From the IMG/VR virus record IMGVR_UViG_3300025313_000036, positions 1-44,106 of that record: 44,106 nucleotides of DNA; one strand, 5' to 3'. The notes below the pieces were generated by a model. That model did no database searches. It worked only from the letters and a program-made list of their open reading frames with translations, and was not told the origin of the DNA. This DNA is from a virus. Positions 1-44,106 of this stretch are shown here, piece by piece. Both the position numbers and the translations under genes were made by a program. Every line of letters starts with the position of its first letter. The first letter of the stretch is position 1.

Positions 1-221
1 TTCAAGGGCGCTTTGATTGCCATCGCCGTGTTGTCCCAAAACTCGATCACCGCCGTTCTAATGCCAAGGAAATTCGTCGCCCAGGCCGCGCCCAAAAGAG
101 CTACGGCAGCCACGATCAGAGTAATCGGGCTGGTCAGGGCGGCGATCAGCGCTCCCACTATAGGAATGATCACCCCGGTCGTCACGAGCAGCGCGCCGAT
201 GGCAATCAAAGCGCCCTTGAA
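1..221. repeat. 25-bp exact inverted repeat at the window edge (arms 1-25 and 197-221)
   Basis: Bases 1-25 are the exact reverse complement of bases 197-221. Both arms lie in the tape measure gene, and the match starts exactly at base 1. A coding sequence would rarely repeat itself inverted at this length, so a fold-back or assembly chimera at the contig end is the simplest explanation. The last eight or so residues of the truncated tape measure protein should therefore not be trusted. Confidence 0.8.
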
Positions 222-1208
222 TACTTCGGCATGCTCAGAGACGAAGGGGATAATCACATTAACGATTAAGTCCTTTATGGCAGTTGCAATATCAATCACC
301 TTGCCGATGATCGTCTGGATCTGTGTCGCGGTTTCTTCTCCGAACATGGCCCCCAGCGCTTCGCCGAACTCCGATGAGAGCGGCCCGGCTTTAAAAAGTG
401 TGGTCACCAGCGTGCCGAATTTCTCGGCCAGCTCCTGGATGGCCGGCAGCATGGGCAGGATCGTGTTCTGCAGGAAATCCTGGGCGATGGGCAACAGCGC
501 CGTGCCTATGCCTTCCGCCACGTTCAGGAGCGAATTTTTCAGGATATCCAGCTGCCCGGCGAATGTCTCTCCTGCTGCCCTGGCCGAACCGCCGAATTCG
601 GTCTGCAGCTCCTGCAAGATGAACTTCTGGGCCCCCATCAGGTCTCCGGACTCGACCATCGATTCAATCATCTTCTGCTGGTCTTCGGTGAAGTTGACGC
701 CCACCCGCCGCAGGGCCGTCACGCCCTGGATGGGATCTTGAAGGGCTTTGCCGAGCTGGATGGCGGATGATTTTATATCCTGACCCAGGGCCTGGGACAT
801 ATCGAGCATGACCTCGGTCGCTTCGGGGAAAACATCCTTGCCGATGTTGGTGAAGGTCAGGAGCATGTTCTCGCCGGAGAGGATCGCTTCATCGCCAAAA
901 CGGGTAACCCCCATCAGGGAGTTGGCCAGCTCATTGGCCATGTCCGCCGTCACGCCCGCCACCCCGCCGGTCGATCTCAGTACGTTGGCCAGTTGGGCCT
1001 GGACTTCCTGGGCCTCCATCGCTTCACGAATTGAAATGCCCAGCCCCACGCCCAATGCCCCTGCCGCAGCAGTAGCTGCCCCGAATCCCAGCGCCAGGGC
1101 GCCGCGTGCAAAGCCCCCGATGGCGCCCAGGGAGCCCTGGATACCTTTAAGCACCGAACTGGCCTGGTCTCTGGCGGAAATCTGGATCTCGATATTCAGG
1201 TTCGCCAT
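1..1208 (-). CDS. Tail tape measure protein, N-terminal part (runs off the window)
   Basis: The minus-strand frame is open from ATG at 1208 to base 1, giving about 402 residues with no stop. It begins MANLNIEIQISARDQASSVL and then has a Gly/Ala-rich hydrophobic stretch, as in TP901-type tape measure proteins. Further on, segments such as MSQALGQDIKSSAIQLGKAL and QEFGGSARAAGETFAGQLDI-like sequence match the conserved N-terminal domain of that family. A hydrophobic stretch follows at about 330-370. The protein sets tail length and sits inside the tail tube. A GGAG Shine-Dalgarno lies just upstream, and the gene directly follows the tail chaperones, the standard siphovirus order. The part encoded by bases 1-25 is doubtful because it copies an internal segment inverted. 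Confidence 0.88.
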   Translation of the reverse strand, partial: MANLNIEIQISARDQASSVLKGIQGSLGAIGGFARGALALGFGAATAAAGALGVGLGISIREAMEAQEVQAQLANVLRSTGGVAGVTADMANELANSLMGVTRFGDEAILSGENMLLTFTNIGKDVFPEATEVMLDMSQALGQDIKSSAIQLGKALQDPIQGVTALRRVGVNFTEDQQKMIESMVESGDLMGAQKFILQELQTEFGGSARAAGETFAGQLDILKNSLLNVAEGIGTALLPIAQDFLQNTILPMLPAIQELAEKFGTLVTTLFKAGPLSSEFGEALGAMFGEETATQIQTIIGKVIDIATAIKDLIVNVIIPFVSEHAEVFKGALIAIGALLVTTGVIIPIVGALIAALTSPITLIVAAVALLGAAWATNFLGIRTAVIEFWDNTAMAIKAPL

Positions 1209-1224
1209 TTTACTCCGTCGCTTT

Positions 1225-1286
1225 CGGCAGATTACTGCCGCTCGGCAGATTACTGCCGCTGCTTTTCATTCGGCAGAATATTGCCG
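1225..1286. repeat. Three iterated 16-bp palindromes between chaperone and tape measure genes
   Basis: CGGCAGATTACTGCCG occurs at 1225-1240 and 1243-1258, and a variant, CGGCAGAATATTGCCG, at 1271-1286. Each copy can form a 6-bp hairpin. The stop codon of the second chaperone frame falls in the second copy, and the tape measure ribosome-binding site follows the first. The copies may affect translation of the tape measure gene or mRNA stability, or may be a local slippage product. Confidence 0.75.
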
Positions 1287-1489
1287 CCTTCGATGGCCTT
1301 GTTCTGCTCTCTGATATATTCCTGGTAGCGCTGCCACCAGGCCTCGGATAGCCCGGATTCGATTTCCTGGGCGCGCAATGGATCTCCGGAGGCCGCCTGT
1401 AAGATGGCGACCCACAAGGGCACCTCAGCCGGAATGCCCTTGAAGAACAGTCGCATCTTTTGGCGCTCTTCCCAGGTCAGGCTAAAGGG
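1250..1489 (-). CDS. Tail assembly chaperone, downstream (-1) frame
   Basis: This frame follows the first chaperone gene and is offset by -1. An ATG at 1456 (MRLFFKGIPAEV...) gives 68 residues. The same frame stays open and protein-like upstream of that ATG (PFSLTWEERQK) as far as the CCCTTTA slippery site at 1483-1489. It is therefore best read as the C-terminal extension made by programmed frameshifting, as in lambda gpG-GT. It lies between the tail tube and tape measure genes, where such chaperones are always found. The tail is charged and Gln-rich and ends at TAA at 1250. Independent initiation at 1456 is possible, but there is no clear ribosome-binding site. Confidence 0.78.
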   Translation of the reverse strand, partial: PFSLTWEERQKMRLFFKGIPAEVPLWVAILQAASGDPLRAQEIESGLSEAWWQRYQEYIREQNKAIEGGNILPNEKQRQ

Positions 1490-1761
1490 TTTGCATCTTC
1501 TCCGCCGGAGATGGCTGTAAGCATCTCACGGAATTGCGCCCGCGAAGCGTCCAAGAGGGCTTCCCTGGCTTCTGTGCGCCCGGAGGGCTTGGCCACGTAA
1601 TCGGCCAGGAATTCGACCAAGTCATCCATCAGCCTGACGGTTGGATTCTTCTGCAATCCCTCCATCAGCTCGACCGCCCTGCGCGCCCTCCTCAGATAGC
1701 CGGGCTCGTCTGGCGATGGGGGTTTGAAGATTAGGTTTGTGGTTTTCTCATTCTCGGTCAT
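1477..1761 (-). CDS. Tail assembly chaperone, upstream frame (gpG-like)
   Basis: This codes for 94 residues from ATG at 1761 (MTENEKTTNLIFKPPSPDEP), ending at TGA 1477. A TTG at 1773 would add four residues, but the ATG is preferred. The protein is small, acidic and helical, and lies between tail tube and tape measure genes. That position and the slippery heptamer near its 3' end identify it as the first tail chaperone, which binds the tape measure protein during tail assembly and is absent from the virion. The sequence itself has no family motif I can name. Confidence 0.75.
   Translation of the reverse strand: MTENEKTTNLIFKPPSPDEPGYLRRARRAVELMEGLQKNPTVRLMDDLVEFLADYVAKPSGRTEAREALLDASRAQFREMLTAISGGEDANPLA
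1483..1489 (-). other. Programmed -1 ribosomal frameshift site CCCTTTA
   Basis: On the minus strand the upstream chaperone reads AAC CCT TTA GCC TGA. C CCT TTA is an X XXY YYZ slippery heptamer in the correct phase, two codons before the stop. A -1 slip gives CCC TTT AGC CTG ACC TGG and continues through the downstream chaperone frame. Position, phase and frame all agree with the conserved tail-chaperone frameshift of siphoviruses. Confidence 0.78.
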
Positions 1762-1769
1762 GGCAAATC

Positions 1770-2972
1770 TCAAGGTATGCTTGCAAGTTCATTGCAGATT
1801 GTCAAGGCCGCGAAGAGGGCCGCCGTAGAGTTATAGCGCGCCCGCAGAGTGCAGGCCAGGACATCGTTGCCGTTCTGCTCGCCCAGTGGATCGAATTTCT
1901 CGTACTTACCGGCCAGGTCGATCCTGAGCGTCTTGTAGGTATAGGTCGTGCCGGGCGTGCCCAGGGCAGAGCCCTCGATGGCCAGCCTGAGCTGCCGAGG
2001 GGTCTGGTTGCGCCAGGCGGTCTTTTCGGTGACTGCACTGGTGTTGTGCTCGTAGGTCAGCTTGAGCAAGATCTCTGGCATGGTGAACTGGTGCACGCCG
2101 AAGTATAGCTGCCCATTGGCGGTTAACTTGGGGATAATGCCGGTCTTGACCGAGAGCTCGAAGCCGAGCAGGGTATCGGAGACCAGGGTCGTGCCCAACG
2201 TGCCGCCCACCGCGTCGATGTAAAGTTTCGATTTGGTGAACAAGATCTCTTCCACAGTCGGGATGGAGATCGAACCGGTGAAGGTTGTATTGGTGACCTG
2301 CCTGCCGATCCATTGGGCGTCCATCATCAGCGCTTCGCCGGGGTTGCCGGATAGCTTGAAAGAATCCACGAAGGCATACTCCATCTCTTCGGCCTGCTGG
2401 TTATCGCCGCCCTCGATGGTGTAAGTCTTGATCGTGTTCAGGGCCGTGGTGGGGAAGGGATAGGCGTAGATCTTGCCTGATCCCGCACCATCCGCCACGC
2501 CCGTACCCACTAATTTCACGCCCGCTTCCAGGATGTGTGGGAGCTGCTCGAAGGTGGCTTCGACTGACTCGAACGAGATTGCCCCGGCCAACTGGGAAAC
2601 ATAGGAGCGGTCCGTCCCGCCGATGATACCCACGTTCTCGTCCGGGAACTTGATCTCGCGCTTGTCGTCCAGCACCCCCAACCCGCGCCAGATGGTGGTG
2701 GATGCCACCGCTGTTCCTGCATTTGCTTCTCTCAATTTTGTTACTCCGCTTTGCGGGGCTACATCATTTCTGTGTAGCTCTTATGGTTCGCTTCCCATAA
2801 GTTCAGACTATCGCTTCACCGTTCGGTGTCCCTTCGCTTAGTCGTTGCGGCTGCACGCTTTCGCTGCTTGCCTCGGGTTGCCATCTCAGGTTTTCCCGAT
2901 ATTCAGAAGGGATTTAGACTCAGCTAGAGATTAACCGAGTTGGATCTTTCTTAATAAACGAACGCCAGCCAT
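1770..2972 (-). CDS. Major tail tube protein, split by a group I intron
   Basis: Exon 2 is open from about 2769 to TGA at 1770 and gives more than 320 residues rich in beta-type sequence (FESVEATFEQLPHILEAG, ELSVKTGIIPKLTANGQL). Length and position just before the chaperones fit a siphovirus tail tube protein. Its only in-frame start would be TTG at 2735, but the frame reads on upstream as APQSGVTKLREANAGT, which looks like true N-terminal sequence. A group I intron lies directly upstream. Beyond it is an ATG at 2972 with an AAGGAG ribosome-binding site, encoding MAGVR. Splicing would give MAGVR(x)n-APQSGVTKLREANAGT. Exact junctions are unresolved: exon 1 ends near 2956-2957 and exon 2 starts near 2759-2769. 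The ATG overlaps the stop of the preceding small gene. Confidence 0.78.
2762..2956 (-). ncRNA. Group I self-splicing intron without an ORF
   Basis: The minus strand shows the whole group I core in order. P2 is 2935-2940 with 2918-2923. P3 is 2906-2912 with 2829-2835, a perfect 7 bp. P4 is 2895-2898 with 2874-2877. P6 is capped by GCGAAAGC. The R element GCAACGACTA lies at 2839-2848. P8 is CACCG-AA-CGGTG at 2817-2828. The S element GCGATAGTCTGAAC makes P7 (2839-2843 with 2806-2810). P9 is a perfect 7 bp (2780-2786 with 2795-2801). The conserved R and S motifs and interlocked P3/P7 order are diagnostic. At about 195 nt it is too small for a homing endonuclease. P1 and exact splice sites could not be fixed; the end coordinates are approximate by about 10 nt. 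Confidence 0.9.
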
Positions 2973-3112
2973 CAATCACTCTCCTTCTTGGGTTTCGCAT
3001 ACAGGCCGGTGGAGAGCAGGTGCTTCTCTCCACCGTACTGTTTCACTTCTTCCGCGCTCAGATCACGAGCCGGAATTCCAGGTATAAAACCACTTCCAAT
3101 ATAGATAAGCAT
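2972..3112 (-). CDS. Small conserved phage protein, 46 aa
   Basis: This runs from ATG at 3112 to TGA at 2972 and encodes MLIYIGSGFIPGIPARDLSA... ending YAKPKKESD. A strong AGGAGAG ribosome-binding site precedes it. Proteins of about 40-50 residues with an IGSGF..G.PARDL start are common in the head-tail region of siphoviruses; their role is unknown. Its stop overlaps the ATG of the tail tube gene (TGATG), so the two are translationally coupled. Confidence 0.8.
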   Translation of the reverse strand: MLIYIGSGFIPGIPARDLSAEEVKQYGGEKHLLSTGLYAKPKKESD

Positions 3113-3113
3113 A

Positions 3114-3428
3114 TTAATTCTCTCCTTTTACATAGGCGTAAGCCTCGAAGACATTCCCGCCAGACGTGAATTTGACTTCGATCCGGTAGAGCGTGTTGGC
3201 GACCAGGCTTTTTAGAAGCGGCAGGGTGATCACATCTCCGGAAACGCCAGGCGTGCCGCTCATATTCGTGCTGGTGGTATCCGTGCGCGCCCCATCTGCG
3301 GCGATGGAATAGACCTTGGCCGAGACGCTGGTGGGCGACGCGCCCCAAGGCGTTGTGGTGAGCTTGTAGGCAATCTCTTCGTCTACGCCTTGTTTTTGCA
3401 AGCCTTGGGTGACTTCGCGGGTGGTCAT
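3114..3428 (-). CDS. Putative tail-associated or head-tail structural protein, 104 aa
   Basis: It begins MTTREVTQGLQKQGVDEEIA and continues with beta-rich, Ser/Thr-rich sequence (SAKVYSIAADGARTDTTSTN). The C-terminal half, with TLYRIEVKFTSGGNVFEAYA, resembles a small immunoglobulin-like sandwich. Its neighbours are the tail tube operon downstream and the repeat-rich tail protein upstream, which it overlaps by four bases (ATGA). A virion role is inferred from context only. Confidence 0.6.
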   Translation of the reverse strand: MTTREVTQGLQKQGVDEEIAYKLTTTPWGASPTSVSAKVYSIAADGARTDTTSTNMSGTPGVSGDVITLPLLKSLVANTLYRIEVKFTSGGNVFEAYAYVKGEN

Positions 3429-5758
3429 GATTTCTCCAAAACTGTCCAGTTCAGCTCGCGGCTGGCAAGCGACCAGTCCCTGGACCGGCCGGGAATCGTC
3501 CAGGCGGTTGAGCGGGAAAGCAGGGTTAGCGCCACAAACAATGTCACTGCCGGGGGGACTTCCCCAGCCGCGAGAATCGCCAATACTCTATCAAGCGCCA
3601 GCGCAGCACCTATATTTATGTTCCCAAGGGTCGAGATACCAAGAGAACGAGCCAGTGCCAGGCTATTCCCTACCTCCGCTTGAGTCGCCAGCTCGCTTCC
3701 CATCAGACGCGCCAGGACGGTCGTGACTTCCGCCTCGAGCATCTCCTCCAGGCTTTCAGCCATCGTCCGTGCCAGGGACAGATCGCCAACCGCCTCGACC
3801 TGGTCGCTCTCTGCAATTGCGCCGGCCCTGGCCAATATCAAGTCCATAAATAGATCAACCTGCGCACTCTCGGCAATTGCGCTGCTGCGCGCCAGACTGA
3901 TGCTCTCCTCGACCGGGACTGACAGGGGGATGGCGCAGCGCATGATGCGCCCGAGGGTGATGCTCTCCTCGATGGGCGCTCCGGCGATCTCGCCTTCCGC
4001 CGTAATCGCTGCGCTGCGTGCCAGCGCGACCGGGGATTCTGCCTCAACCTGATCGGCTTCGGCAACTGCCGCGCTTCGCCCCAGGCTCAGCACACCTTCG
4101 GCGACGAGATCCTCGATCTGGGTTTGAGCCTGTGTTCTCGCCAGGGATACCGCTGCGCTTACCTCGATCTGCGCACTCGCCACAGCGGCAGCAGACCTGC
4201 TCAGGGTTATCGATTCTTCGACCGCTCCGCCCTGGATTTCCTCGGAGATACTCACTGCGGAGCTTCTGCCCAGCGACAGCGCCGCCTCTGCTTCGACCTG
4301 CTCAACATTAGTGATGGCGGCGTTACGTGCCTGGCTAATTGCAGTCTCGACTTCGAGCTGCTCAGCGATGACAACGGAAGCGCTCTTGCCAAGGCTGATG
4401 CTCTCCTCGACCACTTTTTCCCCCGCAACCGTGATCGCTGCACTACGGGCCAGAGACAGGCTGATATCCGCTTCGATCTGCCCGGAATCGATTACTGCCG
4501 CGCTGCGTCCCAGGGACAGCGCATTGCCCAGTTCGGCCTGGCTGCTTCCCGCAACAGCCGCGGAACGCGCCAGGCTGATGCTCTCCTCGACCGGCCCAGC
4601 CGTTGGCACATATTCCACCAGAGCCAAAAGCGTCGAGATCCAGCACTGGTCGCTATCGTCAACGTTGATGCGCAATCCGATCTGCATCGTCGCCAAGTCG
4701 GCCGCAGTCCAGGGTGTCGTGCTGGCTCCGGGCAGGTCGTAGGTGATCAGCTTGATATTGGAAGGCAGCGTGCCGTCCGCATTGCTAAACCAGGCAGTGC
4801 TGTTGAGGATATGACTGGCTGACTCCTCGATTGTCCCGCCAGAGCTGGCCTTGATACCGGTGACAAATCTTGGATCAGCACCGACAGAGGACGACAGCGA
4901 ATGGCGCACAAACACGCCGACCATGTTGACCGTATCAACGTCCCCGGGCGGGGCCTCGACGTTATAGTAGTCATCAGCGTCTAACGTGCCCGAGGACACA
5001 TAGTCTGTAACGTCATTGGGGGTGACCTCGTCGGTCTGAGACCAGTTAGCCCCACTGTCCGTACCTCCACGGGCAAAATCTGCTGAGTCGCCCGCCGCGT
5101 TGGGGCGCAGCGCCACAATGCTGCCTGCACCGGGGTAGCTGTTCTGGAACGAGCCGGTAGACGAGTTGATCGCTATGTCATCGAAATACCACTCCCCCTG
5201 CGTCTGCGCCTCAGAGCGCAGGTTGCCGCCGACGATGATCGAGTTAGCCCCAGTGGATAACGATCTGGTACTCGATCCGGCGAACTCCGTCCCTTCCAGG
5301 CGAGCACGCACGATGCACGCCCCCGCTCCGCCCACGGTGGACATCTCGAGCTCGATGCGGTGTGCAAATGACTGTAAGGTCAGAGCAGGGGATGCCGAGC
5401 CAATCGCGCCGTCCTCGTCATACAGACGCAGCACACCGGTATTGTCAAGCGTTACCCAGATGGCCGGAGTAGCCACACTCGGCGCGTCATTCAGGACGAT
5501 GATCGTGTTCTCAGCGGATGGAAGTGTCTCCGGGCGGAGATACACCCGATAGTAAAAAGGCCCGGTGCCGCCTCCCGCCACATATTGATAGGCCAGCCAC
5601 TTGGGCGTGGCAGAGACCAGCGAGGCGAGCTGTACGCTATACCCGCCGGAGCGTTTGATGGTGCTGGAGATCGTCGGTGCGCCCGTGCTGCGGGCTGTCC
5701 ACTCAACGCCCGGCCCTGTATCGTTTAGCTCTGCCCCCAGATACGCCATGCGAGCCAT
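3425..5758 (-). CDS. Repeat-rich tail fibre or adhesin-like protein, 777 aa
   Basis: Residues 1-190 look like a concanavalin/LamG-type jelly roll (FYYRVYLRPETLPSAENTII, EWYFDDIAINSS). Residues 195-385 form a second beta-rich region. From about 385 to 740 there are roughly 17 tandem degenerate repeats of 18-22 residues with the core EESISLARSAAI...Q(V/I)E; examples are VEESISLARSSAIAESAQ and VEAEAALSLGRSSAVSISEE. The C-terminus is short and hydrophobic with Trp residues. A carbohydrate-binding head followed by a periodic stalk suggests a receptor-binding or virion surface protein. I know no named family for the repeat. The gene has ATGA-type overlaps with both neighbours. Confidence 0.65.
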   Translation of the reverse strand: MARMAYLGAELNDTGPGVEWTARSTGAPTISSTIKRSGGYSVQLASLVSATPKWLAYQYVAGGGTGPFYYRVYLRPETLPSAENTIIVLNDAPSVATPAIWVTLDNTGVLRLYDEDGAIGSASPALTLQSFAHRIELEMSTVGGAGACIVRARLEGTEFAGSSTRSLSTGANSIIVGGNLRSEAQTQGEWYFDDIAINSSTGSFQNSYPGAGSIVALRPNAAGDSADFARGGTDSGANWSQTDEVTPNDVTDYVSSGTLDADDYYNVEAPPGDVDTVNMVGVFVRHSLSSSVGADPRFVTGIKASSGGTIEESASHILNSTAWFSNADGTLPSNIKLITYDLPGASTTPWTAADLATMQIGLRINVDDSDQCWISTLLALVEYVPTAGPVEESISLARSAAVAGSSQAELGNALSLGRSAAVIDSGQIEADISLSLARSAAITVAGEKVVEESISLGKSASVVIAEQLEVETAISQARNAAITNVEQVEAEAALSLGRSSAVSISEEIQGGAVEESITLSRSAAAVASAQIEVSAAVSLARTQAQTQIEDLVAEGVLSLGRSAAVAEADQVEAESPVALARSAAITAEGEIAGAPIEESITLGRIMRCAIPLSVPVEESISLARSSAIAESAQVDLFMDLILARAGAIAESDQVEAVGDLSLARTMAESLEEMLEAEVTTVLARLMGSELATQAEVGNSLALARSLGISTLGNINIGAALALDRVLAILAAGEVPPAVTLFVALTLLSRSTAWTIPGRSRDWSLASRELNWTVLEKS

Positions 5759-6369
5759 CAGTCACTCTCCCAGTCGCGGGCAGCGATGCGCGCCCGCAGG
5801 TCGTCCAGAGCATCGGAGAAGCTGAGATCCTCACGCAGTAAGGGTTGCCGATCTCTCACGAGGTCGGGAAACACCTCACGTAGCAGCCGTGACGAGCAGG
5901 CTATCCCCCACAACGGCCTGACTAGCATGCGTCGATCAACCAGGCGGTTGATCTGGATTTGCAGCCCGGCCACCGTGAATTGCAGATGGTCGGTGACAAT
6001 CGCGCAAATGTCCGCTCCGTAATCGACCGGGCGCTTGATCAGCCAGTTCCAGAAGCGTGGGTGACTGCCAGTCTTGTCCGCGTTGTCAACCGGGCTGTAT
6101 TGGACGTTTACGACATCCAGAGCATAAAAGTTATTGGGTTGATTGACTCCGGTCGGGAGAACTTGGAAGAAGGTCACCTCATGCTGGGTAGATAACCCGG
6201 CAATCGTGTAATAGACGCGGGAAATCTCTACCCCGTCCTGGACTGACGGGTCGAACTCCTCTCCTGCCAGATTCAGCACATGGCGAACGGCAACAGCCGC
6301 CAACGCGTTGATTTGGTTGCGATTGGCGGCTGGTGTCTTGTTATGGATCAGTCCCAGCGCCAGGAGCAT
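5758..6369 (-). CDS. Virion structural protein of unknown role, 203 aa
   Basis: I chose ATG at 6369 (MLLALGLIHNKTPAANRNQI) because GAGG sits 7 nt upstream; an earlier start at 6414 lacks one. The sequence includes VRHVLNLAGEEFDPSVQDGV and a middle beta region. No motif is recognised. It is the first gene after an intrinsic terminator and the last before the repeat protein, so it probably belongs to the head-tail connector or tail set. Readthrough or an internal promoter must supply its transcript; I could not identify a promoter. Confidence 0.55.
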   Translation of the reverse strand: MLLALGLIHNKTPAANRNQINALAAVAVRHVLNLAGEEFDPSVQDGVEISRVYYTIAGLSTQHEVTFFQVLPTGVNQPNNFYALDVVNVQYSPVDNADKTGSHPRFWNWLIKRPVDYGADICAIVTDHLQFTVAGLQIQINRLVDRRMLVRPLWGIACSSRLLREVFPDLVRDRQPLLREDLSFSDALDDLRARIAARDWESD

Positions 6370-6412
6370 ATCTGCCTCAAAAAAAGAAAATATAAAGTTG
6401 TTAAGGTGCGAC

Positions 6413-6439
6413 AAAAAGCAGCGGTTATTAACAACCGCT
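6413..6439 (-). terminator. Intrinsic terminator after the sulfotransferase-like gene
   Basis: On the minus strand a 7-bp stem AGCGGTT/AACCGCT (6420-6439) with a 6-nt loop is followed by TGCTTTTT. It lies about 60 nt past the stop of the sulfotransferase-like gene and splits the structural operon. It may set a step-down in expression between capsid and tail genes. Confidence 0.65.
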
Positions 6440-6498
6440 CATTGAAAGTATCAGGTGCAAAATGCGGGCAGCAAAGTCCCGGCAGGATCAGCCACAAG

Positions 6499-7194
6499 TC
6501 AGACTCCCCGCAGTTTTTCGTAAGCCTCCACGGATGGGCGTAGCTCGTCTGTCAAGGAGATCGGCTGGCGCTCGTCCTTCCTAGCAATGGTCTTGCTTTG
6601 CAGGGCAAGACCATCACCGCGAAAGTTTTCCCCGACTACCAGTTCGACCTTGCCGCTGATAGTCAACCCAAATGCTTTGCTGGCATAAGCGAGGGGGTTG
6701 GCGACAAACATGTCATAGAAGAACGGCTCGATCTTCTTCCCTGTGTGCTTGATCATCCAGACGTAAGAAGCCGAGAACTCCGCGTCGCTGATCTCTAAGT
6801 TGCCCTTTGCCCGTAGCGCAGCCAGCACCTTGAGCGGATGGCGCAGGATCATGAACGCACCGTATGCCAGGTCAAAACTGGACGCAAGGTTCGCTCTCCA
6901 TAGTTTCTCGACCTCCGGGAAGGGTGCCCAGATATCGCTAAACCCGTACATCGCCAGTCCAAGCGACTTCGCCAGCGCTCCGTAGTCTTTCAATTCCCAG
7001 TCATCTTCCAGCCTGACCTCGCCGTACCGGGTCGATTCCAGGGTGATTGCCCTGTGTCCGCCGCGAAACATCTCCGCGATGAATAGGCATCTCTCGATGG
7101 AGTTGAAGAACTGCGTGATGATCGTACTACCGGAGCAGGGAAACGAGAACAGGGCGACAAGCAAAGGCTTATCGCCCTTGGTCGCGATCTTCAT
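6499..7194 (-). CDS. Sulfotransferase-like P-loop protein, 231 aa
   Basis: The N-terminal strand-loop-helix LLVALFSFPCSGSTIITQFF (residues 11-30) fits the 5'-phosphosulfate-binding loop of PAPS-dependent sulfotransferases. FMILRHPLKVLAALRAK (residues 114-130) fits the 3'-phosphate motif, R-x-P....xx(A/S). The length is near the minimum for the fold. If active, it would move sulfate from PAPS to a sugar or protein. It sits among virion genes, 2 nt after a decoration-type gene, which suggests modification of a virion or cell-surface glycan. Substrate and activity are inference; a kinase-type P-loop is less likely because GxxGxGKS is absent. Confidence 0.6.
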   Translation of the reverse strand: MKIATKGDKPLLVALFSFPCSGSTIITQFFNSIERCLFIAEMFRGGHRAITLESTRYGEVRLEDDWELKDYGALAKSLGLAMYGFSDIWAPFPEVEKLWRANLASSFDLAYGAFMILRHPLKVLAALRAKGNLEISDAEFSASYVWMIKHTGKKIEPFFYDMFVANPLAYASKAFGLTISGKVELVVGENFRGDGLALQSKTIARKDERQPISLTDELRPSVEAYEKLRGV

Positions 7195-7196
7195 GA

Positions 7197-7634
7197 CTAC
7201 GTCTCGTCCCAGACCATGTGTACGGACACGTTGGATGTGCCCACTGCCGAGCGCAGGCTGAGCTGGCCGGCGTTGCGCACGATGATCTCCTCGCCTGGTC
7301 GTGCCACCCAGCGGTAGATGCCGCCGTTAGCATTGACCGGTAGACGGAGCATCGGTGTACCTGACAGGGTCGGTTGGGTAACCCAAGTCGTGTTGACGGT
7401 TTGGGCCGAGGCCGGAGCGTCCGGGTCGAGCTTCTCCGGGGTGATTGCGCCGCCGGGGGTAGCACCGCCCGTTGAACGCTGTACCATCAGCTCGTTTGCT
7501 GCACTGGCCGTGCCCATCCCGCCGATGCTGACCTCGATGATCGCTGCCTTACGGCTTGCCGCTGTGACCAGGGTCATCGTATCATCGGTGGTGCTGAGTG
7601 CAACGTTGCTACGTGTTACTGAGAATCTTGCCAT
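7197..7634 (-). CDS. Probable virion decoration protein, 145 aa
   Basis: It encodes MARFSVTRSNVALSTTDDTM..., all beta-rich with Ala/Gly/Thr content, ending VHMVWDET. Sequences such as GGIYRWVARPGEEIIVRNAG resemble small jelly-roll or capsid accessory proteins. No family is recognised. It overlaps the preceding gene by 26 nt and lies within the capsid-proximal part of the operon, which supports a structural role. Confidence 0.55.
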   Translation of the reverse strand: MARFSVTRSNVALSTTDDTMTLVTAASRKAAIIEVSIGGMGTASAANELMVQRSTGGATPGGAITPEKLDPDAPASAQTVNTTWVTQPTLSGTPMLRLPVNANGGIYRWVARPGEEIIVRNAGQLSLRSAVGTSNVSVHMVWDET

Positions 7635-7848
7635 TTTTGTTATCCTCCGTAAGTTTTCCTATATGCTCGTATTGAACGTACAGGTCATAATGGATCGAGC
7701 CGTCATCATTCAGCCCGGGGACAAGGTGGATATTAGCCACGTAGTAGCCTGTGCGCTGGATGAAATGCTGTAGTGCCTCGCCAAGAGCCTGGTTGAATTC
7801 CTGGGTGGCGATAGAGAAAGTTTCGCGATCTTCCATTGTCTCAGTCAT
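7609..7848 (-). CDS. Small phage protein of unknown function, 79 aa
   Basis: It encodes MTETMEDRETFSIATQEFNQ... with a mixed helix-strand pattern (EALQHFIQRTGYYVANIHLV). No recognisable motif. It is tightly packed between two putative structural genes, 3 nt after one and overlapping the next by 26 nt, and a ribosome-binding site is not obvious. The real status is supported mainly by its continuous coding layout. Confidence 0.5.
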   Translation of the reverse strand: MTETMEDRETFSIATQEFNQALGEALQHFIQRTGYYVANIHLVPGLNDDGSIHYDLYVQYEHIGKLTEDNKNGKILSNT

Positions 7849-7851
7849 GGT

Positions 7852-8238
7852 TCAATACTGAGCAATCAACAAAGTCACGTCAACAGAATCGTCGTCATTT
7901 GCCTGGGCTATCGTGACCTTGACCTTGTCATGGATCACCACTGGGGCGAACTCACCCGTCACTGCAACCCCTGAGGTGTCATGGTTCTGCACCACGGGGT
8001 AGCGGACGACGTCCGTTGCCGCGTTTACCAGAGACAGGATCGTCTGCGCCGGGAAGGCTGACACTCCTGCAGTCTCGACCGTCACGTCCGTAGTGGCTGG
8101 GGGGCTATCAAGGTACTTGACGTACACAGCAAGTATCCTGCCGCGCACGATCTGATCTGTCGTCTTGTTAGACGTTGCAACGCCAGCTCCGCCAGCCGCG
8201 AGGCCGGAGTTGATCGGGCCGACCAGACTCATGATCAT
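7852..8238 (-). CDS. Putative structural protein, 128 aa
   Basis: It encodes MIMSLVGPINSGLAAGGAGV..., with beta-rich sequence containing RILAVYVKYLDSPPATTDVT and VKVTIAQANDDDSVDVTLLI. The pattern is typical of small virion accessory proteins, but I cannot assign a family. Its start overlaps the stop of the upstream gene by 4 nt (ATGA), so it is translationally coupled. Confidence 0.5.
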   Translation of the reverse strand: MIMSLVGPINSGLAAGGAGVATSNKTTDQIVRGRILAVYVKYLDSPPATTDVTVETAGVSAFPAQTILSLVNAATDVVRYPVVQNHDTSGVAVTGEFAPVVIHDKVKVTIAQANDDDSVDVTLLIAQY

Positions 8239-8573
8239 TTTTCTGCCTCGCTTTCCGGTTCGCCCTGCTCCGGTTTTGCAGCCTTGCGGACGTCTGCAAC
8301 GGTGACCAGTCCGTCCTTGCCCGTCCCTGATACCTGGGACAAATCGACGCCCGTCTCGGCAGCGAGCTTCTCTGCCGCTTCCGTAATCATCGGTTTTGTC
8401 TCCTCGGCCTCCGGCTCACTGGAGGCGACCTCGATATCGAGAAACGGATTCGCCAGCGCCTCCGCGATCCTGTCCGGGGGCACGTCCGTCCAATGATGCT
8501 TGGAGAACTGCACCCCCGCACAGGCAGTGATCGCAGAGAGGCGCGAGTCTTGTTTGACTTTTGCGCGCATCAT
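8235..8573 (-). CDS. Head accessory protein with an E3-binding-like domain, 112 aa
   Basis: The C-terminal region ITEAAEKLAAETGVDLSQVS followed by GTGKDGLVTVADVRKA (about residues 63-100) fits the peripheral subunit-binding (E3-binding) fold of 2-oxoacid dehydrogenases, where A..LA...GVDL..V.GTG..G.....DV is the signature. Phages reuse this small helical domain in proteins beside the capsid gene. The N-terminal part (ACAGVQFSKHHWTDVPPDRI) resembles head-tail connector accessory proteins. The acidic C-terminus suggests a protein-protein contact role. No enzymatic role is implied. Confidence 0.55.
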   Translation of the reverse strand: MMRAKVKQDSRLSAITACAGVQFSKHHWTDVPPDRIAEALANPFLDIEVASSEPEAEETKPMITEAAEKLAAETGVDLSQVSGTGKDGLVTVADVRKAAKPEQGEPESEAEK

Positions 8574-8613
8574 GTATTCCCTTCTTGCTCCCGAACAGTT
8601 GCCCGGGAGTCAG

Positions 8614-9018
8614 CTACGCCACGGTGACGCCGGTATTGTTGACGATCAACCAAACCGCGTTGTGAGCAACCAGCAAAAGCCCACTACCGATTGCAGCCGC
8701 AAATGTACCTACGTCACCCGTCGCACCTGCCCCGTTGAAGCCTGGAGTAGTCTGCGTCACAGTATGAGCCGCAGCAGTGGCGCTGATGATGCACAGGAGC
8801 GTCCCGTTCTGCGCCGCAGTCGGAGCAGCGAGGGTCATCGCAGCCGCTGTTCCTTTGGTAATGACTGCGATGGCGGATTCGATAGCGATTGCTCCATCGG
8901 CTCCGTACTCGGTAACCTTGAAACGTTCGCCGGACAAGACACCAGCCATCGTCAGAGCACCGCCGGACACGATTGCGCCCGTCACGTTGAGAGGGCCAGA
9001 CAGATTAGTTTGAGCCAT
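8614..9018 (-). CDS. Head fibre or decoration-like protein, 134 aa
   Basis: It encodes MAQTNLSGPLNVTGAIVSGG..., a low-complexity Gly/Ala/Thr-rich beta protein with short hydrophobic repeats (VIGSGLL, TAAQNGTLLCIIS). The N-terminus resembles trimeric fibre or decoration proteins found directly after major capsid genes. It lies 9 nt downstream of the major capsid gene. Function is assigned from composition and position only. Confidence 0.55.
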   Translation of the reverse strand: MAQTNLSGPLNVTGAIVSGGALTMAGVLSGERFKVTEYGADGAIAIESAIAVITKGTAAAMTLAAPTAAQNGTLLCIISATAAAHTVTQTTPGFNGAGATGDVGTFAAAIGSGLLLVAHNAVWLIVNNTGVTVA

Positions 9019-9027
9019 GCCAGCCTC

Positions 9028-10002
9028 CTACGTATTGCCCATAACAGCCAGCCGCCAATCCCCGTAGAATACCTGGTAACGGGCATGCCATTTAAAGTAG
9101 CGCACGCCGCCGCCGCCCTGGGTTTCATCATCCCAGATGATCAATTCGGGGTTTTTACGGTTTTGAAGGTTGACCGGTTTTTCGGGCATGGAGGTGTCGA
9201 TAACAAACCATGCTGAGGTATCCAACCAGCCACCGGGGGCAACCAAATGACGCACGCTCCCGGCGTAGGGGTTGATACTGCGATCCGCAGTGGCGTAGTC
9301 CTCTCGGTTGGCTGAAATCTGCGCAGCGATGCGCTCCAGGTCGGGCGGAACGATCAACAGGTTATGGTTGAAGCCGATTGGCTGCCCGCGATCATCCAGG
9401 AACTTTGCCGAGGCAACTTTGACCGTCTCGAAGTTGTTCAGGGAAAGCGCCAGGGCGAACAGGTTGTCCTGTCCAGTCTGGTACTCCGCGCCTGGGTCGA
9501 TGTGGGCGTTGTTAAAGAAGGTCAGATTGTCATAGCCGTTGCCGTAGGTCGCGCCGTCACCGGAGTTAAGGGCGGAGAAGGACAGATAATCCTTGTGGCG
9601 CTCGAAGTTCACTGCCGCGCCGCGCGCCCATCCTTCCAGGTCGCCTGCCCTGTCGTCGTCGATAGCGTTATGGAAAATGCCGACCGCGATCTCGTAGTCA
9701 ACGTTGTAGACGCGCACCGCGCGCTCGTTGCCGCCCACGATCCGGATCGACCTGCCCTCGTTGGACAGCCCGACCTTGACCGCGCCGGTCTCGCCATGCA
9801 GCCCGCCTGCGCCCTGTTTCCCGGCGTTCTGGACGGGCCAGGGGACGTTGCCCATGTCGGCGTAGTCTTCGAACGACCCGTCAGAGGTCACCTCGCGAAC
9901 GAAAGCTGAGCGCATGGGAGTAAATGTCTTGCTGCCCAACAGGAAGCCAGTCCGCACCATGCGCTCCAGGTGCGCGGCGATGTCTTTGCGTGAGATTGCC
10001 AT
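9028..10002 (-). CDS. Major capsid protein, Mu gpT-like
   Basis: It encodes 324 residues, close to the 300-310 of the Mu gpT family. MAISRKDIAAHLERMVRTGF begins the protein; EDYADMGNVPWPVQNAGKQ-like N-arm sequence and FHNAIDDDRAGDLEGWARGA follow. NHNLLIVPPDLERIAAQISA and the end FKWHARYQVFYGDWRLAVMG match the conserved C-terminal half of Mu-like major head subunits. The gene comes after the protease/scaffold and decoration genes, as in Mu-type heads. The protein builds the capsid shell after cleavage or removal of scaffold. Ribosome-binding site AGGAGG lies upstream. Confidence 0.88.
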   Translation of the reverse strand: MAISRKDIAAHLERMVRTGFLLGSKTFTPMRSAFVREVTSDGSFEDYADMGNVPWPVQNAGKQGAGGLHGETGAVKVGLSNEGRSIRIVGGNERAVRVYNVDYEIAVGIFHNAIDDDRAGDLEGWARGAAVNFERHKDYLSFSALNSGDGATYGNGYDNLTFFNNAHIDPGAEYQTGQDNLFALALSLNNFETVKVASAKFLDDRGQPIGFNHNLLIVPPDLERIAAQISANREDYATADRSINPYAGSVRHLVAPGGWLDTSAWFVIDTSMPEKPVNLQNRKNPELIIWDDETQGGGGVRYFKWHARYQVFYGDWRLAVMGNT

Positions 10003-10029
10003 TTGATTTTACCTCCTAGATTACGTTGA

Positions 10030-10527
10030 TTACGTCGCCGCGTTAGCCATCAAGAACGCTGGCTCGATGTTGACCCAGACGTAGCCGTCAGCAACATCCT
10101 CGATGTACCCGACCCACAGGTTGTTTGTCGAAGTGGTGGTAATGGTGTCGTCATCCGAGGCGTAGGCTGCCGCGCCAATGTCGGTGATTGCCAATGATCC
10201 TGCGGCAAATCCCCATACACCGTTGCGGGCAACGGTCACCTCGACCGCGCCGTCAGCCAGGTTAGAAGCCTTGACTTCCTGCTTCTCCACTGCGATGCCG
10301 CCAAAGATGTCACCTGCCGCCATAGCCACTGACGCGGTACTCGGGACAGCCCGGAAGTAACCATCGGTGTCGGAGACGTCGCACACCAGGAGCGAGCCTT
10401 TATAGACGGTATGTTCGAGGTTGCCCGCGCCAAAGTTGGTATAGCCGGCCAGCTTGAGTTTCTCGTAAGCCAGGTTCCCGTGGGCCAGCCGCGCGGGGCG
10501 CTGTTTGTTTGCAGATAGAACAGCCAT
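10030..10527 (-). CDS. Capsid decoration (cement) protein, 165 aa
   Basis: It encodes MAVLSANKQRPARLAHGNLA..., a beta-rich protein with GDIFGGIAVEKQEVKASN and NGVWGFAAGSLAITDIGAAA. These fit the DUF2190-like family of head decoration proteins, which stabilise the shell. Such genes regularly lie between protease/scaffold and major capsid, as here. A GGAGG ribosome-binding site precedes the ATG. Confidence 0.65.
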   Translation of the reverse strand: MAVLSANKQRPARLAHGNLAYEKLKLAGYTNFGAGNLEHTVYKGSLLVCDVSDTDGYFRAVPSTASVAMAAGDIFGGIAVEKQEVKASNLADGAVEVTVARNGVWGFAAGSLAITDIGAAAYASDDDTITTTSTNNLWVGYIEDVADGYVWVNIEPAFLMANAAT

Positions 10528-10589
10528 TTGTTAGACCCTCCGTATGTTTCTTGTAAGTTTACGCCTCGGCAGATTGCCTCCTGCCAGGG

Positions 10590-12635
10590 CTATTTGTTCC
10601 AGGCGCTCAGGTCATACTGGGCCAGGTCGCCCAGCTCGTTAACCAGCAACGGGCTGCGCAGATCGACAAGAGTCAGCTCACCGGAGTCCAGCTTCTCTGC
10701 AAAGTATGCGGGGAGCTTCCCTGTGCCCTGCGGCCTCTTCTCGTTCCCGATCTCCGCGAACTCGACGATCCCGTCCTTGGCAACCTTCTGAACCAGATCG
10801 TTCCAGAAACCAGCCTGGTCTTGGGGAAGGCGCAACAGCGCTTCCGCGAGCTGATCTGCCTGGATTGGCAGGGCGTACGGATACTCCTCGCTGCCGATGG
10901 TGACCCTAGTTGCCAGCTCCTGGGCATCGCGCTTGCGCGTCACCTGGGCCAGGCGGCGCAGATACGTCTCCTCTGCCTGCTTCTGGATCTGCTCGTAGTG
11001 CTGAGCAAGAGCGGACTCGATGCGCTCCTGAGCTTCGCCTTCCAGGTGTTCCAGGTTGAGCAGTTTGACCAGGTCTACCACGGCATCCGGATTCCTGTCG
11101 TCACCGGGCGGGAGCTGATCCGGGGGCGCGCCGATCTTGGTCACCAGCTTGGCAACCGCCCCGTCAACTGTCTTCGCGATCAAAGATTCCAATTCCTGCA
11201 CGTCCATGTCTAAAACCTCCTGCGGCAGTGTATCTGCCGTGTCAAATTCTTGTTCCGCTTCCGCGGGCGGGGACTTCCCCGCGATCTTGTAAATACTTGC
11301 GGGTGCGGGTTTATCGAACGCACCCCGCCACATGCTGATGATCTTGTTGGCTGCCGCCTTCCGCCTGCCAGCGAACCAGTCCTGGGGCACATCGGCTGGT
11401 TTCTTGACCGCGCCGATTCCCCTGGCACCTGAGGCGGTCGCCCGTAGGGCGTTGCGGTTCGGGGCGCTTCCGGGTGATTTGCGAATCGGGAGATAGCACA
11501 ATCCTTTGACGGGTTCATCCTGGCCGGGGTATCCGTTCAGGTCAAGCAGCGAGACTTTGCGCAGGTCAGCCACGGTCAGATCGCGGCGCACCGCGCCGGC
11601 GTCCCACGGAGAATTGTCGAATTTAGCAAGCTCGGTTGGCTCGCCTAAATTAAGAGCGCGGCGAAACATATCCCGCATCGCCTCGATCCAGTCTTTACGC
11701 ACCTTGACCCAATCGTCAAAGTCGGCAAACTCGATCCCGTCGTCCGTGCGTTCGTAGGGCACCTTGAAGTAATCCCCGTCCCTGCTGACGATGCAGTAAT
11801 CGTCGAATACCTCTGTCACCCAGCCCGGCGATTCCGTAACCGCCTCATGCTTGACCGGGTGCATCTTGTTCCACGCCTCGTACACGTCACGGATTTTCTC
11901 GTCATAGGATTCGTCATCATCGTCCTGCAAATCCGAGATTACCAGGACCGATGACATCTCAACCGGGCGTAGCAGAACGTTCTGCTTGCCGTCACGAGAG
12001 GCGGGCCAGTTGGTCAATGAGCCGCCGAGTATGACTTTGTTTTTCAAGTCCAGCGTGGGGGAGAACAGCTTGCGGATGCCCTTCGAGATCAGCTCCTTGC
12101 CGACTTCCGTCCAGCGAGCCACAAAACGAATGACGTTCATCTTCTTGCCGTCCGGCTTGTCCACCTCCGCCAGGAACACGTCGGTGATCCAGCCCGCGGC
12201 GTCGCCTTTGTCGTGGTTCTGTGCATCTATCGGCAGACCGAGCACGCCACCCGATTCCGAGCGAAGGAACTCGATTGCTTGTTTCGTGTTGTCAACGTAT
12301 TTTTGTAGGTCAGCCTCCTTGATCACTACGTCGCGCCCGTACATATCCTCGAACTCTCCGGGCGCTACTCCGTCGAATGGTTTGCCGGGCAAATCCACCT
12401 CGCCCGTCATGTCGATGAACTGAAATTGTTTTGTCACATCTTCCCGTCCTTCCATTCGTTTTTTAACAATGCCGTTCGCGACCCTGAATGCCATCCCTTC
12501 ACAGTCCTCGCCGCCCTCTTCCGTACACCTCGCATGGGTGCTGTTCCAGACCTTCACCCACTGCGAGCGCAGCCTGTCGGGGAGCTTCTTTATGTTAGAC
12601 GGCAAGTCCGGGTCATTCTTGCCCGAGTATGGCAT
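10590..12635 (-). CDS. Head maturation protease/scaffold with N-terminal ChaB-like domain, 681 aa
   Basis: Residues 1-62 match the ChaB fold (MPYSGKNDPDLPSNIKKLPD, then ...FRVANGIVKK). Residues about 85-215 fit the Mu gpI-like prohead protease: a conserved His in DAQNHD (141), GWITDVF, WTEVGKELI, FSPTL (Ser192) and LTNWPASRD. A middle region with VTEVFDDYCIVSRDGDYFKV follows, then an Arg/Lys-rich stretch and a Glu/Gln-rich coiled-coil C-terminus (about 500-640) typical of scaffold. The enzyme would cleave scaffold and capsid during maturation. It is the first gene of the leftward structural operon, and its ATG has AGGTGG upstream. A fusion of ChaB, protease and scaffold in one chain is longer than usual. 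Confidence 0.75.
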   Translation of the reverse strand: MPYSGKNDPDLPSNIKKLPDRLRSQWVKVWNSTHARCTEEGGEDCEGMAFRVANGIVKKRMEGREDVTKQFQFIDMTGEVDLPGKPFDGVAPGEFEDMYGRDVVIKEADLQKYVDNTKQAIEFLRSESGGVLGLPIDAQNHDKGDAAGWITDVFLAEVDKPDGKKMNVIRFVARWTEVGKELISKGIRKLFSPTLDLKNKVILGGSLTNWPASRDGKQNVLLRPVEMSSVLVISDLQDDDDESYDEKIRDVYEAWNKMHPVKHEAVTESPGWVTEVFDDYCIVSRDGDYFKVPYERTDDGIEFADFDDWVKVRKDWIEAMRDMFRRALNLGEPTELAKFDNSPWDAGAVRRDLTVADLRKVSLLDLNGYPGQDEPVKGLCYLPIRKSPGSAPNRNALRATASGARGIGAVKKPADVPQDWFAGRRKAAANKIISMWRGAFDKPAPASIYKIAGKSPPAEAEQEFDTADTLPQEVLDMDVQELESLIAKTVDGAVAKLVTKIGAPPDQLPPGDDRNPDAVVDLVKLLNLEHLEGEAQERIESALAQHYEQIQKQAEETYLRRLAQVTRKRDAQELATRVTIGSEEYPYALPIQADQLAEALLRLPQDQAGFWNDLVQKVAKDGIVEFAEIGNEKRPQGTGKLPAYFAEKLDSGELTLVDLRSPLLVNELGDLAQYDLSAWNK

Positions 12636-12649
12636 TGTCCACCTGAAAC

Positions 12650-12700
12650 AAAAAAACCGGGCGCAAAATGCGTCCGGCCAGCCTGGAGACCCCTCCAGGC
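12650..12700 (-). terminator. Leader terminator/attenuator of the structural operon
   Basis: Between the minus-strand promoter and the protease gene, the transcript would form a perfect 8-bp hairpin (GCCTGGAG/CTCCAGGC, 12681-12700). A second hairpin, CCGGACGCA/TGCGCCCGG with one mismatch (12657-12677), is followed by seven U residues (12650-12656). The second has the form of an intrinsic terminator, yet it precedes the whole operon, so attenuation or phage antitermination is implied. Confidence 0.7.
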
Positions 12701-12724
12701 GAGGGCGGTTATTAGATTACCCAG

Positions 12725-12753
12725 TTTATAGCAAAAATCTTCCAACCTGTCAA
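12725..12753 (-). promoter_or_regulatory. Sigma70-like promoter for the structural operon
   Basis: On the minus strand TTGACA (12748-12753), a 17-nt spacer and TATAAA (12725-12730) form a near-consensus promoter. It fires leftward into the attenuator and the protease gene. Its -35 context, TTGACAGGTTG, is shared with the other leftward promoter at 24126-24155. Confidence 0.8.
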
Positions 12754-12784
12754 GTGGTTCGCGGCAACTGTCAGAAATTGCCTC

Positions 12785-12813
12785 TTGACATATTTTCTAA
12801 ACTAGGCTATAAT
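12785..12813 (+). promoter_or_regulatory. Repeated promoter cassette, copy 1
   Basis: TTGACA (12785-12790), 17-nt spacer and TATAAT (12808-12813), followed by AGGACAAAAGATCAGAGAAA. It is one of six copies of a conserved promoter-leader unit on this strand and drives the three small genes at 12850-13823. It lies back to back with the leftward structural promoter. Confidence 0.85.
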
Positions 12814-12849
12814 AAATGCAGGACAAAAGATCAGAGAAAGGACAAAGAC

Positions 12850-13170
12850 GTGGATCACAATTTCGACCCCAACCGTATACAATTCAGCGACAACCTAATC
12901 CGGAGCTTATGGAACGAAGCATTGTACTGGCTCCAGCACGGGGCGAACCACTCGGAAGCTCGCAGGAAGCGTGAGATGCTCGAGGACTACCGGAATTACT
13001 GCTGGCAAGAATTCACAGAACGTTATCCCGGCGCATATTATTTTCTTCTAGGCAAAGCCCACGAAAACGAGAAGCGCATCCTCGCACATGAATTGGAGCA
13101 ACCGTACACCAAGCCAGAGCGCAAGCGATGGATTGAATCAAGGTTGGCTGATCTGAGTTGGCTGATCTGA
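12850..13170 (+). CDS. Small protein of unknown function, 106 aa
   Basis: I chose GTG at 12850 (MDHNFDPNRIQFSDNLIRSL) because GAAAGGAC lies just upstream and promoter copy 1 is 37 nt before it. A longer frame upstream would overlap the promoter. The protein is charged and helical with many aromatic residues (LWNEALYWLQHG, GAYYFLLGKAHENEKR). No family is recognised. It is the first gene of a three-gene unit. Confidence 0.65.
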   Translation: MDHNFDPNRIQFSDNLIRSLWNEALYWLQHGANHSEARRKREMLEDYRNYCWQEFTERYPGAYYFLLGKAHENEKRILAHELEQPYTKPERKRWIESRLADLSWLI

Positions 13171-13217
13171 CATACTTTGATACGTAACAACCAGTGATCA
13201 ATCGGAAAGGAAATCAA

Positions 13218-13646
13218 ATGGACACAAATGAAAGCACAGACAAGATAATCGTCACCCTGGTTTACATCGGAACAGATCATGACGGAAAGCATGTGTACCG
13301 CGAGGTTGACGGCGAAGCCCTGGGGGAATACCGTGTGTTCGGCAAAAAAATCGGCAGCTATTCGTATCCGGGGATGATGTTCGAAATCCAGAAGATAAGC
13401 GGCGACGGGTTCAGCGTTTACTCCAACACAGTCAACAACGTCCGCCCCTTCCCGGACGAGGACAAGCGCGCAGAGTGGAGCGCGGCGCACAAAGCCAACG
13501 AAACCCTGCGTGACATGCAAAAAAACGCCATGAAAGTATGGATGCAGGAACAGTTGAGTCCGATCCGGGATGCCTACCATCAGCAAAGTACCGGGCGACG
13601 CAAGGCGGCATTCCTGGCGACAGTAATCGAGTATCTCACGAGGTAA
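13218..13646 (+). CDS. Protein of unknown function, 142 aa
   Basis: It starts at ATG 13218 with GGAAAGGAAA upstream and encodes MDTNESTDKIIVTLVYIGTD. The sequence has a beta-rich first half (HVYREVDGEALGEYRVFGKK) and a helical second half. I recognise no domain. A start at 13194 is possible but has a weaker ribosome-binding site. Confidence 0.62.
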   Translation: MDTNESTDKIIVTLVYIGTDHDGKHVYREVDGEALGEYRVFGKKIGSYSYPGMMFEIQKISGDGFSVYSNTVNNVRPFPDEDKRAEWSAAHKANETLRDMQKNAMKVWMQEQLSPIRDAYHQQSTGRRKAAFLATVIEYLTR

Positions 13647-13652
13647 GCCAAT

Positions 13653-13823
13653 ATGGACGTGGTTTACTTGATAACCGCTTACTTGGTTGCCGGATTCATC
13701 ACTGCCCTGCTTCTCCTGCTGGAGATATTCCTGTATCCAGATCCAAATATTCCCGAATGGAAATTACTTGGAATCACCATCATTGCCTGGCCCCTGGTCT
13801 GGTGGTGGTATCTCCGGGCGTAA
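13653..13823 (+). CDS. Small membrane protein, 56 aa
   Basis: ATG 13653 to TAA 13823 encodes MDVVYLITAYLVAGFITALL..., with two hydrophobic segments at about residues 3-27 and 38-52, the second Trp-rich (IIAWPLVWWWYL). It follows the previous gene by 6 nt. It ends 3 nt before the convergent leftward gene; no terminator separates them. Superinfection exclusion or holin-like roles are possible but nothing shows either. Confidence 0.6.
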   Translation: MDVVYLITAYLVAGFITALLLLLEIFLYPDPNIPEWKLLGITIIAWPLVWWWYLRA

Positions 13824-13826
13824 GCC

Positions 13827-14054
13827 TCACTTGCGAAACTCCGCATCGGCGTAATGGATGAGACGGTGAAGGTGTACCGTCCATCCATTGTCGCGTTTGA
13901 CCAGGCGCAGATCGAACGTGCCTTCGGGGAGTCTGTCCACCAGGCGAGCGATAGAAAGTGCCCGGCGTGACACATCCCCGCGGTCAGGCTCTTCCCTGAC
14001 CTCTCCGAAGGGCGTGAAATCGACCTCGTTTCCATCCCCATCAAAGACTGTCAT
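13827..14054 (-). CDS. Small protein of unknown function, 75 aa
   Basis: It encodes MTVFDGDGNEVDFTPFGEVR... and ends HRLIHYADAEFRK. No motif. It is the last gene of the modification-terminase-portal operon, and its ATG overlaps the upstream stop by 4 nt. Confidence 0.6.
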   Translation of the reverse strand: MTVFDGDGNEVDFTPFGEVREEPDRGDVSRRALSIARLVDRLPEGTFDLRLVKRDNGWTVHLHRLIHYADAEFRK

Positions 14055-14299
14055 GCCGATTGTAGCGTCTCCCCGAGCAACTCAACTGAGCGGGTAATCA
14101 TCGAGCGCACCAGCTCGTTCGCCTCTTCGTCAGCGCAGCCGTAACGCTCGACAAAGATTTCCTTCGCCGCGTTGCCGGCTGCCAACAGAATCGCTGTCCC
14201 GTACACGGAGTCGTATGTCGCGTTGAGCGCAGCCATCTTCTTGTTGACCGCCAGCATACGGTTCGACCGCCGCTTTCCTGACTTCGTATCATCCGTCAT
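14051..14299 (-). CDS. Small helical protein of unknown function, 82 aa
   Basis: It encodes MTDDTKSGKRRSNRMLAVNK... with helical sequence (AILLAAGNAAKEIFVERYGC). It overlaps its upstream neighbour by 11 nt and its downstream one by 4 nt. No family is recognised; the coding layout supports it. Confidence 0.58.
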   Translation of the reverse strand: MTDDTKSGKRRSNRMLAVNKKMAALNATYDSVYGTAILLAAGNAAKEIFVERYGCADEEANELVRSMITRSVELLGETLQSA

Positions 14300-14537
14300 C
14301 TGTCTGTACCTCCACGTCCGGGAATCGCTCCATCAGTTGAATGTACCTGGCGACCAACCGTTGTCCGTAGTCGATAGCCTTGGTCGCCTGTTTGAATTTC
14401 CGCCGCGCGCCGCGCTGCCGGCCACGTAGCACGACAATTGCCTTGTAGCGTTTGTCGCCGTTGTGCGTGCGCAGCTTCGCATATCCCTCGTAGCGGTTCT
14501 CCAATTCGTTCACGTTTATTTGAACTCCATCGAACAT
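14289..14537 (-). CDS. Small basic protein of unknown function, 82 aa
   Basis: I chose ATG 14537 (MFDGVQINVNELENRYEGYA), since a longer frame would lie inside the head morphogenesis gene. The protein is basic in the middle (RGRQRGARRKFKQATKAI). It overlaps the upstream gene by 22 nt. No motif; a DNA- or RNA-binding role is possible from charge only. Confidence 0.55.
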   Translation of the reverse strand: MFDGVQINVNELENRYEGYAKLRTHNGDKRYKAIVVLRGRQRGARRKFKQATKAIDYGQRLVARYIQLMERFPDVEVQTDDG

Positions 14538-15214
14538 GCGCAGTTGCCGTCGCAGCGTGAGCCTATCGTCGGCGGCGGGAAATAGCCGAGTGGTTGCCAG
14601 CCCTCCGCGGCGTAGCCCTCGCAATCGACGCAGTGCTCCACGGGTGAAAGCACCCGGCGTTCTTCGGTGTACTTCTCGGATTCCTTCTTGGCCTGGCGCT
14701 CCGCGTCGTGCCAGGATGACACCACGCTATCCGCGATCTGCCTGAGCTGGTTGCGCATTTGAGCCTCCGAGATCTCCCCGTTGGCGACCTGCTGCGCCAG
14801 CAGGTCAATCCGCTTATAGTCCTGCTTGAGGCGCGCTCCCATGCGCCCCCAGTCAGCGTAGGTAACCGCCTCCCTGCCACCGCGCCCGAACACGGTCAGC
14901 ACCTGGCGTCCCTGGCGCAGCTCCAGGGCGACCCGCTCCTGCCAGTCAGGGAGTGAAAGCTGCCCGGAGATAAGGCGCTCGGTCAGCCGGGTCAAGTTCT
15001 TGCCAATCACCTGCTCGTGGTACGTCCGCACCCTGTCCAGGACGGTTCCCATCTTGACTGCTTTGCCTGTCCAGCGTGACACCCACTCGCCGAGCTTGCG
15101 CACGAACTTGTACCCGGACAGGCGCACCAGGAATCGATCCCAGGTCAGCCCTTCCCGACGGGCGACCCTCCTGGCGGCAAGCGCCATTTCGAGAGCGTCT
15201 TGGACTGTCGTCAT
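14516..15214 (-). CDS. Head morphogenesis protein, Mu gpF/SPP1 gp7-like
   Basis: It has 232 residues. The C-terminus carries the cysteine signature of MuF-type minor head proteins: HCVDCEGYAAEGWQPLGYFP followed by CDGNCACSMEF. The rest is helical and Arg-rich (TVQDALEMALAARRVARREG, RMGARLKQDYKRIDLLAQQV). Such proteins sit at the portal vertex and help capsid assembly or DNA ejection. It directly follows the portal gene with a 4-nt overlap, the expected order. It is shorter than most MuF proteins, so part of the N-terminal domain may be reduced. Confidence 0.72.
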   Translation of the reverse strand: MTTVQDALEMALAARRVARREGLTWDRFLVRLSGYKFVRKLGEWVSRWTGKAVKMGTVLDRVRTYHEQVIGKNLTRLTERLISGQLSLPDWQERVALELRQGRQVLTVFGRGGREAVTYADWGRMGARLKQDYKRIDLLAQQVANGEISEAQMRNQLRQIADSVVSSWHDAERQAKKESEKYTEERRVLSPVEHCVDCEGYAAEGWQPLGYFPPPTIGSRCDGNCACSMEFK

Positions 15215-17331
15215 TCCTCGACGACCTCCGCGTCCAGTAATTCCAGCAAGCCGGGGTCGTGCTCCTTTGCCCAGCGACGAAAGCGGTTGAGGGCCGTCTG
15301 GACTTTGCCAGCCGGGTCGTTGGCGATATACTCAACAGTAGTGGGGCGTTCATCCGGGGAGACTGTGAACGGGCGAAAAGCTAGTTCGCGTTTTACTCCA
15401 GATAGCTTGAAAGTTTCGTGCTTGCCTCCCCAAACGAGGTGTAGCGCGCCGAACTCCAGATCAATCCCAGCCTCCACTGGAGGGAGCGATGCGATCTCCG
15501 TGGCATACGCCAGAGTAACATGAGGAATGAAACCGTGAGTACGGGAGTGGGCGATCCCAGCCCAACGCAGGGCGTCCACCAGGCGTTGACGGAATCCGGT
15601 GATGTCCGGGGAGTCTACCAGGGCAACGTAGGCTTTGCCAGTCCCATTCCCGGCCAGATCAAATACAGCGCGCCCGGTCACCCTGCCTGTCACCGGGGGC
15701 ATGCTTGCAGCAAAGGCAGCCAACGCCTTCGCTACCTCAGAACGTTTTACTTTGACATCCGCCTTGGGACCCAAAAACGCCAGGGTCAAATGCAGCTCAT
15801 CCGCGGGGAGCGCCCCGTCGATCCCAACTGCCAGTTTTCCTACCGCCTCGGGTTGAGGATAGAAGGCGATCATCACCCCGCCGTTCTGCTCCAATTCCGC
15901 CAGCCTCAGCCATCCCAGCGTTGTTGACGGCTCTTCCGGCGTCCCTTCATCGTCGAGCGATTCTTCGCCCTCCTCTTCCGGCGCGGGTTCTGTCTCCGGT
16001 ACTGGAGAGGTTTCCTCAAGCTCGATAACGGGGAGCGCCTCGGGGAGGAAGTCCGACTTGCGGCGAACCTCGATCAGGTCGTCATCGCCCAGCGGGGCGA
16101 TAGCGGCGTAAGCCTGGATAAACGCGCCCAGGTTTGCCAAGTCGATCATCTTCTGCACCCGGCGTATGCCCAGCTTGGGGCGGCGCGTCATGTCCGGGAA
16201 AGCATCGCGGTTCACCGGGTAATCGAACAGACGGCGTCCGATCTGAGCGTCAGCCTGGTTGACGTATGATTCCGCCATAGCGTTGAACACAGCCAGGTAG
16301 AACTCGTTGGCGTCCTTGACCGAGGAATATGACCCGTAAGGCGACAGCGTTCCCAGCGCCGCCCACTGCATGGCAATCAGCGCCAGTTTCAGGATGCCGT
16401 AGTAACGAATCGTGTTGAGCAGCGATTCCGCAGCAGCGAACGGGGAGTCAACGACCTCGCCCTTGACGTTGCGCGGCCAGGCGGCGTAGTTGCCCTCCTG
16501 AGCGGTCAGCAGGGCGCGTACCATCTTCTTGATTTCCGTGTGGTCATCGGGAGTAAGCTGGCGATCCGTGGTCACCGAGACGTGACCGGCCGCGTGCTCA
16601 AAGCCGATCCCCATGACCACCTCGAAGTTGTACTTGATGCGCTCCAACCGCCAGAGAGCTTCCATGACCGGCAGACCTTCCGGGGAGTCCGGGTCACCGT
16701 GTACCACATGTAACGACCGTTCGAGTGGGATCGTCACGATCGGATTGGGGATGTCATATTGCGTAAATCCCCTGAGCCTGCCGCTCTTGTCGTCCAAGTC
16801 CCAAGCATAAAACGATTCGTAGTGGCGGAAGCCGAGCCGTCGGTAGCCGATCAGCCCGTCGTCATAGTCGCTGCGCCACGGGTCGTTGCCGGGAGGATGC
16901 CAGTCCTGCTTGCGCAGACCGGGAACCGCTTCCCACCATCCCCAACCGTAGAAGGGGACGCGGGTCATCGCCGATTCGATCCAGCGCCCGATGCCGCCCT
17001 CCAGGTCGTTGAGCGTCTCGTTGGCGAAATCAACCGCCCGCTTGTCATCATCGGTCGGGTCATCTACCTGGGGATCGATGGAAAACTCCACGCCGAGACG
17101 GGAGGCCATCGACGATTGTACCAGCCGGGCGACGGCCACCTCCGGGTCGTTGCGCCAGATGCGATTGAACAAAGGGATGCAGGTCGGGTAGCGCAGCTCT
17201 GAATGGTAAGCCATCCTGATGTACCCGCTCCAGGCTTCAATGCCTGACGTCCCCGTCTCCGCCCAACGTCGCGTCGCTTCTTGTTGGAGATCTGCGTTTT
17301 CTTTGTAAGAGTTTTCTCTGTAATCAGCCAT
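15211..17331 (-). CDS. Portal protein fused to a C-terminal 2H phosphoesterase
   Basis: It has 706 residues. Residues 1-430 look like a phage portal (DUF935/SPP1 type): LFNRIWRNDPEVAVARLVQS, LHVVHGDPDSPEGLPVMEAL, MQWAALGTLSPYGSYSSVKD. An acidic Pro/Glu linker spans about 437-470. Residues 480-680 form a 2H phosphoesterase (LigT/2',5'-RNA ligase-like) with both catalytic motifs, HLTL at His514 and HVTL at His604, 90 residues apart as in the family. 2H enzymes hydrolyse cyclic phosphates in RNA ends or nucleotides. The phage anti-CBASS protein Acb1 belongs to this superfamily, so an anti-defence or RNA-end role is possible. The domain would be present in about 12 copies per portal ring unless cleaved off. 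The frame is continuous through the linker with no hidden stop. Confidence 0.82.
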   Translation of the reverse strand: MADYRENSYKENADLQQEATRRWAETGTSGIEAWSGYIRMAYHSELRYPTCIPLFNRIWRNDPEVAVARLVQSSMASRLGVEFSIDPQVDDPTDDDKRAVDFANETLNDLEGGIGRWIESAMTRVPFYGWGWWEAVPGLRKQDWHPPGNDPWRSDYDDGLIGYRRLGFRHYESFYAWDLDDKSGRLRGFTQYDIPNPIVTIPLERSLHVVHGDPDSPEGLPVMEALWRLERIKYNFEVVMGIGFEHAAGHVSVTTDRQLTPDDHTEIKKMVRALLTAQEGNYAAWPRNVKGEVVDSPFAAAESLLNTIRYYGILKLALIAMQWAALGTLSPYGSYSSVKDANEFYLAVFNAMAESYVNQADAQIGRRLFDYPVNRDAFPDMTRRPKLGIRRVQKMIDLANLGAFIQAYAAIAPLGDDDLIEVRRKSDFLPEALPVIELEETSPVPETEPAPEEEGEESLDDEGTPEEPSTTLGWLRLAELEQNGGVMIAFYPQPEAVGKLAVGIDGALPADELHLTLAFLGPKADVKVKRSEVAKALAAFAASMPPVTGRVTGRAVFDLAGNGTGKAYVALVDSPDITGFRQRLVDALRWAGIAHSRTHGFIPHVTLAYATEIASLPPVEAGIDLEFGALHLVWGGKHETFKLSGVKRELAFRPFTVSPDERPTTVEYIANDPAGKVQTALNRFRRWAKEHDPGLLELLDAEVVEE

Positions 17332-17336
17332 GTCTT

Positions 17337-18692
17337 CTACCTCCAGGGGTTGACATAGTCGTCGTCCTGTCCCAGCCCCCGTACATCTCGCATTGACGGC
17401 TCGTCACCGAGCACGTAAGCAAACAGATAGCGGAGAGCGTCCAACAGGTGGAAACGTTCCTTATGCTCAATGGCGTCAGTAAAAACGCCGTTCTTGACAA
17501 CGCGCCGATAGCTCCCGATCTCTGAAATCAGGTTGGGGCAGGAGTCGTGTACTACCAGGCGATATGAACTAATCAGTCCAATGATGCGATCAATCCCTGC
17601 CCAGACGTCGGTAATAGTCGGCTCGATCAACGGAATACCGTGCGCGTCAAAATCCTTACGTTGCTGCCGTTCTGAACGTGCCCCGCCCACCCAAGCAAAG
17701 ATGTTATCCGTGGCAGTGAGCGTCAAAACATTCGCTGCATGATTTTCCGTAGTCAATCCGAACGGTTCGTAGTATTCGCGATAGACGTGATAGACGTCTG
17801 ACTTCGGATCGTACGCCACCCACACCGCGGCAATGTACGCTCCGAATGGGTCAATGCCGACCCAGCGAGGCCACAGTTTGGGTAGTGGGACGGAGGCGAC
17901 CTTGTGGCGTTTCTCGTCGAACGCCTCGTAGATTGCGCCCTCCGGGGCGACCCACGCCCCGCGATAAAGACGCTGACGGCGTGCCCCTGTCAGTTTCTTA
18001 AGCGGCTCCAGGCGCAAACGTCCGTGCTTGGTCAGTCTGCCGTGAGTGTCATAAATTTCCGGGTTATCCCTGTGCACCGTCTCCAACAGCTTCAGAGACC
18101 CAGAGCGGGAGCGGGAGAGAATCCAATGCGTAGGGTGAGCCGGGTTGCAGTCACCCATCAAAAATGCAAAGGGAGCATTGCCGGCGCGCAACGTGGCGCG
18201 GGTGGAAAGGAACTCCCAGTCCCCGAGCCAAAGCTCCTCTGCCTGGTTGACGTAGATTACGTCGCGTTCGGAAGAAAGCACCTTACTGTCCTTGTCCATG
18301 CCAGCGACCCAGATCGTCGATCCGTTGGGGTAAATGAATCGCTCCGGGCGTTTGTCGCCGCCGTAAGTCTCCACGCCGTCAGTCGGGAGAAGAATCTTGC
18401 GGATCAGCGTCTGTACTGCTGAGGGGTACAGATCCGACTGCTGCTTGCGCGCCATAGTGATCTGGATACCGGGGTATTCCCAGCAGAGCCGATTGAGGAG
18501 GGAGAGGGCACCCAACGTCTTGCCGGTGTCGGCTGGGCCGGAAAGGATCACCTCGCCGCGGCGATGTTTCTGTATCTTTGCAATGTTACCCCGAAATTCG
18601 TATTTGCGGCCCTTCGTCCGGGTGTCGGAGGGAGCAAGCCACTCGACCACCTGGCGCACCACACTTTCCGTAGCTGATACGTAGTCGCTCAT
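17337..18692 (-). CDS. Terminase large subunit
   Basis: It has 451 residues. The Walker A loop SGPADTGKT (51-59) and a Walker B-like DVIYVNQAEEL (144-154) form the packaging ATPase, with a coupling motif around MGDCNPAHPTHW (179-190). The RNase H-like nuclease has acidic residues in WVGIDPFGAY (Asp281), VHDSCPNL (Asp383) and HLLDALRYL (Asp418). It cuts concatemers and drives DNA into the prohead. It overlaps the small terminase by 4 nt and is followed by the portal gene. Confidence 0.92.
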   Translation of the reverse strand: MSDYVSATESVVRQVVEWLAPSDTRTKGRKYEFRGNIAKIQKHRRGEVILSGPADTGKTLGALSLLNRLCWEYPGIQITMARKQQSDLYPSAVQTLIRKILLPTDGVETYGGDKRPERFIYPNGSTIWVAGMDKDSKVLSSERDVIYVNQAEELWLGDWEFLSTRATLRAGNAPFAFLMGDCNPAHPTHWILSRSRSGSLKLLETVHRDNPEIYDTHGRLTKHGRLRLEPLKKLTGARRQRLYRGAWVAPEGAIYEAFDEKRHKVASVPLPKLWPRWVGIDPFGAYIAAVWVAYDPKSDVYHVYREYYEPFGLTTENHAANVLTLTATDNIFAWVGGARSERQQRKDFDAHGIPLIEPTITDVWAGIDRIIGLISSYRLVVHDSCPNLISEIGSYRRVVKNGVFTDAIEHKERFHLLDALRYLFAYVLGDEPSMRDVRGLGQDDDYVNPWR

Positions 18693-19447
18693 TCTCTGCC
18701 GTTCCCGACCATGCCTGTCTGCAGGGCGAGTTGAGCAAAACGCTTCGCCAGGTTTGCCAGCTCAGCTTTATCAGAAACTGTCTGGTGGGCGGCGTCAGTC
18801 ATCGCCCGAAACAGATTCAGCACCTGCTCGGAATGAATCATGGTCTGCATTTCCACACGTCGCCGGCGCTCTGATTCCTCGAGGCGTTGCAGGGTGAGCA
18901 GCCCGACCCGGATTTCGCTCCAGGCAGCGTAATCGGAGACGCCGCGGGCAAGGATTCTGTTAAGGGATGACAGCGAGTCTGCCACCGCCTCGTTATCCTT
19001 ACGTTGCAGAGCTTTAACAAGTTCAGAGTGCGCCGCCTGGGCTTGCTGCCAGTAAAACCCAGCTTCCCCAGTATCGACCCTGGAAAGCAGATCATAGATA
19101 CGTGACTTCCATAGCGCAATTTCGCCGACCAGGGAAAGCAGATCCGGGTCTTTAGCTGCCGCAGTGTAATGATCCACCAGTCGGGAGGGAAGGTACTTCG
19201 AGTACCCGCCATGCTTCCAGGATGGCGCGGCAATTCCCACGGGCGTTGCTCCGCCGTGAGTATAGCAAAAGGTCTTGCCGCGCATGGCGTGCCCGAGACA
19301 CTGGCGATTGTTCCGGGCTGACCATTTTTGACAACGCCGTCGGCCTTCGTACCTGTGCCCCTGGGGGAAATCGGGGACAGGCACGAAGTCCGGTGGTTTC
19401 GGATAAAGTTTGACCCTTTGACTTGTACCCGGGTCATGGGGTTTCAT
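18689..19447 (-). CDS. Terminase small subunit with zinc-binding N-terminus
   Basis: It has 252 residues. The N-terminal half has a Cys/His cluster, RCQKWSARNNRQCLGHAMRG followed by KTFCYTHGG, and then KHGGYSKYLP, a hallmark of one family of phage small terminases. The C-terminal half is helical with charged repeats (LLTLQRLEESERRRRVEMQT). It would recognise pac or cos DNA and pass it to the large subunit. It lies directly upstream of the large terminase and 12 nt after the YhhQ-like gene, so it is in the same transcription unit as the modification genes. Confidence 0.78.
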   Translation of the reverse strand: MKPHDPGTSQRVKLYPKPPDFVPVPDFPQGHRYEGRRRCQKWSARNNRQCLGHAMRGKTFCYTHGGATPVGIAAPSWKHGGYSKYLPSRLVDHYTAAAKDPDLLSLVGEIALWKSRIYDLLSRVDTGEAGFYWQQAQAAHSELVKALQRKDNEAVADSLSSLNRILARGVSDYAAWSEIRVGLLTLQRLEESERRRRVEMQTMIHSEQVLNLFRAMTDAAHQTVSDKAELANLAKRFAQLALQTGMVGNGRE

Positions 19448-19459
19448 TGAGCCATATCG

Positions 19460-20119
19460 TTATAGGCTCGACGGTGCAAGGATTGGCTTGTCTTCTCTCA
19501 CCAAATAGATGCCGGGCATGGAAACGAGTGTGATGATCCCCTTGTATACAATCTGACCCCCGACCAGCGACAGCGCAGTGGCGAAAGGAATTGATTCTGC
19601 GCCGAATAACGGAGGCAAGACCACAAAAGCCAGCGAAGCAAAGACCAGAGAGTCTATCGGTAAACTGATTGCGTTTGATGTCAAGACGCGCGTCCACTGA
19701 GGCGCATTTGAGAAACGCTGTCGGTAGAAGTGATACACTTCGGTGTCGATCAGTTCGCTAATGATCTCAGCCGCGATGGACCCAACCGTGATTGCGGGGA
19801 CAACTGCAAAGACAGCCGACCAGGCTTCACCCAGTTGATAGAATGGAGGCCAGGGCAGTCTTGCCATCCAAGCCAAGTACAGGGCTTGAACGATGTTGAA
19901 TGCGCCCGCGCAAACGATTGCGGCCTGCGACCATGTCTTGCCCAGCCGTTTATGAATCAGATCACGGATAGTAAACGTCAGGGCAAAGATCAATGATCCT
20001 GCTGGCATTGTGATCCCAGTAATGGAGATCAATTTTGTCGCTCCAATGTCTGCCACAGCCTGGCAAAGGATGTAGCTTCCAATCAATGCAACGACGATCC
20101 AGATAGTTTTCTTGTTCAT
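19460..20119 (-). CDS. yhhQ: YhhQ-family 7-deazaguanine precursor transporter
   Basis: It has 219 residues and about six hydrophobic segments. It carries the family signatures VADIGATKLISI, FTIRDLIHKRLGK and IISELIDTEVYHFYR. YhhQ (DUF165/VUT) proteins import queuosine precursors, preQ0 and preQ1, across the inner membrane. Its place in a DpdA-containing locus suggests it supplies the deazaguanine base for DNA modification. The stop lies 12 nt before the small terminase. Transporter genes of this family are found in other phages with deazaguanine DNA. Confidence 0.82.
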   Translation of the reverse strand: MNKKTIWIVVALIGSYILCQAVADIGATKLISITGITMPAGSLIFALTFTIRDLIHKRLGKTWSQAAIVCAGAFNIVQALYLAWMARLPWPPFYQLGEAWSAVFAVVPAITVGSIAAEIISELIDTEVYHFYRQRFSNAPQWTRVLTSNAISLPIDSLVFASLAFVVLPPLFGAESIPFATALSLVGGQIVYKGIITLVSMPGIYLVREDKPILAPSSL

Positions 20120-20121
20120 TT

Positions 20122-20463
20122 TTAACCTCGCTTGATGTTCGAAATGGATGCGCTCACCGGCGCGTGTACGGTTGACTCCGCGTGAACAGTCACGAACAGG
20201 AGTATGTCACCAAGCACCGCTTTGAGTGTATCGAACACCAAGCGGGCCAGGTCTTCGATGGTCATTTGATCCAGAGCAATTGTTTTCAGCCATGATTCAA
20301 ATGCTTCGAATTCGAGAAGTGTTTGTTGAGGATAGAATTCTATTTCAATTTTGCCATAGAAAGCCGCCTTCCCTATTGAACAGATAGTTGAGTAGGATGG
20401 AGAATAAAAGACCTTCGACCCTGGGGGCAGGGAGTTATTGGGGATAGTCAAGCTCAATGTCAT
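20122..20463 (-). CDS. QueF-like T-fold protein
   Basis: I chose ATG 20463 (MTLSLTIPNNSLPPGSKVFY), which has GAGGAAG upstream; a longer frame exists. It has 113 residues, close to the single-domain QueF length. YSTICSIGKAAFYGKIEIEF aligns with the QueF active-site segment, usually (T/S)SLCP.TGQPDFG.I.I.Y. The catalytic Cys28 is kept; the Pro after it is Ser, and the Asp of the PDF motif is missing. QueF reduces preQ0 to preQ1, while related QueF-L forms amidine products. The missing Asp suggests altered chemistry. It overlaps the preceding gene by 29 nt and lies 2 nt before the YhhQ gene. Confidence 0.7.
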   Translation of the reverse strand: MTLSLTIPNNSLPPGSKVFYSPSYSTICSIGKAAFYGKIEIEFYPQQTLLEFEAFESWLKTIALDQMTIEDLARLVFDTLKAVLGDILLFVTVHAESTVHAPVSASISNIKRG

Positions 20464-20887
20464 TTTGATAGTCTTCCTCTCTGGTAAACCAGGCGTTTTG
20501 TTGGGCGAAACCGATTGAATAAAACTCCCCAAAGGATAGCCTGATTTCATCGTTCAGCCTGATCAAGAGGAGATTCTGAAACCAGCCTGGGGGCAGATCG
20601 AGGGTGACCACCAGGCGCGACTTGTTGTCCCGTCTGAAAGGATGCATGCGTGAGTCCAGCTCGTCCGGAGTTGTTTCCACAGAAACGACCAGGTCGTTGT
20701 CCAGCAAAAACTGAGCCAGCTCCCATTTTTCGACAGTCTCTTTGCACAGCCAAACGTGGCCGAGATTGTGTTTCCGACAAACCGCCAAGATCATGTCAAA
20801 TCTACCGCGGGTTGTTTTGCGCACAAAAAGGCTGGGAATACCGGCGAACCTGCCTTCTATCTCAATGCCTGTCCATAATTCAGCCAT
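20435..20887 (-). CDS. Unknown protein of the modification locus (QueE-like N-terminus without Fe-S motif)
   Basis: It encodes 150 residues from ATG 20887 (MAELWTGIEIEGRFAGIPSL). The opening IEIEGRFAGIPSLFVR resembles QueE (7-carboxy-7-deazaguanine synthase), which has QGEG..AG.PSVFVR, and LAQFLLDNDLVVSVETTPDE resembles its VETNGT region. The CxxxCxxC cluster motif of radical-SAM enzymes is absent. It might be a repurposed QueE relic or an unrelated protein. It overlaps the glycosyltransferase gene by 8 nt and the QueF-like gene by 29 nt, showing translational coupling. I do not assign a function. Confidence 0.6.
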   Translation of the reverse strand: MAELWTGIEIEGRFAGIPSLFVRKTTRGRFDMILAVCRKHNLGHVWLCKETVEKWELAQFLLDNDLVVSVETTPDELDSRMHPFRRDNKSRLVVTLDLPPGWFQNLLLIRLNDEIRLSFGEFYSIGFAQQNAWFTREEDYQNDIELDYPQ

Positions 20888-22004
20888 TCCAGATATTGAC
20901 CTCCTGGGGTGATCTTCCGCTCTGCCGAGCAAAGAGGGGGTAGTAATACCTGCCACGATCACAAAGTCGAGCGATCTCAAAATGAGTGCGAGGTGAATCG
21001 ATCACCTGATGAAACAGGCTCAAAGCGGATTCCAGGCTAAAAGCGGAGTATAACCGATCAGAAGGGACGCACTCCGGGAAACTGCGCCAATTCGGATACA
21101 CCACGTCGCAACCGGCAATGCAGCCTTCCAGTAACGTCCAAGAAACGTAGTCCTGGAGCGAGCAATTAAAAATAATCTTCGATTTAGCCAGTTCCTGATA
21201 ATATTCGTCCTTCGTCAGCCCTGCTCTTAGAGCAAATCGCGGCTGCTCAGAAGCCAACTGTTTTAGTTGATCTATCATACCGGGAGCATTGCTTGCAAAC
21301 TGAGTACGGGAAGTGGTCACCATCCAAGACCAGTCGGGGTAAACCTTCAAAAATTGACGGGCGACCTCCAGCATAAATACCGGTTGCTTCTCCCCGTCCA
21401 GCCGAGAGGCAAAGATGACTTGGTTCTGTTTTTTTACGTCTGGAAGGCGACCGGCGACTTCGGCGTAATCTATGGGTAAGCCAATGACATGAATCGGCGC
21501 GCTAAAGCCAGCCTCCCGGAGTTGTTCTTTGTGGATCGAGCTCCCGACAAAAATCCCGGTCATCATCCCGTCATAGCTTATCTCGATAGGGCGCATCCAG
21601 TCACGCATCGGCCAGGTAAAATCGTATATGTCCACCGTCTGCGCCCATAACTGGGCATAGTAGTCCAGGGTGATGTTTTTAATATGCGCAGCGTAAAAGA
21701 TGGCTTCGATCCCTGGGGTCCAAAAATCCTGCAAGACCACCACGTCCCCGTTGTTGACTCTGCCTTCGTCGACCAGGTGGAGAAACCGGGAGACCTGTGA
21801 CAACGAGTAAACCCCCCTGCCAACCGCGTCCAAAACCACGCCGTCCCGGATGTCGTCTGCAAGCACAGCCCCTGGAATCGGGACAAAAGCAAGGTCGCTA
21901 AACTGGGCAAAGGCATTCGGAATCCACCACTGGCTAAGCTGAGTGGTGTAACGCGACTTGATCGGTTCCAAGCCAAAGTAAAAAACTTGCTTCTTAGTCA
22001 GCAT
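20880..22004 (-). CDS. GT-B glycosyltransferase (GT4-like)
   Basis: I chose ATG 22004 (MLTKKQVFYFGLEPIKSRYT); 374 residues fits the family. The C-terminal domain has VIFASRLDGEKQPVFMLEVA (about 196-215), the strand and basic motif that bind the nucleotide-sugar donor. SKIIFNCSLQDYVSWTLLEG and the following Glu are the usual E-rich donor-site helix. It transfers a sugar to an acceptor. Placed between QueD-like and QueF-like genes in a DpdA locus, the likely acceptor is the inserted 7-deazaguanine in DNA or its precursor, though a host glycan cannot be excluded. It overlaps the gene before it by 11 nt. Confidence 0.75.
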   Translation of the reverse strand: MLTKKQVFYFGLEPIKSRYTTQLSQWWIPNAFAQFSDLAFVPIPGAVLADDIRDGVVLDAVGRGVYSLSQVSRFLHLVDEGRVNNGDVVVLQDFWTPGIEAIFYAAHIKNITLDYYAQLWAQTVDIYDFTWPMRDWMRPIEISYDGMMTGIFVGSSIHKEQLREAGFSAPIHVIGLPIDYAEVAGRLPDVKKQNQVIFASRLDGEKQPVFMLEVARQFLKVYPDWSWMVTTSRTQFASNAPGMIDQLKQLASEQPRFALRAGLTKDEYYQELAKSKIIFNCSLQDYVSWTLLEGCIAGCDVVYPNWRSFPECVPSDRLYSAFSLESALSLFHQVIDSPRTHFEIARLCDRGRYYYPLFARQSGRSPQEVNIWNG

Positions 22005-22335
22005 AATAGTAAGCCCCGTTCTCGTTGTCCTCAAAGACACCGACGTAGAAAGCTGCCAGTTGATCGCATAATTCCCCGGCGATCATCTCACAAGACTTGC
22101 CTTGAAAATCATAGCCAAAACCGTTGTGTGGGTACAGACCGTCAAGAGCCGAGCGGATCTCGTTCTGGAGTTCAAAGAACTCGAGTTCCCGATCGCTGCC
22201 TCCCACTCTGAACCCGACTTTGATGTGCAGGTTATGGCGGTGGGTATGGCGCAAGAAAGATAAGTGTTCCGGCGCTCCCAGCCAGTAATGAAATCCAGGG
22301 ACGACCAAACGGGCTTGGATGATGATTCTAGACAT
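21994..22335 (-). CDS. QueD-like (6-pyruvoyltetrahydropterin synthase family) T-fold protein
   Basis: It has 113 residues, near the 118-121 typical of QueD. FHYWLGAPEHLSFLRHTHRH carries His16, His32 and His34, matching the three zinc ligands (AH...HGH). RELEFFELQNEIRSALDGLY matches the DF.ELK....LD region, and SCEMIAGELCDQL matches PTSE.LA. The catalytic Cys before HGH is absent, so it may not make 6-carboxytetrahydropterin. QueD-family proteins start the deazaguanine pathway; paralogues without the Cys do other chemistry. It overlaps the DpdA-like gene by 8 nt. Assignment is by pattern; divergence is strong. Confidence 0.6.
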   Translation of the reverse strand: MSRIIIQARLVVPGFHYWLGAPEHLSFLRHTHRHNLHIKVGFRVGGSDRELEFFELQNEIRSALDGLYPHNGFGYDFQGKSCEMIAGELCDQLAAFYVGVFEDNENGAYYYAD

Positions 22336-23203
22336 TTGTTTGATTGTAAAAATATTGCCAGTTATTGCTGTGCCAATTGTAAAGGCGGTAGCCTAACGCA
22401 GCCCCTGCCATGTAATTATCACGGTCGCCCCGGCGAACCTGGAACCCGTCCGAAACCTGGTTGTGGAGCGTACAGCAGCCGCCTTCCCCCAGCCTGCCAA
22501 AACGAATCAACGCCGAGGACAAGGTCGTATCAATGCTATCGAATAAAGGGTAAGCCAACAAGTAGTAATGCACCCCAAGACCGAGGATGTGAATCCATAC
22601 ATCGGGGTACTTTAACTTGGCAACGTTTGCCAGGTCCAATATCGTGCGGCGTACGATGTCAGCCTCCATTGCCACGTTGCCAAAAGCAACCCGGTCGTAG
22701 TTCTGGAGCAGGTAATGGAGATACGCGCTGTCATCCCCGACCGGGTGGACAACCGGTATCGGGACGAGTCCTCTCGATTCCATCCGTTCGCGGAGCAGAG
22801 TTTTCTGTTCGGTGTTGCCTATGTCCAGCTCAACGTAACCCCACAGCTTGCCCTCGTATTTATGAAGGAACCTGCAATACTCGTCGAAATATTTAGTCAG
22901 TTCGGGGCTGTTTATGTCGATCCTTCTATCTGCCGACAAAATTGAAAAAGTCCCCTCCCGCGCCATCTTCATGTAAATGCCATGCGTCCCGGAGTCGATC
23001 AATATCCGATCTTCCCTGCGAATAGAATGTTCCAAGTACTCGAAATCTTTTGGAGAGTCAAGCTCGTAGTAGGAGTACAAGTAATTGTTCTGCAAACCCA
23101 TGTCCGCCAGGTAGGTAAGGGTCGCGTTAAACACCAGTTTGCCGGGCGTGTCCGCTTTCCCGCCGCCAGTAACTTTCTTATTGCTTGACGATAGCTGATT
23201 CAC
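22328..23203 (-). CDS. dpdA: DpdA-like DNA 7-deazaguanine transglycosylase
   Basis: It has 291 residues, the size of phage DpdA. It belongs to the tRNA-guanine transglycosylase superfamily by these segments: RILIDSGTHGIYM (Asp70, the acid/base position), KYFDEYCRFLHKYEGKLWGY with ELDIGN (Asp127), VPIPVVHPVGDDSAYLHYLL, WIHILGLG and FDSIDTT (Asp225, equivalent to S.DSTSW). DpdA swaps guanine in DNA for a 7-deazaguanine base. The start is GTG at 23203, inside the end of the ParB-like gene, with a 26-nt overlap. A tRNA TGT is unlikely because of its short length, lack of the zinc site and the phage context. Confidence 0.82.
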   Translation of the reverse strand: MNQLSSSNKKVTGGGKADTPGKLVFNATLTYLADMGLQNNYLYSYYELDSPKDFEYLEHSIRREDRILIDSGTHGIYMKMAREGTFSILSADRRIDINSPELTKYFDEYCRFLHKYEGKLWGYVELDIGNTEQKTLLRERMESRGLVPIPVVHPVGDDSAYLHYLLQNYDRVAFGNVAMEADIVRRTILDLANVAKLKYPDVWIHILGLGVHYYLLAYPLFDSIDTTLSSALIRFGRLGEGGCCTLHNQVSDGFQVRRGDRDNYMAGAALGYRLYNWHSNNWQYFYNQTNV

Positions 23204-24095
23204 CGTACACCCTGAGCGCGCTTTGTAAGATCAATCCTGCCAGTTGCAGATCGGGCTGGACTAAAAAAAGATCGGTCGTCGCAGCTATCTTTGTAGTAAA
23301 GATCAAGGGACCTGGAAGGGGAATAAAGAGCATGTCCGGTTTCATCCGAACCGTATAGATCTGCCAGTCTCGAAAAACGTCGAGGATCGCCAAAAAATGC
23401 CGGCCTGCGATCAAGTAAATATCTCCCTGTTCTGCGTCCCCTTCGCTTGTATGTAAGCCAAAATCCTTGAATTTGTCCAGGAGCAGTCCGCGGGCTTCGT
23501 CCGGCGTCAATTCCTGGTTCATCGCCGCGATAATTGCAGCAATGTTGTTCAGGTCCTGCAAATCCACAGATACGGGCATCGTCGATCCAGTCGGGTCTTC
23601 CAGGGCAAGAGTTTCGAGCACCTTGTAATAGCCCTGCGCATCCCAGAGGCGCATGATCTCGGAGATTTCAAAGTCTCCACCAGACATCGTCAGGTTGTTT
23701 GCGTCGATGGCGTAACTGCGTGCAAGAGCCTTGCTGGCTGCGTCCGTGCCAACGACGAGAGGCATAGCCCAATCCCCTGTCTCGATTACCTTCGCTAATC
23801 CCCTGGGGAGAAGCATCCTTTGCTGCTCCATCTTGAAAAGAGCCTCGATCCTGCCATTGCCGGATTTAATCCCACCATCCCCGCCGGAGACGTTAGTCAA
23901 CTGGCCGTCGAACTTCGGCAAGTCCTGGAACCCATGTTTGACGATAGAGGCGATCACCCCCCCAATGTCGTGCAGCTTCGGGTTTTCGTCCCACAGCAGA
24001 CCAATAGCGTCCTTGACCCTGACCCAGATCAATTGAGGGGGATCATTAAATTCCAGTGTCGAGATATCGAGTTGGCGATCCAACGAGGAAGCCAT
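23178..24095 (-). CDS. ParB-like protein, possible DpdB counterpart
   Basis: I chose ATG 24095 (MASSLDRQLDISTLEFNDPP), which has AAGGGAAAC upstream; a longer frame overlaps the promoter. It has 305 residues. DIGGVIASIVKHGFQDLPKF, GIKSGNGRIEAL (about 75-86) and LARSYAIDANNLTMSGGDFE match the ParB/sulfiredoxin-like fold. In bacterial dpd clusters, a ParB-domain protein with ATPase activity, DpdB, works with DpdA to insert preQ0 into DNA; this one is next to DpdA, which supports that role. Part of the C-terminal half resembles the variable domain of phage ParB-type proteins. It is the first gene after a leftward promoter. Confidence 0.7.
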   Translation of the reverse strand: MASSLDRQLDISTLEFNDPPQLIWVRVKDAIGLLWDENPKLHDIGGVIASIVKHGFQDLPKFDGQLTNVSGGDGGIKSGNGRIEALFKMEQQRMLLPRGLAKVIETGDWAMPLVVGTDAASKALARSYAIDANNLTMSGGDFEISEIMRLWDAQGYYKVLETLALEDPTGSTMPVSVDLQDLNNIAAIIAAMNQELTPDEARGLLLDKFKDFGLHTSEGDAEQGDIYLIAGRHFLAILDVFRDWQIYTVRMKPDMLFIPLPGPLIFTTKIAATTDLFLVQPDLQLAGLILQSALRVYGESAIVKQ

Positions 24096-24125
24096 TTGTT
24101 TCCCTTCTCTGATGTGCCTCTCGGG

Positions 24126-24155
24126 ATGATACATCAGAAATGGGCAACCTGTCAA
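24126..24155 (-). promoter_or_regulatory. Promoter of the modification-terminase operon
   Basis: TTGACA (24150-24155), an 18-nt spacer and TATCAT (24126-24131) on the minus strand. Like the other leftward promoter it has the context TTGACAGGTTG. It lies 30-60 nt before the ParB-like gene and back to back with promoter cassette copy 2. Confidence 0.72.
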
Positions 24156-24176
24156 GAACTGCTGTCAGATTGATAC

Positions 24177-24205
24177 TTGACATATTTTCTCAAATGGGAT
24201 ACAAT
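24177..24205 (+). promoter_or_regulatory. Repeated promoter cassette, copy 2
   Basis: TTGACA (24177-24182), N17, TACAAT (24200-24205), with the leader AGGACAACAGATCAGAGAAA. The 10 nt around the -35 and the leader match copies 1 and 3. It drives the small zinc-ribbon gene and the SymE-like gene. Confidence 0.85.
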
Positions 24206-24243
24206 ATTACCAGGACAACAGATCAGAGAAAGGACAGAGACCA

Positions 24244-24371
24244 ATGACTTGCAAAAACGGTTTTTTAGAGGAAGACGGCTACTGCACCCAATGTGGACAG
24301 AACCATTGGAAGAACCAGAAGAAACGCAGCTACGCCCCCCCTGCCCCGTCTGCAAAGGAAAAAACCAATGA
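24244..24371 (+). pseudogene. Small zinc-ribbon protein, frame broken at a C7 run
   Basis: ATG 24244 follows promoter copy 2 and starts MTCKNGFLEEDGYCTQCGQN. The frame then runs through a C7 run (24335-24341), after which the original frame overlaps the SymE-like gene and loses sense. One more C would switch to the frame that ends RPPCPVCKGKNQ, adding a second CxxC and stopping at 24371 in an ATGA overlap with the next gene. That ending is so tidy that a sequencing error, slippage or phase variation at the C-run is likely. The intended protein would be about 43 residues with five Cys. Function unknown. Confidence 0.55.
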
Positions 24372-24556
24372 AAACAAGGAAACTCAAAATCCAACCAGCA
24401 GGCGACCTGTATCGCCAGGCTACCGGCCAGCAAGCGGAGAAGTCCAGCCTGACGCTCTCCGGGAACTGGCTCCGGGAGCTCGGTTTTTAACCAGGCGAAT
24501 ACGTCATCATAGAAACTAAGCCGGGAGAGGTTACCATCAAAAAAATTGCCCCTTGA
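24368..24556 (+). pseudogene. SymE-like toxin-family protein with an in-frame TAA
   Basis: ATG 24368 gives MKTRKLKIQPAGDLYRQATG, then a SymE/MazE-like core LTLSGNWLRELGF. The next codon is TAA (24488-24490), after which the frame reads PGEYVIIETKPGEVTIKKIA up to TGA 24554-24556. The family consensus is L.LSG.WL...GF.PG..V.VE...G.I.I, so the stop replaces one residue, usually a Lys (AAA to TAA), inside a conserved region. The full protein would be about 62 residues. Nonsense mutation, sequencing error or stop-codon readthrough are all possible. SymE proteins are toxins that act on RNA, or DNA-binding relatives. The final TGA overlaps the -35 of promoter copy 3. Confidence 0.6.
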
Positions 24557-24581
24557 CAAATTTTCTCAAATGGGATACAAT
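24553..24581 (+). promoter_or_regulatory. Repeated promoter cassette, copy 3
   Basis: TTGACA (24553-24558), N17, TACAAT (24576-24581), leader AGGACAACAGATCAAACGAG. It sits 376 nt after copy 2 with near-identical sequence, so the interval may have arisen by duplication of a promoter-gene unit. Confidence 0.85.
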
Positions 24582-24621
24582 ATTACCAGGACAACAGATC
24601 AAACGAGAGGAGACAACGACA

Positions 24622-25099
24622 ATGACCAAGAAATGCTACACCCTACCGACCGGAATGAGTTCCAAAGCTGATCAATGATCTCCTGGAGGCCGGACAGACC
24701 TACTCCGCCAGCCTGCTCAACAAGAACCTGTTCGATTGGGCACGCTACCAGATCCGCAATGACCTGGGATGCGATATCTTCGGCGCACTGGTGTACGAGT
24801 TGGAAACAGTCGCTACCCTGCATGGGGAAACAGCCGATCTCCGAAGGGAAATTGAAGTCTTCTCGACCCGTTACGATGAGCGTATAAAACTCTATGAGGA
24901 GCGCATCAAGCAATATGAGGATCGGATCGAAGCACAGAAAAGCAACAACAATTTCATCTCGGAGCAGTTCGAAAAATGGCGCGATATCGCAGAACAGAGA
25001 TACGCCGAGGCCGTTGAAGCACAGCGACAGGTGCAAGACCTGGAGTTGGCAGTCATCCGGCTCAAAGCTAAGCTGTACGACCTGGAGGTGACCAAGTAA
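24622..25099 (+). pseudogene. Coiled-coil protein with an apparent +1 frameshift near its start
   Basis: ATG 24622 has a GAGAGGAG ribosome-binding site and starts MTKKCYTLPTGMSSK, but the frame ends at TGA after 18 codons. Removing one A at 24664-24666 gives MTKKCYTLPTGMSSKLINDL..., which then runs open to TAA 25099 with about 158 residues. The downstream part is a long Glu/Lys/Arg-rich coiled coil (YDERIKLYEERIKQYEDRIE, QQVQDLEL). A single-base insertion, error or programmed +1 shift must be involved. The coding character downstream is strong. No function is recognised. Confidence 0.6.
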
Positions 25100-25113
25100 A
25101 GAGATACCAGAAG

Positions 25114-25230
25114 AGGAGCGCCGGAGCTGCCTTCCCGGCGCTCCTCCTGGCTTCGCCGGTTCCTGCCCGCTGCCTCAGGGCGACAAAGAGGCGATGGGGA
25201 TGAGAGCCACGACATCCCCGGCGGGCAGGA
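25114..25230 (+). ncRNA. Structured RNA element: 11-bp hairpin plus three-way junction
   Basis: Bases 25114-25124 pair perfectly with 25135-25145 (11 bp). Then an outer 10-bp stem (25161-25170 with 25221-25230) encloses two hairpins, GCCTC/GAGGC (25172-25176 with 25188-25192) and GGGGATG/CATCCCC (25196-25202 with 25213-25219), forming a three-way junction. The region lies in the 160-nt gap between two genes, on the same strand as both. It has no U-tract, so it is not a terminator. The two junction loops are not ones I know from a riboswitch class. Confidence 0.55.
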
Positions 25231-25260
25231 GCTTACGAGACTCCAGAAAGGGAGAACAAG

Positions 25261-25524
25261 ATGACAGAGAACGAAATGACGAATGGGGTAATAATCCTGG
25301 TCAAAGGAATGAGCTTTCCCCCGGGAACCAGAGTTGAGCGTGTCGGGGATTGGGTGTGGATCACCTTCCCCGAAAAGCCTTCCCTGGAGACCAGGGCAGC
25401 GTTGATCTCAGCCGGGTTTCACTGGATCGCCAAGCGCAGATCATGGGCGCATAACTGCGGCGTCAGGAGCGGCGGGAGCGAGAAAGATCCGAGGGAGAAA
25501 TACGAAACGGAGGTAATGCTATGA
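25261..25524 (+). CDS. Small protein of unknown function, 87 aa
   Basis: ATG 25261 with AAAGGGAGAAC upstream. It encodes MTENEMTNGVIILVKGMSFP and later RAALISAGFHWIAKRRSWAH, a Trp-rich segment seen in small phage proteins with HARP-like or RNA/DNA-binding features. No firm family. It has a 4-nt ATGA overlap with the next gene. Confidence 0.6.
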   Translation: MTENEMTNGVIILVKGMSFPPGTRVERVGDWVWITFPEKPSLETRAALISAGFHWIAKRRSWAHNCGVRSGGSEKDPREKYETEVML

Positions 25525-25931
25525 AATTTCATGTCCTGGGAGAAAGACCCAAAATGACGCCGAATGGCATCGCCATCCCCGCGGAGTGGACCATCTTCAA
25601 CGCCCCGCGACCGCTTTATGCCGGGAGCGTGACCATCCAAAACGAGGCGGGTGTATCGGTAGAAAAATACCTGGAATGGCAAGGGAAATTCCTGCACGGC
25701 ATTTTCTATGCAGCCGTGGGACCCAATAACAGTTACGCCATCAAGCGCAACCAGGAGCTTGACGGGTGGGAGATCGTTTATCACAGCCGCGATTACCTCA
25801 TGGCCTGGGCGCAACGATATTATGAAACCCACTATCAGATCGAGGATATCACCCAGCACGAGGCGTTCGACGAGCGCCATGTATTGAGCTTCGTACTCGA
25901 TAAACTTCAAGAACAAGAAAGGGAAATGTAA
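25521..25931 (+). CDS. Protein of unknown function, 136 aa
   Basis: It encodes MKFHVLGERPKMTPNGIAIP, a mixed beta-helix protein with aromatic-rich segments (LEWQGKFLHGIFYAAVGPNN, WAQRYYETHYQIEDITQHEA). No motif is recognised. Coupled to both neighbours. Confidence 0.6.
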   Translation: MKFHVLGERPKMTPNGIAIPAEWTIFNAPRPLYAGSVTIQNEAGVSVEKYLEWQGKFLHGIFYAAVGPNNSYAIKRNQELDGWEIVYHSRDYLMAWAQRYYETHYQIEDITQHEAFDERHVLSFVLDKLQEQEREM

Positions 25932-25933
25932 AA

Positions 25934-26377
25934 ATGAATACCAGAGGGCGGATTCAAGCAACAATCCTGTTTATAGCAATCTTGATTTTGGCGGCGCAGA
26001 GTACGGTCAGCGCTGCCTGCCCCGGCTGTCCGGTTCCCACAAAAACCGTTCAGCCGAGCACGACCCATACGGAGACGCCGATCCCCAGCCTGACGGCAAC
26101 GGAGACAGTCATCCCCAGTCTAACGGCAACAGCCAGTCCGGACCCAACAGCGACGGAAACGGTCGTTCCCAGCTTGACGGCGACGGCCACAGTAAGCGAT
26201 AATCCAATCGGCGAAACGCCGCAACCAAAAGCAACCGTCACTGCCCTGCCCGAGACCGGGATATTCGATGGTGACATCGGATTCAACGGGCTGGTACTGC
26301 TCGGACTGGCGTTTGCTGGACTGGCGCTGATTGCCAGGGCGATCAGGACAGAGGTAAATCGTGTACGTCGTAACTGA
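25934..26377 (+). CDS. LPETG sortase-anchored surface protein with Thr/Pro-rich stalk
   Basis: It has 147 residues. An N-terminal signal peptide (about 1-27, ILFIAILILAAQSTVSA) is followed by CPGCP and a low-complexity stalk in which TET(V/I)(I/V)PSLTATA-like units repeat three or four times (about 45-90). LPETG lies at 105-109, followed by a membrane segment (118-135) and the positive tail NRVRRN. This is the textbook cell-wall sorting signal, so the protein would be linked to peptidoglycan by a host sortase. The stalk is probably O-glycosylated or extended. Being made during infection, it could block phage adsorption or alter the host surface. The start ATG is 2 nt after the previous stop. 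Confidence 0.8.
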   Translation: MNTRGRIQATILFIAILILAAQSTVSAACPGCPVPTKTVQPSTTHTETPIPSLTATETVIPSLTATASPDPTATETVVPSLTATATVSDNPIGETPQPKATVTALPETGIFDGDIGFNGLVLLGLAFAGLALIARAIRTEVNRVRRN

Positions 26378-26567
26378 GACTGCGTTCATTGCCATGTTCA
26401 TCCTGGCAGGGATCGGGCTTTTGACGCTCATGGTCATCGCTGATCGCGAGCTTGCCCGTGTCGATTGGCACTCCCTGTTCCAAAAAATCCTAAAGCAGAT
26501 AATTGAAACCCTCCTGACTGTCGCTGATACTCTGGAGGAAAAAATCGACGAAAGGACAAAACCATGA
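26361..26567 (+). CDS. Small single-pass membrane protein, 68 aa
   Basis: The start is GTG 26361 (MYVVTETAFIAMFILAGIGL) with AGAGGTAA upstream. One hydrophobic segment (about 7-27) is followed by a charged amphipathic helix (FQKILKQIIETLLTVADTLE). It overlaps the LPETG gene by 17 nt and the next gene by 4 nt. No function is known; the pairing with a surface protein may be functional. Confidence 0.6.
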   Translation: MYVVTETAFIAMFILAGIGLLTLMVIADRELARVDWHSLFQKILKQIIETLLTVADTLEEKIDERTKP

Positions 26568-27274
26568 ACCTGAGAAAAATAGCTCTTGAGGAATGGGCAA
26601 AAACCCAGCATGACCGCGAAGAACGGGACAGCGAGGATCGCGAAAGATTCCGAGCCTACGCTGCAAGGAAGCTCTCTGATATGCTGAGGGTAGATGCTCA
26701 AGAGATCATCAAGAACGTAAACCTGGACAACCAATTCCTGGTCGGGGAGCTGCTTATCCAGGCTAGGCGCGTCGCTTCGGGCGAAGTTGATTTCAGAATC
26801 CTTCTCCCCTGCCCCGACTGTGGACTCAACGTCTGGTCACGCCCGTTCTACGGGCTGAGCGACCTGGGAGAGGTCATCGAGAACAGCATCACCGATTATA
26901 CGCACGTCTGCAGAAGTGAAGCTGTCCACAAACCGAGCTGGATGATCACCAGCGATGAAATCGACATTGCGTATAACGAGCTGCTTACCGCAACCGTATC
27001 CCACCGCAAGGCGCAGACGGAGTACCAGGATCACCGCGAGGCCCGTAAGAAAACCTACCTGCTCAAGCTCGCCTCCGGGGAGATCGTCGGCAAAAACGAG
27101 AACGAGCGCGAGGCTGCCCACCGAGCCTTCGATCCCCTGCTTTACGCGGACGAGGAAACTGCCCGCGAGTTCGCCGCCAATGCAGAATTGACTTACGAGA
27201 TGGCAAAAATCCGTGTTGGGCGCATCCGCGCCCTGCTCGCCTTTGCCCGCCTTGATATCCTGCCGGAGCCATGA
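26564..27274 (+). CDS. Protein with a CPDCG zinc site and helical C-terminus, 236 aa
   Basis: It encodes MNLRKIALEEWAKTQHDREE, then LLPCPDCGLNVWSRPF, a single CxxC half-site with HVC further on that may complete a zinc knuckle. The C-terminal 100 residues are helical, with SGEIVGKNENEREAAHRAF and regularly spaced Glu/Arg, a pattern seen in phage proteins that start with Gly-Lys-Asn then ER.A. Function unknown. Its 3' end contains a promoter. Confidence 0.6.
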   Translation: MNLRKIALEEWAKTQHDREERDSEDRERFRAYAARKLSDMLRVDAQEIIKNVNLDNQFLVGELLIQARRVASGEVDFRILLPCPDCGLNVWSRPFYGLSDLGEVIENSITDYTHVCRSEAVHKPSWMITSDEIDIAYNELLTATVSHRKAQTEYQDHREARKKTYLLKLASGEIVGKNENEREAAHRAFDPLLYADEETAREFAANAELTYEMAKIRVGRIRALLAFARLDILPEP

Positions 27275-27280
27275 TATAAT
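27252..27280 (+). promoter_or_regulatory. Promoter with extended -10 at the end of the 236-aa gene
   Basis: TTGATA (27252-27257), N17, TGaTATAAT (27272-27280). It would start a transcript near 27287 that meets a strong hairpin 40-70 nt later, so it probably makes a small RNA instead of an mRNA. Confidence 0.65.
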
Positions 27281-27286
27281 TACTGC

Positions 27287-27358
27287 CGTCTGTCTCCGTG
27301 GGGGCGAGACTGATCTGTGTCCTAGCCCGGCGGCTTGATCCCCGCCGGGCGCTTCTTT
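27287..27358 (+). ncRNA. Candidate small RNA ending in a 9-bp terminator hairpin
   Basis: The stretch from the promoter above to a GC-rich stem GCCCGGCGG/CCGCCGGGC (27325-27350) followed by GCTTCTTTG is about 70 nt and contains no gene. An internal GTCTC/GAGAC stem may form near 27293-27310. The terminator also separates the upstream operon from promoter copy 4. A short stand-alone RNA is inferred, not shown. Confidence 0.5.
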
Positions 27359-27372
27359 GTCAAGATTGCCCC

Positions 27373-27401
27373 TTGACATATTTTCTAATCTAGGCTATAA
27401 T
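27373..27401 (+). promoter_or_regulatory. Repeated promoter cassette, copy 4
   Basis: TTGACA (27373-27378), N17, TATAAT (27396-27401), leader AGGACAACAGATCAAACGAA with GAAGGAGACC, a complete Shine-Dalgarno. The gene it should drive (28651) has been separated from this leader by an IS insertion. Confidence 0.85.
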
Positions 27402-27438
27402 AAATTCAGGACAACAGATCAAACGAAGGAGACCTAAG

Positions 27439-28645
27439 TAAACTACGTCCCCGCTGAAGCGGGGAGCATTTGGACCTAACCCGAAAGGATTGATCCCAAC
27501 GGTTGGTTTACAACAGCCCTGGCTGCAATATTTACAGCCGCATTGTGGTCCGCTGGCGCAGAGTAACCACAGGACACACAGGAGAAAGTAGATTGATTGG
27601 GTCGATTTGCTTTATCAACACAACCACATACCGGACAAGTCTGGCTTGTGTATTTCGGATCAACGAAGATCACCGGAACACCCGCCAGCTCAGCCTTGTA
27701 AGCAATATAGCTCCGAAGCTGATAGAACGACCAGTTAGCGTGCTTGCTTCTCTGCTTGCGTCTAACAGGAGCCTCACGGATTCCGCTCAAATCTTCAAGA
27801 GCGATAGCCCGTTGAGTGTCTTGCGCTTTTTGAACAAGACGCTTGCTGATCGTGTGGTTGGTATTACTTTGAAACCTGGCCTGCTTGCCGGAGATTTTCT
27901 TGAGTTTATGTTTTGCCGATTTGGTTTGCTTCTTCTGAAGGTTCTTACGGCGATGCTCGAATTTGCGGCGGTTATCATCGACTACCTCGCCGGTGAACTG
28001 CTCACCGTCGCTATCAACTGCCAGATTGACTATTCCAAGATCACAACCGAGAACGTCGTGAACGTCCTGCGGTTCTGGCGTCTCAACGTCACAGGTGGCA
28101 AGCAAGTAGAAATCGCCTTTGATAAGAGCGAGATCGCTTTCTCCACGCTGGCCCTGAAGCATCTCTTTTTGTCTTGCCCCGCAAACAAACGAGACGCGCT
28201 GGCGACCTTCGACCGTCCAGATCGAGACCTCATACAGGTCAACGTACCACTTAAGAATACGACTATCGAAAGCAATCGCTCCGGTCGATTTAAAAGTCCG
28301 TCTCACTTTTCGGTCGATCTTATAGCTGTCAACAACCTTGGAGATGCAGCGGATAACAACCTGAGCGGTGAGGTTGAATTGTTCACGAACGTCGTAGTAA
28401 ACCAATTTGTGCAGCGGTACACGGGAAAATCTTTTATGCTCCCATGCCTGTTCGGAAATATAGTTGCAAGCAGCATTAGCCGTCTCAAGCGTTTGTTTGA
28501 GAGCAGAGAATTGTTCAGGTGTTGGTTGAAGCTTGACCTTTGCGGTGAGTTTCATACCCGTATTATATCACAGTTCGTCAATCTGTTGAAAGTAAAGGAG
28601 GCCGCTTTCCTCTCCCCCATGAATGGGGGAGTGTCCAGCGGAATT
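27439..28645 (-). mobile_element. IS200/IS605-type (IS1341-like) element carrying tnpB only
   Basis: About 1.2 kb with tnpB on the minus strand. The end after tnpB (27449-27464) has a CCCCGCT/AGCGGGG hairpin and the other end (28612-28631) a CTCCCCCAT/ATGGGGGAG hairpin; subterminal hairpins and no inverted repeats are typical of this family. No tnpA is present, so movement would need a transposase in trans. The tip between the start-side hairpin and the flank has AGAAAAA. The exact ends are approximate. The transposon-end RNA after tnpB would contain the guide (omega) RNA. It separates a promoter-leader with its ribosome-binding site from the next gene's ATG. Confidence 0.78.
27476..28555 (-). 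CDS. tnpB: TnpB RNA-guided nuclease
   Basis: It has 359 residues, within the 350-420 range of TnpB. The start is MKLTAKVKLQPTPEQFSALK. The RuvC-like site is complete: GCDLGIVNLAV (Asp172), IALEDLSGIR (Glu254), and ADHNAAVNIA (Asp336). A four-Cys zinc ribbon, TCPVCG...SCVSCG (307, 310, 326, 329), lies between. TnpB uses an RNA from the element's end to cut DNA next to a target-adjacent motif, which retains the element. A TGATATAAT extended -10 lies before the ATG on this strand. Because all catalytic residues are intact, the nuclease may be active. Confidence 0.9.
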   Translation of the reverse strand: MKLTAKVKLQPTPEQFSALKQTLETANAACNYISEQAWEHKRFSRVPLHKLVYYDVREQFNLTAQVVIRCISKVVDSYKIDRKVRRTFKSTGAIAFDSRILKWYVDLYEVSIWTVEGRQRVSFVCGARQKEMLQGQRGESDLALIKGDFYLLATCDVETPEPQDVHDVLGCDLGIVNLAVDSDGEQFTGEVVDDNRRKFEHRRKNLQKKQTKSAKHKLKKISGKQARFQSNTNHTISKRLVQKAQDTQRAIALEDLSGIREAPVRRKQRSKHANWSFYQLRSYIAYKAELAGVPVIFVDPKYTSQTCPVCGCVDKANRPNQSTFSCVSCGYSAPADHNAAVNIAARAVVNQPLGSILSG

Positions 28646-28650
28646 TTTCT

Positions 28651-28905
28651 ATGACTACCACAATCGAGTACCACCAGGCAATGATCAAAACCACTCTGGT
28701 CAACGTAAGTCTGGAGCTTCCCGAATACGAGGGGCGCTCCTGGAGCGATGCGGAGATCAAAGAGGTCCTGGCGGGCGTAAAGCTGCCGGAGAATTTAGAA
28801 CTCGGCCAGGCCCGCTTAGTTAATCTGGCTATCGGCTTCGTTACGATCAAAGACAACCAGGCGCATGTGCCCTGTGCACTGCGCTTCGAGGAAATCATCG
28901 GGTAA
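28651..28905 (+). CDS. Small protein of unknown function, 84 aa
   Basis: ATG 28651 encodes MTTTIEYHQAMIKTTLVNVS. There is no Shine-Dalgarno before this ATG because IS sequence lies directly upstream. The likely original start site is split from its leader at 27373-27437. An internal ATG at 28681 (MIKTTLVNVSLE) could be used. The protein has a beta-helix pattern but no named domain. Confidence 0.55.
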   Translation: MTTTIEYHQAMIKTTLVNVSLELPEYEGRSWSDAEIKEVLAGVKLPENLELGQARLVNLAIGFVTIKDNQAHVPCALRFEEIIG

Positions 28906-28915
28906 GAGGCTTAAA

Positions 28916-29182
28916 ATGGACGCAGTAAAACTCTTGTGTGAAGAAACAATGAAAGCAGCAGTCCTGATCCTGCGTGATCGGGGAATTGCCAACGGAGCAG
29001 ACCCCGCCAAGTTATCCGCTGACCTGCGATCCACGTTACGTGCAGAGATCGACCGGGTAATGGCTGAATGGCAAGAGGCTATTGGTGCTAACCTGGGTGA
29101 GGCCTGGCTGCGAGAGATGATGAATATCCAGTGCAACGAACTGGCGCTCAAGGCGCTGCGTGCCGGGGAATGGATCAGTTGA
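28916..29182 (+). CDS. Helical protein of unknown function, 88 aa
   Basis: ATG 28916 with AGAGGCTT upstream encodes MDAVKLLCEETMKAAVLILR, all-helical with conserved Trp/Glu content. It overlaps the next gene by 13 nt. No family is recognised. Confidence 0.58.
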   Translation: MDAVKLLCEETMKAAVLILRDRGIANGADPAKLSADLRSTLRAEIDRVMAEWQEAIGANLGEAWLREMMNIQCNELALKALRAGEWIS

Positions 29183-29640
29183 TCACTCCGTACAATCCCA
29201 AAGGTGACATGGTCAAAGAAATCCTGGGGCGTCCTGTCGAGCTCCGCATGGTCATATTCGTTCACTCCCTGACCTGCACCGAGAGGACAGCCCGAATGGA
29301 GATGGAGCGTGCCGAGTGGGAGGCGACCTGGCCTCGTTACTGCCGGTCATGTGGCGGCTACGGGACAATGGAGTCCGGCGGCGACTGGGTCCCTTACGGC
29401 TCAGGGAATACGCGACTTCCATCCTACCCTGAACCCTGCTCGACCTGCGGCGAAGCCGGTCTTTGCCCCCGCTGCGGAGAACAGGTTGCCCACGACGCCG
29501 AATCTTCGGAGAACTTCTTTGAAGGCGAGGCCGCCTGCCCGTTCTGCGGTTGGTGCTGGGGAAAGAATCCCGGCGATGTTCTCCCTGAGGAACCGGAGTG
29601 CCACTGCTTCGAAATGGCGCACGGGTTCAGGGATTATTAG
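29170..29640 (+). CDS. Multi-zinc-ribbon protein, about 156 aa
   Basis: It starts at ATG 29170 (MDQLITPYNPKGDMVKEILG) or possibly 29209. It holds a series of Cys pairs: CRSCGG, CSTCGEAGLCPRCG, CPFCGWCWG and CHC, which suggest two or three zinc ribbons with more than a dozen Cys. Zinc-ribbon proteins of this kind often bind nucleic acids. It lies in an accessory gene cluster. No family name. Confidence 0.62.
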   Translation: MDQLITPYNPKGDMVKEILGRPVELRMVIFVHSLTCTERTARMEMERAEWEATWPRYCRSCGGYGTMESGGDWVPYGSGNTRLPSYPEPCSTCGEAGLCPRCGEQVAHDAESSENFFEGEAACPFCGWCWGKNPGDVLPEEPECHCFEMAHGFRDY

Positions 29641-29659
29641 AAACGAGAGGAGTCACGAC

Positions 29660-29767
29660 ATGTTTGAGGGATATTCCGTTATGCAGGTTGCCTGGCTGGG
29701 TTATTGCCTGATCGGGCTACTCGTCATCTGTGCCCTGGGCATCTATGCAGTCATCACCGGGCGATGA
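29660..29767 (+). CDS. Tiny single-pass membrane protein, 35 aa
   Basis: ATG 29660 after GAGAGGAG encodes MFEGYSVMQVAWLGYCLIGL and ends YAVITGR. The sequence is one membrane helix. Its last four bases overlap the next ATG. It is similar in size to small phage membrane toxins or regulators, but nothing shows function. Confidence 0.55.
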   Translation: MFEGYSVMQVAWLGYCLIGLLVICALGIYAVITGR

Positions 29768-30141
29768 GCAAGTACAACCGCAGGGGAGGCGCTCCGGTCA
29801 CGATGGGGTATGTCCAGGGAGTGCGGGAGAATTACCCGCCCCAGTACCTGCATCCAAAATATCTAGTCTTCATCGAGCGGGCGCTGAATCTGAACCTCGA
29901 AGTCATCCTATACATGCCACAAGACAGCGTGTCCAAGTACGTGACCGTGAGACGCAAAGGAAAACGATTCAAAGTCAGGTTCAGCAACCATGTTCCAATC
30001 AAGTACCTTGAAGCGCAAAAATCCTGCGACTTCTTCGTCGGGGTAACGAACTTCGGCGTAACCAATACCGACCAGGCATGGACAGCCATGCTTAAGCATT
30101 TCAAGATCAAGGAGCATACGAATGAAAGTGACAAGCAGTAA
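29764..30141 (+). CDS. Protein of unknown function, 125 aa
   Basis: I chose ATG 29764 (MSKYNRRGGAPVTMGYVQGV), which overlaps the previous stop; a longer frame lies inside that gene. It is basic and aromatic (YVTVRRKGKRFKVRFSNHVP). No family. It overlaps the next gene by 20 nt. Confidence 0.58.
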   Translation: MSKYNRRGGAPVTMGYVQGVRENYPPQYLHPKYLVFIERALNLNLEVILYMPQDSVSKYVTVRRKGKRFKVRFSNHVPIKYLEAQKSCDFFVGVTNFGVTNTDQAWTAMLKHFKIKEHTNESDKQ

Positions 30142-30337
30142 CTTCAAAGATTCAAAGTACAGCAAAGCCATTGTGGGGCGGCGCAGGGATAGGGAATATC
30201 CCCTGTGTTCTTCCGCCTCCGGCTGCCCCACTGCACGATACGTGGGCGGCACCAGCCGGTACCTGTGCGAGTGCAAAGACCCAACAAGCTGCCCGGGCGT
30301 CCTGCTGGCAGCCAGCCTGTACGAGGAGGCGGTCTGA
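30122..30337 (+). CDS. Small Cys-rich protein, 71 aa
   Basis: It encodes MKVTSSNFKDSKYSKAIVGR and later LCSSASGCPTARYVGGTSRY with LCECKDPTSCPG, six Cys in all, which suggests a zinc or disulfide fold. It has a 3-nt overlap with the methyltransferase ATG. Confidence 0.55.
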   Translation: MKVTSSNFKDSKYSKAIVGRRRDREYPLCSSASGCPTARYVGGTSRYLCECKDPTSCPGVLLAASLYEEAV

Positions 30338-31347
30338 TGTTAAAACTCACAAAAGCACAAATGAAGGACCGTGACCGGATCGAAGCCTGGCTCAAGGGCG
30401 AGCCGTTCCGGGAGAACAGCCGGGACAAGAACCCCAAAGTCCCCGAGTTGAGCGCAGATCAAATCCTGGAAACCTACGTCCCGGAGTGGATCTCCGATGG
30501 TGCCAAGTATTACACCCCGCGGGAAATGGCCTTGTGGTTAGGCCAGAGCACGGACGTCGCCATTGATCCGCGTTATCCGTTCCACCTACTCGAACCCTGC
30601 GCGGGGATCGGCAACCTGCTCCAGCCGTGGGCTGACCAGACTTCCGCCAGCATCTTCGCTTATGACCTTGACCCGGAAGCCGTCGAAATTGGACGCAAGC
30701 TCTTCCCCTTGGTTGAATGGCATCGTGCGTCCGTGTTGGACGATTTTGAGGCGCACCGGTCGAAATATGACATGGTGGTGATGAACCCGCCGATTGGCAT
30801 CTCCTGGGGGACGGCAGGCGGGATGGCGAACAGCGCAACCGGAGCAGTCAAGTCCGAGCATTTGTTTCTGGAGTTCGCCGTCCATGCCCTGAAACCTGGA
30901 GGCGTCCTTGCCGCTCTGGCTACCTACAATTGGATAGACCGACTCCCCAAGAAACTGCGGGCATGGTTCGATGAGCGGGTCGAGACAGTAGATATTGATG
31001 ACCTGGGAGAAGCGCCGGGCGAATTCCGCTTCACCAAGATCACGGTTCACGGCTGGGTCATCCGGCGCAACGAAAGACATCACCCGCAAATGAAGCAGTT
31101 CCGGGAAACCGAGGTAAAAGCAGCCATTCCCCCGAACGCGGTGCATGTCCCTCATTCAGTCTACGACGCGCTGGCAACCGTCGAGCGAGGCGAATACCTG
31201 GCGTCTGTCAAACGAACCACCGCTATACTTAAAGCCAGTGGCTTCCGGAAGATCGCCAAGTGGGTCGAAAGTCACCCCCTGGAGTATGGCCAGGGGTATT
31301 GGATGGGATTCGTGTCCGATGACAAGCCGCTGCTTTTGCTGAGCTAA
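30337..31347 (+). CDS. DNA N6-adenine methyltransferase
   Basis: I chose ATG 30337 (MLKLTKAQMKDRDRIEAWLK) with GAGGAGGC upstream. It has 336 residues. Motif I is LEPCAGIGN (about 85-93), motif IV is NPPIG (about 150), and FLEFAVHALKPGGVLAALAT follows. NPP(I/F/Y) with a motif I of this type marks an N6-adenine enzyme of the gamma order (Eco57I/type I-like). It has no target-recognition domain of its own, so specificity is probably from its N-terminal region. Its likely use is to protect phage DNA from restriction, a second layer beside the deazaguanine locus. Confidence 0.82.
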   Translation: MLKLTKAQMKDRDRIEAWLKGEPFRENSRDKNPKVPELSADQILETYVPEWISDGAKYYTPREMALWLGQSTDVAIDPRYPFHLLEPCAGIGNLLQPWADQTSASIFAYDLDPEAVEIGRKLFPLVEWHRASVLDDFEAHRSKYDMVVMNPPIGISWGTAGGMANSATGAVKSEHLFLEFAVHALKPGGVLAALATYNWIDRLPKKLRAWFDERVETVDIDDLGEAPGEFRFTKITVHGWVIRRNERHHPQMKQFRETEVKAAIPPNAVHVPHSVYDALATVERGEYLASVKRTTAILKASGFRKIAKWVESHPLEYGQGYWMGFVSDDKPLLLLS

Positions 31348-31354
31348 AGCACTT

Positions 31355-31379
31355 CCCCGCCTGAGGGGGGCAGGCGGGG
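31355..31379 (+). terminator. Perfect 9-bp hairpin after the methyltransferase gene
   Basis: CCCCGCCTG (31355-31363) pairs with CAGGCGGGG (31371-31379), 8 nt after the stop of the methyltransferase gene. No U-run follows, so it may be a weak or factor-dependent terminator or an mRNA end-protection structure. Confidence 0.5.
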
Positions 31380-31407
31380 ATAGGGAGAACACGACGTATC
31401 GGGTTCT

Positions 31408-31452
31408 GTGCTGATAATAGCACTGGACTCACGTTTTGTCAATAATTGACAA
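31408..31452 (+). promoter_or_regulatory. Control region of the winged-helix gene: two inverted repeats
   Basis: GTGCT-GATAAT-AGCAC (31408-31423) overlaps a possible -10 (TGATAAT). A perfect 17-bp palindrome, TTGTCAAT-A-ATTGACAA (31436-31452), lies just before the ribosome-binding site. A palindrome of this kind upstream of a DNA-binding protein gene is a typical autoregulatory operator. Confidence 0.6.
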
Positions 31453-31455
31453 GAG

Positions 31456-31489
31456 AGGAAAATTTGATGGAAAGGAAAATTTGATGGAA
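31456..31489 (+). repeat. 17-bp tandem duplication containing two RBS-ATG units
   Basis: AGGAAAATTTGATGGAA occurs at 31456-31472 and 31473-31489. Each copy has an AGGA and an ATG. The first ATG (31467) opens a five-codon frame, MERKI, whose TGA overlaps the second ATG (31484), the real gene start. Translation of the mini-frame could control the gene. Confidence 0.75.
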
Positions 31490-31801
31490 AAAGGAAGCAA
31501 ATCAGACAGCTACAAAGCCGGCATTGAGATGCGCGCCCGCATCCTCACCGTAATCGAGCAATGGTGGAAAGAGCGCAACCGACCCCCGTCTCGCCAGGAG
31601 CTTGCCGATACCCTGGAAACCGTCCCGCAGAACGTGAATCATCACCTGCGAATCATGCGCCGCCTGGGGATAATCACCATGACCGGCAAAAAACTGAACA
31701 TAATCAAGCCAGTTACAGGCGACGCCGTTGTCCCAACTGACGGAGAACAACCGACGCCAAATGATGGATGGATGAGATCCTCTTTGCCCTGGTTGTCCTA
31801 G
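31484..31801 (+). CDS. Winged-helix transcription regulator (LexA N-terminal-like), 105 aa
   Basis: The start is the second of two duplicated ATGs, 31484. IEMRARILTVIEQWWKERNR followed by PPSRQELADTLETV and HHLRIMRRLGIIT (about 15-60) fit the LexA-type winged helix: a helix, a helix-turn-helix and a basic wing. There is no protease domain, and the rest is short and Pro-rich. A 17-bp palindrome just upstream is the likely operator. It could control early or accessory genes through the promoter cassettes. Repressor function is inference. Confidence 0.72.
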   Translation: MEKGSKSDSYKAGIEMRARILTVIEQWWKERNRPPSRQELADTLETVPQNVNHHLRIMRRLGIITMTGKKLNIIKPVTGDAVVPTDGEQPTPNDGWMRSSLPWLS

Positions 31802-31872
31802 CGATCCGGTCAGCGCAGATCAGCCGGGAGGAAGAAGCCAAAAATAACTTGCCTGAAAGTCAGAAAACATAA
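31768..31872 (+). CDS. Tiny protein of unknown function, 34 aa
   Basis: ATG 31768 to TAA 31872 encodes MDEILFALVVLAIRSAQISR and ends NNLPESQKT. A hydrophobic N-terminal helix is followed by a charged tail. It overlaps the regulator's end by 34 nt and has no clear ribosome-binding site. The call rests on amino-acid pattern only. Confidence 0.35.
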   Translation: MDEILFALVVLAIRSAQISREEEAKNNLPESQKT

Positions 31873-31878
31873 TATAAT
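31849..31878 (+). promoter_or_regulatory. Possible promoter upstream of the structured leader
   Basis: TTGCCT (31849-31854), an 18-nt spacer and TATAAT (31873-31878) in an AT-rich stretch. A start near 31885 would transcribe the long hairpin and then the small basic protein and replication genes. Confidence 0.55.
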
Positions 31879-31884
31879 ATGAGC

Positions 31885-32043
31885 ACAAGTAAATGCGGAG
31901 TGGCAACCGAAAAGAAGCCGCACGGGAGTAGCGCCCCGGATAGTACCGCAAATCAGGCCGCCTTTTGGGTGAGCCTGTCGCCTTCAATCTTTCTACTATG
32001 AAGAAGCGCTACAGGCGGACAGGTTTACCCCAAAGGCGGCCTG
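31885..32043 (+). ncRNA. Structured leader or small RNA with a long imperfect hairpin
   Basis: Bases 31954-31982 pair with 32014-32043 over nearly 29 bp, starting CAGGCCGCC / GGCGGCCTG, with a T-C mismatch, G-U pairs and a bulge. The loop, 31983-32013, contains CTTC/GAAG. Upstream, TGCGG (31893-31898) and CCGCA around 31917 form another stem. The 190-nt region has no gene. It may be a regulatory leader before the replication genes, an antisense RNA or a defence-type RNA. No reverse transcriptase is present. Confidence 0.5.
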
Positions 32044-32064
32044 TATTTCAGAAGGGAGAATAGT

Positions 32065-32211
32065 ATGCCAAGAATCAAGCTACGGTCAAAACTTTATCGA
32101 GCAGCCCGGCTCCTGGGTGACGTGCAAGCCGTATCGCGTGGCCCCGTCGCCATCATCAAAAGAGCAATACGCAAAAGAGCCTGGAAAGCCTGGGGGAAAC
32201 TATGGAAATAA
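32065..32211 (+). CDS. Small basic phage protein, 48 aa
   Basis: ATG 32065 after GAAGGGAGAA encodes MPRIKLRSKLYRAARLLGDV and ends RAWKAWGKLWK. It is very basic with Trp residues. Sequences with (R/K)LRS.LYRAAR.LGDVQAV are common tiny proteins in phages and plasmids of several hosts. Function is unknown. It overlaps the start of the replication initiator. Confidence 0.7.
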   Translation: MPRIKLRSKLYRAARLLGDVQAVSRGPVAIIKRAIRKRAWKAWGKLWK

Positions 32212-33140
32212 AGACTCTCAGCAATCGGGAATTGATTAGCCTGGTAATCCGGAAATTCTCAGGGCATGAGAGGCTCCTTACCTGTCCGAGAATTTATATA
32301 GAAATGGCCGATGGCGACCTGTACTCCGCGGTGTTCCTCAACCAGTGCGTGTACTGGTCCGACAGGGGAAAGCACGGCTGGTTCTACAAGTCAGTAAACG
32401 AATGGCAGACTGAACTGGGATCTGGATACACCCAGTACCGAGTAAACAAGATAACCGAGTTTTGGAAAGACCGCTTCATCCTGGAAACCCAGTTACGAAA
32501 AGCGCGGGGTGTCCCAACGCAGCATTACCGCGTAAACGTCCATGCCATCGCCGCCCTGATCCTGTGGGTAAACGAGTTCGGGTTATCAAATTTTTTAATA
32601 ATGGATTTTGAAAAATTTTTACAATCTGATTATGAAAAAATTTCACAATCCATTAACATAGATTACACAAAGATTACTCCAGGGAGCGCAGGCGCTCCGG
32701 AAGTCCTCACTCCTAAGGAGTTGGGGTTTGGAGATCCGGTTCCTGATTCCGGGAAGCGCGGCCCAAAAAACGCTGCCGAGGCAAAGGAGCGTATCGCCGC
32801 GGCGCTGGCGCGCAGCCAGGCTACCCAAGCCTCCGGCGCTCCTGACCTGTCCTGGCTCTCGGAGAACGTCCGCCACCTTGCCGCTGCCTTCATCCAGGCA
32901 GCAGGTGAACAGCACCGCCCGGTCAAGGATGACCGCAGCAAGTGGCGCAAGATACTGGCGCAGTGGACGGAGCTGGGGCTTACCGCTGAACAGATCGGGG
33001 AGGCAGTACTGGAGATGCGCGATAAGGGGCTGACCATCGGCGGCCCGGAGTCGGTCACCAAGACCGCCCGGGACTTACCTGCAAAAGAGCGCCAGGACGA
33101 AAAGAGTTTATTGCCGTTATTCTCTGCAAGGAGGGATTGA
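32202..33140 (+). CDS. Replication initiation protein (winged-helix, O/DnaD-like)
   Basis: It has 312 residues. The N-terminal 110 residues (MADGDLYSAVFLNQCVYWSD, VNEWQTELGSGYTQYRVNKI) have the pattern of phage winged-helix initiators, with a helix-turn-helix and a HYRVN segment. A linker encoded by an AT-rich stretch holds iteron-like repeats. The C-terminal domain (KWRKILAQWTELGLTAEQIG) is helical, like helicase-loading domains. It would bind the origin and recruit the DnaB-like helicase encoded 1 nt downstream. The TGATG overlap shows coupling. Confidence 0.72.
   Translation: MEIKTLSNRELISLVIRKFSGHERLLTCPRIYIEMADGDLYSAVFLNQCVYWSDRGKHGWFYKSVNEWQTELGSGYTQYRVNKITEFWKDRFILETQLRKARGVPTQHYRVNVHAIAALILWVNEFGLSNFLIMDFEKFLQSDYEKISQSINIDYTKITPGSAGAPEVLTPKELGFGDPVPDSGKRGPKNAAEAKERIAAALARSQATQASGAPDLSWLSENVRHLAAAFIQAAGEQHRPVKDDRSKWRKILAQWTELGLTAEQIGEAVLEMRDKGLTIGGPESVTKTARDLPAKERQDEKSLLPLFSARRD
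32584..32656. other. Putative replication origin: AT-rich patch with tandem iteron-like repeats
   Basis: Inside the initiator gene, 32609-32632 and 32633-32656 are adjacent 24-bp repeats with 18 of 24 identical (TGAAAAAwTTTyACAATC...). The flank, 32584-32604, is A/T-only for long stretches. The rest of the gene is GC-rich. Lambda-type phages carry the origin as iterons in the initiator gene, and this layout fits. Two copies is few; a structural explanation (Lys/Phe linker) is possible. Confidence 0.55.
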
Positions 33141-34492
33141 TGGACGCACCAATGTTTCCCCACAATGCCGAAGCCGAAGAGGCTTTGATCGGGTCAGTGA
33201 TAATCCACCCTGCTGCTTACTGGCAGGTCGCCGGCGATGTCCAGGCGTCAGACTTTTACATCGAGCGCAACCGCTGGATGTGGGAGGCAGTTACTGTCCT
33301 GATAAAAAAGAACGTCCCCGTTGACATCATCAGCCTGTGCGACCAGATGCAGAAAGCCGGGACGCTCACCGATTCCGGGGGCGAGACCCGCATCGCTCAA
33401 CTAATAAATGCCGTGCCGTCATCCATGCACGCTCAACAGTATGCGGAGATCGTCCTGGAGATGGCGCAGCGGAGGAAGATGATCGAAGTCGCCTCCGAGC
33501 TTGCCCGCACCGCGCACCGCATGGATGAGGACTACCACGCCGGGGCAGTCAAAGCCATCGACTCCCTTGCCCCCGCTGCCGGTGCGGGCGGGGAGACGGT
33601 CACCCTGGGTGAGGCGCTTAGTGCGCTGTATGACCAGGTTCACGAGCGGATGCAAAGTCCAAGACGCGTCGGATTGCCTACCGGCTTAGTCGATCTTGAC
33701 GGCCTGCTACACGGGGGTTTCGAGCCTGGATATAACATGCTGGTCGGCAGGCCCAAGATCGGCAAAAGCAAGCTGGCAAAGCAGATCGCGGTCGCCTGGG
33801 CGGAGGCCAACCATCCGGGAGCTATATTCTCGATGGAAATGAGAGCGGAAGCTGTTGTCCGGCGAATCGCCTCCGCGCGTTCCGGCGTCCAGACCTGGAA
33901 ACTCAAGTCCGGGGAGCTTGACCCAGAGGACATCCCAGCGTTCATCAATGCAGTCGGGGAGCTGTCCGACCTCCCGTTGTATATCGACGACACCCCGATG
34001 ATCACCGCCCCCCAGTTGCGGGGAAAGATCGCCAAGCTCAAAGCCCGACAGGGGATCGAATGGTTCGTCCTGGATTACCTGCTGCTGATGGGCGGGAAAG
34101 GCAAAAGCCAGGACGAGGAGGAGTTCTCGCAGGAGGTCTCACGCCAGATCAAGGCTATCTGCCAGGGAGAAAACCTGGTCGGGCTGATAATCAATTCAGT
34201 CACCAAAGACCAGATGGGCAACGTCACTCCCGGCCTGCGAACGCCAAGGGGCAGCGGCCAGCTAATCCATGACGTCGATGTCATGATGGTGCTGACCGAG
34301 CATCTTGCGGAGAAAGCAGCTTACTCCGATTCCCGCCTCGCCACGTTATCAGTTATCGCCAACCGAGACGGAAACGAGGGGCGAATAGACTTGGTCCGCG
34401 ATCCTGACTTCCCTGTTTTCCATAGCGTCGAACTGCGAACCATGAGCAGTCCGAGCTACGGCGATGTATCACACTGGAGCAATGATCGATGA
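33140..34492 (+). CDS. dnaB: Replicative DNA helicase, DnaB-like
   Basis: It has 450 residues. The N-terminal DnaB domain (PHNAEAEEALIGSVIIHPAA, about 6-100) is typical. The RecA-like core has Walker A GRPKIGKSK (about 200-209), FSMEMRAEAVVRRI, Walker B WFVLDYLLLM and a linked RPRGSGQLIHDVDVMMVL-like region. It unwinds DNA ahead of the replication fork. The start is ATG 33140, overlapping the initiator stop. The core is complete; an unusual feature is the KIGKS loop in place of GKT. Confidence 0.88.
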   Translation: MDAPMFPHNAEAEEALIGSVIIHPAAYWQVAGDVQASDFYIERNRWMWEAVTVLIKKNVPVDIISLCDQMQKAGTLTDSGGETRIAQLINAVPSSMHAQQYAEIVLEMAQRRKMIEVASELARTAHRMDEDYHAGAVKAIDSLAPAAGAGGETVTLGEALSALYDQVHERMQSPRRVGLPTGLVDLDGLLHGGFEPGYNMLVGRPKIGKSKLAKQIAVAWAEANHPGAIFSMEMRAEAVVRRIASARSGVQTWKLKSGELDPEDIPAFINAVGELSDLPLYIDDTPMITAPQLRGKIAKLKARQGIEWFVLDYLLLMGGKGKSQDEEEFSQEVSRQIKAICQGENLVGLIINSVTKDQMGNVTPGLRTPRGSGQLIHDVDVMMVLTEHLAEKAAYSDSRLATLSVIANRDGNEGRIDLVRDPDFPVFHSVELRTMSSPSYGDVSHWSNDR

Positions 34493-35322
34493 CTAGCGAC
34501 AGAAATACTGCTGAGCGCATCCTCACCCCGCTTGAGGTCCGGAAATGGCTCGCCCATTATTTGAAGGAATGGGAGAAAGATGAACCAGAGATCAGCGAGG
34601 GACGCAGGAAAGCCATAGTCGGTGACCTCAACCGGGCGCTGTCTGCCCCGAACCGGGAGCCGAACCGGGAGCGGCGTCTTCTCCTGGGGTGGGTCTTCTG
34701 CCGTGCAGACAAAGCGCCTCAAGAATTCTCCTCGAAGCTGCTCTCGCTTGCGGAATGGTTCGCCCTCAACCGCTGGACAGGATCACGGAAAGTAGGTGAC
34801 CGATGGTCTGTGCGCTCCACCTTCCCCGCTGAGGCGCGCTGGATCGCTAACTGTGCCCTGTATGACGCCGGGCGGGTCAAGGAAAACCCCGCCTTGACGA
34901 TGGCGGAGATCGAACAGTTCTGGCAGGCGCACATGTACGACATCAACCAGGACGAGGATTTTTTTATAGCCGCGATGGAGATCGGGGGCATTCCTACTGC
35001 GGCAATCACAGTCACCGTTGCGCGCTGGGTACAGCTTGACCAGGCGGGGATGGCACCTCCGGTAGCCTACGGGGGACGCGAGATCATCGCTGTTGCCAGA
35101 GACAACACGTACCCCAACGAACAGCCGATCCGCTATATTCTGTGGTTCGGAGACAACAAAGAACCCGAAGCCCTGGGCGTGCCGGGGAATACCGTCCTGG
35201 ACACTGTCCGTCAGCCCGGGGAGCTAATCGACCTTGCCGAGATCGCAAACGAGGCACCAGAAATGCTACCGGCAGTACCTCTGCCGAGGGAGACGGAGAA
35301 TGAACACGTTCCTGACTGGTAA
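34489..35322 (+). CDS. Protein of unknown function in the replication block, 277 aa
   Basis: It encodes MTSDRNTAERILTPLEVRKW, and has a Trp-rich middle (SLAEWFALNRWTGSRKVGDR) and a C-terminal beta region (PIRYILWFGDNKEPEALGVP). It has 4-nt overlaps with the helicase and 23-nt with the next gene. Its place suggests a replication accessory role, but no domain is recognised. Confidence 0.58.
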   Translation: MTSDRNTAERILTPLEVRKWLAHYLKEWEKDEPEISEGRRKAIVGDLNRALSAPNREPNRERRLLLGWVFCRADKAPQEFSSKLLSLAEWFALNRWTGSRKVGDRWSVRSTFPAEARWIANCALYDAGRVKENPALTMAEIEQFWQAHMYDINQDEDFFIAAMEIGGIPTAAITVTVARWVQLDQAGMAPPVAYGGREIIAVARDNTYPNEQPIRYILWFGDNKEPEALGVPGNTVLDTVRQPGELIDLAEIANEAPEMLPAVPLPRETENEHVPDW

Positions 35323-36001
35323 CAAGGTTGGCGTCGCTTTGCTGTTCGATGCCATCCCGGAGTCCGAGCAACAGGAGTTTCAGGCAATCGGCGACCGCTG
35401 GGAGTACGATTACTGGCGCATCGGCGACAAGGTCAACGAATGGAAAGAAAAAGTCCGTGATCAATATCTGCCAGTCACGGATGAGCATGTGTACCGATTC
35501 ATGGCGTACCTATTGGGTGACCGGATCAGGGCGCGCACCGTGCGCTACTATGCTGACGTCGCCCGCTTCTATTCCGGGGTACGATTCCAGACTAGGGACG
35601 ATTATGATGTACTGACATTTACGCATTTTGCGATCGCATCCAGAGGAGAATCATGGCTGATACTGCTCGACGCCTGCGTGGAGTATATGCACTTCCACGG
35701 CGGCAGGCGACCGACCGTGGGATGGTTGGAAAAACTGCTCGGCCAGCCAACGTCTCAACCGGAGCCGCCAAATGAATGGCGTGACGGGGACATCCTGGCG
35801 CTAGCAAATTCCGATGACGCTATGGCGTATGATGTCATGGGGACGGGGACGATCATCCCCGCCGTCCTTGCCTCGTTTCAAAGCGCCGTGCAGCGCCTAG
35901 TCGCTAACCTGCACCGATTCCCGATCAGCGACGAAGCCAGGCAACGCATCCAGGCTGCATCCGAGACGCTACTGGATGAGCTGAGCAAAGCACTAAGCTG
36001 A
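35300..36001 (+). CDS. Protein of unknown function in the replication block, 233 aa
   Basis: I chose ATG 35300 (MNTFLTGNKVGVALLFDAIP); an upstream frame overlaps the previous gene. The middle (DQYLPVTDEHVYRFMAYLLG, RARTVRYYADVARFYSGVRF) looks like an N-terminal SAM-like helical domain seen in phage DNA-binding proteins. The C-terminus is helical. No family is certain. Confidence 0.58.
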   Translation: MNTFLTGNKVGVALLFDAIPESEQQEFQAIGDRWEYDYWRIGDKVNEWKEKVRDQYLPVTDEHVYRFMAYLLGDRIRARTVRYYADVARFYSGVRFQTRDDYDVLTFTHFAIASRGESWLILLDACVEYMHFHGGRRPTVGWLEKLLGQPTSQPEPPNEWRDGDILALANSDDAMAYDVMGTGTIIPAVLASFQSAVQRLVANLHRFPISDEARQRIQAASETLLDELSKALS

Positions 36002-36044
36002 ATTGTCAATTATTGCCATGCGCGCCCCTCCGCGGGGTATAATC

Positions 36045-36115
36045 CTGGCGATGCTTCCCAGTGGAGCATTTTCGTGACAAGAACCGACGCGCCTCCCTCG
36101 CGCCGGTTCTTATCA
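36045..36115 (+). ncRNA. Candidate small RNA or leader ending in a terminator-like hairpin
   Basis: TATAAT (36038-36043) with a weak -35 (TTGCCA, 19-nt spacer) is followed by ATGCT/AGCAT (36051-36069) and an AAGAACCG/CGGTTCTT stem with inner GCGC pairs (36079-36111). The layout copies that at 27287-27358: a short transcript ending in a strong hairpin directly before a promoter cassette. No gene fits the gap. The U-run is weak. Confidence 0.45.
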
Positions 36116-36124
36116 TATTGCCTC

Positions 36125-36153
36125 TTGACAATTTTTCTCAAATGGGCTATAAT
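36125..36153 (+). promoter_or_regulatory. Repeated promoter cassette, copy 5
   Basis: TTGACA (36125-36130), N17, TATAAT (36148-36153), leader AGGACAACAGATCACAAGCG with GGAGAA. It drives the SNF2-like helicase gene. Confidence 0.85.
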
Positions 36154-36191
36154 AAACGCATAGGACAACAGATCACAAGCGGAGAAAATCA

Positions 36192-38375
36192 ATGATTGAC
36201 AAAGACACAATCTCGAAAGCCCTTCAATACCTGGCCCGGATTTGCGATTATGCTGAGTCGCAGGACGGGCAGGGTTTCAACAAGTTTGATGCTGCGTTCG
36301 GCCACAGCCTGGCTGAATATACCGCCACCGGTGGAACGCTCACCGACCGGCAGGCGACGGCGGCTCTGAGGATGCTCCTGAAATACCGGGGGCAGTTGGA
36401 GCAGGTCGGGATCAAGCTCACCACCGCCCCGGACGAACAGCCCGTGGAGCGAGTAGACCCTGGGGTAGAGCCTATCACCCCTGAGCGTTCCGCCCCTAAA
36501 AGCCCCACTACATCAAACGCCACTGTCTGGACGGAAAACGGCAGGGCGTACGTAAAGTTTCCCGGCAAGCCGGATGAGGCGGTGCGGTCAGCGATAAAAT
36601 CCATCCCCGGATGGAAATGGCATCCTGAGCGCAATGACAAAGCCTGGTCAGTCCCGGAAGCCTCCGCCGTTGCACTGGCAGAGGTAGCCGCGGGAAAAGC
36701 GCCGGACAGCTCTCCCCAATATCAGCCACAGCCAGGAACGAAACTCCCCGCGGTGATCCTGAGCAGGGAGAACGGCACCATACTGGTACAGTTCCCGGAC
36801 CCCGATGGACGGAGCGAGCGGGTCGCCAAAGTCAAGGCGCTCCCCGAGCGCAAATGGAACCCAGACAAGCCCGGTTTACCCTGGTCGGTTCCCAACCGCT
36901 ACACCCTGGACTTAATCGCCATGTTCCCCGAGGCGACGGTCGATGAGGGCGTTCGGGAACTTGCCGAGCAGCAACGGGAGCTACGGGCGATGAGCAATAA
37001 AGCGCAGGGATCGAGCCTGACGGAGATCGACGGCTTGGGTGGAGTTCCTTACCCCTTCCAGTACGTCGGGGTGGAGTTCCTTGACCGGGCGAACGGACGA
37101 GCTTTAATCGCTGACCAGATGGGGCTGGGCAAGACCATCCAGGCATTGGCATGGCTGCAATTGCATCCCGAGCTGCGCCCTGCGGTGATCGTAGTCCCGG
37201 CCTCGCTCAAACTGAACTGGCAACGGGAGATCATCCGCTGGATGAGCAAGCGGGACAAAGTCGCTATACTTGAGGGGCGCAAGACGTTCGACCCGGCGCT
37301 CACCGGCGCAGACATTTTCATCATCAATTATGACGTGTTATCACCCTGGGTCGATACTCTGGTAAAAATGAGACCCGCAGTGATGATCGCAGACGAAGCC
37401 CATTATGCCAAGAATTATAAAGCGCAGCGCACAAAGGCGCTGGCAAAATTCGCAAAAGCGGTCGAGCGAGTGATCCTTCTCACCGGGACACCGGTCACCA
37501 ACCGGCCCATTGAACTGTTCCCCCTGTTGAACATGATCGACCCTGAGGGCTGGCCCTCGTTCTTCCGCTACGCGAAGGAGTATTGCGGCGGCTACAATGA
37601 CGACTACGGTTTCAACGTGGGCGGGGCGACCAACCTGGAAGACCTGCACCAGAGAATAAAGCCCTACGTAATCCGGCGCACGAAAGACCAAGTCCTGAAA
37701 GAGCTTCCACCTAAACAGCGGAACACCCTGGTAGTTCGGTTCGACGAGGCGCACCGCAAAGAATACAATGAAATGATCTATGAGGCGGCAATGGCCGCAG
37801 CCCGGACGAGCGCTGAGGCGTTGGTGTTAATCGAGAAAGCCAAGCAGGTGACCATGCGAGCCAAGATGGCGGACACCCTGGAGTGGATCAAAAACTTCTT
37901 GGAGGGCGGCGACAAACTGGTAGTCTTCGCAGTACACCACGAGACGGTTGACGCTATTATGCGAGAATTCCCCGGCAGCGCAGTCAGACTCACTGGACGG
38001 GAGAATCTCCAGGAGCGGCAGGAAGCGGTTGACGCCTTCCAGAACGACCCGAGAATCCAGCTCTTCGTCGGCAACATCAAAGCCGCCGGGGTAGGAATCA
38101 CGCTCACTGCTGCCAGCGATGTAGCATTTGTCGAGTTTGTATGGACGCCCGGAGATCACGACCAGGCCGAGGACCGGACGCACCGCATTGGTCAGACAGG
38201 CAGTGTCACAGCATGGTACATCGTAGCTGAGGGCACCATCGAGGAAACAATCGTCAGATTGATCGAGAGCAAACGGCAGGTGATTGACACCATCCACGAC
38301 GGCAAAGTCGGGGAGCTGGAGTTCTCGGTCGCCGGGGAGCTAATCAAGGAAATTGCAAGCGAGGCCAAACGATGA
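36192..38375 (+). CDS. SNF2-family helicase with HARP-like domains (SMARCAL1-like)
   Basis: It has 727 residues. Two HARP-like units lie at about 113-170 (TVWTENGRAYVKFPGKPDEA, WKWHPERNDKAWSV) and 190-255 (LVQFPDPDG, RKWNPDKPGLPWSV). The SNF2 core has IADQMGLGKTIQALAWLQ (about 305-322), MIADEAHYAKN (about 400), LTGTPVTNRP and the C-terminal VGNIKAAGVGITLTAA with EDRTHRIGQ. HARP-type proteins reanneal or remodel single-stranded/double-stranded junctions at forks. This is the largest gene after promoter copy 5, and it is coupled to the next gene by ATGA. A DNA-repair or replication-restart role is likely. Confidence 0.85.
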   Translation: MIDKDTISKALQYLARICDYAESQDGQGFNKFDAAFGHSLAEYTATGGTLTDRQATAALRMLLKYRGQLEQVGIKLTTAPDEQPVERVDPGVEPITPERSAPKSPTTSNATVWTENGRAYVKFPGKPDEAVRSAIKSIPGWKWHPERNDKAWSVPEASAVALAEVAAGKAPDSSPQYQPQPGTKLPAVILSRENGTILVQFPDPDGRSERVAKVKALPERKWNPDKPGLPWSVPNRYTLDLIAMFPEATVDEGVRELAEQQRELRAMSNKAQGSSLTEIDGLGGVPYPFQYVGVEFLDRANGRALIADQMGLGKTIQALAWLQLHPELRPAVIVVPASLKLNWQREIIRWMSKRDKVAILEGRKTFDPALTGADIFIINYDVLSPWVDTLVKMRPAVMIADEAHYAKNYKAQRTKALAKFAKAVERVILLTGTPVTNRPIELFPLLNMIDPEGWPSFFRYAKEYCGGYNDDYGFNVGGATNLEDLHQRIKPYVIRRTKDQVLKELPPKQRNTLVVRFDEAHRKEYNEMIYEAAMAAARTSAEALVLIEKAKQVTMRAKMADTLEWIKNFLEGGDKLVVFAVHHETVDAIMREFPGSAVRLTGRENLQERQEAVDAFQNDPRIQLFVGNIKAAGVGITLTAASDVAFVEFVWTPGDHDQAEDRTHRIGQTGSVTAWYIVAEGTIEETIVRLIESKRQVIDTIHDGKVGELEFSVAGELIKEIASEAKR

Positions 38376-38683
38376 AAATCCCCTGCCTTAGCTTGACGCT
38401 CGGACAACAAGGCGGGATCGGTAATCCGCCAGTAATCGTCCGTCTCCGGGGACGCTGGTACGCAGTGATCGATAGCCGCGATACCCGGCCACCTGCTGAG
38501 CTTGCCGAAAGGCTGGATTATCAGCAACGGCGAAAGTCACCCTATGACCACAGTCCAGACCCTTACTGGCACCCGCAGGGGTGGGTATGGCGCAAGTGGA
38601 ATAACGCTCAAGAAATCACCTGGGCGGAGCTAGAAAGGATGGTTGACAAACATGGAAGTAAGATTGATCAAAAAAGTCGATGA
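38372..38683 (+). CDS. Protein of unknown function, 103 aa
   Basis: It encodes MKIPCLSLTLGQQGGIGNPP, then PAELAERLDYQQRRKSPYDH and WHPQGWVWRKWNNAQEITWA, Trp-rich. It may be a nucleic-acid binding domain. Coupled to the helicase by a 4-nt overlap. Confidence 0.58.
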   Translation: MKIPCLSLTLGQQGGIGNPPVIVRLRGRWYAVIDSRDTRPPAELAERLDYQQRRKSPYDHSPDPYWHPQGWVWRKWNNAQEITWAELERMVDKHGSKIDQKSR

Positions 38684-38858
38684 GGTCACCGGGGAAGTAA
38701 CCTGGTTCGCCCAGCATAGAGAGAAGGCCGGGCGCTGGTCTGCTGGCGTCCCGGCCAGCCCCTTCACCATCGCAGTATGGGAGGAACTGGAGCGGGTCGA
38801 AAAACTCCTGGCAGGAGTCGAGCAGGTCCTAAAAAAGAAACTCGGAGACAGACCGTGA
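38652..38858 (+). CDS. Small protein of unknown function, 68 aa
   Basis: I chose ATG 38652 (MEVRLIKKVDEVTGEVTWFA). It has a beta start and a long amphipathic helix (ELERVEKLLAGVEQVLKKKL). It overlaps the previous gene by 32 nt and the next by 4 nt. No family. Confidence 0.55.
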   Translation: MEVRLIKKVDEVTGEVTWFAQHREKAGRWSAGVPASPFTIAVWEELERVEKLLAGVEQVLKKKLGDRP

Positions 38859-39058
38859 ACAAAGCTGGTTGCCCGATCTGCACTACCGATAAAGTCGCCC
38901 TTGCTGATCTGCGCCACCACGAGCGGATCGAAAGTTGCGAGGTACACGGGAATTGGTTCGTCACCGTCTGCGATCGATGCGGACGTGCAGTTGTAAGCGA
39001 CTGCGTCAATTCCTGCCGAGATTGCTATCCAGCAGGCAGTGACTACTCCACCCCGTGA
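38855..39058 (+). CDS. Zinc-ribbon protein, 67 aa, C-terminus altered by an IS remnant
   Basis: GTG 38855 (GTGA overlap with the upstream stop) encodes MNKAGCPICTTDKVALADLR, then VTVCDRCGRAVVSDCVNSCR and DCYPAG, five CxxC-type pairs in total. Two zinc sites are likely. The last residues (DYSTP) and the stop come from the mobile element fragment that begins near 39046, so the natural C-terminus has been changed. Function unknown. Confidence 0.62.
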   Translation: MNKAGCPICTTDKVALADLRHHERIESCEVHGNWFVTVCDRCGRAVVSDCVNSCRDCYPAGSDYSTP

Positions 39059-39238
39059 ACGGGGTGGCTTCTAGGGATTGCGCCCAAGCTCTGTAGTCCC
39101 AGAGCTAAAATGTTTATTGCGGCGTTTTCGTCTCGGTCGATTACGAGACCACAAATAACAATATTATAACACAGATTTGCGTAATATTCGCTATTCATCT
39201 CCCCCCTTTAAGGGGGGAGCCTTCTAGCATTTTTTCTG
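39046..39238 (-). mobile_element. Deleted IS200/IS605-type remnant keeping both ends
   Basis: On the minus strand, one end has a CACCCCGT/ACGGGGTG hairpin (about 39049-39064) and the other a CTCCCCCC/GGGGGGAG hairpin (about 39209-39228). Between them the frame GLVIDRDENAAINILALGLQ...SLGAIPRS is the C-terminal end of a TnpB (DRD.NAAINI) that has lost everything before it. The remnant is about 190 bp. Because it keeps the tnpB 3' end, the guide RNA region may remain. An 8-bp repeat, TGACTACT, lies at 39040-39047 and 39243-39250 near its edges. It differs in sequence from the tnpB at 27476. Confidence 0.7.
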
Positions 39239-39259
39239 TAAATGACTACTTCGGAGACC

Positions 39260-39505
39260 ATGAGTAACCCTGCACGCTACAATGTCCGTGTACGGGTGAG
39301 GGTCAATATCCCCACAGTAAACGGGAGGATAATCCGGCGCATCACAATTCGCAAGACCCTGCGCTGCGCCTTCGCAGACCTGTTCGGGGAGGTCAGGGAC
39401 TGGATGTCCGCCAGGCATCCAAAATACACCTGCTGGTACGTGCGTTCTGTCTGGCAGCACCACGGAACGTACACCAGACGCGTGTATCTTGCCCGGGGGT
39501 TCTAA
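39260..39505 (+). CDS. Small basic protein of unknown function, 81 aa
   Basis: I chose ATG 39260 (MSNPARYNVRVRVRVNIPTV), because TTCGGAGACC is its ribosome-binding site; an ATG at 39242 lies next to the IS remnant. The protein is basic with an RIIRRITIRKTL beta pattern and a Trp/Arg-rich second half. It may have lost its own promoter to the remnant. Confidence 0.55.
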   Translation: MSNPARYNVRVRVRVNIPTVNGRIIRRITIRKTLRCAFADLFGEVRDWMSARHPKYTCWYVRSVWQHHGTYTRRVYLARGF

Positions 39506-39514
39506 GATTGACTA

Positions 39515-39543
39515 TTGACAAATTTTCTAATCCAGGCTATAAT
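39515..39543 (+). promoter_or_regulatory. Repeated promoter cassette, copy 6
   Basis: TTGACA (39515-39520), N17, TATAAT (39538-39543), leader TAAGACACAGATCAGATCAA. It is the most diverged copy downstream of +1 but has the same core. It drives the SWIM-domain gene. Confidence 0.82.
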
Positions 39544-39585
39544 AAATGCGTAAGACACAGATCAGATCAAACGAGAGGCACAGAC

Positions 39586-40122
39586 ATGGCACAAGCACAG
39601 TTCACAAAGTCGGAAATTTTCTCCTGGTTCAACCGAGCCAGGAGCGCCGCCCGCAAGGGCAACGGCGGGCTGGAAATCAAGCGCACCAACCGGGCGCTTG
39701 GCTACCTGCTCTCAGGGAAGGCGCAGGAGCACTGGGGGAAGTACGGGACGACGCTGCGCTCCTGTGGATGCCCCGACCGGGAGCATAATCGCAATATCCC
39801 CTGCAAGGGGATGGTCGCAAAAATGATCGCCAGCCGGATCGAAAGCCACCGGCCACAGCCCGAGACGATGACCGTCCGGGCGTTGATGCGGAGTTACGAT
39901 CCGGTCAGCGTCTTAAATTCACAGAACCCGCAAGAAATATTCGAACGATTGATCTGCGGCGTCGAAACCCCCAACGGCCCAATGAACGCCAACTGGCCAG
40001 CAACAGAATGGCTGGTCGATACAGTCTCCAGCGGTTGGACAGCGACCGGGGCGACGTTGCTCTCGAAGCAAGGCAGCCGGGCAGGGTTCGCCGGGTACTT
40101 CGAGATCACACTCGAGAGGTAA
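39586..40122 (+). CDS. SWIM-type zinc finger protein, 178 aa
   Basis: I chose ATG 39586 (MAQAQFTKSEIFSWFNRARS) with GAGAGGCAC upstream. RSCGCPDREHNRNIPCKGMV (about 56-75) fits the SWIM motif, CxCx(n)Cx(H/K), a zinc finger that binds DNA or protein. The fourth ligand looks like Lys or Gly where His is usual, so it may be divergent. The C-terminal half is mixed alpha/beta with no named domain. It follows promoter copy 6. Confidence 0.62.
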   Translation: MAQAQFTKSEIFSWFNRARSAARKGNGGLEIKRTNRALGYLLSGKAQEHWGKYGTTLRSCGCPDREHNRNIPCKGMVAKMIASRIESHRPQPETMTVRALMRSYDPVSVLNSQNPQEIFERLICGVETPNGPMNANWPATEWLVDTVSSGWTATGATLLSKQGSRAGFAGYFEITLER

Positions 40123-40138
40123 TCATGAAAGGACATCG

Positions 40139-40573
40139 ATGAAAATCACGCGTGAATACCTCGTTGGCCTTGGCGCAAGCTGCAAACAATTGGACACATT
40201 CTCGGGCGAATGGCCGGATGGCGCTGAGGTTACATTGGATAACTGCCTGAGGGCAGCAGAGTTGGGACTTGACCTGGATTGGCTGGCGGAGAAAATGTTT
40301 CCCGCTCGGGCGTTGGAAGCCTACCTACAGGCCACAGCCCCGGCGTTGGAAGCCTACGAGCAGGCAAAAGCCCAGGCATTGGAAGCCTACCGACAGGCAA
40401 GAGCCACGGCGTTGGAAGCCTACCGACAGGCCACAGCCCCGGCGTGGGAAGCCTTCGAGAAGGCAAGAGCCACGGCGTTGGAAGCCTACGAGCAGGCCAC
40501 AGCCCCGGCGTTGGAAGCCTACCGACAGGCAAGAGCCACGGCATTTTATAAAATTTATGATGAGATCTACTAA
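40139..40573 (+). CDS. Protein with hendecad coiled-coil repeats, 144 aa
   Basis: It encodes MKITREYLVGLGASCKQLDT, a 56-residue head domain (LAEKMFPA), then seven 11-residue repeats (ALEAYRQATAP, ALEAYEQAKAQ and so on), ending FYKIYDEIY. Eleven-residue periodicity gives a hendecad coiled coil with a slight right-handed twist. The DNA repeats are 33 bp. Proteins of this kind are known in phages with variable repeat counts; function is unknown. The region is open in other frames because of the repeat composition; only this frame has a head domain and ribosome-binding context. Confidence 0.68.
   Translation: MKITREYLVGLGASCKQLDTFSGEWPDGAEVTLDNCLRAAELGLDLDWLAEKMFPARALEAYLQATAPALEAYEQAKAQALEAYRQARATALEAYRQATAPAWEAFEKARATALEAYEQATAPALEAYRQARATAFYKIYDEIY
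40310..40540 (+). repeat. Seven tandem 33-bp coding repeats
   Basis: The unit is GCGTTGGAAGCCTAC + GACAGGC + (C/A)ACAGCCC(C)G-like, 33 bp each, 231 bp in all, with few differences among copies. It is in frame with the hendecad protein. The copies could change number by slippage or recombination, so lengths may vary between phage isolates. Confidence 0.85.
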
Positions 40574-40632
40574 CAAATTGGCGGCAGGTTGACACTCGCC
40601 GTGAGACCCGCCGCCAAAAAGGAGATGATGCA

Positions 40633-40755
40633 ATGCAGAGTATACCACAACTGACCTGGGACTACATCCGATTTATCATCGCCATTCCGCTGCTCACCGG
40701 GCTTTGCCTGCTGGCGGATTGGATTTACTGGCAGGCGAAGGGAGGCAAGCCATGA
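40633..40755 (+). CDS. Small membrane protein, 40 aa
   Basis: ATG 40633, after AAAAGGAG, encodes MQSIPQLTWDYIRFIIAIPL and ends YWQAKGGKP. One hydrophobic helix spans about 12-32. It is preceded by a TTGGCGGC/GCCGCCAA hairpin near 40577-40615. The TGA overlaps the next ATG. Confidence 0.58.
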   Translation: MQSIPQLTWDYIRFIIAIPLLTGLCLLADWIYWQAKGGKP

Positions 40756-40982
40756 CCCTGACAATCACAAACACCTGGGACTATGGATTATGGCCGCTTG
40801 AGCGAGCGCACCTGCGTTTCGAGATCGACCAGACGGGACGCAGGGTGTTGATCGACTTCAACGGGGCAGAGCGAATCGTAGAAACCAGGCCGGTCAAAAA
40901 GCCGCGCGGCGGCAATACTCGGAGACTCGGAAAGTATGATTGGGAATGGTTGAACGGACGATGGGTGCGAAAGTTCCTCTAA
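40752..40982 (+). CDS. Small basic protein of unknown function, 76 aa
   Basis: It encodes MTLTITNTWDYGLWPLERAH with RVLIDFNGAERIVETRPVKK and ends WLNGRWVRKFL. It has a beta-rich pattern with Trp residues, no family. It overlaps the previous gene by 4 nt. Confidence 0.55.
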   Translation: MTLTITNTWDYGLWPLERAHLRFEIDQTGRRVLIDFNGAERIVETRPVKKPRGGNTRRLGKYDWEWLNGRWVRKFL

Positions 40983-41251
40983 GCCTCTATGATCTCGCCT
41001 CCAGGGTAAATCCCTGGGAGATACTACCCGATTCCGGGCGTGTAATCTGGAAGGGCAAGAACGGGGCGTTCGCATTTTTGTTTCATCGTCCGAACGGGAC
41101 GATAAAGTTATACGTCCCCACCTACGGGTACGATAACGGACTATTGTTTTGGCAGCTCGATGACAGTAAACCGGTCTTTCGTAAGGCAGACCGGGACGAA
41201 TATGAAGAATGGAGGCGAAGGTGTCTTACCAGTCAGAACACAGAAGAATGA
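40961..41251 (+). CDS. Small protein of unknown function, 96 aa
   Basis: ATG 40961 (MGAKVPLSLYDLASRVNPWE) is chosen among several starts; ATG 40946 is an alternative. It contains FLFHRPNGTIKLYVPTYGYD. Beta-rich, no named domain. It overlaps the previous gene by 22 nt. Confidence 0.5.
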   Translation: MGAKVPLSLYDLASRVNPWEILPDSGRVIWKGKNGAFAFLFHRPNGTIKLYVPTYGYDNGLLFWQLDDSKPVFRKADRDEYEEWRRRCLTSQNTEE

Positions 41252-41649
41252 AGCCAGTCCTGAGAAAAGCCGAGGAGCTTGACATCGGGACTAATTCAGT
41301 CCCTGAGGCGATCTATGAAGGTCATCTCGCCGCGGTGTCAGTGTGGTGTACGCCGGAAGATCATCCCGAGGGCTGGGATGGTGTAATGATGACCGCCATC
41401 GCCGGGATGTTCACCAAGAAAAGCGCATACGTTGGCTGCGCATCCTGGGTGTGGGCTGATGAGGAAATCGACAACCCAAAAATCATTGCCGTCAGAATCG
41501 AGACGGATGCCTACGCGTTACAGGATCGCTATGGTGGACCTTATAAACAGTGGAAAAACCGACCCGGCGACATTGCATGGATCACCCAAAAGATCACCGA
41601 GTTGTTTCAACTGGCTGGCGTGGAAATGCTGCCGGTCATCACCGATTGA
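41221..41649 (+). CDS. Protein of unknown function, 142 aa
   Basis: GTG 41221 has GGAGGCGAAG just upstream and is preferred; ATG 41248 is an alternative that overlaps the previous stop (ATGA). It encodes ...KPVLRKAEELDIGTNSVPEA, and later GCASWVWADEEIDNPKIIAV. The C-terminus is helical (ITQKITELFQLAGVEM). No family recognised. Confidence 0.55.
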   Translation: MSYQSEHRRMKPVLRKAEELDIGTNSVPEAIYEGHLAAVSVWCTPEDHPEGWDGVMMTAIAGMFTKKSAYVGCASWVWADEEIDNPKIIAVRIETDAYALQDRYGGPYKQWKNRPGDIAWITQKITELFQLAGVEMLPVITD

Positions 41650-41651
41650 TC

Positions 41652-41680
41652 TTTACAGAAGATCATTATTATATTATAAT
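41652..41680 (+). promoter_or_regulatory. Promoter upstream of the 167-aa gene
   Basis: TTTACA (41652-41657), N17, TATAAT (41675-41680). It is not one of the six cassette copies and lacks the conserved leader. It would drive the last rightward operon (41703-43829). Confidence 0.65.
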
Positions 41681-41702
41681 ATCAGCAGGACAGGAGGCAG
41701 GC

Positions 41703-42206
41703 ATGGAACTAAAGCTCCCGGAAGAAATCAGGATGGACACATCTTACGATGAATTGTATGTCATCGAAAACGATTGGTTAGTATGGGCTGACAGCGTTGG
41801 CATCTATCGCCGGTTGGCTGACATCGTACTGTATCTCGGAGATGATGTAACCTTCAAACAGCCCTACGGCTGGAATATCATGCCGGTGCTTGAGGTAATC
41901 AAGAGGGATAAGTTTTCCGTGACAGTTGTTACCCTGGCGTTCAGGATTGGGGAGCACATCAAGGGAAATGAATATGACAGGTACTTTGCCTTGACGGTAA
42001 CATCGAATGACTTGACCGTTTGCCGTGTGCATCTGCGCGAGAACCGTCCCGTCCAGGTAGCGACCTTTGTTTACGGCAAATGGATCGCTCTGCTCCTGAA
42101 GCTTGAGGAGCAAGCAACAGCGATCAAAGACAAAAACGCTGTAATAAACGCCGAACAGCAACAGCAGGTCAAGCTCCGGCAAATGTTGGCCGGGCAGGAG
42201 GTGTAG
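41703..42206 (+). CDS. Protein of unknown function, 167 aa
   Basis: ATG 41703, after CAGGAGGC, encodes MELKLPEEIRMDTSYDELYV. The body is beta-rich (VTVVTLAFRIGEHIKGNEYD) and the C-terminus is a charged coiled coil (LEEQATAIKDKNAVINAEQQ). It sits just before DNA-metabolism genes. No family. Confidence 0.58.
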   Translation: MELKLPEEIRMDTSYDELYVIENDWLVWADSVGIYRRLADIVLYLGDDVTFKQPYGWNIMPVLEVIKRDKFSVTVVTLAFRIGEHIKGNEYDRYFALTVTSNDLTVCRVHLRENRPVQVATFVYGKWIALLLKLEEQATAIKDKNAVINAEQQQQVKLRQMLAGQEV

Positions 42207-42605
42207 GTGTCCGAAATAGGTTACGTTATCCATCCCCCCGTTATGCTCCCCGCGGCGTTGTACGCCAAGTTCGAACAGACGAGGGCGGAGCTACGGGCTA
42301 AGCGATCAGGGTTTACCAGGGCGATCGTTTACCAGATGAATCTCAATGGTGCGATCAAGGAAATCCCATCCTGGCTGAAATCTGGATGGGGACGTTTTCC
42401 GGCAAAGCTCAGCGCGTTCCTGGTTGCGGAGAATTTCCTGGAAGCAGAGGACAAGGCCGCCGCCAGGATCGGGGCAAACCGGTCGGAGTACGTCCGAGCT
42501 TGTTTGGCTATGTATCTATCAGTAAAGGAGGAACTATCAGAGACAAAAGAAGAAGACAAAGAATTGACCATTGGACAGCAAAAATCTTATGAAAAGGAAC
42601 AGTGA
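42207..42605 (+). CDS. Protein of unknown function, possibly DNA-binding, 132 aa
   Basis: GTG 42207, after GGAGGTGTAG, encodes MSEIGYVIHPPVMLPAALYA. Repeated segments, ELRAKRSGFTRAIVYQMNLN and ARIGANRSEYVRACLAMYL, look like two short ribbon-helix-helix-type units, which would bind DNA as a dimer. This is a weak pattern match only. The C-terminus is acidic and Glu-rich. Confidence 0.5.
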   Translation: MSEIGYVIHPPVMLPAALYAKFEQTRAELRAKRSGFTRAIVYQMNLNGAIKEIPSWLKSGWGRFPAKLSAFLVAENFLEAEDKAAARIGANRSEYVRACLAMYLSVKEELSETKEEDKELTIGQQKSYEKEQ

Positions 42606-42606
42606 A

Positions 42607-43449
42607 ATGACAATCCAGGTAACTCAAGATCAAATAAATGCGATCAACGAAGGATTCGCACAGGGCGGGGTAAGGTTGCCCTTCCCGGTGTTGTACCTGC
42701 GTTGGCGCAACGGCAAGCAGGAACTATCCGATCTTAAAGACGCCCGCCACTTTGGCGGGTGGGAAGTGGACGGCGAGGCCGTGGGTGAATACCTCGCCAT
42801 GACCGGGCTTTCCGGCTTACCACATGGCTTCTCTGCCATAACAGCCGTCCCCAAGTCGGGCGGAGAATACACAGCCTACGTTAGCCGATGGATTGGGTTC
42901 GCCCCAATCGGACAGCGAAAACGCTGGCGCAAGAACGAGCAAGGAAGGGCATACAGCCACGTACAGATCCTGGGATTGGTGGCTGACTTCGAGCCAAAAA
43001 AGAAAGTCTATTCCGCCTGGGGAAACGTGGTGCTAACTGCAACCGGACTGAGCGCCCAAGCTATCGAGGACGCGTTGCAGAAGTTCTCCGCCGCAACCGC
43101 GGTGTCACGGCAGCAACACGCACCAGGCGTCCCGGCGTACTTCTTTTGGCATCCCCTGGGTACGTTCGGGGAGTTCCAAGCAAAGCTGGTTGGCAAAGGC
43201 AACAACCGCTCGCCGATCACGCCATGCCAGGTTCACCTCCCTGACCAGGTCGGAGAGGATCACCTGAGCAAGTGGTTCGTGGGTGCCGAGTCCGTCGAGG
43301 CTATGGTGGCGCTCAAACGCCAGGCTGACAGTTGGCTCTCAGCCGATTCCTGGAAGCGGGGCGAGGAGGGCGAGGGCGGCGAAAGCGGCCCGGAGAACTT
43401 CCCAGCCGAGTACGATGACCACTACCAGGGCGATGAGGTGCCGTTCTAA
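42607..43449 (+). CDS. Single-stranded DNA-binding-like protein, 280 aa
   Basis: I chose ATG 42607 (MTIQVTQDQINAINEGFAQG). The middle is beta-rich (AVGEYLAMTGLSGLPHGFSA, LVADFEPKKKVYSAWGNVVL), and the C-terminus, YDDHYQGDEVPF, is an acidic tip ending in hydrophobic Pro-Phe, like bacterial SSB. It would coat single-stranded DNA in replication and recombination. It is coupled to the next gene by 1 nt. It is longer than SSB, as in some phage families. An annealing protein is the alternative. Confidence 0.62.
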   Translation: MTIQVTQDQINAINEGFAQGGVRLPFPVLYLRWRNGKQELSDLKDARHFGGWEVDGEAVGEYLAMTGLSGLPHGFSAITAVPKSGGEYTAYVSRWIGFAPIGQRKRWRKNEQGRAYSHVQILGLVADFEPKKKVYSAWGNVVLTATGLSAQAIEDALQKFSAATAVSRQQHAPGVPAYFFWHPLGTFGEFQAKLVGKGNNRSPITPCQVHLPDQVGEDHLSKWFVGAESVEAMVALKRQADSWLSADSWKRGEEGEGGESGPENFPAEYDDHYQGDEVPF

Positions 43450-43829
43450 TGGCCGCCACAGTCATGCCAAAGACTATCCAGGTTACCTATGAACGAAAAG
43501 TAAACCTGGGCAATTACAATAGCGTAACCTTTGGTGGTACAGTTTGGGCTGATATTGTCCATGACCTGAGCAATAACCCAAAGGAGGCGGTGTCCGTGAC
43601 GGAGCAGGCATTTCGGGAGCTTCAAGAATCCATGCGCGAGCTGGTCAAGATTGAGGCCATGAAGCTCTGGACCACAATTGCCAGGAGCCGGGCAACTAAC
43701 GGAATGACCCCCGTCCAGATGGAGAAGGAGGGGATCGACCCCAAGCTCGCCCTCTGCTACCTAGCGGAGCATGTCGGGATGTTTGATGAGGAGGGAGAGC
43801 CAATCCCACCAATAGACAACCCGGCATAG
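43449..43829 (+). CDS. Protein of unknown function, 126 aa, paired with SSB-like gene
   Basis: It encodes MAATVMPKTIQVTYERKVNL and GNYNSVTFGGTVWADIVHDL. Phage proteins with the NLGNY.S motif are usually found next to SSB or recombination genes and are thought to act in DNA metabolism. The C-terminus is acidic. The start is ATG 43449, overlapping the SSB-like stop. Confidence 0.6.
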   Translation: MAATVMPKTIQVTYERKVNLGNYNSVTFGGTVWADIVHDLSNNPKEAVSVTEQAFRELQESMRELVKIEAMKLWTTIARSRATNGMTPVQMEKEGIDPKLALCYLAEHVGMFDEEGEPIPPIDNPA

Positions 43830-43844
43830 AACCTTAACAAAACA

Positions 43845-43957
43845 TGCGGGGCGGCGTGGTGCGAACATGCTGAAAAGCTCAAGGGATAGACTTCGGCTTA
43901 CGCAGACTTGGCTTGACATGCAGTCTATCTAAGCAGGTTCAAATCCTGCCCCCGCAA
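43845..43957 (+). tRNA. tRNA-like element with intact acceptor and T arms but an atypical middle
   Basis: TGCGGGG (43845-43851) pairs with CCCCGCA (43950-43956), and GCAGG-TTCAAAT-CCTGC (43933-43949) is a perfect T arm with the right loop. A D-arm-like GCGTG/CATGC lies at about 43854-43870. Between it and the T arm are about 62 nt, far more than a normal anticodon and variable arm, with an 8-bp stem GATAGACT/AGTCTATC (43884-43891 with 43922-43929). No standard 7-nt anticodon loop fits. An intron, an unusual tRNA, a tRNA remnant or an attachment-site copy are possible. At 113 nt it is too long for normal class I or II tRNA. Confidence 0.4.
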
Positions 43958-44092
43958 CTTGGCGGGCATCGTACTTCAGGATGGGATGGTGAGGAGTGGG
44001 GCTACGAAGAACCGAGCATCCAGGAGATCATGGCGCTCGGGATTCGTCCCAACCTGGTACCGGCAAAAACTGGACAGCCATCAATGTTTTGA
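43913..44092 (+). CDS. Possible small ORF at the window end
   Basis: An open frame that has no ATG runs into GEEWGYEEPSIQEIMALGIR with TGA at 44090-44092. TTG 43913 would give 59 residues but overlaps the tRNA-like element. It might be the end of a gene whose start lies elsewhere or is damaged. The following bases are a C8 run and a C-rich end, perhaps a low-quality contig edge. Confidence 0.22.
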   Translation: MTCSLSKQVQILPPQLGGHRTSGWDGEEWGYEEPSIQEIMALGIRPNLVPAKTGQPSMF

Positions 44093-44106
44093 CCCCCCCC
44101 TACCCC

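Follow-up and report, generated by a model that had tools for sequence, protein, structure and literature searches.

We find that seven neighbouring genes of the viral record IMGVR_UViG_3300025313_000036 probably constitute a salvage-type phage system of 7-deazaguanine DNA modification with an added glycosylation step, a reading of sequences and a predicted structure to which we assign a probability of roughly 0.68. Its product would most likely be a glycosylated 7-deazaguanine in phage DNA, of which we infer the sugar, the attachment atom and the order of steps. The eight phage 7-deazaguanine bases reportedly described by Cui in 2023 are all said to be small, and if our reading is true, a sugar on 7-deazaguanine would mean that glycosylation of phage DNA extends beyond the hydroxymethylpyrimidines to a second class of bases. 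It would also give a role to three 'hypothetical' genes (S1, U and GT, below), and put new base-modifying enzymes on offer. In the accessible part of the literature, which excludes Cui 2023, a 2024 MMBR review and Iyer 2013, we found no glycosyltransferase tied to phage 7-deazaguanine.

The seven ORFs all lie on the minus strand (24095-19460 of the 44,106-nt stretch analysed, hereafter the window) and encode, in order, a ParB-like protein, a DpdA, a QueD-like T-fold protein (S1), a glycosyltransferase (GT), a GT-linked protein (U), a QueF-like protein and a YhhQ-type transporter. Their likely starts are 24095, 23203, 22335, 22004, 20887, 20463 and 20119, respectively, those of GT, U and the QueF-like gene having been picked by comparison with homologs. 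With these starts, five adjacent gene pairs overlap by 8-29 bases and the sixth pair is 2 bases apart, and the clustering of the seven genes exceeds chance. Directly upstream, a promoter-like site (TTGACA-18-TATCAT, 24126-24155, minus strand) agrees with the consensus at 11 of 12 positions; since a scan of 19300-24700 returned 9 such sites against 4.0 expected, it counts as no more than a pattern match. Two other contigs (41.5 kb and 63 kb) carry a near-identical region (99.948% over 17,158 bases compared), and the operon genes there differ by 0 to 4 codons each, too few for measuring selection. The original prediction had described this leftward string, with a ParB-like first gene, a DpdA-like transglycosylase, a GT-B glycosyltransferase and a YhhQ-like transporter, and without FolE, QueE or QueC, and in all these respects our analysis agrees with it. 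Searches for FolE in the window and both near-copies (41.5 kb and 63 kb), and for QueC in the window and the 63 kb near-copy, found nothing, and purpose-built profiles detected neither QueD nor QueE among the window ORFs.

The ParB-like protein and U had no firm match in Pfam, PHROGs or NCBIfam, and S1 and the QueF-like protein had weak or unnamed ones only; family profiles were therefore built first. By its matches, DpdA (22328-23203, 291 aa) is a member of the DNA-guanine transglycosylase family, and so lies within the TGT superfamily: it matches phrog_887 'queuine tRNA-ribosyltransferase' (2.1e-19), and its family profile matches PDB 7ui4 'DNA-guanine transglycosylase' (2.8e-4). Residues D70 and D225, which we take to be the catalytic Asp pair, are invariant in 22 of 22 alignment rows, D225 being further supported by an SxDST alignment to 7ui4. 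A tblastn search of 50,697 phage records with the window DpdA gave no match at 1e-5, and its close relatives in IMG/VR are only the two near-copies of the window region, so the wider family was reached via neighbouring genes. The ParB-like protein (23178-24095, 305 aa), a presumed partner of DpdA, has no match of note of its own in the three collections; its homolog L099 matches ParB_N (1.6e-7) and PHROG ParB (7.7e-45), and the GxGR residues are invariant in 5 alignment rows.

GT (20880-22004, 374 aa) matches a PHROG glycosyltransferase (4.4e-5), and its AF2 model (pLDDT 94.6), with GT4-type folds as its nearest, identifies it as a real GT-B glycosyltransferase. The closest enzymes act on small molecules, a predicted resemblance in fold that says nothing on the acceptor: BshA (Foldseek 1.3e-12; Z 27.6, rmsd 2.9, 323 residues aligned, 12% identity) and tetrahydrobiopterin glucosyltransferase (Z 23.7 over 317 residues). 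Across 52 rows Arg201 is kept in 51, Lys206 in 50 and Glu293 in 52, while position 285 is acidic in all (Asp in 29, Glu in 23; Asp285 in the window); we take Arg201/Lys206 to be the donor pair, and 285 and 293 the EX7E-type acidic pair. Thus GT is like BshA, MshA and tetrahydrobiopterin glucosyltransferase in near-full-length fold and donor-site residues, but differs from them in sitting in a DNA-modification operon. T4 glucosyltransferases and QTMAN are absent among the 50 structure matches listed for GT, which excludes nothing.

The original prediction placed GT outside the known deazaguanine pathways. GT is not special to this phage: among the matches listed, a GT relative is encoded by at least 528 of the 598 IMG/VR stretches that fitted the pattern, and if our reading is true the class spans hundreds of environmental phage contigs and named isolates such as PA5oct. 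In the 89 best-scoring GT-anchored loci (14 and 75 from two listings, the best 80 of the pattern-matched stretches being taken for loci), a DpdA-type gene is present in 85 and lies within 250 bases of GT on the same strand in 81, and the detected GT, DpdA, S1 and U genes share one strand in all 89, although these counts overstate independence since the loci are related by descent. In the 15 GT loci with at least 7.5 kb on both sides, DpdA and QueE each occur in 15, QueD in 14, U in 13, and S1 and FolE in 12 each. Among 78 S1-anchored loci (from the best 80 of at least 591, duplicates out), a set in which GT is favoured because the S1 query alignment had rows from GT loci exclusively, GT is present in 40. 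DpdA/DpdAx accompanies 39 of these 40 versus 11 of the 38 loci without GT, DpdA3 occurs in 0/40 versus 23/38, and U in 12/40 versus 0/38; overall, none of the 30 loci with DpdA3 has GT. Five loci (L005, L006, L021-L023) were excluded as copies of the window, two of which (L005, L006) are still in the sets of 94 and 192; L100 and L109, second views of contigs already counted, were excluded from the S1 counts only, and short contigs were kept in the 'any length' counts. GT also adjoins QueE in five named phages (PA5oct, X1, ACP17, BUCT-ZZ01 and Phosso), in four of which DpdA was detected, the 16.9 kb examined of Phosso showing none. Against 14 whole records the GT profile gave 5 strong matches, each beside QueE and S1; 4 of these 5 records had originally been found through GT, and PA5oct independently through S1. 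The company that GT keeps with deazaguanine genes in so many viruses suggests a DNA base that awaits measurement.

The transporter (19460-20119, 219 aa) is of the YhhQ type (Vut_1 1.4e-29; TIGR00697 'queuosine precursor transporter' 3.8e-26), and so provides the 7-deazaguanine source that DpdA-type systems have either as synthesis genes or as a transporter. The QueF-like T-fold protein (20122-20463, 113 aa) stays under the Pfam QueF cut-off (0.0068, 17 of 27.3 bits; 17 of 86.9 for TIGR03139), its homolog L182 reaching 26 of 27.3 bits. Its three-member profile is closest to archaeosine synthase QueF-L (PDB 5jyx, 4.6e-5), followed by FolE (1.4e-4) and QueF (0.17). The cysteine of QueF-L is kept, but the Asp that follows it in QueF and QueF-L, presumably catalytic, is not conserved in the QueF-like rows or the 5jyx alignment, and the lysines of the NADPH motif, which we take to be that of the nitrile reductase, are missing from all 3 members. 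Conversion of an imported precursor into the FolE-QueD-QueE intermediate therefore seems likelier, from sequence, than the plain preQ0/preQ1 salvage first proposed. Locus L105 keeps the gene order of the window, with ParB-DpdA-S1-GT-U followed by QueD-QueE-FolE in place of QueF-like-YhhQ; import plus the QueF-like protein thus apparently substitutes for precursor synthesis in the window phage, and the swap makes the function of this odd QueF family directly testable. QueC was over its cut-off in 0 of 33 records (hand-picked, 31 with GT, many of them fragments), which suggests that the GT-type branch runs through 7-carboxy-7-deazaguanine. YhhQ and the QueF-like gene also occur in other settings: Faecalibacterium phage Roos has ParB, S1, DpdA and YhhQ without the QueF-like gene or GT, so import without a QueF-like enzyme occurs; L182 has the QueF-like/YhhQ pair with DpdA and a methyltransferase and neither S1 nor GT, which shows that these two genes can go together without glycosylation; and in L156 and L174 YhhQ adjoins FolE without a QueF-like gene. 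Two matches of the QueF-like profile at E = 0.005 are FolE genes, and were left out of the counts.

S1 (21994-22335, 113 aa), originally called QueD-like, is indeed a T-fold relative of QueD, but its sequences place it in a separate family (phrog_17812) that accompanies a real QueD in many phages. It has no Pfam match; its family profile matches PDB 2dj6 (5.1e-4), an entry named hypothetical protein which we take to be a QueD homolog, and phage QueD by hhalign (probability 83%, E 8.9e-6). His16, His32 and His34 are invariant in 15 rows, and the window S1 is without a Cys before its HRH motif, presumably the position of the QueD catalytic Cys (a Cys lies near there in 5 of the 15 rows and in none of the other 10). 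Phage QueD falls into two main types (HGH and HGY), both of which occur with and without S1, and the idea that QueD and S1 form a composite active site was therefore rejected. S1 may possibly be DpdL, the CDG decarboxylase; Cui 2023 is said to use that name for a decarboxylase and to describe the nucleosides dDG and dCDG. If S1 is DpdL, the base would be without an obvious hydroxyl or amine on C7, a point against our reading. More speculatively, should S1 take off the carboxylate, a C-linked sugar at C7 is conceivable.

U (20435-20887, 150 aa), the 'unknown' gene of the original prediction, belongs to a family found only with GT (94 of 94 loci, 76 of them from sets gathered through GT) and faintly resembling QueE. 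In a structure comparison QueE fills the top four VIA rows (Z 6.8-7.2, where Z under 8 can be chance), and hhalign against QueE gives 6.1e-4 over only 26 columns with a probability of 28% (controls 0.42 and 0.73); Foldseek returned no match at E <= 0.001, and a PDB sequence search nothing below 0.035. The iron-sulfur cysteines of QueE are lacking: 0 of 94 U proteins have a CxxxC followed 2-8 residues later by a third Cys, and a CxxxC...C pattern is present in 83 of 88 QueE proteins. U was not detected in 28 of the 40 GT loci of the S1-anchored set, and is therefore dispensable there or too diverged for detection.

Together these genes suggest a pathway. YhhQ would import a 7-deazaguanine precursor, perhaps preQ0, which the QueF-L-like protein and then S1 would turn into the base made elsewhere by FolE, QueD, QueE and S1, putatively a 7-carboxy-7-deazaguanine derivative. 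DpdA, assigned to its family by direct matches and to this act by prediction, would replace guanines of the phage DNA with that base, aided by the ParB-like protein, and GT would move a sugar from a nucleotide-sugar onto the new base, either within DNA or shortly before it is inserted; U may hold or present the base. The resulting bulky base may shield phage DNA from restriction enzymes. More speculatively, and doubtful as a whole, a large branch of phage DNA may carry a glycosylated, CDG-derived 7-deazaguanine in place of guanine, with S1 (from QueD) and U (from a cluster-less QueE) as helpers, and with import and a QueF-L-derived preQ0 nitrilase (nitrile to carboxylate, reversing QueC) replacing FolE-QueD-QueE in the window phage.

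Several alternative hypotheses may explain the same gene set. GT could glycosylate the free base or nucleoside, with DpdA then inserting the finished base, much as eukaryotic TGT inserts ready-made queuine; the nearest folds of GT are GT4 enzymes with small acceptors, and S1 and faintly U resemble enzymes handling free pterins or deazaguanines. This is a variant of our preferred explanation, with a product that is still glycosylated, and we hold it to be a real, if minority, possibility. A sugar placed by GT on the aminomethyl group of preQ1, formed by the QueF-like protein as a reductase and inserted by DpdA, would have in its amine a plausible acceptor. According to the accessible parts of two reports, Vibrio phage 6E351A, which has QueF, contains dPreQ1 by mass spectrometry (PMC12028318), and Streptococcus phage Dp-1, one of whose proteins HHpred placed with QueF-L, had dPreQ1 and no dG+ (PMC6884629), so that nearness to QueF-L is compatible with a reductase. 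However, the sub-cut-off QueF score, the closer relationship of the profile to QueF-L and FolE, and the missing lysines make such a route improbable, and the QueF-like gene occurs in 0 of the 89 best-scoring GT-anchored loci and is therefore not the usual partner of GT.

It is also unlikely that the operon yields a plain 7-deazaguanine (dPreQ1, dG+, dCDG or dDG), with GT merely co-expressed and serving, for example, the host surface. The phage systems described in the accessible text of PMC6884629 are without sugar, and a jumbo-phage survey (PMC7824862), as far as accessible, relates the glycosyltransferase clusters of cyanophages to surface polysaccharides, but the tight spacing of DpdA and GT, the sharp split of GT by DpdA type and the restriction of U to GT loci argue against a bystander role. 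That the genes are functionless relics, as the missing FolE, QueD, QueE and QueC might suggest, is extremely improbable given seven open and coupled frames, the retention of conserved GT and DpdA residues, and the little-changed operon in two further contigs.

Compared with known systems, the glycosylating operon that we favour combines familiar and unfamiliar parts. The DpdA-based systems of phages 9g, CAjan, Dp-1 and nt-1 share its DpdA-family transglycosylase and, in some, a QueF-type gene, and their dG+ group encodes QueC, in contrast to the records above; in the accessible text of that source, 'glycosyltransferase' and words beginning with 'glycosyl' have 0 occurrences (PMC6884629). YhhQ homologs are likewise found in some of these systems, for example in the CAjan cluster according to the part accessible of PMC10002423. 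DpdA3-type systems, that of Cellulophaga phage phiST among them, have FolE, QueD, QueE and S1 as GT-type phages do, and loci L113/L183 even carry the YhhQ and QueF-like pair, but their DpdA is of another type and they lack GT. The glucosyltransferases that T4 uses on hydroxymethylcytosine follow the same principle, a sugar on a modified base as protection from host enzymes, on the accessible text of PMC13216743, whereas the base differs and in the window operon would be swapped in by a DpdA-type enzyme.

Possible sugar-donor genes accompany GT in some loci. A gene resembling cytidylyltransferases (PF01467 3.5e-16 for the one member scanned) was seen in 23 loci and an NAD-dependent epimerase (likewise with one member scanned) in 6, GT being present in every case. 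The former is found in only 17 of the 89 best-scoring GT-anchored and 6 of the 78 S1-anchored loci, which weighs against our reading. No cytidylyltransferase-like gene adjoins the window operon, and the sugar donor would therefore be host-supplied. In Xanthomonas phage X1 the neighbour of GT (L002 6747-7529) carries a motif suggestive of a PIG-L sugar deacetylase, an identity that was rejected because the protein has no Pfam match at 0.01 and a single PDB match at E 0.23. Phage X1 additionally carries a second, weak match to the GT profile (3.6e-4) outside the cassette.

In the window, a virus record of 44,106 bases, the seven genes foreseen in the original prediction are present on the minus strand, from 24095 down to 19460, in the order ParB-like protein, DpdA, S1 (a QueD-like T-fold protein), GT (the GT-B glycosyltransferase), U (a protein linked to GT), QueF-like protein and YhhQ. 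With starts picked via homologs, five adjacent pairs overlap and one is separated by a 2-base gap. A promoter-like site, recognised by pattern match only, lies at 24155-24126 ahead of the ATG at 24095; a small protein (19447-18689) and then the terminase (18692-17337) follow downstream, and a DnaB-type helicase is encoded on the plus strand (33137-34492). This region recurs in two further IMG/VR contigs (99.948% over 17,158 bases), where each of the seven operon genes differs from the window's copy by 0 to 4 codons.

Sequence and model comparisons identify the transporter, DpdA and the GT-B enzyme by family, in agreement with what had been predicted for them. YhhQ matches Vut_1 (1.4e-29) and TIGR00697 (3.8e-26), both above cut-off. 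DpdA matches the PHROG ‘queuine tRNA-ribosyltransferase’ (2.1e-19), and a profile of 22 relatives reaches the DNA-guanine transglycosylase 7ui4 in the PDB at 2.8e-4, in an alignment that spans the SxDST motif, with D70 and D225 invariant (22 rows). The window's ParB-like protein has no notable match of its own in Pfam, PHROGs or NCBIfam; a homolog adjoining DpdA and S1 in locus L099 matches ParB_N (1.6e-7) and the PHROG ParB (7.7e-45). The nearest folds to the AlphaFold model of GT (mean pLDDT 94.6), by Foldseek and VIA-align, are BshA (Foldseek E 1.3e-12; Z 27.6, rmsd 2.9, 323 residues aligned), MshA, sucrose-phosphate synthase and tetrahydrobiopterin glucosyltransferase, all GT4-type, and the donor-site residues are conserved in 52 diverse members. 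GT is likely a functional glycosyltransferase, whose acceptor we infer from its gene company.

Among the 89 best-scoring IMG/VR loci gathered with GT as query, 85 carry a DpdA-type gene, 81 have DpdA within 250 bases of GT, and in all 89 whichever of GT, DpdA, S1 and U were detected lie on a single strand. Fifteen GT loci with at least 7.5 kb on each side contain DpdA (15), QueE (15), QueD (14), U (13), S1 (12) and FolE (12), and none contains QueF-like or YhhQ. When S1 was the query (78 loci, two duplicates having been taken out of the best 80 of at least 591), GT was present in 40; DpdA or DpdAx occurred in 39 of these 40 and DpdA3 in none, whereas the 38 loci without GT had DpdA or DpdAx in 11 and DpdA3 in 23 (Fisher p = 4.4e-11 and 4.5e-10 respectively, both overstated as the loci share descent). 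GT is absent from every DpdA3-like locus (30 by profile). Both families are large, with relatives of GT in at least 528 of 598 pattern-matched stretches and of S1 in at least 591 of 600. Named phages with GT are Pseudomonas phage PA5oct (found through S1, with DpdAx-GT-S1 and QueE) and, found through GT, Xanthomonas phage X1, Acidovorax phage ACP17, Synechococcus phage BUCT-ZZ01 and Sinorhizobium phage Phosso; all five have QueE and S1 nearby, four FolE and four DpdA. The GT profile found no match in nine other records searched, seven of them named S1 phages. Cellulophaga phage phiST carries S1 but not GT. Separately, DpdA3-like genes accompany S1, in some cases with a phosphoribosyltransferase, in L111, L113 and similar loci (22 loci, 30 by profile), and GT cassette genes also turn up in metagenome-assembled contigs that binning assigned to Nitrosopelagicus, Phycisphaerae, Rickettsiales, Rhodobacteraceae and Verrucomicrobia (L184-L189), perhaps phage DNA binned along with its host.

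Potential sources of a sugar donor lie near some cassettes. A cytidylyltransferase-like gene (PF01467, 3.5e-16, one member scanned) is found in 23 loci, 17 of them from the GT-anchored set, and in 14 of the 23 it lies between U and S1; an NAD-dependent epimerase (one member scanned) is found in six, and GT is present in all loci of both kinds. Neither gene stands beside the window operon. Some loci carry a second GT (L001 at 5007-6350, Glyco_trans_1_4 3.4e-5, 24.6 of 27 bits; L015; L016). These genes fit with sugar transfer, and suggest that donors differ from phage to phage. A methyltransferase of about 200 aa (PF13578, 8.8e-14, one member scanned) directly precedes GT in seven loci, two being one contig (L089, L092-L095, and L019, the contig of L109), possibly indicating a methylated sugar.

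S1 matches phrog_17812 (function not assigned) at 1.3e-14, and its family profile reaches PDB 2dj6, which we take to be a QueD homolog, at 5.1e-4 and phage QueD with an alignment probability of 83% (E 8.9e-6). All 15 rows of the family share His16, His32, His34 and a Ser-Cys-Glu motif, and S1 probably has a metal site. Because of these alignments and histidines, and because the QueD cysteine is missing from the window protein, S1 is on sequence grounds a T-fold protein distinct from QueD, so that the predicted QueD likeness survives as T-fold relatedness but not as QueD itself; the two occur together in many phages. Many phage QueD proteins (e.g. L008 5733-6218) have HGY replacing the usual HGH zinc motif.

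Of 192 loci that contain at least one cassette gene, 94 have U, and GT is present in each of them, although 76 of the 94 were gathered through GT; in the S1-anchored set it is found in 12 of 40 loci with GT and in none of 38 without. Its model is fair (pLDDT 75, pTM 0.74), and Foldseek returned no match at E <= 0.001. In VIA-align the top four matches all belong to QueE, of three species (Z 6.8-7.2 over 123-133 residues; Z under 8 can be chance), and against phage QueE profiles U gives one match, over an EGxxxGIPxxFVR stretch (E 6.1e-4, probability 28%, 26 columns; controls QueD 0.42, DpdA 0.73). The iron-sulfur cysteine triplet is found in none of the 94 proteins. A lead from these comparisons is that U may be related to QueE, having given up the radical SAM chemistry but retained a base-binding site.

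FolE is absent from the window, as had been anticipated, and from its copies. QueC was above cut-off in none of 33 records (31 with GT; many are fragments), with one weak match in X1 and 11 of 14 control genomes above cut-off. Given this result for QueC, GT-cassette phages seem to end at the QueE product 7-carboxy-7-deazaguanine, unless host QueC contributes. The order ParB-DpdA-S1-GT-U-QueD-QueE-FolE in L105 is swapped in the window for ParB-DpdA-S1-GT-U-QueF-like-YhhQ, and L113/L183, from a DpdA3-type phage, have YhhQ-QueF-like-S1 with no FolE within the short contigs. From these arrangements, QueF-like and YhhQ seem to supply S1 with what QueE produces in other phages.

The QueF-like protein is a T-fold protein whose profile is closest to QueF-L (4.6e-5) and FolE (1.4e-4), QueF following at 0.17. 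A cysteine, Glu70 and His100 are kept in the family (window, L182, L113), but the reductase motif of QueF is not; one guess that would fit is an attack of this cysteine on the preQ0 nitrile, with hydrolysis as the outcome. Against this, Faecalibacterium phage Roos has YhhQ, S1, DpdA and ParB without QueF-like, L182 carries the QueF-like/YhhQ pair without S1, and preQ1 was the product of a phage protein that HHpred had grouped with QueF-L (PMC6884629). L182 (5279-8911, ParB-DpdA-class I methyltransferase-QueF-like-YhhQ, no GT) is perhaps a second salvage system, for a methylated 7-deazaguanine. The Roos genes, from the gut (L194 8168-10899, ParB-S1-DpdA-YhhQ, at the record end), are each annotated hypothetical.

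Under the proposed pathway of salvage and glycosylation, YhhQ would import preQ0, the QueF-like protein and S1 would convert it, and the product base would be inserted in place of guanine; GT would glycosylate the base, within DNA or earlier, and U may serve as its holder. The modified base would shield DNA from restriction, a protection reported for other 7-deazaguanines (PMC6884629). A jumbo-phage survey of 2021 (PMC7824862) mentions that PA5oct has a deazaguanine system and, in the portion covered, deals with glycosyltransferases in the context of surface sugars. No glycosyltransferase is tied to phage 7-deazaguanine in the literature covered. We file the operon as a variant within DpdA systems, and not as a separate kind of system.

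Elsewhere in the window, a 706-aa protein in the portal position after the terminase (15211-17331, minus strand) has a C-terminal 2'-5' RNA ligase/LigT phosphoesterase domain (PF13563, 7.3e-11), an unusual fusion that might act in RNA repair or counter-defence. A small Thr/Ser-rich protein (25934-26377, plus strand; no Pfam match) has an LPETG stretch, which we take to be a sortase-type motif, and then a hydrophobic tail, and may hint at a sortase-bearing host. An IS605 OrfB/TnpB gene lies at 27476-28555 (minus strand; Cas12f1-like TNB 7.9e-25, PHROG transposase 1.1e-51), and a late-region ORF (6499-7194, minus strand) looks sulfotransferase-like by eye, with no Pfam match. Finally, a methyltransferase-like gene (30205-31347, plus strand; Eco57I, N6_Mtase and others, each below cut-off) possibly provides a second DNA modification.
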